A program made the position numbers and the translations under genes. From contig CAHJWP010000007.1 in the NCBI GenBank assembly GCA_903642255.1, positions 1 to 39,872 of the forward strand: 39,872 bases of DNA, read 5' to 3'. The notes under the pieces are model-generated. The model saw only the letters and a program-made list of their open reading frames with translations. It made no database searches and was not told the DNA's origin. Each line of letters starts with the position of its first letter. Position 1 is the stretch's first letter. Of the stretch, positions 1 to 39,872 are shown piece by piece. The stretch is from Sphingomonadaceae bacterium. GTDB lineage: Bacteria > Pseudomonadota > Alphaproteobacteria > Sphingomonadales > Sphingomonadaceae.

Positions 1-266
1 ATCTGGCGATGGTCCATGGCTGCGTGCTCGAGGACCACAGCTTCGTGGGCTTGGGCAGCATCGTCATGGACGGCTGCATCATCGAGACCGACGCGATGCT
101 CGCCGCGGGCGCGATGCTCACGCCGGGCAAGCGCATCCCGCGCGGCCAACTGTGGGCCGGACGGCCGGCGGTCTACGTCCGCGACCTGACCGAGGCCGAC
201 ATCGCGCGCAACCGCGCCGGGGCGGCGGGGTACGTCGAACTGGCGAAGCTGCATCCGCGGGGCTGA
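1..266 (+). CDS. Gamma-carbonic anhydrase / hexapeptide-repeat acyltransferase-like protein, C-terminal part
   Basis: The 5' end lies outside the window; the first whole codon is at position 3. The visible part has the hexapeptide-repeat pattern of a left-handed beta-helix: an HGC turn, then GLGSIVMDG and GAMLTPGKRIPRGQLWAGRPA. This is the typical end of the YrdA/CaiE gamma-carbonic anhydrase-like family, in which PGELWAGNPA-type motifs precede a C-terminal helix. The family forms trimers that bind metal through histidines; one such histidine (in HGC) is visible. The stop is 11 bp before the left end of the integrated element, so this is the chromosomal gene that neighboured the tRNA-Pro before integration. 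The family is clear, but the catalytic activity cannot be judged from a fragment. Confidence 0.8.
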   Translation, partial: LAMVHGCVLEDHSFVGLGSIVMDGCIIETDAMLAAGAMLTPGKRIPRGQLWAGRPAVYVRDLTEADIARNRAGAAGYVELAKLHPRG

Positions 267-277
267 GGAAGCCGCGA

Positions 278-295
278 CTGGTCGGAGCGACAGGA
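278..295. repeat. attL: 18-bp direct repeat of the tRNA-Pro 3' end
   Basis: The sequence CTGGTCGGAGCGACAGGA matches 26348-26365 exactly. It contains the complement of the tRNA acceptor strand, discriminator base and CCA. No tRNA body follows it, so this is the orphan copy produced by site-specific integration. Confidence 0.9.
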
Positions 296-900
296 ACATA
301 TCGCTAGGACCAAGTAATTGTAATAATTAAGCTATCGGACAATTTGCCTTATGTGCGCCAACGAAAACCGGACCTGGAGACCGGGCTTTCACGACATCAA
401 ATGGGCTATCTTGGTGAATTCGACGAGCTGTGCAAAATGCTAGCCCAGCAGGCGTCGCCGCGCGGGATGATACGCCGCTCGGCTAACGCTAACGCGCTCC
501 TGACGCAGATTATCATGCCACTGAGAAATGGCTTCGACCCACGAAAGGTGGTGATAGTGCACACAATCGGCGATGGATGCACGCTCAGCCGCGCCGCCTC
601 ACGATAATTGCCTCACGATCATTGTCGTATAGGGTGGATCAGGACCGCTTGCTTGCGAGCGCCCAGATGCCTTGAGCAGACCCTCGTTCAGCCGGATCAC
701 AACAGATGCTGCGCCCCCATTGTCGCCGTTCAACGGCGTGAACCAGATCCTGAAAGCCGTAATTTGTTCGGTCGGCCGCAGGACTAGGGGATAGCTCGAG
801 AAACAGGTCTCGAGGACGTGCCGCGGGCATCAGGACGATCAGTGACGAGCGAGAATACACGTCGCTTGACGGTTGAAGTGATGAACGCGACAGACGTCGC
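296..900. other. Left inner end of the element; no convincing gene
   Basis: An AT-rich stretch (about 310-345) follows attL. An 87-codon open frame at 344-607 has no recognisable domain and no good ribosome binding site, and it reads like a remnant or chance frame. The segment from 610 to 900 may hold the promoter of the NACHT gene. No strong terminator or repeat was seen. Confidence 0.4.
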
Positions 901-3900
901 ATGCCAGAAATAGACTTCTCCACCTTTGCGCCCCGTTCGTTCGAACAGTTCGCGCAGGCTCTATCGGCGAAGGTGTTCGGGGCGGGAATTCTCATCTTTG
1001 GTGACGGGCCCGACGGAGGCCGAGAGGCCGAGTTCGATGGCGAGGTGCCGTATCCGAACGCGGTTGAGCGCTGGACCGGGCTCACAATCATGCAAGCCAA
1101 GTATTGTGAGCGTCCGAAGGGAGACAGGCGTGATGCCGAGTGGCTAGTCGAGCAATTGCGGAATGAATGCCAAAAACTCGCCGCTTCGCCGGCACGCAAA
1201 ATTCCGCGTCAGATGGTGCTGGTCACAAACGTCCGATTGAGTGGCGTGCCGGCGACCGGACGTGGGTCAGGTGGCCAGGCAAAGCTCGATGCCGCGTTCC
1301 GCAAGTTCGCCGAGCCGCTCGGCATCACAGTGCTAGACGTCTGGCATGCAGATAAGCTCGCCGTCCTCCTTGATGGACACCCGGACTTGGCACGGGCTTA
1401 CAAGGCGTGGCTCACTCCTCGTGAAACCCTCGCAGCGGCCCTTGAGGCTTTTGAAGGTTCCCGCCCTTCATTTGTGTCCACGATCCGGCGTTACACCATG
1501 CGCGAATTCCGAGGACAATCGACAACGCGCCTACAGCAGGCGGGCCATCCTACCGAGGATGCGACCAAGCTCGAGCAGGTGTTTGTGGACCTACCGTGCC
1601 ACGATCTTGGCCGGCCAAGCGACGGTCGGTCGTCGATCGCAGGGCTCGACGAGCGCGAAACTGCTGTCGCGATGCTGCTCGATCGGCTTGGGTTGAAGCT
1701 CGACGCCACGCCCCTGCCTGGCGGCAACCCGCGCGAGGTCATTCCGGCGCGACACCTGCTGCTTGGCGGGCCTGGCCAGGGAAAGTCGACCGTCACACAG
1801 TTCCTTGGGCAGGTAATGCGCTGGCGCGTCCTCCTCGACGAGTCTCCCCACCTGCTCGGTCCGGATATAGCGCGGGGCCTTGATGAATTCGGGCTGCGGG
1901 CTTCAGAGCTGGGAATCACGGCCGATGGCCTGCGTCGTTACCCGATCAGAATCGATCTTCCTGTCTTCGCCGACGCGCTGGAGCGCGCCGTTCATGCGCG
2001 CAACAACCTCTCCCTGCTCGCGCATGTGACGGCCGAGGTCGCCAAAATCGCGGAAGAGACGGTCACAATGCAGGACATGCGTGGCTGGCTGAGCGCCCAT
2101 CCCTGGCTCCTCTTACTCGACGGGCTCGATGAGGTCCCGCCCTCCGGAAACCGGTCAGCAGTCATCGATGCGATCGTTCGCTTTTGGGACGAGGTGGATC
2201 CGCTTCAGGCTGACGTCGCGCTGATTGTGACGACCCGGCCGCAAGGTTATAATGACGATCTCGACCCGGCCCTCTACCGGAAAATGTCGCTGACGCCACT
2301 CGACGCAACTCGTGCGCTTGACTACGCGACTAGGCTTGCCAACGTGAGGCTAACACCTGACCGTCGCGACCGCGTTCTTGAGCGGCTCGCGGAGGCTGCT
2401 AGCAGGCCGGCGACGAGCAGTCTTCTCGTCAGTCCGCTCCAAGTGGCCATCCTCTTCCAGTTGGTCGATCAGCGCGGCGTCGCCCCCACGGATCGCTGGA
2501 CGCTGTTCAGTGGCTATGCCGCGGTTGTGACTGCGCGAGAACAGGAAAAGCCGGGCCCGTCTGGGGTGGTCATTCGCGACCACCACCTCAGCATTGAAAA
2601 GCTGTTGCGCAGGGTTGGGCTGCTCCTACACGTGGAGGCAGAGCGCGGCGGTGCCGCATCATCGAAAATCTCGATCGAGCTTGTTAACGCGGTCGTGCAG
2701 GACATCCTCAATGAGGACGGTTACGACGAGGCGCGCGTCATCGCTGTAGCGAGCGAGATCGTATCAGCTACCACTGACCGCCTCGTTTTCCTCGCCCAGC
2801 GCGAGGAGGGTCAGCTCGCGTTCGACGTCCGATCGCTGCAGGAGTATGCAGCGGCGGCCGAGATCATGTCTGGACGCGAGATAGCAGTCGGCGAGCGGCT
2901 GCACGAGATCGCAGGGCGCACTCACTGGCAACACGTCTACAAAATAGCCGCGAGCAAGGCGTTCTCCACCGCTGACGCCGGGTTGTTTCGCGACGTAATA
3001 CTGTCGACCAATAGGATGGTCGATGTAAGGACGCCAGGTGAGGCAGCGCTGGCACGAGGGGCTCACCTCGCTCTGGAGCTTCTTGAGGACGGGCTAGCGC
3101 TCCAGCAACCCAACTACCGGCGTCAGATGCTCTCGCACGCACTCGCGACGCTACGTTCCGCCAGTCCCGAGACGACGGGCAGGCTGGTCAGGGTTCTCAC
3201 AGGCTGCGAGCGGCGCGATCTCGACGAGGTGTCCTTGGCCGACCATCTTTCCGCCGTATCTCCAGATCGTCGGCGAGCGGCGTGGCGCCTATTGGCAAAT
3301 TTATCGGCATCGGGAGCCGTTTGGGCGGACGACATCGGGGCAGGCTTCTGGCCCGCCGATGTCGAGACTGCGGTCGAGGCCGCGACTTGTGGTGCGCTGC
3401 CAGGCAACGGCCAACTGCGCGACCGCTTCCGAGCCGCCCTTCTGCAAGCAACGCCTCGCATGTTAGCACGGGGAATGGCCGCCCTCGATCCCAACGAGCC
3501 CCACGGCGAACTACTTGAGCTCGCGCCCCAATTGCAGGTTTTTCGGAACCGCCTGCACGATGGATCGACGGAGGCGACGCTACTGCCGGATCACGCAGGC
3601 GACATGCGTCTTCAGTTCACGACGATCGAAGCGGCGCGAAAGGCATACGAGGGGCCGCTTCCAACGGGTGCCTTATGGGATGCCGTGGTGGCAACGGCGT
3701 CTTTCCTTGCCGCGCCTTCGAAGAACGCGCTTGCGGCTTGGTGTGGCGCAGTCCTTGAGCCCGAGACAGCGAAGATGTTGGACGGCGCCGTTTTGCCATG
3801 GATCTTGACGACCGTGCTCCAAATCTTCGAACACGAGCAAGACGTGGGCGCGCTTACGGACTTGATCCTGGCGGGCGGTCTCGGAGAGCTCGAAGACTGG

Positions 3901-4848
3901 ACGGATGCGGAAAGGCGCTGGATAGGCGATGGCGTTTTGGACGCGGATCTAGACGTCTGGAGCGGAGGTGCCTTCTTCCGGCACGATGTGGCATCCAGAG
4001 GCGCGCCAATGTTCGATGCTCTGGTGTCCTCGACGAACAAACGCGCGATCGACTGGGTGCCAGGTCTCGTGCAGCGCGCACTAAACGCGGAGTACGGTCC
4101 TCCCCGCAAACTTCTCGAATTTGTAGCCCGCGTTGCCGCGCAAGACCTGCCGGAACCCTCTCTGGGGGCGGCAGAATTCCTCGAGCTCGCCCCTCCGTCG
4201 CTCGACAGAATGGGTGATCACCGCCGCTTTTTTGATACTCGCGTGCTCGTCGCCGTGGAGCAGCAGGCATTCGAGGACGAAAAGGTTAAGCAGCGGATTG
4301 TCGATATCGTCACTAACCAGTTGCTCATGCTCAGCAACGGCCAAAGCGGGTCGCTGACCAAGCATCTCATGCAGCTTCTAGCCGAAGGGAGCGCGCCAGA
4401 TGAGTATCTGGCTGTCCTCGCTGCACTGGGGGGCGAAAGTGGCGCACAGTTCGTCGAAGCGGTCGCACAACTTGGCACGGTTGTCGAACGGGCGAGTAGA
4501 TCGGGGCTAGCGACATTGCGACAAGTCGCAGCTCTTGCCCGGGCAGTCCGCGGCGACGCGTCGGCGGCTGTGTGCACCGAGATCTTCTCCGACGAGGAGA
4601 ATCTCGCACAGTGGATCTTCATAGGTCTGGCGCGCGCCGGGCACCTGCGGGTCGACATAGCCGAGGCGGGACTAGTCGCCGCTATGGCAGAGCGGAGCTG
4701 GAACACGGGCGCGAAAAGTCGCGCGCGATTGGCGCTTGCGTCGTTGATCGACAAACGCATGTCGGACATCGCTGCGGAACGCGTCTGGGCTCGGCTCGAT
4801 TTGCCGCTGCGCTTGCGCGCAAGGCTGCGGATCGCAGCCGTTAGCTGA
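901..4848 (+). CDS. NACHT-domain STAND NTPase with a PD-(D/E)XK-like N-terminal nuclease domain
   Basis: This 1315-residue protein is built like an antiphage STAND sensor. Residues about 34-67 carry a restriction-endonuclease-like pattern: GPDGGREA (D38, E42), then QAK at 65-67. A central NACHT NTPase follows, with Walker A GGPGQGKST at about 289-297 and the typical NACHT Walker B LLLLDGLDEVP at about 402-412. The remaining 700 or so residues are helical and leucine/alanine-rich, consistent with a HEAT/TPR-like sensing region. In known Avs and bNACHT proteins, binding of a phage protein by the C-terminus drives NTP-dependent oligomerisation and activates the N-terminal effector; here the effector would cut DNA. 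The gene stands alone next to attL. The ATG at 901 gives the complete nuclease domain but has only a weak Shine-Dalgarno. Family architecture is confident; the trigger and target are unknown. Confidence 0.85.
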   Translation: MPEIDFSTFAPRSFEQFAQALSAKVFGAGILIFGDGPDGGREAEFDGEVPYPNAVERWTGLTIMQAKYCERPKGDRRDAEWLVEQLRNECQKLAASPARKIPRQMVLVTNVRLSGVPATGRGSGGQAKLDAAFRKFAEPLGITVLDVWHADKLAVLLDGHPDLARAYKAWLTPRETLAAALEAFEGSRPSFVSTIRRYTMREFRGQSTTRLQQAGHPTEDATKLEQVFVDLPCHDLGRPSDGRSSIAGLDERETAVAMLLDRLGLKLDATPLPGGNPREVIPARHLLLGGPGQGKSTVTQFLGQVMRWRVLLDESPHLLGPDIARGLDEFGLRASELGITADGLRRYPIRIDLPVFADALERAVHARNNLSLLAHVTAEVAKIAEETVTMQDMRGWLSAHPWLLLLDGLDEVPPSGNRSAVIDAIVRFWDEVDPLQADVALIVTTRPQGYNDDLDPALYRKMSLTPLDATRALDYATRLANVRLTPDRRDRVLERLAEAASRPATSSLLVSPLQVAILFQLVDQRGVAPTDRWTLFSGYAAVVTAREQEKPGPSGVVIRDHHLSIEKLLRRVGLLLHVEAERGGAASSKISIELVNAVVQDILNEDGYDEARVIAVASEIVSATTDRLVFLAQREEGQLAFDVRSLQEYAAAAEIMSGREIAVGERLHEIAGRTHWQHVYKIAASKAFSTADAGLFRDVILSTNRMVDVRTPGEAALARGAHLALELLEDGLALQQPNYRRQMLSHALATLRSASPETTGRLVRVLTGCERRDLDEVSLADHLSAVSPDRRRAAWRLLANLSASGAVWADDIGAGFWPADVETAVEAATCGALPGNGQLRDRFRAALLQATPRMLARGMAALDPNEPHGELLELAPQLQVFRNRLHDGSTEATLLPDHAGDMRLQFTTIEAARKAYEGPLPTGALWDAVVATASFLAAPSKNALAAWCGAVLEPETAKMLDGAVLPWILTTVLQIFEHEQDVGALTDLILAGGLGELEDWTDAERRWIGDGVLDADLDVWSGGAFFRHDVASRGAPMFDALVSSTNKRAIDWVPGLVQRALNAEYGPPRKLLEFVARVAAQDLPEPSLGAAEFLELAPPSLDRMGDHRRFFDTRVLVAVEQQAFEDEKVKQRIVDIVTNQLLMLSNGQSGSLTKHLMQLLAEGSAPDEYLAVLAALGGESGAQFVEAVAQLGTVVERASRSGLATLRQVAALARAVRGDASAAVCTEIFSDEENLAQWIFIGLARAGHLRVDIAEAGLVAAMAERSWNTGAKSRARLALASLIDKRMSDIAAERVWARLDLPLRLRARLRIAAVS

Positions 4849-5095
4849 ACCTTAGTTCACCATCCCTTGTGTTCGCGGCCTAAACTCGAGCGGGCATCAA
4901 TTACCCATTTACCCTGCGTTCGTCACTGTACGGACAGCGGAATTTGACGAGCATTCAGCCTCTCCGAATCACGCTCAAAAGTGCGTTGCGTCTCAAGATG
5001 AGTCAGCAGCCTTGTTGACGGAGCGATGCTAAAGTTGACGTGCTCCCCTGAAATCGGGCCATTGGTAAGTTGGGCTCATCAAGAGGAGATGAGCC

Positions 5096-5359
5096 ATGCG
5101 GCGGAGCCGTTTTACCGAAGAGCAGATCATAGCCGTGTTGCGCGAGCATGATGCGGGGGTGAAGACTGCGGAGCTGTGCCGGAAGCACGGGATCAGCGAC
5201 GCGACGTTCTACAACTGGAAGGCGAAGTTCGGGGGCATGACGGTGTCCGAGGCGGCGCGGCTGCGGGCACTCGAGGACGAGAACCGGCGGTTGAAGAAGC
5301 TGCTGGCGGAGTCGATGCTCGATGTCTCGGCGTTGAAGGACCTGCTGGCAAAAAACTGA
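5096..5359 (+). CDS. IS3-family transposase OrfA
   Basis: This 87-residue protein has an N-terminal helix-turn-helix ([17 protein letters not shown]...[20 protein letters not shown]), which binds the inverted repeats. A leucine-zipper-like coiled coil follows ([17 protein letters not shown], about 55-75) and mediates oligomerisation. The start is the ATG after an AAGAGGAG-type ribosome binding site. The end contains the slippery heptamer used to make the OrfAB fusion transposase. Length and motifs are standard for the family. Confidence 0.95.
5350..5356 (+). other. Programmed -1 frameshift heptamer A_AAA_AAC
   Basis: The zero-frame codons GCA AAA AAC sit immediately before the orfA stop codon. 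Slipping back one base reads AAA AAA CTG and enters the orfB frame. This is the canonical heptamer form used by IS3 elements to produce the full transposase. Confidence 0.85.
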
Positions 5360-6216
5360 CCCGGCCTGCAGATCGCTTCGCGGCGGTGGAGAAGCTCGTG
5401 GGCAACCACGGCTTCTCCGAACGCCGCGCCTGCAGGCTGGTCGGAGCGAACCGGTCGGCCTGGCAATACGAGCCGGTGCGTGGCGACGACGGCGCTGCGC
5501 GGGAGCGGTTGCGGGCCATTGCGAACGAGCGTCGGCGGTTCGGCTACCGGCGGCTGGCGATCATGCTCAGGCGTGAAGGCAAGACCATGAACCTGAAGAA
5601 GATCTACCGTCTGTACCGCGAGGAGCGGCTGACGGTGCGCAAGCGCGGCGGCCGCAAGCGGGCGCTGGGAACGCGGGCGCCGATGACGCTGCCCCAGGGT
5701 ACCAATCAGCGCTGGAGCCTCGACTTCGTCAGCGATGCACTGGCCTGCGGCCGGCGCTTCCGGGTGCTCAATGTCATCGACGACTGGAGCCGCGAATGCC
5801 TTGCCAGCGTCGTCGACACGTCGCTGTCGGGCAAGCGGGTCGTGCGCGAGCTGGCGGCGATCGTCGAGCGTCGCGGCAAGCCGTGCACGATCGTCAGCGA
5901 CAATGGCACCGAGCTCACCAGCCGTGCTGTCCTGGCGTGGTGCGAGGAAACCGGCATCGAATGGCACTACATCGCGCCCGGCAAGCCGACGCAAAACGGC
6001 TTCGTCGAGAGCTTCAACGGTCGCTTGCGCGACGAGTGCCTGAACGAGCACGCCTTCACCTCGCTGGCCGCTGCGAGGCGCATCATCGCGGCGTGGCAAC
6101 TCGACTACAACACCGTGCGGCCGCACAGCGGGCTTGGCGGGCTATCGCCCGCCGCGTACGTCAGCCGTCCCAATCCGGGGCAACCGTGGAACGAGCCTAA
6201 CTTATCCGCGGCCTGA
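5350..6216 (+). CDS. IS3-family transposase OrfB (catalytic part, expressed as OrfAB fusion)
   Basis: This is the catalytic DDE recombinase, read in the -1 frame of orfA from the slippery site. It begins with an HTH_21-type region ([15 protein letters not shown]) and is followed by an RNase H-fold integrase core. The three acidic residues are visible in [15 protein letters not shown] and [16 protein letters not shown]. It ends with the usual [18 protein letters not shown] motif. A separate initiation codon for OrfB is not evident; the start given is the frameshift point. No internal stop or deletion is seen, so the transposase appears functional. Confidence 0.93.
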
Positions 6217-6230
6217 AAACGGGGAGCACG

Positions 6231-6830
6231 TCAAAGTCCTTCTGGTGCCGCTACGAAGACACGTCGCGCGATAAACAGCCCGGTGATAGGCAAGGCGGGA
6301 AATCGAGCGGACAGGACCGCTTTCATCGCGCGAAAGTGAGTGCCAGCCGTCAGCACGTCATCGACAATGCCAATCTGCCGTATGGGAACTGCCGCTAGTG
6401 CTTCGTTGACATCGTATAAACCCAGAAGTTCGTCGACCGTCACGCGCGACCCGGCACCAGCCTCGTGGGCCGCAATGGCAGATTCGCGTTGAGCCACGAG
6501 ATTCCGAACGTCGACGCCGGCGGCAATCGATCGGCAAAGCTGCTCAATCCTGTCGTCATACTGCGGATGTCCGACAGCTTTGGACCCGGGAACCGGTACA
6601 AGTGTCGCTTCCGCAAGCCAGGCCGGGTTGAGCGCCTGTCGAAACGCGGTTGCAGCGTCCCTGATCGCTTTGTTCTTGTAGTAGAGCTCGTTCGCTGAGC
6701 TGCCAGGCTTCTTTTTGAGGTTCGATATCAACCCGTTGGTTGAGCTAAAGCTGTAATTCTTGCCGCTGGTATATTCGTAGAGGAATAAGCATTTGTCTTC
6801 GCCCCGCAGACGAACATGATCGGCGAGCAT
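6231..6830 (-). CDS. ComF-like phosphoribosyltransferase-domain protein, partner of the DprA-like gene
   Basis: A 199-residue protein whose C-terminal half is a type I phosphoribosyltransferase fold. The PRPP-binding loop IGIVDDVLTAGTHF is clear, and LVPVPGSKAVGHP is a typical ComF-like strand-loop upstream of it. The N-terminal 60 residues, with FLYEYTSGKNYSFSSTNGLISNLKKKP, are not recognised. The gene lies 28 bp after the dprA-like gene on the same strand and is surely co-transcribed. The ATG at 6830 has only a weak binding site; a longer open frame reaches into the upstream gene and is unlikely. The stop codon TGA is supplied by the inverted repeat of the IS at 5036-6233. Removing the IS restores TAG at the same point, so the protein is unchanged. 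Its biochemical role is unknown; nucleotide or phosphoribosyl chemistry is inferred from the fold only. Confidence 0.75.
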   Translation of the reverse strand: MLADHVRLRGEDKCLFLYEYTSGKNYSFSSTNGLISNLKKKPGSSANELYYKNKAIRDAATAFRQALNPAWLAEATLVPVPGSKAVGHPQYDDRIEQLCRSIAAGVDVRNLVAQRESAIAAHEAGAGSRVTVDELLGLYDVNEALAAVPIRQIGIVDDVLTAGTHFRAMKAVLSARFPALPITGLFIARRVFVAAPEGL

Positions 6831-6858
6831 GCTTTCATCGATCAGTGTGAAGCGAACA

Positions 6859-7749
6859 TCACTCGCCAAGGGCGGACCAGATATCGTTCGACGTGCGCAC
6901 GCGAACTGCCCCCTCGCTCTCGAACCGGGCAGGCCACGTGATGTCCGATCGCTCGAAACACGAATCGAGAATGAACAGTCTGCGACCCTGATGCATTGCT
7001 GCACGCGCCTGTATGAGCGTCCCGGACGTTTCGCCCGCTTCGACGATAATCGTGCCTTCCGTGAGCGCGCTCATCGTTATGTTTCGCTCGGGAAAGAAGA
7101 GCCGGTTCTGCGGGACGGCTTGCTGCCCGTAGCGCAGCACGGGCACTTGGGAGATCAAAAGGTACCCAGCGGCGATGCGCTGTTGCAGCTCGACATTCGA
7201 TTTTGGGTAGTAGTGACCGAGGGGCGTGCCAATGACCGCGATGGTCTTGCCCCCGTGCGCGAGCGCAGCCGTGTGCGCGGCCGTGTCGATGCCTTCGGCT
7301 AGCCCTGACACCACGGCAAAATTACGCTCGACCAAATCTCGAGCTAGCTGCGCGGCCCGACGCACGCCGATCGCGGATGCCTTGCGGCTGCCGACCACCG
7401 CGATCCCTCGCAGCTCGGTTAGCTCCCACGCGCCCTGATAATAGAGCATTTCGACGGGATATTTAGCGTCACGAAGCTTATCGGGATAGTCGCCTGCATG
7501 GTGAATTCGCACGCCAAAGCGATCGACCCCGAGCTTCTTGAGCTTCGCGAAAACGTCGCTCGCGCATTGATCGGCCAGCGCCCGCCCGACAAAATCCGAA
7601 GGCATCGCCGTCGGGTCGTTAGAAAAGCGGTCGGCAAGCGTCTTGAACGTCGCCCCGCGCTCCAGCCACAACGCCTCGTATGCACCCATCTCTCGACGGG
7701 GGGAGATGGGAGCGACCGCAGGACCGCTGGCATCGAGCGCTAGATTCAT
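6859..7749 (-). CDS. DprA/Smf-like DNA-processing protein
   Basis: This 296-residue protein has the Rossmann-like core of DprA/Smf: GIAVVGSRKASAIGVRRAAQLARDLVERNFAVVSGLAEGIDTAAHTAAL, then IGTPLGHYYPKSN, and FFPERNITMSALTEGTIIVEAGETSGTLIQA. Canonical DprA binds single-stranded DNA and loads RecA during transformation. This version lacks the usual C-terminal winged helix and is carried on a mobile element beside a phosphoribosyltransferase gene, so a defence or DNA-sensing role is more likely than competence. The start at 7749 follows a good GGGAGG site. It is the first gene of a two-gene operon. Family call is firm; function on this element is inferred. Confidence 0.85.
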   Translation of the reverse strand: MNLALDASGPAVAPISPRREMGAYEALWLERGATFKTLADRFSNDPTAMPSDFVGRALADQCASDVFAKLKKLGVDRFGVRIHHAGDYPDKLRDAKYPVEMLYYQGAWELTELRGIAVVGSRKASAIGVRRAAQLARDLVERNFAVVSGLAEGIDTAAHTAALAHGGKTIAVIGTPLGHYYPKSNVELQQRIAAGYLLISQVPVLRYGQQAVPQNRLFFPERNITMSALTEGTIIVEAGETSGTLIQARAAMHQGRRLFILDSCFERSDITWPARFESEGAVRVRTSNDIWSALGE

Positions 7750-7939
7750 CCTTTCCGACCTCCCTATCTGCGCTGCACCGGCATCATGGCGATTTATCCC
7801 CGCTTCGCCAAGCCGGACGCGTTTTTCAATCCGTTCCTTATATGTTCTTTTTATCCGCGTTTGTCGACCTCAAACGGCAAACATCGCCGCACAATTCAGG
7901 CGTGCACCCGCAATGCTGAAAATTAAGACGGGGACGCAT

Positions 7940-8140
7940 CTACTCGTCGACCCGGTAGAACATCGGGTTCCGCAGCCAGTCCCTGATCGCCGATTCCCGC
8001 CAGCCGGTGCAGCGTTCGGCGATCCGGACCTGACCGGGAAAGCTGCCGCCCTGGATCTTACGGTAGAGCGTCGAACGGCTGAGCCCGGTGCGGTCGAGCA
8101 CGGCGTCAATCCGGAGAATGCGGTCGGGAGCGTCGGACAT
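7940..8140 (-). CDS. alpA: AlpA-family transcriptional regulator
   Basis: A 66-residue MerR/AlpA-like winged-helix DNA-binding protein. The motifs are RILRIDAVLDRTGLSRSTLYRKIQGGSFPGQVRI and GWRESAIRDWL, which cover the whole protein. AlpA proteins on integrative elements control integrase or excision genes or act as excisionase-like factors. The ATG at 8140 was chosen over an upstream frame because it starts the domain and has an AGGAT site. The gene diverges from the parB-like gene across a 500-bp structured region. Its target here is not known. Confidence 0.88.
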   Translation of the reverse strand: MSDAPDRILRIDAVLDRTGLSRSTLYRKIQGGSFPGQVRIAERCTGWRESAIRDWLRNPMFYRVDE

Positions 8141-8641
8141 GGCGATGATCCTGTTTGAGGGAGGGCGCAAACCCCGGCTCCCACCAAAATCCTCTTCCCA
8201 TGATCGCCCGACAAGGCGGCCATTGCTCGCTATGGCCGCCGTTAGCCCTCCTCGACCCAACAGCACCCATAAAGTTGGATGCGAATGGCCCGGGCGTCTC
8301 ACCTGCGGTGACCGCGCTCTACTCCGCTGCGCTCCGCCGAGCCGCTGCGCGTCTCGGCCCTTCGGGTCACGATCGCTGACGCAGATGCCGGGCGCTGCCC
8401 GGCGATGCGGCCATCGCGCCGGTGCGCGCGATGAAGCAGGCCTCCGGCCGTCGGTCTGGCGGGGTGGGCGTCACGCTCCTCTAGGCCCGCCGCGGCAGGC
8501 CGCAACCCGGACGGTGTCCGGGTCCTCCACTTCGTTGCGGCCCTGCGGGTGCGGCCCGCCGCTGTGCGCGGGCCTGGCGAAGCGCTCCTGCCGCCCACCC
8601 CGCCATTCCGGCGCCGGTCGCGGTCTTGAAGGAGAAGAGCC
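8141..8641. promoter_or_regulatory. Hairpin-rich control region between alpA and the parB-like gene
   Basis: This GC-rich 500-bp interval has no convincing gene. It holds several short perfect inverted repeats: GCCGGGC/GCCCGGC at 8387-8403, ACCCGGAC/GTCCGGGT at 8505-8523, and GGCCCGC/GCGGGCC at 8553-8574. It must contain the promoters for the two divergent genes. It could also hold a centromere-like site for the ParB-like protein or a structured leader RNA, but nothing in the sequence decides this. Confidence 0.45.
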
Positions 8642-10423
8642 GTGGAACTCAAGCATATCGACCTGTCCTGCCTGTCGGTCTCGCCGGCCAACATGCGGGT
8701 CAAGGGCAGAACCCCCGACCTTGCCAACATTCTGCCGTCGGTGCGGGCCCGGGGTGTGTTGGTGCCGCTGATCGTGCGGGCGAACGGCAGCCCCGAGACC
8801 TATGAGATCGTCGCGGGCAAGCGGCGGTTCCATGCCGCGCTGGCAGTCGCCGAGGAGACGGGTGAAGCTGAGCCGCTGCCGTGCGCGGTCATCGCCGCCG
8901 GGGACGATGCCGCTGCGCTCGAAGCGTCGCTGATCGAGAACATCGCCCGGCTCGATCCCGACGAGGTGACGCGGTGGGAGACGTTCACCCGGCTGGTCCA
9001 TGAGGGACGCAGGCCCGAGGACATCGCCGCGACCTTCGGGCTGACCGACCTGCAGGTGCGGCGCACCCTTGCGCTCGGCAACCTGCTGCCGCGCATCCGT
9101 GGCCTCTACCGGCGCGGCGAGATCGACGCCGCGACCGTCCGCCATCTCACCCTCGCGTCCAAAGCCAAGCAGCGCGAGTGGCTGGCGCTGTTCGACGACG
9201 GTACGGCCTATTGCCCGACCGGCAGCCAGTTGAAGGCGTGGGCGTTCGGCGGGGCGTCGATCCCGGTCAGTGCGGCGCTGTTCGACCTTGCCACCTACAC
9301 TGGCGAGATTGTCTCCGACCTGTTCGGCGACGAGCGCTACTTCGCCAATGCCGAGACGTTCTGGGCAGCGCAGACCGCGGCGATCGACGGCAGGGTTGCC
9401 GCCTACCGCGAAGCCGGGTGGCGCGAGGTCGTCGTTCTGCCGGTCGGTACCGCGTTCCAGACGTGGGAGCATGAGCGGCGGACCAAGGCGAAGGGCGGGC
9501 GGGTCTATATCAGCGTCGGCACACGCGGCGATGCCGCGGTCCACGAAGGCTACATCACGACCAAGGAGGCGCGGCGGGAGGCGAAGGGCGAGGCGACAGC
9601 CGAGCGTCCCATTCGGCCTGAGGCGAGCGCCATCCTCAACGGCTATGTCGACCTTCATAGGCACGCCGCCGTGCGGGCCAAGCTGGCCGATGCGCCCGGC
9701 GTTGCACTCCGCGTCGCGGTCGCGCAGCTGATCGCCGGATCGTCGCTGTGGCAGGTGCGCGTCGCGTCCCAGCGGGCGGGGACCGATGCGGTCACCGAAA
9801 GCGTCGAGATCAGTCCGTCCGAGGGGTCATTCGATGCCAAGCGGCGGGCGATCCTCGCGATACTGGCGTTCGACCCCGAGACGCCGACCGTCACCGGCGG
9901 CAACGGGTATGATGAAGGGCTGACCCAGCTGTTTGTCCGGCTGACGGCGCTGTCCGACACCGACGTGCTGGCGGTGCTCGCCATCGTCGTCGGCGAGACC
10001 CTCGACCCGCGCAGCGACATCGTCGATGCGCTCGGTTTGCACCTTAGGGTCGACATGGCCGCCGTCTGGCAGGCGGATGCGGCGTTCGTCGATGCTTTGC
10101 GTGACCGCGAGGTGTTGCTCTCCATGATCGGCGAGGTCACGGGTCCAGCGGTGGCAGAAGCCAACAGCAAGGAGCCGGTCAAGACGCTGCGGACGATCCT
10201 CCGCGACTGCCTCGATGGCACCGGCGGGCGAGCCAGAGCGGAAGGCTGGGTGCCATGCTGGCTGGCGTTCCCGGCGAGCGCGTCCACTTCGCGTGGCGGG
10301 GTCGGTAGTGTCAGTCGGTCGGCGCGGGCGGTGGCTGCGCTGACGCCGCAGGCCGAGGTGCAAAACTCCGAGATGCACCGGGAAGCCGAGCCGGAGATCG
10401 AGCCGGTCCGCGCCGCCGCGTGA
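8642..10423 (+). CDS. parB: ParB/RepB/Spo0J-family protein
   Basis: A 593-residue protein with an N-terminal ParB-type nuclease/CTPase domain: PANMRVKG, YEIVAGKRRFHAALAV (the counterpart of the GERRxRA box) and LIENIARLDPDEVTRWETFTRL. A helix-turn-helix follows (PEDIAATFGLTDLQVRRTLALGNLLPRIRGLYRRGEI, about 120-160). The long C-terminal half resembles the large ParB-like proteins on alphaproteobacterial plasmids and integrative elements. The start is GTG with a strong AAGGAG site. No parA ATPase gene is present, so it may act in maintenance or regulation of the excised form rather than in classical partition. Downstream lies a small sigma-like gene in the same direction. Confidence 0.85.
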   Translation: MELKHIDLSCLSVSPANMRVKGRTPDLANILPSVRARGVLVPLIVRANGSPETYEIVAGKRRFHAALAVAEETGEAEPLPCAVIAAGDDAAALEASLIENIARLDPDEVTRWETFTRLVHEGRRPEDIAATFGLTDLQVRRTLALGNLLPRIRGLYRRGEIDAATVRHLTLASKAKQREWLALFDDGTAYCPTGSQLKAWAFGGASIPVSAALFDLATYTGEIVSDLFGDERYFANAETFWAAQTAAIDGRVAAYREAGWREVVVLPVGTAFQTWEHERRTKAKGGRVYISVGTRGDAAVHEGYITTKEARREAKGEATAERPIRPEASAILNGYVDLHRHAAVRAKLADAPGVALRVAVAQLIAGSSLWQVRVASQRAGTDAVTESVEISPSEGSFDAKRRAILAILAFDPETPTVTGGNGYDEGLTQLFVRLTALSDTDVLAVLAIVVGETLDPRSDIVDALGLHLRVDMAAVWQADAAFVDALRDREVLLSMIGEVTGPAVAEANSKEPVKTLRTILRDCLDGTGGRARAEGWVPCWLAFPASASTSRGGVGSVSRSARAVAALTPQAEVQNSEMHREAEPEIEPVRAAA

Positions 10424-10484
10424 TCCCCGTTGCTGGCGGCGGGCGACCGCCGCCAGCCCTTTCTCTTGAAGTGGAGGACGGACG

Positions 10485-10748
10485 ATGAGCGATCATCCCG
10501 ACCCGAGCGATCAGCCCGATCCGCAGACGATTGCAGACCTCGAAACGGCGATGCGGTCGCTGCCCTGGTTGACCCGTGAGGTGTTCCTCGCCGCTCGGCT
10601 CGACGCGGTATCCTATGCCGAGATCGCCAGCCGCACCGGGCTGACGGTCGATCAGGTTAGCAAGCGTATGGCAAACGCGATGGCAGCGCTCGACCGCGAG
10701 CTTGGCGGCGCACGGACGCCGTGGTGGCGGCGATGGCTGCGGTTCTGA
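10485..10748 (+). CDS. Small sigma-70 region-4-like helix-turn-helix protein
   Basis: An 87-residue protein. The segment LPWLTREVFLAARLDAVSYAEIASRTGLTVDQVSKRMANAMAALDREL matches sigma factor region 4, the helix-turn-helix that reads the -35 box. No region 2 is present, so it cannot be a complete sigma factor. The ATG follows a strong GGAGG site with 7-nt spacing, 61 bp after the parB-like stop, and the two genes are probably one transcript. A regulatory role in element maintenance or transfer is inferred. Confidence 0.75.
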   Translation: MSDHPDPSDQPDPQTIADLETAMRSLPWLTREVFLAARLDAVSYAEIASRTGLTVDQVSKRMANAMAALDRELGGARTPWWRRWLRF

Positions 10749-10827
10749 ACGAGGCTCGCCGGTCGCGAGGGTATGCGACCGGCGGAGCTGTAATTTGCTC
10801 GCGTCCGTCGCTAGGATCGCCGCGACC

Positions 10828-11739
10828 ATGAACACCAGTCTCGACCATCTGCCGCAGGCCAAGCAGCGCGAACTCGCCCACGTCGTCCGCATCCTGTTCG
10901 AGGAGTTCGACGCAGCCCACGCGACGACGACGACGCGGTGGAAGAAGCAGGGGCGGATCGCCAAGATCGTGCTGTACGGCAGTTACGCACGCGGCGACTG
11001 GGTCGACGATCCGGTCGGCGGCTACACGTCGGATTACGACCTGCTGATCGTCGTCAACGACGACCGCCTGACCGACTTCGAGCTGTGGTCGGCGGCCGAG
11101 GACCGGTTACTGCGCGAGGCGACGATCACGCACACGCTGAGTGCACCGGCCAGCTTCATTGTCCACAGCCTCAGCGACGTGAACCAGCAGCTCGAGCGCG
11201 GTCGCCCGTTCTTCGTCGACATCGTCCGGCAGGGCATCGCGCTGTACGACGCCGAAGGGTTTAGTTTCGCCAGCCCGCGCGAGTTGCCAGCCGAGGAGGC
11301 GCGGGTCGAGGCGCAGGGCTACTTCGATCACTGGTTTGACCATGCCCTCAGCGCCAAGATGGGAGCCGATTTCTACGTCGAGCGGCAGAAGCCACGGGAT
11401 GCGGCTTTCCTCTTTCATCAGGCCGTCGAACGATTTTACCACTGCACGTTGCTGACCATCACGCTGTACAGCCCGAAGTCGCACCGGCTTACCTTCCTCC
11501 GGTCACAGTGCGAGCAGATCGCGCCGTCGCTGATCGCGGCGTGGCCTCGCGATGAGCGGTTCGCGCGACGCTGCTTCGAGCTGTTGCGTCAGGCGTACGT
11601 CAGCGCGCGCTACTCACCGCATTACGAGATCAGCGGCGATGAGCTGACGTGGCTTGGTGCCCATGTCGCCGAGCTGCAGACGCTCGTCGAGACGGTCTGC
11701 CGCGCGCGGTTGGAGTTGAGCGTAGTCGCGGACTCGTAA
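10828..11739 (+). CDS. Single-chain nucleotidyltransferase-HEPN fusion protein
   Basis: This 303-residue protein fuses an N-terminal minimal nucleotidyltransferase to a C-terminal HEPN domain. The transferase motif is GSYARGDW (51-58) with the metal-binding pair in SDYDLL (D69, D71). The HEPN part shows the typical AFLFHQAVERFYHCTLL helix and the SARYSPHYEI loop. In two-gene HEPN-MNT toxin-antitoxin systems the transferase modifies and silences the HEPN ribonuclease; here both are in one chain, as also seen in kanamycin-nucleotidyltransferase-like relatives on conjugative elements. The internal ATG at 10828 was chosen because it begins the domain and has an AGGAT site. Whether the HEPN part is a nuclease cannot be settled from the sequence; its classical Rx4-6H motif is not obvious. 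Confidence 0.8.
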   Translation: MNTSLDHLPQAKQRELAHVVRILFEEFDAAHATTTTRWKKQGRIAKIVLYGSYARGDWVDDPVGGYTSDYDLLIVVNDDRLTDFELWSAAEDRLLREATITHTLSAPASFIVHSLSDVNQQLERGRPFFVDIVRQGIALYDAEGFSFASPRELPAEEARVEAQGYFDHWFDHALSAKMGADFYVERQKPRDAAFLFHQAVERFYHCTLLTITLYSPKSHRLTFLRSQCEQIAPSLIAAWPRDERFARRCFELLRQAYVSARYSPHYEISGDELTWLGAHVAELQTLVETVCRARLELSVVADS

Positions 11740-11796
11740 AGCGAACCGCCTGAAAGCAGCCCAAGATGAACAAAGCAGTCGGAACGCCGGCTACTG

Positions 11797-12291
11797 TCAG
11801 GCGGATATGGCGCCGGGATCCACGATCAAAATATGATCAAAGCCCTCGGCCGTCGTGGGCTCTTCAAACTGGTTCGCGACAGAACGGATTACTGCAACCG
11901 GAACGACTTTATCTGACGGTCGGCGCGCATTGCGCGCTATAGCTGCTTCAAGAGGCACCCTTATCCAAACGGCATCTATGGGAACGCCGAGTCGTCTTGT
12001 GATGCCAACGATCAGAGCACGGTGGCGTACACCGGGAAGAGCCGCATCGAAGTAGATCGTTGTAGGTGAAGCGGGCTGGGAAGCTATCCACGTCGTTTTG
12101 CCCGCCCCTTGGATTCCGCAAACCAAGACCACGCGCGGCGTCCCTTCTGCGTCCTTTATGGCTCGCTCTAGCGCCTTGTATGAGTGCTCCCAAGCCGATG
12201 CGTTGCGTACAGGCGTCCAGACGCGACCGTCATTGGTCTCAGGAAAGTCATCCGGGTTGATCGCCACGTTGGCAGGGTTGGTTGCCGCCAT
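11797..12291 (-). CDS. P-loop kinase-like / zeta-toxin-like ATPase
   Basis: A 164-residue protein with Walker A VVLVCGIQGAGKTTW and a short kinase-like fold that continues with IYFDAALPGVRHRALIVGITRRLGVPIDAVWIRVPLEAAIARNARR. This last part resembles the lid and arginine region of polynucleotide or zeta-type kinases (LxxAIxRNxxR). It is shorter than classical zeta toxins. The start at 12291 has a GGAG site with 9-nt spacing, inside the end of the preceding tra-like gene, which it overlaps by 44 bp. It is therefore translationally coupled to the traD-like genes. Substrate is unknown; a nucleic-acid 5'-kinase or a toxin are both possible. Confidence 0.65.
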   Translation of the reverse strand: MAATNPANVAINPDDFPETNDGRVWTPVRNASAWEHSYKALERAIKDAEGTPRVVLVCGIQGAGKTTWIASQPASPTTIYFDAALPGVRHRALIVGITRRLGVPIDAVWIRVPLEAAIARNARRPSDKVVPVAVIRSVANQFEEPTTAEGFDHILIVDPGAISA

Positions 12292-12721
12292 CCATGGTGG
12301 CTCCTTCAATGTCAGCTTTGTCAAAGTCTAGGCCGAAAGACGACCGTCGCGAAACTGTCCCGTCGCTGCTATTTCCCCATTTTCGAGTTACCACCTCGTT
12401 CGCCACGGCCGCCCGACCCTCATGGTCGTCGTTGAACGCCCGCTTTCCCCGCCGTCGCCACAGCATCAGCGCCGCCTCGCGATCGTCGCCGCGCAGTCGC
12501 GCCGCCGCCTCGACCAGCACGCCGAAGATCACCGCGCGGTCGTCATCAGCAAGTTCGATCAGTCCCGCCTTGGCAACCAGCCCGCCGAGCTCGATCAGCT
12601 GCCGGGTGCGTTCGCGCCGCTTCACCTGCCAGTCCCGCGTGTCACTCCGCGCCCGACGTGCGAGCAGGCGGTGACGCAGTGCCGTCGCCCGCCGGTTCGC
12701 CGCCAGTATCGCCGCGAGCAT
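12248..12721 (-). CDS. TraD-like conjugal transfer protein (second copy)
   Basis: The core WQVKRRERTRQLIELGGLVAKAGLIELADDDRAVIFGVLVEAAARL, ending in LMLWRRRGKRAF, matches the small TraD family of Ti-type conjugation systems. These are short accessory proteins that bind near oriT or aid the relaxosome. The start is unsure: the ATG at 12721 overlaps the preceding gene by 80 bp and lacks a clear binding site, while family members often begin close to WQV. The frame runs on beyond the domain with a poorly conserved tail to 12248. It lies in the leftward transcript diverging from traA. Confidence 0.6.
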   Translation of the reverse strand: MLAAILAANRRATALRHRLLARRARSDTRDWQVKRRERTRQLIELGGLVAKAGLIELADDDRAVIFGVLVEAAARLRGDDREAALMLWRRRGKRAFNDDHEGRAAVANEVVTRKWGNSSDGTVSRRSSFGLDFDKADIEGATMDGGNQPCQRGDQPG

Positions 12722-12965
12722 ATCGGCGAGCGTCGCGCGTTCCACGAAAGAACGCGGCGCCACGCCGACGCCAGCCCTCCCGGATTGCGGCGTCTTTGTT
12801 GTCGACCGCGGCGACCAGCACACCGGCGAGCACCTCGACCGGCAACGCGTCGGCGGCAGAGGCGGTGACCAGTTCGCCAAGCTGGACCAGCTTGCGGTGC
12901 CGGAGGTCGCGGGTGCGGTCGCTCAGCTGCTTCAGCTCGGCGTCGTAATCCCGTGGCTTGCGCAT
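12642..12965 (-). CDS. traD: TraD-like conjugal transfer protein
   Basis: A 107-residue protein beginning MRKPRDYDAELKQLSDRTRDLRHRKLVQLGELVTASAADALPVEVLAGVLVAAV and continuing KDAAIREGWRRRGAAFF, as in TraC/TraD-like accessory proteins of Ti-type transfer. The tail is low complexity. The ATG at 12965 has a GAGG site with 9-nt spacing and was preferred over the GTG five codons upstream. The gene is divergent from traA with the oriT-like site in the 171 bp between, the same arrangement as on Ti plasmids (traCDG opposite traA). Confidence 0.78.
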   Translation of the reverse strand: MRKPRDYDAELKQLSDRTRDLRHRKLVQLGELVTASAADALPVEVLAGVLVAAVDNKDAAIREGWRRRGAAFFRGTRDARRYARGDTGGEPAGDGTASPPARTSGAE

Positions 12966-13079
12966 CGAGTCGGTCCTCACCTTGAGTTGCCGACCGACCA
13001 GTTATCTTCGGTTCCGCTGCTCCTCAACCCGTTGGAACTGCTTGGGACGCTGCGGTCCCGAGGCGGATGTAATCCGTCG

Positions 13080-13107
13080 AGGGCGCGCTTATACGTCGTG
13101 CCGACGT
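13080..13107 (-). other. Putative oriT (Q-type nic region with adjacent hairpin)
   Basis: On the minus strand a perfect 6-bp inverted repeat, ACGTCG/CGACGT with a 3-nt loop (13093-13107), is followed at once by ATAAGCGCGCCCT (13080-13092). The nic core known from RSF1010/R1162 is TAAGTGCGCCCT, preceded by a hairpin in the same way; the match here is 11 of 12. Ti plasmid oriT sites have the related TAATTGCGCCCTT. The site lies between divergent traD and traA, where Ti-type oriT sites occur, next to a MobQ/TraA relaxase that would cleave it. The comparison sequences are from memory. The nick would be predicted between the G and C before CGCCCT. Confidence 0.75.
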
Positions 13108-13136
13108 CGCTGGTGAGGAGTAGATGGGGTGCCGTC

Positions 13137-15968
13137 ATGGCGCTCTACCACTTCTCGGCAAAGGTCATCGGCCGCGGTGCTGGCTCCAGCGCTGTCGCCG
13201 CGGCGGCATACCGCTCGGCCTCGCGGCTGCACGACGAGCGCCTCGACCGCCACCACGACTTCTCGAACAAGGCCGGCGTCGTCCACTCCGAGGTGATGCT
13301 CCCCGAGGGTGCACCCGAGCAATTGGCCGACCGAGCCGCGCTGTGGAACGCGGTCGAGGCAGGCGAGAAGCGGATCGACGCCCAGCTCGCACGCGAGATC
13401 GAGTTCGCCATCCCCCGCGATCTCGATCAGACGCAGGGCATCCGCCTCGCGCGCGAGTTCGTGAAGTCCGAGTTCGTCGACCGCGGCATGATCGCCGACC
13501 TCAACGTCCACTGGGACATCGGACCCGATGGGCTGGCGAAGCCGCACGCGCACGTTATGCTGACCATGCGCGAGGTCGGCGAGGACGGGTTCGGCGCCAA
13601 GGTCCGCGACTGGAACCGCACCCAGCTCCTCGAACACTGGCGCGAGGCATGGGGGACGCACGTCAACGCGCGCCTCGCCGAACTCGACATCGACGCCCGC
13701 GTCGATCACCGCAGCCTAGACGCCCAAGGCATCGACCTCGAGCCGCAGCACAAGATCGGCCCAGCGGCGTCCCGCATGGCGCGCGATGGACTTCAGCTCG
13801 AGCGCGTCGACGAACATGCTGCAATTGCGCGCGCCAACGGCGAAAAGCTGCTTGCTCGCCCGGAGCTGGCACTTGACGCAATCACCCACCAGCAAGCGAC
13901 ATTTACGACGCGCGACCTCGCGATGTTCGTCCATCGCCATAGCGACGGCAAGGAGCAGTTCGACCGCGTGCTGGCGGCGGTCAGGGCGTCACCCGAGATC
14001 GTCGCGCTGGGCAGCGACGGCCGCGGCGAGGCGCGGTTCACTTCGCGGGCAATGATCGCGACCGAGCAGCGCCTCGAACGCGCCACCGCCGCACTCGACG
14101 CCGACCGAAGCCACCGCGTCGGCACGCGCGTGCAGGACGCGGCGCTGGCGCGCGCCGCAGCGCGCGGCATGGTCCTCTCGCCCGAGCAGCGGACGGCGTT
14201 CGCCCATGTCGCCGAGGCGAAGGGACTCGGCGTCGTCATCGGCTATGCCGGGACGGGGAAGTCGGCGATGCTCGGGGTGGCGCGCGAGGCGTGGGAGAGT
14301 GCCGGCTATCAGGTGCAGGGCGTTGCCTTGTCGGGCATCGCCGCCGAGAACCTCGCGAGCGGTTCGGGTATCGCGTCGCGCACCATCGCCAGCCTCGAAC
14401 ACAGCTGGGCGCAGGATCGCGACCGGCTGACCGGGCGTGACGTCCTCGTCGTCGACGAGGCAGGGATGATCGGTAGTCGCCAGATGGAGCGGGTGCTGTC
14501 GGAAGCCCGCGACCGCGGCGCCAAGGTCGTGCTTGTCGGCGACGCGAAGCAGCTCCAGGCGATCGAAGCCGGCGCGGCGTTCCGCAGCGTCGCCGAGCGG
14601 CACGGGGCGGCCGAGATCACCGACATCCGTCGCCAGCGCGACGACTGGCAGCGCGACGCGACACGGCAGCTGGCGACCGGCCGCACCGCGCAGGCGATCA
14701 ACGCCTATGCCGAGCATGGCAATGTCCACGCATCTCCGACGCGCGACGACGCGCGCGCGGCGCTGGTCGAGCGCTGGGATCGCGACCGGCAGGATGCTCC
14801 TGACGCGACGCGGATCATCCTCACCCACACCAACGACGAGGTTCGCGCGCTCAACCTGGCCGCCCGCGAGCGGCGGCGCGACGCGGGCGAACTGGGCCAG
14901 GACGTGAAGATCCAGACCGAGCGCGGCAGCCGCGAGTTCGCAAGCGGCGACCGGGTCATGTTCCTGCAGAACGAGCGCAGCCTTGGCGTGAAGAATGGCA
15001 CCCTCGGCACAATCGAGCAGGTGAGCAGCGCGCGCATGGCCGTGCGGCTCGACGACGGTCGGTCGGCGGCGTTCGACATCAAGGACTACGCGAACCTCGA
15101 CCACGGCTATGCCGCCACCGTCCACAAGGAGCAGGGCGTGACGGTCGACCGGGTCCATGTCCTCGCCACGCCGGGTCTCGACAGCCACGCGGCGTACGTT
15201 GCGCTGTCGCGTCACCGCGATCGGGTCGACCTCCACTATGGCCACGACGACTTTGCCGACCAGCGCCAGTTGGTAGGTGCGCTATCGCGCGACCGCGGCA
15301 AGGACATGGCTTCGGATTATGCGGAGCAACAGACGTCCGACCGCAGCAGGGCGGCGGAGCCGGCGCGGCAGCCCGGCCGGTTCGCGGGGCTCCGGCTGAC
15401 GCCGGCGGGACCCGCCGTCGACGTCACCCAGTCCCCGTTCGACAAGGCGGTCGAACGGTTTGCGCGCGCAACAGCAGACATCGGCCGGATGCAGGTGCAG
15501 GGGCTGTCGGCGCTGCCGCATCAGCGGCAGGCGCTCGACGCGGCATCGAAGGGGCTCGACGCGATGCAATCTGAGGCGGCGCGCGACCTGCGGGCCGCGT
15601 TCGCGAGCACGCCGGCCCTTGTCGTCGATGCCGCCAAGGGACGGACGACTGCCGCCATCCGCGCCATGACGCTCGAAGCCGAGGTGCGCGTCGATCTCGG
15701 CCGCCGCGCCGACCGGTTCGTCGCCGACTGGCAGCGGCAGGCAAAGCAGTATGCGACACTCGACAGGAACCGCGACTACGATGCCGCCGACAAGGTAAGC
15801 GAAGCCATGAACGGCATGGCGAAAGGCCTTGAGCGTGATCCCCAGCTCGAGTCGCTGCTGCGCAACCGGGTGAAAGAGCTCGGAATCGGCACGTCGAGCG
15901 GAGCATCCTTGTCCCATGAGCTCCAGCAGGGACGCACCCACTCGCGGGGCTACGACCTGTCGCTGTAG
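13137..15968 (+). CDS. traA: Ti-type conjugative transfer relaxase TraA (MobQ relaxase plus helicase)
   Basis: A 943-residue two-domain protein. The N-terminal MobA/MobL relaxase has YHFSAKVIGRGAGSSAVAAAAYRSASRL and the metal-binding HAHVML (H137, H139) after GLAKP. The helicase domain has Walker A GYAGTGKS at about 369-376, Walker B VLVVDEAGMIG and the superfamily I motif HGYAATVHKEQGVTVDRVHVL...AYVALSRHRDRV. It would nick oriT, stay bound to the 5' end and unwind the strand for transfer. The ATG at 13137 begins the conserved relaxase N-terminus, so the longer open frame upstream is not coding and is the oriT region. Length is near the usual 950-1100. A DUF6118 gene follows 9 bp later. Confidence 0.93.
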   Translation: MALYHFSAKVIGRGAGSSAVAAAAYRSASRLHDERLDRHHDFSNKAGVVHSEVMLPEGAPEQLADRAALWNAVEAGEKRIDAQLAREIEFAIPRDLDQTQGIRLAREFVKSEFVDRGMIADLNVHWDIGPDGLAKPHAHVMLTMREVGEDGFGAKVRDWNRTQLLEHWREAWGTHVNARLAELDIDARVDHRSLDAQGIDLEPQHKIGPAASRMARDGLQLERVDEHAAIARANGEKLLARPELALDAITHQQATFTTRDLAMFVHRHSDGKEQFDRVLAAVRASPEIVALGSDGRGEARFTSRAMIATEQRLERATAALDADRSHRVGTRVQDAALARAAARGMVLSPEQRTAFAHVAEAKGLGVVIGYAGTGKSAMLGVAREAWESAGYQVQGVALSGIAAENLASGSGIASRTIASLEHSWAQDRDRLTGRDVLVVDEAGMIGSRQMERVLSEARDRGAKVVLVGDAKQLQAIEAGAAFRSVAERHGAAEITDIRRQRDDWQRDATRQLATGRTAQAINAYAEHGNVHASPTRDDARAALVERWDRDRQDAPDATRIILTHTNDEVRALNLAARERRRDAGELGQDVKIQTERGSREFASGDRVMFLQNERSLGVKNGTLGTIEQVSSARMAVRLDDGRSAAFDIKDYANLDHGYAATVHKEQGVTVDRVHVLATPGLDSHAAYVALSRHRDRVDLHYGHDDFADQRQLVGALSRDRGKDMASDYAEQQTSDRSRAAEPARQPGRFAGLRLTPAGPAVDVTQSPFDKAVERFARATADIGRMQVQGLSALPHQRQALDAASKGLDAMQSEAARDLRAAFASTPALVVDAAKGRTTAAIRAMTLEAEVRVDLGRRADRFVADWQRQAKQYATLDRNRDYDAADKVSEAMNGMAKGLERDPQLESLLRNRVKELGIGTSSGASLSHELQQGRTHSRGYDLSL

Positions 15969-15977
15969 GCTGCGCGA

Positions 15978-16571
15978 ATGGCTCCGAACCCGACCAGCGA
16001 TACCGATCCCGACGCCACCGCCCAGGCGTTCGACGAGTTGCGCGGCGAGGTGAGTCTGACCCGCCGCGCGGTCGAGGGGCTGACCGCCGCGCGCGAGCGG
16101 GTGCCAGACTACAGCGTCACATTGGGCACGATGACGAAGGCGCTCGACGCCGCGGTCGCTGCGCTCGCGCGGATCGAGGCGAGCCCTGCGGTGCGGCTGT
16201 CGCCTGCCGCACTGACCGCCGAGATCGTCAAGGCCGGGGCCGCGGCACGGGCCGACGACGCGAAGCTGGTCCACGAGACGCGCGATGCGATGCTGCGCGC
16301 GATCGGCCGAGTCGATGGCATCGTCGAGCGCGGGCAGGCGGCTGACCGTCAGCTGCGGCAGCGAATGTGGAGCGCGGCCGCCGGGGCGGTTGCGGGGATG
16401 CTGTTCTGGGCCGTGCTGCCGGGTGCCGTCGCGCGGGCGCTGCCGGCGAGCTGGCATGTGCCCGAGTGGATGGCGGCGCGGACGCTGGGGGTGGATCAGC
16501 GGACGCTGGACCGGCACGCGCTGGTGGGGGTATCGTATCTGGAGTCAGCGGCTCCCGATGTTTATGCCTGA
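15978..16571 (+). CDS. DUF6118-family protein
   Basis: A 197-residue protein with an N-terminal coiled-coil-like region (VSLTRRAVEGLTAARERV...MTKALDAAVAALARIEA) and one likely membrane segment (MWSAAAGAVAGMLFWAVLPGAVARAL, about 130-156). Proteins of this kind commonly follow traA on sphingomonad plasmids and islands. It starts 9 bp after traA, so the two are one operon. Its role is unknown; membrane anchoring of the relaxosome would be a guess. Confidence 0.7.
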   Translation: MAPNPTSDTDPDATAQAFDELRGEVSLTRRAVEGLTAARERVPDYSVTLGTMTKALDAAVAALARIEASPAVRLSPAALTAEIVKAGAAARADDAKLVHETRDAMLRAIGRVDGIVERGQAADRQLRQRMWSAAAGAVAGMLFWAVLPGAVARALPASWHVPEWMAARTLGVDQRTLDRHALVGVSYLESAAPDVYA

Positions 16572-16889
16572 TGGCGGGCGGACCGTCCGCTTTCACGGTG
16601 ATTGTGGTGGCAAAGCGGAAAGGCCGCTTTCAGGTGCCTAAACGAAGTAAGCTACCGTTTGTTCATATAGCAGGGTGGAAATCTCAACCGCCGGTCAATG
16701 GTAGATACCCGTATGTTGCTGGGCAGCAAACCCGCGACTCGGTCGTATGTTCATCCCACCTGGCCGCAGCGCCGCAACCGTTGCAGCAGCTTATCCCTTG
16801 CAGCTCGAATTTCTGAGGCGCGCCAAAGCTCTGGTTTGCGATCGGCATGTTTCCCCCTTACTGAGCTGCAGGGGAGCATTTCATAACGC
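16572..16889. other. Intergenic region upstream of the SIR2/SMC operon
   Basis: No convincing gene is visible here. A small palindrome, GCGGAC-C-GTCCGC, lies just after the DUF6118 stop at about 16579-16591. The base composition falls relative to the transfer genes and stays lower through the following operon, which suggests a module boundary. The operon promoter should be here but no clear -35/-10 pair was found. Confidence 0.4.
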
Positions 16890-18215
16890 ATGGACGTCAC
16901 CGATCTTCAGGGCGGGGTGGACAAGGCGATTGACGCGCTTTTCGCTGACCGGTTGGCGCTCTTGTGTGGCGCCGGACTGTCTATGGCTGCACCCAGCTCA
17001 GTGCCCAGCGCAGCCACGTTGGCCATCAGAGCGAAGCTAAAATATGACGCGACTTACGGTGCGTCCCGCCCGCCGCTGCCAGTGTCCATCGATGATCAGG
17101 CGGAGTACTTCTTCCAGCGTAATGAGCTTCCTGATGTGTATCTGCGCACCTACATCGACCATGACGCGTTTGCGGGACAACCTAATGACGGACATCTCGC
17201 CGCGGCGGATCTTCTGCTCACCGGGGGCATCAGTATAGCTGTATCAACCAATGTCGACACACTGATAGAAACAGCCGGCAATCTTCTATTTGGCCACGTC
17301 GGAGCGGGGGTCAGTCGCGATAAGGTTGCTTCACTACCGCCAACAAAAGCTCCGCTCCTGAAAATTCATGGCTGCTGGAGCGACCCAGCAGGAACGGTCT
17401 GGGCCGCCGGGCAAGTCGATGCGGAGCCGATCAAAACCCGACTTGAGGAGGGTGGAGCCTGGTTATCGCAGCGCCTCCTCAATCGGGATCTTGTGATTGT
17501 TGGGTATTGGACGGACTGGGACTATCTAAATGAGGTCTTGGAGAAATCGCTTGGGGCCGTAAGCCCTAGCAGGATAATCGTCGTCGATCCCTGCGACACC
17601 GCGACGTTCGAAACAAAGGCAAAAGCGCTGTTTGAATTGGGCGAACGTGCGACCTCCGGTTTCTATCACGTGAAAGAATCCGGGGCGGTATTTCTCAACC
17701 AACTTCGGATCGACTTTTCTCGCGCCCTGCTGCGCCGCATACTGCATTCGGGTTCGGCACCTTTCGAGCATCACACAGGAACACCGCCCGATTCTGCATG
17801 GCTGGAGCCGCCCGCGGCCGAAGCGCAAACGCTTTGGCGCATCCGGCGAGACCTTGAAGGAGCCTCGCCGAACGAGCCGGCGAGGGGTCATCAGCCAGTC
17901 GAGGAACCGTTGCTCGGCATGACACTACTGCAGTTGCAGGCGAAAGGCGCTATACCCGAAGATAGCTGCTGGAACTTGGGCGGGATCCGGGTTCGCGTTT
18001 TGCGCTCGATCAACCGGCCGCTTTATGAGGTCGAGGCTGTATACGCTCGCGAGATCGCGCCAGTGCTCGCCTCGGAATATGTGATCGCGGTAGGAGCTGA
18101 GGCATTGCCACTACTATCGAGTATCGCTCGAGGATCGCCTGCCGGCTCGATTGCCCGTGGATCTTCGACTAAATGGCGGTCACGGCCTGACGCAGTGGCG
18201 GAGTTGGGGCTGTGA
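16890..18215 (+). CDS. lmuA: SIR2-domain effector (LmuA-like, Lamassu system)
   Basis: A 441-residue protein with an N-terminal SIR2 fold. The NAD-binding motif ALLCGAGLSMAAPS is at about 23-36, STNVD at 119-123 has the catalytic-type N121, and KIHGC has the catalytic-type H160. SIR2 effectors of defence systems destroy NAD+ and arrest the infected cell. The C-terminal half (from about 260) is not recognised and probably contacts partner proteins. The next gene starts inside its stop codon (GTGA overlap), and the third gene is an SMC-like ATPase, the layout of Lamassu/ABC three-component systems with a SIR2 effector. A GGGGAG site precedes the ATG with rather long spacing. Confidence 0.8.
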   Translation: MDVTDLQGGVDKAIDALFADRLALLCGAGLSMAAPSSVPSAATLAIRAKLKYDATYGASRPPLPVSIDDQAEYFFQRNELPDVYLRTYIDHDAFAGQPNDGHLAAADLLLTGGISIAVSTNVDTLIETAGNLLFGHVGAGVSRDKVASLPPTKAPLLKIHGCWSDPAGTVWAAGQVDAEPIKTRLEEGGAWLSQRLLNRDLVIVGYWTDWDYLNEVLEKSLGAVSPSRIIVVDPCDTATFETKAKALFELGERATSGFYHVKESGAVFLNQLRIDFSRALLRRILHSGSAPFEHHTGTPPDSAWLEPPAAEAQTLWRIRRDLEGASPNEPARGHQPVEEPLLGMTLLQLQAKGAIPEDSCWNLGGIRVRVLRSINRPLYEVEAVYAREIAPVLASEYVIAVGAEALPLLSSIARGSPAGSIARGSSTKWRSRPDAVAELGL

Positions 18216-18745
18216 GTGTGTTGCAGCTTGCGTTGCAGCAACTCGATCAAGCACATTACTCCGTCGCTATTGTAGACGATTCCACCGGCCAGTATTTGGT
18301 ATTTGAAGGGGAAACTGTTCTTGGCTTCGTGCTCGCTTTCCCGGATGGCGCAAGCCTGATCGATACTTGGCGGGCACGAAGTCAGCACGTCCTGAAAGCG
18401 TCGCAGTTCGGCCTGCGTCGAGCGGAAGCCAAGGCTTGGAACGCATATCTGGTTCTACTGGCTCGGGACTTGGCGGACTATGGTGTCAGCGTCAACCTGA
18501 GCGCGATCGAGGAAGACCTGACTGGGACGCGGAAGATTGCTCGCGCTGGAATCTCGACCGAAACGATGGTGCGAGCCGCGCTGTTGCCACTACTCGCTAT
18601 GCAGAACGCGCCACAATTAAATGCAGTTGACATGGCGGCTGAAATCCGGCTGCGAACATCGGAGCTTCCAAGTGAATTGATTGACGCCTTCGTCCGCGGG
18701 GCACCAGAAGCGACGATGCTCCAGCTGTTGGAGACTGCCCAATGA
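18212..18745 (+). CDS. lmuC: Small middle component of the SIR2/SMC operon (LmuC-like)
   Basis: This 177-residue, mainly helical protein has no motif I recognise beyond its position. It starts at a GTG overlapping the SIR2 gene stop by 4 bp, and its own stop overlaps the ATG of the SMC-like gene (ATGA). Such tight coupling of effector, small protein and SMC ATPase is the arrangement in Lamassu (LmuA-LmuC-LmuB), where the small subunit bridges the SMC dimer and the effector. The name is therefore given by context and size, not by sequence similarity that I can demonstrate. Confidence 0.65.
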   Translation: MSVLQLALQQLDQAHYSVAIVDDSTGQYLVFEGETVLGFVLAFPDGASLIDTWRARSQHVLKASQFGLRRAEAKAWNAYLVLLARDLADYGVSVNLSAIEEDLTGTRKIARAGISTETMVRAALLPLLAMQNAPQLNAVDMAAEIRLRTSELPSELIDAFVRGAPEATMLQLLETAQ

Positions 18746-20769
18746 GGCTCAGCTTCGTCCACCTTTACGGCTTCCGCGGTTATCGTAAGCCGGTACGTAT
18801 TGACTTCGCTGACAGTTTTACGATTGTCGACGGCCGTAACGGCGTTGGCAAAAGCACAATCTTTGATGCGGTAGAATTCGCTCTGACCGGAACCATTAGC
18901 AAATATCTCGATGCGAAGGCTGATGGCGAGTCTGTCGCCGACTATCTTTGGTGGACTGGCCCAGATGGACAGGACGATGATTTCGCGAAGCACTTTGTCG
19001 AAGTTGGGTTCCGCGACGGCGACAATCACTTCGAGATCCGGCGTACGCCGCTTGATCCGAAAGATATCGATGTAAAGACGCGAGTCGAGAATCTATACCT
19101 ACCGAGCGCCGCACCCCGCGAAGCAATTGCGCAGCTTTGTAACTCGACGATCATTCGCGACGAGCATATCGCGCGGCTAAGCCTCGACTTGAAAGAAGGT
19201 GAGCGTTTCAACCTGCTCCGTGATGCAATCGGCGCGGTCGATGCAGAGGACTGGATAAAACGTGCGCAGGCTCTTCACTCAGCCGCTGCAACACGCACGA
19301 AATCGGCGCAGGTTGAGGTGGAGATGGCAACCGCTGCTCAGGCAACTGCCGCACGCCAGGTGGACCAAGCCCGAGCTTCGCTGCCCGCTGCCGACCTGGT
19401 GGGTCAGGCGGGAACTCGGCTACAGCGCACGTTGGCCACTTCCGCTGGAAGCGGTCAGCTGCCGGACCTGGCACGCCATCGTCTCGTAGATATTGCCGCC
19501 GAACTCGAGCGACTAAACCCGTTGCTTGCTGACTTTCCTCAATATGATCGGGCGCGCGAGATTTTGCCTGATGCGGATGCACGAGCATCCGCAGCGGCCG
19601 CCACGGCGAAGCGCACGCAGCTCAAGTACGAAGATAGTCTCAAACCACTCGCTGCCGCGCCAGTTGCTAGCGAGCTTTCGGGCCAGGCTCGTCAACTAGA
19701 GAGCTTGGTGGAGCTCGGCCGCCGATTGGATTTGCGCGACGGACATTGCCCGCTGTGCGCGAGCGGCGTCAGTCGCGAGGAGTTCCATAACGGGCTAGAT
19801 CTGGCTTTGACGATTGCGAGAAATCTCGACGATAAGGCTGTTGAACAAGCTCAGTTGGAGCGTGAACGTGATGCGGCGCTGGAAGAAGCACAGCGCACTG
19901 GTCTGGCTTTACAACAGGTAACCGGAGAGCGTGGCCGCATTCAGTCGTTTATCACGGACTTCGAAGCGCGATTGCAGACCGCATCCTTGCCGAGTGCTAG
20001 TTTCGCTGAAATCGAGCAACGGCAAACCAAGCTCGAAGCAGAGAAGCAAAGTGTCGCTGCCGATCTCAGAATGCTCGACACACTTTCGTTCGACCGGATG
20101 ATCACACGCGCATCCAGCGACCAAGTCTCCGCTACGGAACGCGTGCGCCTCGCTGAGGTCCGGCTCGGCCGCACACGCAACGCCGAGTCCCGCGCTAAGG
20201 CGATCTTCGATGCTGCGCGCAGAGCGTCCGCCGAAACTTTCCAGCAGCGCCTCGACCGTGTCATCCCGCTAATGTCGGAGCTTTACAAACGACTGCGGCC
20301 GCATCCTATTTGGGGTGACATCGAATACAGCGTGCGCGGAGACGTCAAGCGGTTCCTTACGCTGAAGGTGGGGGGCGACGTCAACCCGCAATTCGTTTTC
20401 TCAAGCGGTCAACGACGAGCGACTGGCCTAGCTTTCCTGCTGTCAGTCAATCTCTCGATCGCCTGGAGCAGGTGGCAGAGTATTCTGCTCGATGATCCCG
20501 TCCAACACGTGGACGATTTCAGAACGGTGCATCTGGCCGAGGTCCTCGCGCAACTCTGCCAGTCCGGCAGACAAGTAATATGTGCAGTTGAGGACAGCGC
20601 GCTTGCCGATCTGATGTGCCGTCGCCTCCCATCATCCGTCGCTGCGCCGGGCAAGCGGATCAGTCTTGGCACCGACCCAACAGGTGCGTTGAGCGTAGTC
20701 CATGAGCAGGTCATTTCCACCCTCAACCGACGCTCGCTCATACTCCCACAAGAGTCGCTCAGCGCGTGA
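18742..20769 (+). CDS. lmuB: SMC/Rad50-like ATPase with zinc hook (LmuB-like, Lamassu sensor)
   Basis: A 675-residue SMC-family ATPase. Walker A GRNGVGKST is at 31-39. A coiled coil leads to a Rad50-type zinc-hook motif CPLC (C336, C339) in the middle and then back through a second coil. The ABC signature SSGQRRATGLAFLL is at about 553-566 and Walker B SILLDDPVQHVDD at about 580-592. In Lamassu, the SMC subunit detects phage or plasmid DNA and releases or activates the effector. The short coiled coils and compact size fit LmuB rather than true condensins. It is the last gene of a three-gene operon with the SIR2 effector. Confidence 0.85.
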   Translation: MRLSFVHLYGFRGYRKPVRIDFADSFTIVDGRNGVGKSTIFDAVEFALTGTISKYLDAKADGESVADYLWWTGPDGQDDDFAKHFVEVGFRDGDNHFEIRRTPLDPKDIDVKTRVENLYLPSAAPREAIAQLCNSTIIRDEHIARLSLDLKEGERFNLLRDAIGAVDAEDWIKRAQALHSAAATRTKSAQVEVEMATAAQATAARQVDQARASLPAADLVGQAGTRLQRTLATSAGSGQLPDLARHRLVDIAAELERLNPLLADFPQYDRAREILPDADARASAAAATAKRTQLKYEDSLKPLAAAPVASELSGQARQLESLVELGRRLDLRDGHCPLCASGVSREEFHNGLDLALTIARNLDDKAVEQAQLERERDAALEEAQRTGLALQQVTGERGRIQSFITDFEARLQTASLPSASFAEIEQRQTKLEAEKQSVAADLRMLDTLSFDRMITRASSDQVSATERVRLAEVRLGRTRNAESRAKAIFDAARRASAETFQQRLDRVIPLMSELYKRLRPHPIWGDIEYSVRGDVKRFLTLKVGGDVNPQFVFSSGQRRATGLAFLLSVNLSIAWSRWQSILLDDPVQHVDDFRTVHLAEVLAQLCQSGRQVICAVEDSALADLMCRRLPSSVAAPGKRISLGTDPTGALSVVHEQVISTLNRRSLILPQESLSA

Positions 20770-21517
20770 CCGTCACGCCTGGGCGCACGCCGCAGCGGAC
20801 TTTCAGGAGTGATCTGAACGGGTAGCCAAGGGAGCGCTGTAAAGGGGGACTGGCAGTCTTGCGATCATCGTGCGCAAATCCGCGACGTGCTTCGGCCGAG
20901 CTTCAGCGATGACCAACTCGACGTCATTATCAAGTCAAGGACAGAACTTGAGGATGCCCGCCATGCTGGGATCGTGGTCATCACACGCGACTACCTCCCC
21001 AACCTTATGGCGCGAACGCTGCTGCTGCCGGACTCGGATCAGTCTTACACCTCGGCCGAGCAGTCCCTGCGCGATTCTTGATGGCACACCGGACCCGGCC
21101 CCGGGGCTCGGAAGCCGCCCCCGTAACGATAGTTCGGGTTCCTGCGGACCACGGTCTCGACATACAAGACTTGTCTGTCCTGGGTGCCCGATACCGACAG
21201 CTATCGCGGAGTTAGAGCCGAACATCGACAGACCCTTAGCGGACCATCCACATCATAATGAGAAGGTCAACCAACGTCTGCTGCTGAAGGGCCGAAAAGG
21301 ATTTTAGTGACCGGCGTTGGGTTAGCTGCCCCGTTTCTCGCTGGCAGGGCGGCAGCCAAGGTCTAATCGAGCCACGCTCCGACGATTGAGCGGAAAGCTG
21401 GATTTGCTCGTCACTAGCTACGGCTTGAGCGGACGTTGCCGCCAACAAACCTCCACCACACTGCGCTTTACAGAATATCGCCGCGTCGGCACATCATACA
21501 CGCGGGAGCCACGATCC
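20770..21517. other. Gene-poor interval between the SMC-like gene and the restriction-modification gene
   Basis: Apart from the gene fragment at 20839-21081, no reading frame here has a domain, start site or codon use that persuades. The 3' part (21082-21517) is probably debris plus the promoter of the restriction-modification gene. Confidence 0.4.
20839..21081 (+). pseudogene. Possible gene fragment, family not recognised
   Basis: An open frame reads VKGDWQSCDHRAQIRDVLRPS, then DDQLDVIIKSRTELEDARHAGIVVITRDYLPNLMARTLLLPDSDQ. It looks like real protein sequence (balanced hydrophobic pattern, IVVITRD strand) but has neither a good start nor a natural end. A GTG at 20887 is the only candidate start. 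It may be the remnant of a larger gene lost during module exchange. Confidence 0.3.
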
Positions 21518-24500
21518 GTGAACTTATTCAACAAGAAGACGATTTTGCGCGCTGTTGCGCAAGCCGGGGCACCGAACGTCGCGCGCCAGGGAGCCTTTCG
21601 CCGTTGGGCGGAGTCGATCGCCTCAGGCCGCATTGCCGAGCTCAAGGAAACCGAGTTGCATGGCCCATTCATGCAGACGATTGCGATCGAGGCGCTGGGT
21701 TATCGCGGGCCGGTCGTCCAAGGGGCCTATAGTGTCACCCAAGAGAAATCGATCATCCAAGGTTCGGTCGACCTTGCGTTCGGTAGCTTCGGCGGGATCC
21801 ACCGTCGCATCGTCGCGCCTTTCGAGCTGAAAGGGGCGGACACCAAGGATCTCGATGCGATCATGCCGGGCCGCGCAAAAAGTCCGGTGGATCAGGCCTG
21901 GGAATATGCCACCAACAATGTCGGGACGCGCTGGGTGCTGGTCTCGAACTATCTCGAGATCCGACTCTATGCTTATGGAGAGGGTCGCCAAAATTATGAG
22001 CCGTTCGATCTTTCTCGTCTTCACGAACACGATGAGTTCGCCCGAGCACAGTTGCTCCTGTCTGCCGAGAGCCTCCTCGGCGGCCGGACGGCCGAATTGC
22101 TGGACGAAAGCCGCCGGGAAAATCGCGACATCACCGAGCGGCTTTATGCGGACTATAAAGCGCTGCGGGAGGCGCTGATCGCCGCCGTCGGTCAGGCGGT
22201 CCCGACCTTATCTCCGCTTTCGAGGATTCGCATCGGGCAAACACTGCTAGATCGTATATTGTTCATAGCCTTCGCCGAGGACACTGCGCTTTTGCCGCCG
22301 CGTACGCTCGAGCGTGCTTTTGAACATAGCGACCCATACAATCCGCAACCAGTCTGGCGCACCTTCCAGGCGTTGTTCCGCGCGATCGACGCCGGCAACA
22401 GTCATCTCAACATCCCGCGATATAATGGCGGCCTGTTTGCGGCCGATCCTGTGATCGATGGTTTGCTGCTTGGCGATTACCTCTGTGAGGGCTTTCGGCA
22501 GCTTGCTGAATATGACTTCGCGTCCGAGGTTTCGGTAACGGTGCTGGGTCACATCTTCGAGCAGTCGATCGCGGATGTGGAGCAGCTGCAAGCGGTCGCC
22601 CTCGGGCAGGAGGTCGAACCTAAAAAGAAAACGAGGGGGACCAGCGGCCGTCGTAAGCGCGACGGCGTCGTCTATACGCCCGACTATATCGCCCGCTTCA
22701 TCGTCGATCAAACACTCGGCGCGCACGCGCGGGACATCTTCACCGTCGTGCTGCGCGACTATGCGTTGAAGGGCGCAGCGGCTGCAGATGATCCCATCCG
22801 CTGGCGATCGAAAACCGCCGAGCGCCAAGCTTGGCGGGCCTATCGCAACAGATTGACGAGCCTGCGCATTGTCGATCCCGCCTGCGGCTCGGGAGTATTC
22901 TTAGTGATGGCCTTCGACTGGATGAAGATCGAGATCAGCCGCGTGAATGCCAAGCTCGCCGAGCTAAGCGAGACCGGCCAGGTCGGCGATTTGTTGGATC
23001 CAGACAGCGAGATCCTTGCCAACAACCTGTTCGGGGTCGACGTGAATGAGGAGAGCGTCGAGATCGCGAAGCTGAGCCTGTGGATCAAGACCGCACGCCG
23101 CGGAAAGGTGCTCGACTCGCTCGACGCCAATTTCCGGGTCGGCGACAGCCTCATCGAGGATGCGAGCTTCGCCTATCGCCAGCATGGATTCGTGTGGCGC
23201 GATGCCTTTCCCGACATTTTCGCGGAAGGCGGGTTCGACATAGTCCTCGGCAACCCGCCTTATGTGCGGATGGAACTTCTCAAGCAGATGAAGCCTTGGC
23301 TCGAGAAGCGCTATGCAGTCGTGGCCGACCGCGCCAATCTCTATGCCTATTTCTTCGAGCGCGGGCTAAAGCTGCTCAAGCCCGGCGGCCGCATGGGCTA
23401 TATCAGTTCCAACACATTCTTCAAAACGGGTTCGGGCGCGCCACTGCGCAATTTACTGCGGCAAACGGCAACCTTAGAAACGATTGTCAACTTCGGCGAG
23501 CATCAGGTCTTCGAGGGCGTGACTACTTATCCGGCGATCCTCATCATGCGCGCTGAGCCGCCACTTGCGGGACATGCTTTCCAGTTTTGGAACGTTGATC
23601 CGCTGCCGAGCGATGCGTTCGAGAAGCATTTCATAGAAGCGGCGCGACCTTACCCGCAGGCGCGGCTTGACGGCAGCTCGTGGGAGTTGGAGGGCGAGAC
23701 CCGGCAAGCCCTAAGGGATAAAATCAAAGGATCTCGGCCGACGTTAAAGGAGGTCTTCGGTGCACCGCTTTACGGCATCAAGACGGGTTTTAACAAAGCA
23801 TTCGTCATCGACGCACCGACGAAGGAGCGGCTGTGCCGTGAGGACGCCCGATCCGCCGAGCTCCTTAAGCCTTTCCTTGAAGGCAAGGACCTCAAGCGCT
23901 GGCGCGCCGAACCACTCGGCAAGTGGATCATTTACATCCCCAAGAACCGGGTAATCATAAGCGACTATCCGGCGATCCGGGGCTGGCTTCAGCCCTTCCG
24001 AGAAGCACTGGAAGCCCGCGCGACGCCACAGAAGTGGTTCGAGCTGCAGCAGGCACAGGACTCCTGCGAGAAGCACTACCAAGGCCGCAAGATCGTCTAC
24101 GGCGAGTTCTCGTCGGAGAATCTATTTAGCATTGACGAAGGTCATTACATAAACAATAAGTGCTACTTCATCCCGAGCACTGAGTGGTGGCTGCTCGCCT
24201 ACCTAAATTCCCGCGTCTTCTGGTTTTGCGTGACCGGTGAAAGCGTGCCCGTCCGCGGCGCAACCTACCAAATGCAATCGCAGTATCTGGAAGTCGCGCC
24301 GGTACCAGCGGCGACCCATGCGCAGCAGGAGAAGCTCGCCGCTCTCGCGCAATCCGCGCAGGCAAAAAGCGAGCAACGCCTACGGCTTCAGAGGCTAGTG
24401 ACCCGCCGCATCACCGACCTGCGGCCCGCCGGCAACGCCACCCCTCTTTCGGGACGGCTAAAAGCATGGTGGGATTTGCCTACGTTCGCCGCTTTTAAGG

Positions 24501-24736
24501 CGGAAATCGAGAAGTTGTTCAAGGTCGACATCCCGCTCAAGGAACGAAGCGAATGGGAGGATTGGATGGCGGCGGGTCGCGCCGACATAAATCGCCTGTC
24601 AGCGCAAATCGAACAAAACGAGCGCGATATCGATACCGTGATGTATGAGCTGTTTGATCTCAATCTGGTGGAGATCGCAATCTTGGAAGGGCGAGGCGAG
24701 ATCTCAGCAACAACGGCTAGTTCAATTCGTAACTAG
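21518..24736 (+). CDS. Type IIG restriction-modification enzyme (Eco57I/TaqI-like, fused nuclease-methylase-specificity)
   Basis: A 1072-residue single-chain enzyme. The N-terminal nuclease region has a PD-(D/E)XK pattern: GSVDLAFG, then APFELKGADTKD, with E-x-K near residue 103. The methylase region has VYTPDYIARFIVDQTLG, motif I DPACGSGVF (from D453) and motif IV NPPY (N579-Y582), typical of N6-adenine methyltransferases. A TaqI-like target recognition region follows, with YGIKTGFNKAFVID, the GKWIIYIPKNRV strand and QSQYLEVAPVP near 925. Such enzymes methylate the host site and cut unmethylated DNA without a separate subunit. The GTG at 21518 has a GGAG site with 9-nt spacing and starts NLFNKKTIL; the longer upstream frame is unlikely. 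Recognition sequence cannot be predicted. Confidence 0.88.
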   Translation: MNLFNKKTILRAVAQAGAPNVARQGAFRRWAESIASGRIAELKETELHGPFMQTIAIEALGYRGPVVQGAYSVTQEKSIIQGSVDLAFGSFGGIHRRIVAPFELKGADTKDLDAIMPGRAKSPVDQAWEYATNNVGTRWVLVSNYLEIRLYAYGEGRQNYEPFDLSRLHEHDEFARAQLLLSAESLLGGRTAELLDESRRENRDITERLYADYKALREALIAAVGQAVPTLSPLSRIRIGQTLLDRILFIAFAEDTALLPPRTLERAFEHSDPYNPQPVWRTFQALFRAIDAGNSHLNIPRYNGGLFAADPVIDGLLLGDYLCEGFRQLAEYDFASEVSVTVLGHIFEQSIADVEQLQAVALGQEVEPKKKTRGTSGRRKRDGVVYTPDYIARFIVDQTLGAHARDIFTVVLRDYALKGAAAADDPIRWRSKTAERQAWRAYRNRLTSLRIVDPACGSGVFLVMAFDWMKIEISRVNAKLAELSETGQVGDLLDPDSEILANNLFGVDVNEESVEIAKLSLWIKTARRGKVLDSLDANFRVGDSLIEDASFAYRQHGFVWRDAFPDIFAEGGFDIVLGNPPYVRMELLKQMKPWLEKRYAVVADRANLYAYFFERGLKLLKPGGRMGYISSNTFFKTGSGAPLRNLLRQTATLETIVNFGEHQVFEGVTTYPAILIMRAEPPLAGHAFQFWNVDPLPSDAFEKHFIEAARPYPQARLDGSSWELEGETRQALRDKIKGSRPTLKEVFGAPLYGIKTGFNKAFVIDAPTKERLCREDARSAELLKPFLEGKDLKRWRAEPLGKWIIYIPKNRVIISDYPAIRGWLQPFREALEARATPQKWFELQQAQDSCEKHYQGRKIVYGEFSSENLFSIDEGHYINNKCYFIPSTEWWLLAYLNSRVFWFCVTGESVPVRGATYQMQSQYLEVAPVPAATHAQQEKLAALAQSAQAKSEQRLRLQRLVTRRITDLRPAGNATPLSGRLKAWWDLPTFAAFKAEIEKLFKVDIPLKERSEWEDWMAAGRADINRLSAQIEQNERDIDTVMYELFDLNLVEIAILEGRGEISATTASSIRN

Positions 24737-24899
24737 AACGGCGGCGGGTGTAACGCCTTCTCGTGACAGCAGAGTTGGCTGCTTTGTGCGCGACTAGCGC
24801 TTATGAACGAGTGGCCGAGTCGGGAAGCACATTGCTGCCTTTGTATGTCCGGCTGTGGGTCCTCAACGTTGCCGGGGCCAGCGATAAGAAGCTACCTTT

Positions 24900-26144
24900 C
24901 TACAAGGGGTGCAGATCGCCGTGCGACGTCTCTGCCTCCTCGAGGTACTTCGCCCACCATTCCATCATTCGACGCCTATGACCTAGGTAGCGCGCTGAAT
25001 TGTACGCGGCCCGGACGCCGCGCGGCGTATGGGCGAGCTGATGCTCGATCCAATCGGGCTCGAACAATCCGCTTTCGTTAAGCACAGTGCTCGCCAAGCC
25101 GCGAAAGCCGTGCACGGTCGCCTTACCCCGCAGCCCGATGCGGTACATGATGTCGAGCATCCGGTTCTCACTGATCGTCGATGTCTTCGATCCCACCACC
25201 GGAAAAAGATACCGTCCGAACCTCTCGTTGCCCGCGGTGCGGTAGACATTCGCGTCGCGAATCTCGTCGAGCAGCGCAACCGCCTGCGGGGCCAACGGCA
25301 CGATATGCTCCGACCGCATCTTCATGCGGCCCGACGGGATGCGCCATAGCGGCTCGCAGGTGCCGATCCCCTCAATCTCGCACCACTCCGCCATCCGGGT
25401 TTCCTGCGTCCGCACCATGGTCATTATCGTCCAGCGCAATGCGAGGTGGCTCTTGCGTTCACCGCCATCAGCATTCAATTTCGCAAAAAAGCCCGGCAAC
25501 GCCGTAACCGCGACCTTGGAGAGGTGCTGGACCGGCTTGGGCGTCGCCATCGCCGGGGCCAGATCACGGCACGGGTCGCTGGCGCATCGCCCGTCGGGAA
25601 TAGCGTAGCGGAACACCTCGCTGCAGTGGTTCTTCACGCGGTGCGCCATCTCGATCGAGCCGCGCCGCTCGATCGCCCGAAACGCTTCGAGCATCTGGCG
25701 CGGCGTGATGCTGGCGATCGGCTCACGGCCGACGACCGGAAAAATGTCCCCCACCATCCGACGCATGATGACGCCGGCATAGCGCGGTGACCAGCCGAGC
25801 AACCGGGTCTCGTGCCACTCGCGCGCGACCGCCTCGAAGCTGCTGTCCGGTACAATGCCCGCCGCCTTGCTCTTGGCGTCCGCGCGCAACTTCGGTTGTG
25901 CGGTGGGTGCCATGCCGAGCAGGAGCTGGGCTTTGACAGCGCTGCGCCAGTCCCGCGCGTCGCGCAGGCTCACCTCGGGATAGCCACCGCCCTTCAGGAA
26001 TTTCTGCTTGCCTTCATACCGGCAAGCGAGGCCCCAGTTTTTCGTGCCGCTCGGATAGACCGCCACGAACAGGCCGCCGCCGTCCGAACGCTTGTACGGC
26101 TTGGCCTGCGGCTTCAGCGTCTTCACAGCGACGTCGGTCAGCAT
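24900..26144 (-). CDS. int: Tyrosine recombinase / P4-type integrase of the element
   Basis: A 414-residue integrase. The N-terminal arm-binding domain (DUF4102) begins MLTDVAVKTLKPQAKPYKRSDGGGLFVAVYPSG and continues GKQKFLKGGGYPEVSLRDAR. A core-binding SAM-like domain comes next. The catalytic domain shows the first arginine in MVRTQETRMAEW, the HGFRGLAST box (H-x-x-R) and the tyrosine in AAYNSARYLGHRRRMMEWWAKYL. It would recombine attP with the 3' end of tRNA-Pro to create the 18-bp repeats. The internal ATG at 26144 is used because it starts the conserved domain and has a GGAG site with 9-nt spacing. It is read leftward from the tRNA end and is convergent with the restriction-modification gene. 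Confidence 0.95.
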   Translation of the reverse strand: MLTDVAVKTLKPQAKPYKRSDGGGLFVAVYPSGTKNWGLACRYEGKQKFLKGGGYPEVSLRDARDWRSAVKAQLLLGMAPTAQPKLRADAKSKAAGIVPDSSFEAVAREWHETRLLGWSPRYAGVIMRRMVGDIFPVVGREPIASITPRQMLEAFRAIERRGSIEMAHRVKNHCSEVFRYAIPDGRCASDPCRDLAPAMATPKPVQHLSKVAVTALPGFFAKLNADGGERKSHLALRWTIMTMVRTQETRMAEWCEIEGIGTCEPLWRIPSGRMKMRSEHIVPLAPQAVALLDEIRDANVYRTAGNERFGRYLFPVVGSKTSTISENRMLDIMYRIGLRGKATVHGFRGLASTVLNESGLFEPDWIEHQLAHTPRGVRAAYNSARYLGHRRRMMEWWAKYLEEAETSHGDLHPL

Positions 26145-26172
26145 TTCTCGTACTCCGCCAGCACCGACCATG

Positions 26173-26213
26173 TTGTTGGAACAGTGTTGGAAATTTGTTG
26201 GCTGTTCCAACAA
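26173..26213. repeat. 12-bp inverted repeat with GTTGG repeats upstream of the integrase
   Basis: Perfect arms TTGTTGGAACAG (26173-26184) and CTGTTCCAACAA (26202-26213) flank a 17-bp centre that itself repeats TGTTGGA and TTGTTGG. It lies 29 bp before the integrase start. Arm-type integrase sites and AlpA/excisionase operators are found in this position in P4-like elements. Binding by either protein is an inference. Confidence 0.7.
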
Positions 26214-26348
26214 ACTGCCCATCAGAGCGCTGGGCTGCAAGGGTTGCCCCTGAACCGCTGCTGGACACTAACCCATTGGTTTTATTTAATTAAGATAGGA
26301 GGCAAGGGACGCTTTGGGAGGCCTTGGCATGTCCCTGGAATGCGTCTC

Positions 26349-26425
<77 letters not shown>

Positions 26426-26467
26426 ACCGGCGGGTGGTGTAGGGCGGGGGCGGGCGAAGCGCAAGGC

Positions 26468-27030
26468 TCAGGCGAGCGCGGCCGCGGCCCACGGCGGCAG
26501 GTCTGCAGCGGCGAACTTCACGCGGCTCGCTTCGGCGGAGTAGAGCAGCCGGCGGCGCATGCCGCTGTTGTCGATCAGGATGACGCGGTCGGCGAGGCCC
26601 ATCGCCGCGCGCAGATTGCCGAAGCTGCGCGCGTAGCGGCGGTTAAGGTCGGCGATTGGAACGTTGTGGCCGCCGGCGGCGACCCGGACGCTGACGCGAC
26701 TGACGGACAGGGTCGGATCATCGATCCCGACATAAACGAGGTTGACCTTGAAGCCGCGGGCGGCGGCCGCTCGCATGATGGCCAGTTCGCTGTTGCCGGT
26801 TAACGTCGTCTCGATGAGGAACGGACGACCCTCCGCCAGCGCCGCTTCGCGTGCGCGGACCGCAAGCCTGCGGCGGCGGCGATGCGCGCCGTGTCGTCGA
26901 GCGCCGCCGATAGATCGCGGGCATAGATGTCGGGGTTGATGACGGTGAGCCGATTGTCGCCATAACGCTCGACGATCGTCGACTTGCCGGCACCGTTGGG
27001 GCCACCCACGACCCAGAGCTGCGGCCTCAC
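26468..27030 (-). pseudogene. Zeta-toxin-like kinase gene with an apparent one-base frameshift
   Basis: The start reads (GTG)RPQLWVVGGPNGAGKSTIVERYGDNRLTVINPDIYARDL, a zeta/AAA-type P-loop kinase. Around 26861-26870 the frame breaks: the rest, LAVRAREAALAEGRPFLIETTLTGNSELAIMRAAAARG...VGIDDP, continues in the +1-shifted frame to 26468. Insertion of a single G after GGCTTG would rejoin the two halves as GLAVRAREAALAEGRPF, the expected helix. This is either a genuine inactivating deletion or a sequencing error. Zeta-type enzymes phosphorylate UDP-N-acetylglucosamine or nucleic acid precursors. The gene overlaps its small upstream partner by 4 bp (GTGA) and is chromosomal, just outside the element. 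Confidence 0.75.
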
Positions 27031-27266
27031 GCGAGCGGTCGCACGACCACTTCATCGGCTCCGTTGAACCGGACGAGTTCGCGATGCCCGTCGGGGTGAT
27101 GCTTAATCACCACCCCGAAAGGCGTATCCTTTTCGCGGTAGAAGACCGCCCGCCCTGCCTCCAGATGATCGCGCGCGGCCTTGCCGTCGTCGAACTGGGC
27201 GGCGTGTTCGAATTCGGCCCACAGGTCGTCGAGCGGGTCGGTGGCGGGAGCGGGTTTGGTAGCCAT
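27027..27266 (-). CDS. Small partner protein of the zeta-like gene, putative antitoxin
   Basis: This 79-residue acidic protein (DPLDDLWAEFEHAAQFDDGKAARDHLEAGRAVFYREKDTPFGVVIKHHPDGHRELVRF) starts at the ATG at 27266, and its stop overlaps the start of the zeta-like gene. Small genes of this type commonly precede zeta-like kinases in alphaproteobacteria. An antitoxin role is inferred from position only; the protein is not related to classical epsilon. Confidence 0.65.
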   Translation of the reverse strand: MATKPAPATDPLDDLWAEFEHAAQFDDGKAARDHLEAGRAVFYREKDTPFGVVIKHHPDGHRELVRFNGADEVVVRPLA

Positions 27267-27301
27267 GCAGCCTTATACAGCGGTTTGACGACCGCCGTCA
27301 C

Positions 27302-28656
<1,355 letters not shown>

Positions 28657-28660
<4 letters not shown>

Positions 28661-30780
28661 GCATTCATCCTTTGGCTGGGTTCGGCTGCGTCCTGCCGCC
28701 CGGTCGAGATCAGCATCGCCAGCGGCAGGCGGATGGTGAAGACCGTCCCTTGCCCTTCGCGGCTCGCAACGTCCAGATGGCCGCCCGTGGCGCGGGCGAT
28801 CTCGCGCGCCTCGTAGGCGCCGATGCCGAAGCCGCCCGACTTGGTCGACTTGAACGGCTTGAACAGCTGGTTGCGGATGAACGCCGGCGACATGCCCGAC
28901 CCGTGATCGGTGATGTCGACGACCGCCGTCGCCGCCTCGTGGCGCAGGTCGACCCGGATCGGCGCGTCGGCGGCGCTGGCGTCGATCGCGTTCTGGATTA
29001 GATGGCCGAACAGCGCCTCGAGCCGGACGGGATCGCCGGTGACGAAATGCTGCGCGCCGACGGCGTGGAGGGTCAGCGCGCCGTGCTGGCGCGACTTGGC
29101 CGAAACGACGTCGGCGAGCAGCTGCGTGATGTCGACCGCCTCGCCGTTCTCGGCCCGCCCCGTCGTCCGCTGGGCGAGCCGCGCGAGGAGGTCGTTCATC
29201 TTGCCGACCGAGCCCTGCAGCGTCGCCACCATGTCGGCGCGGAAGGCGGGGTTGTCGGCATGGCGCTCGGCGTTGCGCGCGACGAGGCTCAGCTGACTGA
29301 CGAGGTTCTTGATGTCGTGCATGATGAAGGCGAAGCGGCGGTTGAACTCGTCGAACTTGCCCGCCTCGTCGAGCTCGGCCTGGGTCGATGCCTCGGCGAT
29401 GTAGCTCGCCGACTGCCGCCCGAGGGTGCGCAGCAGCTCGAAATCCTCCCAGTTCAGCGTCCGCCGCGCCAGCGTCCGCTCGATGACGATGAAGCCGCGC
29501 AGGGCGTCAAGGTGGAGCAGCGGCACGATCAGCCACGCGCCGCGGTCGCCGGCCGCCCATGCCGGTACGGCAAGGTCGCCATAGTCGCCACGCCCGTCGC
29601 GCAGCTCGTCGAGGTCGACAATCCGCTGGCGCTGCCCGAGGAAGGTGGCGAGGTCGCCGTCGGCGGCGACCGGCCCACCGGCGAAACCGCGCCAGTGCCA
29701 TTTCGCCAGCACGTCGAAGTCGCCGTCGTCGCCGGGGACGAACAGCGCGCCGCCGGGCGAATCGACGACGGTGGCGACCGCCTCGACGACGCGCTCGGGC
29801 AGCCGGCCCTGCGCCGCGTCGATCCCCGACACGGTGGCGATGAAACGCAGCCACTCGACCCGGTAGTCGTAGCGATAGGCGAAGAAGTTCTTGGCGATCT
29901 GTACCCGCAGCATCGCGCGGAAGCGCGGCAGCAGCCCGACCACCGCCCCGAGGATGATCGTCGCGAACAGGAAGGTGATCTGGAGCAGCCGGCCCCAGTC
30001 GCCGCCGACGAGCCGCAGGCCATAGGCGAGCAGCGCCATGGCGATCAGGTAACCCCCGATGATCGACATCGACAGCGTGTGGAAGACGACGCGGCGCGAC
30101 ACCTGGACCCGCGCGACCCACGCCTCCCGCGCCGACAGCAGGAGCAGCGGCACGGTCAGGACGTCGACCGCGCCGCGGATGTTGAACAGGTCGGCCGACG
30201 CCGCGCCGAGCAGGAATTCGAGCGTGTAGAGGTTGAGGTCGTAGCCGAAGAAGCCGGCGAGCCCGACGCACAGCAGGCGGATGCCGGTCCGGCTGCCGGG
30301 TTCGGCGTTGACGTATAGGTTGTGGATCAGGACCAGTCCCGAGATCGCTACCGTCAGCCGGCTGACGGCGAACAGCGCGGCGACGATCGGTCGGGCGTGG
30401 AGCGACATGCCGGCGCGGGCGAAGTCGACGAGGTCGATGCCGAGCTGGATCGCGGTGACGAAGCCGATCGCGCTGGCGATGACGAACGACGAACTCAGCC
30501 GTGTGTCGAGCTGCCACGAGGTGCGCAGCAGGGCGACGAGAAAGCCGATCCACGCCGCCGTCCGCAGCGTCTCGGCCGGCGACAGCAGCGCGACGTAGAG
30601 GCCGCCGAAGCGCGCCGCGAGGACGAAGTCGCCGGCCCACGCCGCGGTCGTCAGCGCGGCGATGACCAGCCAGATATTGGCCCCGTTCGCCGACCGCTGG
30701 GCGATGACGCTGATCGCCAGCGCGGCGAAGCCGATCGCCGCGATCAGATGGCTGAGAAACCCGACGTCGGTCAGCTGCAC
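28657..30780 (-). CDS. prsK: PEP-CTERM-associated membrane sensor histidine kinase PrsK
   Basis: A 707-residue kinase. About nine hydrophobic membrane segments fill the first 300 residues. A GAF-like region follows (about 330-470), then the dimerisation and phospho-acceptor segment FIMHDIKNLVSQLSLVARNAERHADNP. The ATPase domain has the N box HLIQNAIDAS, G1 DHGSGMSP and GGFGIGAYEAREIARATGGHL. This is the PrsK layout: many N-terminal helices, GAF, HisKA-less H box and HATPase. The start is GTG with an AGGGGA site 8 nt upstream. It lies directly before prsR with a 4-bp overlap. The signal sensed is unknown. Confidence 0.9.
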
Positions 30781-30899
30781 CGTGCGTCCCCTAATCCGCG
30801 CAAGGATTTAGCCGGTTGCTCGAGCCACGGCCAGAGGCACCGGGTCCGATCATGCCACGGACACCAGGCCCGCTCATGCCAGTATCCCAACCCCGCTCA

Positions 30900-30955
30900 T
30901 GCTGAGCCTGTCGAAGCACGCACGAACGGTTGTGCGCGCTTCGACAGGCTCAGCA
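30900..30955. repeat. Palindromic interspersed repeat (18-bp arms)
   Basis: The arms TGCTGAGCCTGTCGAAGC (30900-30917) and GCTTCGACAGGCTCAGCA (30938-30955) are perfect complements separated by 20 bp. Repeats with the core CTTCGACAGGCTCAG are scattered through many sphingomonad and xanthomonad genomes. It sits between the peptidase stop and prsK and could form a terminator-like stem for the peptidase transcript, though no U-tract follows. Confidence 0.8.
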
Positions 30956-30984
30956 GCGGGTTGGGTCATGGCAATCACGACCGT

Positions 30985-32367
30985 TCAGTGCGGCGGGCCG
31001 GGGCGAAACTCGACGTCGCTGTTCGCTGCCCACCACAGGGTCGCGGCGTAGGCGGCGACGGCCTGGGTCAGTGCTTGCGGGTCGATCTTGTCGAGCGTGT
31101 CGTCGGCGCTGTGGTGGAGGTCGAAATAATGTGTCCCATCCTGCGCGAGGTCGACGACGCCGGCCCCGCCCTGCACGGCGGCGGCGATGTCCTCGCCGCC
31201 GAACGCCGGCAGCGGTGACGGCGCGATGCCGAGCGGCGCGAGAACGCGGGCGAGGGCGGCGACCGCCGGCGCGGCGGCGGGGGCGACGCGCGACCGCAGC
31301 GACCAGACGCGGTCGGCCCCGAAGTCGGCCTCGACGGCGAACACGACGGGTTCGGGATGACCCTTGAGGTAGGTCGCGCCGCCGAGCGGTCCCTGCGCCT
31401 CCTCATCGCCGAACGCGACCATGCGGATGGTGCGCTTCGGCCGGGGCAGGGCGCCGGTCTTCACCGCATCGGCGATGACCTTCGTCGCGCCGAGCGTGAT
31501 TGCCACGCCCGAAGCGTCGTCGATCGCGCCGGTGCCGAGGTCCCAGCTGTCGAGATGACCGCCGGTCAGGACGACGTCGGGCCCGGTGCCGGTGATCTCG
31601 CCGACGACATTGCCCGACGTCCCCGGCCCGAGGTCGCGCGGCGTCAGGACGAGGTGGAGGCGGACCGGGCCGAGGGCGACCAGCCGCGCGAGCTGCTTCG
31701 CATCGGGCACGCTGAGCGCCGCCGCCGGGATCGGCTTCGTCCCGTCGGGAAAGCGGGTGACGCCGGTGTGCGGCAGCCGCGCCGGGCCGGTGGCGAGCGA
31801 GCGGTGGAGATACGCCGCCGCGCCCTTGTCCGCGGCGATCGCCGGGCCGGCGGTGCGGATCGCGTTGAACGCGCCGTAGCTCGACCCGTCCTGCGCGCGG
31901 CGCATCTCGTGGTCGATGAAGACGATCTTGCCGGCCAGACTGCCCGCCGGGGCGGCCTTCAGCGCATCGAGGTCGGCGAACTGGACGACGTCGGCGTCGA
32001 GGCCGGCATCGGGCGTCGCGCCGCTGTAGCCGAGCGCGGTGAGCATCAGCCGCTGCGGGTTCGGCCCGATCGTGGTCGCCGTCTCGACCCCGCGCTCCCA
32101 GTGCGGCACGGCGAAGGTCTGGATGTGGACCTTCGCGAGGCCCAGCGCGGTCATCTCTGCCGCCATCCAGTCGCGGGCGTGCGCCTCCGGCACCGACGCG
32201 GCGAGGCGCGGGCCGATCTCGGTCGTCAGCCCGGTGACGATAGCGAGCGCGGAATTTTCGGCGAGCGCCCGGTCGCGGAGCAACGCTGCGCCGGCGACCG
32301 GATCGCGGACCGGTGCGGCCAGCGCGGGCATCGCCATCATCAACACTGCCGTCGCTATCGCTCGCAT
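30985..32367 (-). CDS. Exported M28-family metallopeptidase
   Basis: A 460-residue protein with a Sec signal peptide (MRAIATAVLMMAMPALAA). A PA-like insert lies in the first half, followed by the M28 zinc centre: GGHLDSWDLGTGAIDDASG (H and bridging D), the catalytic FGDEEAQG and the C-terminal ligand in HYFDLHHSADDTLDKID. Such enzymes are aminopeptidase- or carboxypeptidase-like and act in the periplasm. The ATG at 32367 starts the signal peptide; the frame extends ten codons upstream without support. It diverges from the epimerase gene. Confidence 0.9.
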   Translation of the reverse strand: MRAIATAVLMMAMPALAAPVRDPVAGAALLRDRALAENSALAIVTGLTTEIGPRLAASVPEAHARDWMAAEMTALGLAKVHIQTFAVPHWERGVETATTIGPNPQRLMLTALGYSGATPDAGLDADVVQFADLDALKAAPAGSLAGKIVFIDHEMRRAQDGSSYGAFNAIRTAGPAIAADKGAAAYLHRSLATGPARLPHTGVTRFPDGTKPIPAAALSVPDAKQLARLVALGPVRLHLVLTPRDLGPGTSGNVVGEITGTGPDVVLTGGHLDSWDLGTGAIDDASGVAITLGATKVIADAVKTGALPRPKRTIRMVAFGDEEAQGPLGGATYLKGHPEPVVFAVEADFGADRVWSLRSRVAPAAAPAVAALARVLAPLGIAPSPLPAFGGEDIAAAVQGGAGVVDLAQDGTHYFDLHHSADDTLDKIDPQALTQAVAAYAATLWWAANSDVEFRPGPPH

Positions 32368-32456
32368 CGTCACCCCCGTCGCTGACCGTACCGACATACG
32401 GCATTGTGGCGCACGAAACGCAAGCTATCGTGCCGCCCATACCAACGGAGTCCCCC

Positions 32457-32873
32457 ATGATCGGCCGCCTCAACCATGTCGGCATCGCCACGCCGTCGAT
32501 CGGGCGGACGGTGGCCGTCTACCGCGACCTGCTCGGCGCGACGGCGATCGGCGAACGGTTCGCGCTGCCCGAGCAGGGCGTCTGGGTGTGCTTCGTCGAT
32601 ACGCCGAACAGCCAGATCGAGCTGATCGAGCCGTACGGCGACGCCTCGCCGATCCACGGATTTCTGGCGAAGAACCCGGCCGGCGGGCAGCACCACGTCT
32701 GCTTCGAGGTGCCCGACATCATCGCCGCGCGCGACGACCTGCGCGCGAAAGGCGCGACGATCCTCGGCACCGGCGAGCCACGGATCGGCGCGCACGGCGT
32801 GCCGGTGATCTTCGTCCACCCGCGCGACATGGGCGGTGTCCTCGTCGAGCTGATGGTGGAACCGGCGCATTGA
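32457..32873 (+). CDS. mce: Methylmalonyl-CoA epimerase
   Basis: This 138-residue VOC-fold enzyme begins MIGRLNHVGIATPSIGRTVAVYRDLLGA. The metal ligands are in LNHVGIA (H7), QHHVCFEV and VLVELMVEP, the set used by methylmalonyl-CoA epimerase, which interconverts the 2R and 2S isomers in propionyl-CoA catabolism. The start has a GGAG site. The next gene begins nearly at its stop, probably one operon, although the functions are not obviously linked. Confidence 0.88.
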   Translation: MIGRLNHVGIATPSIGRTVAVYRDLLGATAIGERFALPEQGVWVCFVDTPNSQIELIEPYGDASPIHGFLAKNPAGGQHHVCFEVPDIIAARDDLRAKGATILGTGEPRIGAHGVPVIFVHPRDMGGVLVELMVEPAH

Positions 32874-32881
32874 GGGCGCTC

Positions 32882-33901
32882 GTGCGCGCCGTGGGGCTGA
32901 TGACGCCGATGCTTCTTGGCGCCGCCGCCCCGGTCGACATCACCGTGCCGGCGAGCGTGCCGGTCCAGAGCCTCCGCGTCCGCCAGTTCGACTTCGCTGC
33001 GGGGCGGACGTCGCCGGTCAAGCTCGGCTTTCGTACACTCGGCGCGCCGCACAAGGGAGCGGGCGGCGCGATCGACAACGCCGTCGTCCTGCTCCACGGC
33101 ACCGGCGGCAGCAGCGCGGCGTTCCTCGGCACGGACGCGCCGCTGCTGTTCGGCCCCGGCGCGCCGCTCGACCTGAAGACGACGTTCGTCATCCTGCCCG
33201 ACGCGATCGGCGCGGGCGCGTCGAGCAAGCCCAGCGACGGTCTCGGCGTCAGCTTCCCGCACTACGACTATACCGACGTCGTGACCGGCGTCCGCGCGAT
33301 CCTCGCCAGCCTGAAGGTGACGCACGTCGCCGCCGTCGTCGGCGTGTCGATGGGGGCGATGGTCGGCTGGACATGGGCCGAGACTTATCCGCAAGAGATC
33401 GGCACATTCGTCGCGATGGGCGCGTGGCCGGCTCCGGTCGCCGGACGCAACCTGCTGTGGCGGCTGGCGGCGCGCGACGCGCTGCTGGCGAGCCCGACGG
33501 CGGCCGGCAGCGGGGCGCGCGCCGCGGCGGCGATCACGCTGGTCGGCAACGTGCCGCCGGCACTGCTCGCGAAGCTCGCCCCCGACGCGGCGACGGCCCA
33601 GGCCGTGCTCGACGCCCGCGCCGCCGCCGCCGGTGATCCCGTCGACCTCGCCTTCGCCCTCGACGCGGTGCGGACCTATGCGCCGCAGGCGAAGCTCGAC
33701 GCGGTCACCGCGACGGTGGTCGAGCTCAACTTCGCCGACGACATCCTCTATCCGCCCGCCGACGCGCCGCCGCTTCCGGCGCGCTTCACCCGGCTGACGG
33801 TGCCCGCGTCGCCGGCGACCAGCGGTCATGCGACCCTCGCGCGGCCCGCGGTGTGGCTGCCGCTCGTCGCCCCGGCACTGCGGGCCGCGCTGCGCCGCTG
33901 A
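32882..33901 (+). CDS. Exported alpha/beta hydrolase (MetX-like fold)
   Basis: A protein of about 339 residues with a signal peptide (MRAVGLMTPMLLGAAAP) and an alpha/beta-hydrolase core: oxyanion-side VVLLHGTGG, nucleophile elbow GVSMGAM and the catalytic histidine in TSGHATLARPAVW. Overall it resembles homoserine O-acetyltransferase-type hydrolases of unknown substrate that sphingomonads export. The start is uncertain: GTG at 32882 has a GAGGG site at 5-6 nt and gives a normal signal peptide; TTG at 32870 (overlapping the mce stop) or ATG at 32900 are alternatives. Confidence 0.75.
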   Translation: MRAVGLMTPMLLGAAAPVDITVPASVPVQSLRVRQFDFAAGRTSPVKLGFRTLGAPHKGAGGAIDNAVVLLHGTGGSSAAFLGTDAPLLFGPGAPLDLKTTFVILPDAIGAGASSKPSDGLGVSFPHYDYTDVVTGVRAILASLKVTHVAAVVGVSMGAMVGWTWAETYPQEIGTFVAMGAWPAPVAGRNLLWRLAARDALLASPTAAGSGARAAAAITLVGNVPPALLAKLAPDAATAQAVLDARAAAAGDPVDLAFALDAVRTYAPQAKLDAVTATVVELNFADDILYPPADAPPLPARFTRLTVPASPATSGHATLARPAVWLPLVAPALRAALRR

Positions 33902-33960
33902 CCGGCGGCGGAACGTTCCCGGCGACTGCCGGTTGACGCGGCTTAACAGGGAGCAGCGCC

Positions 33961-34779
33961 ATGGCCATCGCCGACCAGATCGTTCCGAAACTCGAGGTCC
34001 TGTCCGCCGACCGGCAGAAGGTCGGCATCGTCGATCACCTCGACGGCGACCGGATCAAGCTGACGCGCCACGATTCGAGCGACGGCCAGCACCATTATAT
34101 CCCGCTCAGCTGGGTCGACCACGTCGACGCGCATGTCCACCTCAACGTCCCCGCGACGACGGTGTTCGCCGGCTGGCCGGGCTATGCCGCCGCCGCCGCG
34201 CCGACCGCGCTCCATGTCGAGAAGAAGCAGCCGAACTGGCTCGCGTGGGCCGCGCTGATCGCCGGCCTGCTCGCGCTGCTGCTGTTCGGCCTGAAGGGCT
34301 GCGACCGCAAGCCGAAGGGCGAGATGACCGAGACGGTAACGACGACGTCGACCGCGGCGGCACCGGCGGCGACCGCCACCACGTCGACGTTCAACGAGGA
34401 CGTCAAGACCTTCCTCGCCGGCAACGACCCCGCGCCGAAGACCTTCACCTTCGACAAGGTGCTGTTCGACACCGCGTCGGCGACGATCAAGAGCGACGAG
34501 ATGTCGACGGTCGACTCGCTGGCGCAGACGCTGACGAGCTATCCCAAAGCGAAGGTCAGGCTGATCGGCTATACCGACGCCCGGCCGATCGCCGAGGGCA
34601 ATGCCAAGCTCGGGGCCGACCGCGCCGCCGCCGTCGCCAAGGCGCTCGAGGCCAAGGGCATCGCCGCCGACCGCATCGAGACCGCGACGGGCGCCGAGAA
34701 CGACCCCGCCGCGACCAACGCGACGGCGACCGGCCAGGCCGAGAACCGCCGCACGGAGCTTGTCGTCACCGCCAAGTAA
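33961..34779 (+). CDS. DUF2171 / OmpA-domain membrane protein
   Basis: A 272-residue protein. The N-terminal DUF2171-type domain (KLEVLSADRQKVGIVDHLDGDRIKL...HHYIPLSWVDHV) is followed by one membrane helix (WLAWAALIAGLLALLLFGL, about 94-112), an Ala/Thr-rich linker and a C-terminal OmpA-like peptidoglycan-binding domain (VLFDTASATIKSDEMSTVDSLAQTL...RLIGYTDARP...LGADRAAAVAKALEAKGI...NRRTELVV). It probably tethers the inner membrane to the cell wall. The ATG follows a clear GGGAG site. Confidence 0.85.
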   Translation: MAIADQIVPKLEVLSADRQKVGIVDHLDGDRIKLTRHDSSDGQHHYIPLSWVDHVDAHVHLNVPATTVFAGWPGYAAAAAPTALHVEKKQPNWLAWAALIAGLLALLLFGLKGCDRKPKGEMTETVTTTSTAAAPAATATTSTFNEDVKTFLAGNDPAPKTFTFDKVLFDTASATIKSDEMSTVDSLAQTLTSYPKAKVRLIGYTDARPIAEGNAKLGADRAAAVAKALEAKGIAADRIETATGAENDPAATNATATGQAENRRTELVVTAK

Positions 34780-34821
34780 GGCGATAGCGCCCGGCGACGA
34801 CCGGAGCCGCGCGAGGGACCC

Positions 34822-35364
34822 ATGCTGATCCGTCCCGCGCTCCCCACCGACGCCGCCGAGATCGACACGCTGCTCGACGCCGCCTTCGGCCCCGGTCGCC
34901 ACGCCCGCACGGCGTCGCGACTGCGGGTCGGGGCGGTGCCGCTCGTCGGCCCGAGCCTCGTCGCTCGAATCGATGACGGGGATCTGCTCGGCTCGATCCA
35001 GTTGTGGCCGATCGCGCTGGTCGCCGACGACGACGGCGCGATCCCCCTCACCCTGCTCGGCCCGGTCGCCGTCGCGCGGGTCGCCCGGTCGATCGGCCTC
35101 GGCCGGCGGCTGATCGCGGCGTCGCTCGCTATCGCCGACGACGCCGGCATCGATCCGATCCTGCTGATCGGCGACCTCAGCTATTACGGCCCGTTCGGCT
35201 TCACCGCCGCCGCGACCGCCGGCTGGACCCTGCCTGGCCCGGTCGAGCGCGACCGCCTGCTGCTCCGCCAGCGCGTTACCCGACCGCTGCCGCGCTCGGC
35301 GCACGTCGTCGCGGCGGACTCGGTGTCCTGCCGATCTGCGGCTATGGTCGGTGTCGATGGCTGA
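34822..35364 (+). CDS. GNAT-family N-acetyltransferase
   Basis: A 180-residue GNAT-fold protein. It opens with MLIRPALPTDAAEIDTLLDAAFG, and the acetyl-CoA region is LLGPVAVARVARSIGLGRRLIAASLAIADDAG, close to the Q/RxxGxG/A loop. The FGFTAAATAGWTLPG ending is like the YhbS-type subgroup. Substrate is unknown. It overlaps the DUF1285 gene by a few bases, and GNAT-DUF1285 pairs may share a transcript. Confidence 0.85.
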   Translation: MLIRPALPTDAAEIDTLLDAAFGPGRHARTASRLRVGAVPLVGPSLVARIDDGDLLGSIQLWPIALVADDDGAIPLTLLGPVAVARVARSIGLGRRLIAASLAIADDAGIDPILLIGDLSYYGPFGFTAAATAGWTLPGPVERDRLLLRQRVTRPLPRSAHVVAADSVSCRSAAMVGVDG

Positions 35365-35893
35365 CTTCGACCTCGCCGCGATCGCCGCTCTCGTCGCCGC
35401 GCACACGGTGCCGCCGGTCGAGACGTGGCACCCGGCGCATTGCGGCGACAGCCATATGCGGATCGCCGCCGACGGGACGTGGTTTCACGAGGGCTCGCCG
35501 ATCGGCCGGGCGGAACTCGTCCGCCTGTTCTCGACCATCCTGCGCCGCGAGGCGGACGGCGGCTTCGTCCTCGTCACACCGGGCGAGAAGCTCGACATCG
35601 CCGTCGACGACGCGCCGTTCGTCGCCGTCGCGGCGACCAGCGAAGGGGAGGGGCCGGAGCGCCGCATCGCGTTCCGCCTCAACACCGGCGACCATGTCCT
35701 CGCCGGGCCGGAGCACCCGCTGCGCGTCACCACCGCCGCCGACGGCACGCCGCGGCCGTACGTCCGCGTCCGCGGCGGCCTCGACGCGCTGGTCAACCGC
35801 GCGACCTTCTACGACCTCGCCGACTGGGCCCTCGCCGAGGGCGCGGAACCGCCCGGCCTGTGGAGCGGCGGCGCGTTCTTCGCCTTCGGGTAA
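35357..35893 (+). CDS. DUF1285-family protein
   Basis: This 178-residue protein has the DUF1285 pattern: VETWHPAHCGDSHMRIAADGTWFHEGSPIGRAELVRLFSTILRREADGGFVLVTPGEKL, then VDDAPFVAV and a C-terminal RGGLDALVNRATFYDLADWAL. The role of the family is not known. The ATG at 35357 overlaps the GNAT stop by 8 bp; a GTG two codons upstream is an alternative start. The two genes are translationally coupled. Confidence 0.88.
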   Translation: MADFDLAAIAALVAAHTVPPVETWHPAHCGDSHMRIAADGTWFHEGSPIGRAELVRLFSTILRREADGGFVLVTPGEKLDIAVDDAPFVAVAATSEGEGPERRIAFRLNTGDHVLAGPEHPLRVTTAADGTPRPYVRVRGGLDALVNRATFYDLADWALAEGAEPPGLWSGGAFFAFG

Positions 35894-35922
35894 GCAGCCG
35901 GGAGCATACGCGCCATCCGGCG

Positions 35923-36696
35923 CTACCCGATCGTGATCCCGGCGACGCGCCACGCCCCACTTTCGCGGTCGAGCGTCACCGTCTCGATCACAGTCTGGTT
36001 GGCGAACTGCGTCCGGAACTTGACAAGCGTCAGGTCATGTTGCGGCGCCGGAACGCTCTCCGCACTGAGCAAGGTGCGCGTGACCACCGCGCCAAGCGAG
36101 GCGCGGGCCTGCTCCGACGCCGCCGTCCAGACCTTGAGCGTGTTCGCCTTGCGGATTGCGGCACCCGTCGCCGCGTAGCTCGCGTTCCAGCGCTTGTCGT
36201 CGATCAGCATCAGGAAGTTCCGCGCGGTATCGACGACCGCCGGATCGCTGACGTCGACCGTCGTCGCGGGTGGAGGCGGGGAGGGTGCGTCGACTTGCGG
36301 CAAGGCGACGAACGCCAGCAGGGCGAGGGCAGGAAGCATGAGCACGACTCCGATCGTCAGCCACGGGCGCCGGTGACGCCCCGCGCCGGGGATCGACGCC
36401 GCGTTACCGTCGGGCGAGGGGCGCGCCGTGGCATCCCCGATTTCCTTGTCTCCGAACGATTCGCGGCGCGAAGCGGCGACGAGGTCCTCGGCTTCGAACA
36501 GCAGACGTGCCGCCTCGCGGCTGCTCGACACCGCCACCTTGCGCCGCGCCTCGCGGAGCCGTTCGTTGATCGTATGGACCGACAGGTCGAGGGCACGCGC
36601 GATCGACTTCGCGTCGTGGCCGCGGACGATCATCCGCAGCGTCGCCTTCTCCTTCTCGGTCAGCGCGTCGAGGCCCTGCTTCGCCGGGATGGTCAT
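35923..36696 (-). CDS. Membrane-anchored LuxR-type transcriptional regulator with DUF4019-like C-terminus
   Basis: The N-terminal helix-turn-helix (LTEKEKATLRMIVRGHDAKSIARALDLSVHTINERLREARRKVAVSSSREAARLL) is a LuxR/GerE type. A linker and one membrane helix (WLTIGVVLMLPALALLAFVAL) follow, then a periplasmic region (VVDTARNFLMLIDDKRWNASYAATGAAIRK...TVIETVTLDRESGAWRVAGITI) like DUF4019. This layout suggests one-component sensing across the membrane. The ATG at 36696 is used; the ATG at 36732 adds 12 residues and cannot be excluded. Confidence 0.82.
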   Translation of the reverse strand: MTIPAKQGLDALTEKEKATLRMIVRGHDAKSIARALDLSVHTINERLREARRKVAVSSSREAARLLFEAEDLVAASRRESFGDKEIGDATARPSPDGNAASIPGAGRHRRPWLTIGVVLMLPALALLAFVALPQVDAPSPPPPATTVDVSDPAVVDTARNFLMLIDDKRWNASYAATGAAIRKANTLKVWTAASEQARASLGAVVTRTLLSAESVPAPQHDLTLVKFRTQFANQTVIETVTLDRESGAWRVAGITIG

Positions 36697-36884
36697 CGCC
36701 CCCGCGTAGGGCAGCGGCCGGGGGCGAGCCATCCCCTAAAGTTTCGTAGGTCGGATCGTCATCACCTGCCGTCGCCGTGGAGCCGGTAAGGGGCGACGCG
36801 GTGTACCCGTCGCGTGCCGTTCTCGACTCGCGCCGGTCACCATGGCATCGTCGGCGGGTCATTCGAGCACGGGGCGAGGAAGCC

Positions 36885-37331
36885 ATGACATCGTACAAAG
36901 GCGTTCTGCTTGCCGCCGGCCTGATCGGCGCAACGCTCGCGCCGGTCCACGCCGCACCCGCCGGCCACGTCACCGGCCTCGGCGGCGTCTTCGTCACCAG
37001 CAAGGACCCCAAGGCGCTCGCCCGTTGGTACAAGGACGTGCTCGGCATCACGCTCGAGTCGTGGGGCGGCGCGATCCTGCGCTACGACGCGCCGGGCCAC
37101 CCGCCGATGGCGCTGTGGAACGCCATGCCCGCGAACAGCGACGAGATCGTGCCGTCGTCGCGCGAATTCATGATCAACTTCGCGGTCGACGACCTCGATG
37201 CCTATGTCGCCGGCCTCAAGGCCAAGGGCGTCGCCATCCTGAAGCAGGAAGGCGACAAGACCGGCAAGTTCGCGTGGATCCTCGACCCCGACGGCACCAA
37301 GATCGAGTTCTGGCAACCGATGGGAAGCTGA
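36885..37331 (+). CDS. Exported VOC-superfamily (glyoxalase-like) protein
   Basis: A 148-residue protein with a signal peptide (MTSYKGVLLAAGLIGATLAPVHA) and a VOC fold: GVFVTSKDPKALARWYKDVLGITLESWGGAILRYDA, then MINFAVDDLDAYVAGLKAKGV and FAWILDPDGTKIEFWQP. The final metal-binding glutamate (KIEFW) is present. The ATG has a GAGGA site. An exported VOC protein is less usual; its substrate is unknown. It diverges from the LuxR-type regulator across about 190 bp. Confidence 0.82.
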   Translation: MTSYKGVLLAAGLIGATLAPVHAAPAGHVTGLGGVFVTSKDPKALARWYKDVLGITLESWGGAILRYDAPGHPPMALWNAMPANSDEIVPSSREFMINFAVDDLDAYVAGLKAKGVAILKQEGDKTGKFAWILDPDGTKIEFWQPMGS

Positions 37332-37387
37332 GGGCGCGTCGCCGGGTCACGGTGGTGCATCGTCTGCTTTGGGTGGATTGCAGACAG

Positions 37388-37909
37388 TCAGCTATCACCA
37401 AAATCAAGTTCAATCAGCCTCGTGATGAGATCGTCATCGAGGTTCGATATGGCCTCGGCGATCCTATGATGCCCCTTGGCCACGGCTAATGCAGATGCAG
37501 CCGACAGAAGAGTGAGCTCGTCCCAATCTTCGTGACGGTGCAGCGCAACGCATTCCGTCAGACGTGAAACGGCGTCACCATAAGCATTCGCCAAATCGGC
37601 CGGAACGGGAGGGCCTTTTCCGCTATGACGTCCAATCTCGATCGCAGCGGGTAGCTGGAAGAAGCTGAAATCTACGGGTCTCGTCGCATTGCAGGCGATT
37701 TCAACAATGTGCGGCAGAGCAGCATAGGATGCATCATAAACGTCGCCTTGGTGGCAAAGGCTCGACCAAAGCGTGAACCACGGCTCGCAATCATACCCAG
37801 ACTTCGGACCAGTCGCAGAAGCGAGGTCACGAAGCAGTTCAGGGATGTCGGCGGCGCTCCCGTAGGCATGTGAGAGCTTCTGCCAGCGCGGATCATCCAA
37901 CTCGATCAT
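37388..37909 (-). CDS. Hypothetical protein
   Basis: A 173-residue protein with the stretch FTLWSSLCHQGDVYDASYAALPHIVEIACN, a pattern I have seen in scattered bacterial proteins of unknown function, and a helical C-terminal half (AVSRLTECVALHRHEDWDELTLLSAASALAVAKGHHRIAEAI). It has neither signal peptide nor membrane segment. The base composition is lower in GC than its neighbours, which suggests recent acquisition. The start is the ATG at 37909. Confidence 0.65.
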   Translation of the reverse strand: MIELDDPRWQKLSHAYGSAADIPELLRDLASATGPKSGYDCEPWFTLWSSLCHQGDVYDASYAALPHIVEIACNATRPVDFSFFQLPAAIEIGRHSGKGPPVPADLANAYGDAVSRLTECVALHRHEDWDELTLLSAASALAVAKGHHRIAEAISNLDDDLITRLIELDFGDS

Positions 37910-38054
37910 AGCTCAGCCTAAGCGGCCTGCCCTATGACCGCTAGTGGGCGTAAACAGACACGCCACTTACGTCGTCCCGCACTTGGCGCGGGGCTGCGCT
38001 GCTTCGTCCGCCCAGGCGGTAAGCCTAGCCGCGACGATCCCGAAGGTCAGCCAA

Positions 38055-38075
38055 GCCCCGTGTCAAGCACGGGGC
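38055..38075. repeat. Short hairpin repeat GCCCCGTG-TCAAG-CACGGGGC
   Basis: A perfect 8-bp stem with a 5-nt loop. This motif is a frequent intergenic repeat in sphingomonads. It could serve as a terminator-like structure, but no U-tract follows. Confidence 0.65.
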
Positions 38076-38140
38076 GACGACCGGTTTGCAGTATGGCGAC
38101 GCGTCCAACGATCGTCCAACTTTAAGCGAAAGACGGTTTT

Positions 38141-38227
38141 CCGCTTCGCGCCTTCGCGGCTTCGCGTGGACCCACCTCGCGGGCAGTCCCGCCGAATGTC
38201 ACGCGAAAGCGCGAAGCCGCAAAGCCG
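38141..38227. repeat. Imperfect 28-bp inverted repeat of CTTCGCG type
   Basis: The arms 38141-38168 and 38200-38227 are complementary at 23 of 28 positions and are separated by 31 bp. They are built from repeated TTCGCG/CGCGAA units. Similar TTCGCGTG repeats are scattered in related genomes. Confidence 0.6.
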
Positions 38228-38350
38228 CTCTTCGCCCATTCCGCCACGAGGTCGGCAGCGGCCGTTCCACCCGACGCTTCCGGCCCACCGCCGTCACCGA
38301 GCCGTCGCCGCGATTGACACGCCCCCGCCGCGCGCGCGACGACGCCGGCG

Positions 38351-38959
38351 ATGCCGCTCGTCGCTCCTGCTCTCCATGACCGCCTCGCCCGCGCCGTCGG
38401 GCTCGCCGCGACCGCGCTGCGCCGCGGCGACTGGGACTTCGCCGGCAATGCCGACGCGCCGTACCCGGAGCCGCTGACGCCCGCGGCGGTGCTGATCGCC
38501 GTCGTCGCCCACGACCGGCCGACGGTGCTGTTCACGCGGCGGACGACGACGCTCCGCGCTCACGCGGGGCAGGTCGCCTTTCCCGGCGGACGGATCGACC
38601 CCGACGACGCCGACGCCGTCGCCGCCGCGCTGCGCGAGGCGCACGAGGAGATCGCCCTGCCGCCCGCCGCGGTCGCCGTGATCGGCGCGACCGACCGCTA
38701 CACGACGGGGACCGGTTACGACATCACGCCCGTCATCGGCATCGTTCCGCCGGGGCTCGCGCTGGTTCCCCACGCCGACGAGGTCGCGTCGATCTTCGAG
38801 GTGCCGCTCGACTTCCTGCTCGATCCCGCCAACCATCAGCTGCGGCGCAGCGACTGGCAGGGACGGGCGCGGTCCTATTATGTCATCGCGTGGGAGACGC
38901 ACGAGATCTGGGGGGCGACGGCGGCGATGATCGTCAACCTGTCGCGGCGGCTGGCGTGA
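38351..38959 (+). CDS. Nudix hydrolase, CoA pyrophosphatase type
   Basis: A 202-residue protein with the CoA-pyrophosphatase signature TVLFTRRTTTLRAHAGQVAFPGGRIDPDD just before and within the Nudix box (GGRIDPDDADAVAAALREAHEEI). A C-terminal YYVIAWETHEIWGATAAMIVNL helix matches the YeaB/NudL group. These enzymes cleave CoA and its derivatives to phosphopantetheine and 3',5'-ADP. The ATG at 38351 has no clear ribosome binding site. The CCA-adding enzyme gene follows after 17 bp, a gene pair often seen in alphaproteobacteria. Confidence 0.9.
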   Translation: MPLVAPALHDRLARAVGLAATALRRGDWDFAGNADAPYPEPLTPAAVLIAVVAHDRPTVLFTRRTTTLRAHAGQVAFPGGRIDPDDADAVAAALREAHEEIALPPAAVAVIGATDRYTTGTGYDITPVIGIVPPGLALVPHADEVASIFEVPLDFLLDPANHQLRRSDWQGRARSYYVIAWETHEIWGATAAMIVNLSRRLA

Positions 38960-38976
38960 GCCGGGCAGGGGCGCCC

Positions 38977-39872
38977 ATGACCGCCGCACCCACCATCGCC
39001 GACCGGCTGCCGCCGCCGGCGTGGCTGGAGACCCCGGGCGGCGCGCGTCTCGTCGCCGCGCTCGACGTCGCCGGCGGCCGGACGAAGCTGGTCGGCGGCG
39101 CGGTCCGCGACGGGCTGCTCGGGCTCGCCGCCAGCGACGTCGATTTCGCCACCCAGTTCGCGCCCGCCGACACCGTCGCCCGGCTGACCGCCGCCGGGAT
39201 CAAGGCCGTGCCGACCGGCATCGCCCACGGCACGGTCACCGCGGTCGCCGCCGGGCTGGTCGCCGAGGTGACGACGCTGCGCCGCGACGTCGCGACCGAC
39301 GGCCGCCACGCGACGGTCGCCTTCACCGACGACTGGCGCGCCGACGCCGCGCGCCGCGACTTCACGATCAACGCGCTCTACGCCGATCCGCTGACGGGCC
39401 AGATCGACGATTTCTTCGGCGGCATCGCCGACCTCGCCGCCGGCCGCGTGCGCTTCATCGGCGATCCCCTCGCCCGCATCGCCGAGGACCGTCTGCGCAT
39501 CCTGCGCTTCTTCCGCTTCCACGCGCGCTTCGGCGCGGGCGAGCCCGACCCCGCCGGCCTTGCGGCAGCGACCGCCCGGGCAGACGACCTGATGACCCTG
39601 TCGCGCGAGCGGATCCGCGACGAGCTGCTCAAACTACTCGCGGTCGCCGATCCCGTCCCGACCGTGCGGGTGATGCAGGCGTGCGGCGTCCTCGCGCCGG
39701 TGCTGTCCGGGGTGGATGCGGACGTGGGTGCGGGCGGTGTCGCGCGGCTGATGCAGGTGTGTGCCGCGGAGAAGGCCTACGGCATCGAACCAAATGCGCT
39801 AAGACGGCTCGCCGCGCTGCTGCCGGCCGACGCGCCGCTGCTCGACGCCACCGCCTCGCGCCTGCGCCTGTC
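38977..39872 (+). CDS. cca: CCA tRNA nucleotidyltransferase / poly(A) polymerase family, N-terminal part
   Basis: The gene runs off the window; 298 codons are visible. The class II nucleotidyltransferase head is clear: KLVGGAVRDGLLGLAASDVDFATQFAP (GG...R and DxD), the RRDFTINALYADPLTGQIDDFFGGIADL motif and RIAEDRLRILRFFRFHARFG. It repairs or adds the CCA end of tRNAs. The ATG at 38977 has an AGGGG site 8 nt upstream. It is co-directional with the Nudix gene and likely co-transcribed. Confidence 0.92.
   Translation, partial: MTAAPTIADRLPPPAWLETPGGARLVAALDVAGGRTKLVGGAVRDGLLGLAASDVDFATQFAPADTVARLTAAGIKAVPTGIAHGTVTAVAAGLVAEVTTLRRDVATDGRHATVAFTDDWRADAARRDFTINALYADPLTGQIDDFFGGIADLAAGRVRFIGDPLARIAEDRLRILRFFRFHARFGAGEPDPAGLAAATARADDLMTLSRERIRDELLKLLAVADPVPTVRVMQACGVLAPVLSGVDADVGAGGVARLMQVCAAEKAYGIEPNALRRLAALLPADAPLLDATASRLRL

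Follow-up and report, generated by a model that had tools for sequence, protein, structure and literature searches.

A covarying branched hairpin from the leading region of a Sphingomonadaceae integrated mobilizable element: a proposed single-stranded-DNA promoter

What does the DNA between alpA (ATG at 8140, minus strand) and a ParB-like gene (GTG at 8642, plus strand) of a Sphingomonadaceae bacterium do? The gap (8141–8641) measures 501 bases, and a preliminary description of the window, i.e. the whole stretch of 39,872 nt analyzed here, called it a hairpin-rich non-coding region. This region does exist, and its folding goes far beyond that of dinucleotide shuffles, with z scores of −4.8 on the plus strand and −5.4 on the minus strand (0 of 100 shuffles as good on either strand). 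The core at 8440–8620 reaches a z score of −6.7, and 0 of 200 shuffles are as good. Several perfect inverted repeats had also been reported; these are present as short arms, e.g. CATCGCGC at 8412–8419 with GCGCGATG at 8426–8433, but the longer arms are imperfect (for example, 8449–8473 and 8589–8613 are 84% complementary). Likewise, the structure had been drawn across about 500 bp, and this holds for the core at 8458–8604 but not for the whole region as one conserved structure. Specifically, the gap contains two conserved blocks, block A at about 8290–8401 followed by block B (Table 1).

The window holds an integrated mobilizable element (278–26365), with its att repeats and integrase listed in Table 1. 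The relaxase scores above the curated cut-offs for the MOBQ/Ti type, and its start is MALYHFSAKV at 13137, the start of the listed open reading frame (12897) being too early. Among the 27 window proteins scanned with Pfam, no secretion-system family is found. The sequence TAAGNGCGCCCT occurs once in the window (0.02 copies expected), on the minus strand at 13080–13091 and 46 nt before the relaxase start at 13137. Here, directly before the relaxase gene, a nic core TAAGNGCG-CCCT lies beside the inverted repeat ACGTCG-GCA-CGACGT (13093–13107; 6-bp arms). We take the site at 13080–13091 to be the nic core of RSF1010/Ti-type origins. The orientation of this nic-like site makes the minus strand the transferred strand, and given this site the hairpin lies 4.5 kb into the leading region. 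TAAGNGCGCCCT is present in 7 of 116 loci, at the relaxase in L034, L037, and L041, and also in L046, L049, L108, and L113.

Table 1. Positions of the features discussed, as numbered in the window (strand "." where none applies).
Feature	Position	Strand	Evidence or remark
Matching att repeat, other end of the element	278..295	.	18-bp perfect repeat, E 6e-5
AlpA-type regulator	7943..8140	-	Pfam Phage_AlpA, E 1e-15
Block A, second conserved block, CUP-like	8290..8401	-	Similar to repeats of an IncN-like leading region
Block B, branched hairpin; proposed single-stranded-DNA promoter	8458..8604	-	Alignment A1, wobbles, model R1
TAGAGG, -10-like box; first T paired, unpaired bubble from A(-11) onward	8478..8483	-	
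TTGCGG, -35-like box inside a paired helix	8500..8505	-	TTGC invariant in the alignment
Apical hairpin with conserved loop GnAACGnAGTGGA and two covarying closing pairs	8524..8540	-	Alignment
Predicted zone of transcription start, templated by the opposite arm of the minus strand	8586..8592	+	Inferred from box spacing and fold
ParB-like gene (ParB_N), first after the hairpin; template is the minus strand	8642..10423	+	Pfam
87-aa protein, little beyond sigma-70 region 4	10485..10748	+	Pfam Sigma70_r4_2, E 2.6e-12
Nucleotidyltransferase (Polbeta) and HEPN protein, leading region	10702..11739	+	Pfam
Nic-like site TAAGCGCGCCCT of the origin of transfer	13080..13091	-	Sole match in the window, 0.02 expected
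Relaxase-helicase TraA, Ti type, MobQ	13137..15968	+	TIGR02768 915 bits (cut-off 590), NF041496 247 bits (cut-off 200)
Tyrosine integrase, adjoins tRNA-Pro	24903..26240	-	
Att repeat, 3' end of tRNA-Pro	26348..26365	.	18-bp perfect repeat

Other genes of the window include a row of a SIR2-like gene, a small gene, and an SMC/LmuB-like ATPase (16890–20769), which is a candidate defence system; a Rhizobium plasmid (L137) is annotated with a row of SIR2, hypothetical, and AAA ATPase genes adjoining a recombinase. A type IIG restriction-modification enzyme lies at 21386–24736 (PADLOC E 1e-129), and a DprA-like protein matching PADLOC ShosA (E 2.5e-94) at 6862–7749, adjoined by a same-strand ORF (6231–7004) that could be the ShosA partner. 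A transposase-like gene with rve integrase-core domains lies inside the element at 5176–6216 and is presumably of the IS3 type, and a 1315-aa ORF near the left att site (901–4848) is without Pfam or PADLOC match.

Block B is GC-rich, branched, and about 147 nt long, and its fold consists of a GC-rich base stem, an internal bubble, and a long helix with three small hairpins on top. A comparison of the stems across homologous regions had been proposed as a check, and it finds them clearly conserved, with covariation. In an alignment of 39 sequences (A1), 24 of the 34 pairs show a compensatory change, and 96% of the alignment cells pair in the structure, against 35–47% in slid versions of it. Its covariation score of 0.332 compares with 0.127 in shuffles and at most 0.066 in slid structures, and 0 of 500 shuffles reach the observed values. 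The conserved apical loop spans 14 nt, and its closing pairs covary. A1 is the 42-sequence set used below minus L028, L033, and L038; the larger set leaves out L032, L035, L036, L039, and L045 (duplicates, near-duplicates, or partial copies), as well as loci without a block B match. As such, a structured non-coding element bound up with the ParB-like gene, as the preliminary description had it, is real and conserved.

The hairpin is also found well beyond this locus. For block B, a covariance model (R1) was built from the minus strand; it scores the block in the window, a member of the model's own alignment, at 129 bits. With up to eight candidates scored per genome, R1 finds block B in at least 6 of 385 genomes of the class, one of them the genome of the window itself, and among 45 genomes picked for earlier matches it finds the block in 44, with 84 copies in total and 1 to 6 per genome. 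The 501-base gap as a whole matches 67 of 296 genomes of the order at E ≤0.001, partly over short stretches only, as well as 58 plasmid records. Gap-like DNA precedes the ParB-like gene in all 12 loci retrieved via the ParB-like protein. The window's own genome contains one further full and one partial hairpin copy (L117 and L118; G000:C29 and G000:C144). A ParB-like gene and a TraA relaxase come after each of them, so this genome harbours related elements or copies side by side.

The placement of the hairpin relative to the origin of transfer recurs among these copies. Of 23 loci examined, 19 have a full relaxase start, and in each of these 19 a nic-like site (one with one mismatch) lies 39–55 nt upstream on the opposite strand. 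The hairpin is on the leading side in 18 of the 19, the exception being L132, where it is on the trailing side, and in all 19 the predicted transferred strand serves as template for the gene that follows the hairpin. In one pair (L127/L128), hairpin and relaxase come from separate stretches of one contig, and in L118 just 54 nt of the hairpin are present. Three of the 19 loci are in the window's own genome, and therefore not all represent independent events; the 19 also compare with 84 known copies, 16 of the 45 searched genomes being without this relaxase family.

Block B contains promoter-like boxes on its minus strand. The TTGC (8505–8502) is found in 42 of 42 aligned sequences, and all four of its bases are paired in the fold, so part of this invariance may be structural. 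A −10-like TAnAGG follows 16 nt past the TTGCGG hexamer, with A(−11) (A8482) in 42, A(−9) (A8480) in 37, and T(−12) (T8483) in 34 of the 42 sequences, and no gap columns separate TTGC from A(−11). Among 18 sequences outside R1 (15 not among the 42 and 3 shared), the TTGC is present in 18, the same box distance in 16, and A(−11) in 16; all were retrieved by R1 and were hence selected for resemblance to it. Four rhizobial-type copies have CAGGAC or similar at the −10 position and no TAnA, and a Phaeobacter copy reads TTGCGC-N16-CATCAT, i.e. with the same spacing. We take TTG plus a CTAnA box to be the Caulobacter housekeeping promoter consensus.

The motif TTG-N18..20-TAnA is found in 5e-5 of base-shuffled consensus sequences. 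As a plain sigma-70-like site the pair of boxes is weak, as an equally good site is present in 27% of shuffled sequences on average. In 39 of 57 sequences, no such site on either strand scores better than the proposed one; in the other 18 it is outscored, in 15 of these by a site on the opposite strand. A promoter and terminator scan demanding TATAAT-like boxes gave nothing promoter-like at 7900–8800, its sole yield being a weak terminator-like site at 8131–8147. In double-stranded DNA, the boxes of block B point away from the ParB-like gene. In the folded strand, the −35 is the box nearer the apex and the −10 the one nearer the base, and the template arm leads on into the ParB-like gene. The direction of the boxes would make sense in a folded single strand only, and we propose that block B, in the leading region of this integrative mobilizable element, probably serves as a single-stranded-DNA promoter and perhaps also as a primer.

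The main rival of the promoter reading is priming alone. Here, block B would be a single-strand initiation site (ssi) at which the folded transferred strand recruits primase or the primosome (DnaG, PriA), with the apical loop as recognition site and no promoter. The most widely kept part of the structure speaks for it, because this is the apical three-hairpin module (including the hairpin at 8524–8540), which recurs on different base stems in plasmids of Rhizobium (two), Ancylobacter, Mesorhizobium, and Phaeobacter. In favour of the promoter, the four rhizobial-type copies (two in Rhizobium, plus Ancylobacter and Mesorhizobium) all have a zincin/ArdC-type gene next, and the Phaeobacter copy precedes a short hypothetical gene. 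The rhizobial-type stretch matches 29 of 385 genomes of the class at E ≤0.001, many of the matches being short and weak. Matches of the module in eight phage records (E 0.04–0.5) were taken as chance.

The module is also present in the IncW plasmid R388 (25436–25505; L135 8977–9046) and in pCH32, which bears the same IncW stretch. Its R388 copy has the three hairpins with the same loop sequences, and is 85% identical to the window over 48 nt. It sits on another base stem, is reversed relative to the adjacent gene, has no TAnA at the spacing, and has no annotated gene in its promoter direction. We assume that the stb side of R388 enters first, which places the module on the non-transferred strand. 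Nothing argues more strongly than this reversed copy against a pure promoter role and in favour of priming. The conserved apical loop may also resemble primosome-site motifs. Against priming alone, in 52 of 57 copies a mechanically picked ORF starts no further than 50 nt from the hairpin, and a pure priming site needs none. Likewise, 1 to 6 copies per genome are more than pure priming requires, and neither the spacing from TTGC to the −10-like box nor the bubble is explained by it. Overall, we consider an initiation site without a promoter unlikely.

The genes that follow the hairpin bear on a second group of explanations, in which block B is bound by the ParB-like protein as a centromere-like site, or serves the excised circle as a double-stranded replication origin. 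Such a site is suggested by the adjoining ParB-like gene, and the preliminary description had raised both possibilities, pointing out that the protein is without a ParA partner. No ParA family is found by Pfam among the 27 window proteins scanned, in agreement with this observation. By Pfam, the 55 genes directly after the hairpin (57 distinct copies minus the ORFs cut by contig ends in L096 and L107) include 27 with ParB_N, 18 with the ArdC zincin domain, and 16 with the ArdC N-terminal domain, the overlap between the latter two not being listed. A few match sigma region 4 (3 of 55), DUF2958, or a SLOG family, and a few of the ORFs look wrong-frame, e.g. those of L016 and L031. The ParB share is inflated, because 9 of the 55 (the window and eight loci retrieved via the protein) are ParB-like by construction.

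A ParB centromere is unlikely because 18 of the 55 downstream genes carry the ArdC zincin domain instead, i.e. the site is not tied to a ParB gene in all copies as a parS-type site would be. Direct repeats in the gap are two-copy only and 70–91% alike. The ParB-like protein of the window resembles the ParB-like protein of the F leading region (148 residues, 29%, E 3e-8), which F carries in addition to its partition genes. The scan of 27 proteins also yields no replication gene, and an origin of the excised circle is unsupported as such; what survives of this idea is the single-strand initiation site discussed above. Centromere and double-stranded origin are thus very improbable. Two further leading-region proteins have relatives at other loci. 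A tblastn search places relatives of the 87-aa sigma-region-4 protein in 20 of 39 long loci, duplicates included, and the nucleotidyltransferase-HEPN protein has relatives in 16 other loci.

Whether block B is a structured RNA, as had also been suggested, can be addressed by asking which strand folds. For this we counted wobble pairs (A-C marks a minus-strand wobble) over the 54 pairs common to the plus- and minus-strand consensus folds of the 42 sequences. This strand-neutral set has 71 A-C and 38 G-U (26 vs 10 columns; sign test 0.011), and a set thinned to 80% identity and refolded (22 sequences) has 32 and 13 (19 vs 6 columns; sign test 0.015), the columns not being fully independent in these tests. 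A fold with G-U forbidden gives 20 A-C and 5 G-U (21 pairs), and the wobbles of block A lean to the minus strand likewise (28 A-C vs 15 G-U; 19 pairs). As a control, the best 30 of 58 RNase P matches in 60 genomes show 139 G-U vs 15 A-C on the RNA strand in the strand-neutral set, a ratio of 9:1. Folding the wrong strand of RNase P alone gives 159 G-U vs 180 A-C, so only the strand-neutral set is trusted. For block B, the pairs of the plus-strand fold alone are even (72 A-C vs 70 G-U), and those of the minus-strand fold alone give 80 A-C vs 48 G-U.

The wobbles point to the minus strand, where a plus-strand RNA would give the opposite, and therefore block B is not the fold of a plus-strand RNA. 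The excess is modest (about 2:1), and would suit folded single-stranded DNA better than RNA of either strand. Overall, block B likely acts as a folded single strand. A plus-strand 5' leader RNA of the ParB-like and ArdC mRNAs, riboswitch-like or acting in translational control, would account for the closeness of the hairpin to the start codon and for its strongly conserved fold. It is contradicted by the wobbles, compared with 9:1 for the RNA strand of RNase P, and the gap has no Rfam family at the gathering cut-off; we dropped it on the wobble test as highly improbable. Two Rfam matches obtained with permissive filters (E 2.3 and 3.7) are at chance level. A minus-strand non-coding RNA containing the hairpin agrees with the direction of the bias, but at about 2:1 this is far below the 9:1 of a true RNA, and promoter-like boxes inside the structure would exclude half of it, so it is just as improbable.

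Returning to the promoter reading, conservation, covariation, strand bias, position and orientation relative to the nic-like site, and conserved boxes at a fixed spacing are all computed, and from them we infer polymerase binding, start site, timing, and shut-off as follows. During mobilization, the minus strand would leave via the origin of transfer at about 13084, with the hairpin region near its front on entry into the recipient. The still-single minus strand would fold into the branched hairpin, whose 3' arm would offer the paired −35-like TTGC and the −10-like TAnA 16 nt after TTGCGG. With the first base of the −10 paired and A(−11) and the following bases unpaired, this arrangement would resemble an open promoter. 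RNA polymerase would start near 8586–8592 and read the transferred strand into the ParB-like gene, or into ArdC at other copies, and the protective first genes may in this way be switched on before second-strand synthesis. Once the second strand is made, the boxes would point away from the gene and the signal would shut off. The hairpin RNA may also prime second-strand synthesis, as is reported for Frpo.

Early expression is expected to matter for ArdC, because the recipient requires it: according to PMC7213743, conjugation into Pseudomonas putida depends on ArdC of R388 on the recipient side but not on the donor side. A bolder version, which we regard as doubtful, is that block B represents a separate class of GC-rich single-stranded promoters in alphaproteobacterial mobile elements, with a premelted −10, an apical module, shared with R388, that turns the hairpin into a second-strand primer too, and a sigma-region-4 protein (10485–10748) that aids polymerase onto the folded −35. 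If so, the premelted −10 bubble and the paired −35 would mean that little −10 sequence is needed.

If the promoter reading is true, early expression from the incoming strand would be a more general strategy. The hairpin family covaries, occurs in Alphaproteobacteria and here on an integrated mobilizable element, and is without clear similarity to Frpo. Its host element carries restriction and other candidate defence genes, and block B gives a concrete fold with predicted boxes, start site, and strand. We found no literature on single-stranded promoters in Sphingomonads or on this element in a search that mostly covered journals outside subscription. A large published search used five known Frpo/ssi sequences as well as −35/−10 consensus searches in four islands (PMC11541004), and the terms Alphaproteobacteria, Proteobacteria, Rhizob, and Sphingo are absent from its main text.

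Several known systems resemble parts of this locus. Block A matches repeats that an IncN-like Klebsiella plasmid carries in its leading region, together with ccg and antirestriction genes (H16, E 2e-6; five places in L048). From the gene names and PMC6289460 (pKM101 leading region), we take these repeats to be CUP elements. Block B differs in this respect, since R1 has no match in the IncN-like region at E up to 5. In the establishment regulon of p576/pLS20, too, conserved sequences precede ardC and further establishment genes with a role in the recipient (PMC8708921). These are Gram-positive plasmids, however, with a regulon defined by upstream sequences, and the likeness is one of description. 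The sso/ssi of ICEBs1, also a single-strand element, contributes to second-strand synthesis of a conjugative element (PMC4595007). By contrast, block B has a conserved position directly before genes, and priming is a candidate role here.

The closest comparison is with Frpo of F and the related ssi promoters (Masai and Arai 1997, as told in PMC9849209, PMC11541004, and PMC7690428), single-stranded promoters having been described for F, ColIb-P9, and related plasmids (PMC9849209, PMC11541004, PMC7690428). In these, the single-stranded form folds and displays −10 and −35 boxes, and Frpo RNA primes DNA synthesis in vitro (PMC9849209, PMC7690428). Like Frpo/ssi, block B has a stable and selected fold of the transferred strand and sits in the leading region ahead of genes that use this strand as template (leading side in 18 of 19 loci, template in 19 of 19). 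As in F, ParB-like and anti-restriction genes are found nearby.

Block B also differs from Frpo. It is a GC-rich branched hairpin of about 147 nt with TTGC and TAnA-type boxes, and is found in Alphaproteobacteria, often with a Ti-type relaxase and here on an integrated mobilizable element. As for −35 and −10 boxes reconstituted in the fold, as in Frpo, block B has a paired, invariant TTGC and a weak TAnA-like box, and four rhizobial-type copies are without TAnA. Local alignment of the 42 sequences with both F Frpo copies gives no clear similarity, the comparison being with F Frpo only. Specifically, the best of the 42 scores 32, its own 60 shuffles reach 29, the shuffles of another sequence reach 32, and the other 11 sequences listed do not exceed their shuffles. 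In the F region, R1 finds nothing up to E 5. A shared 17-nt stretch was rejected as a sign of homology, as it lies near the hairpin base in F and at the apex here. We propose that block B probably works like Frpo and, given the lack of clear similarity to F Frpo, do not file it as a homologue.
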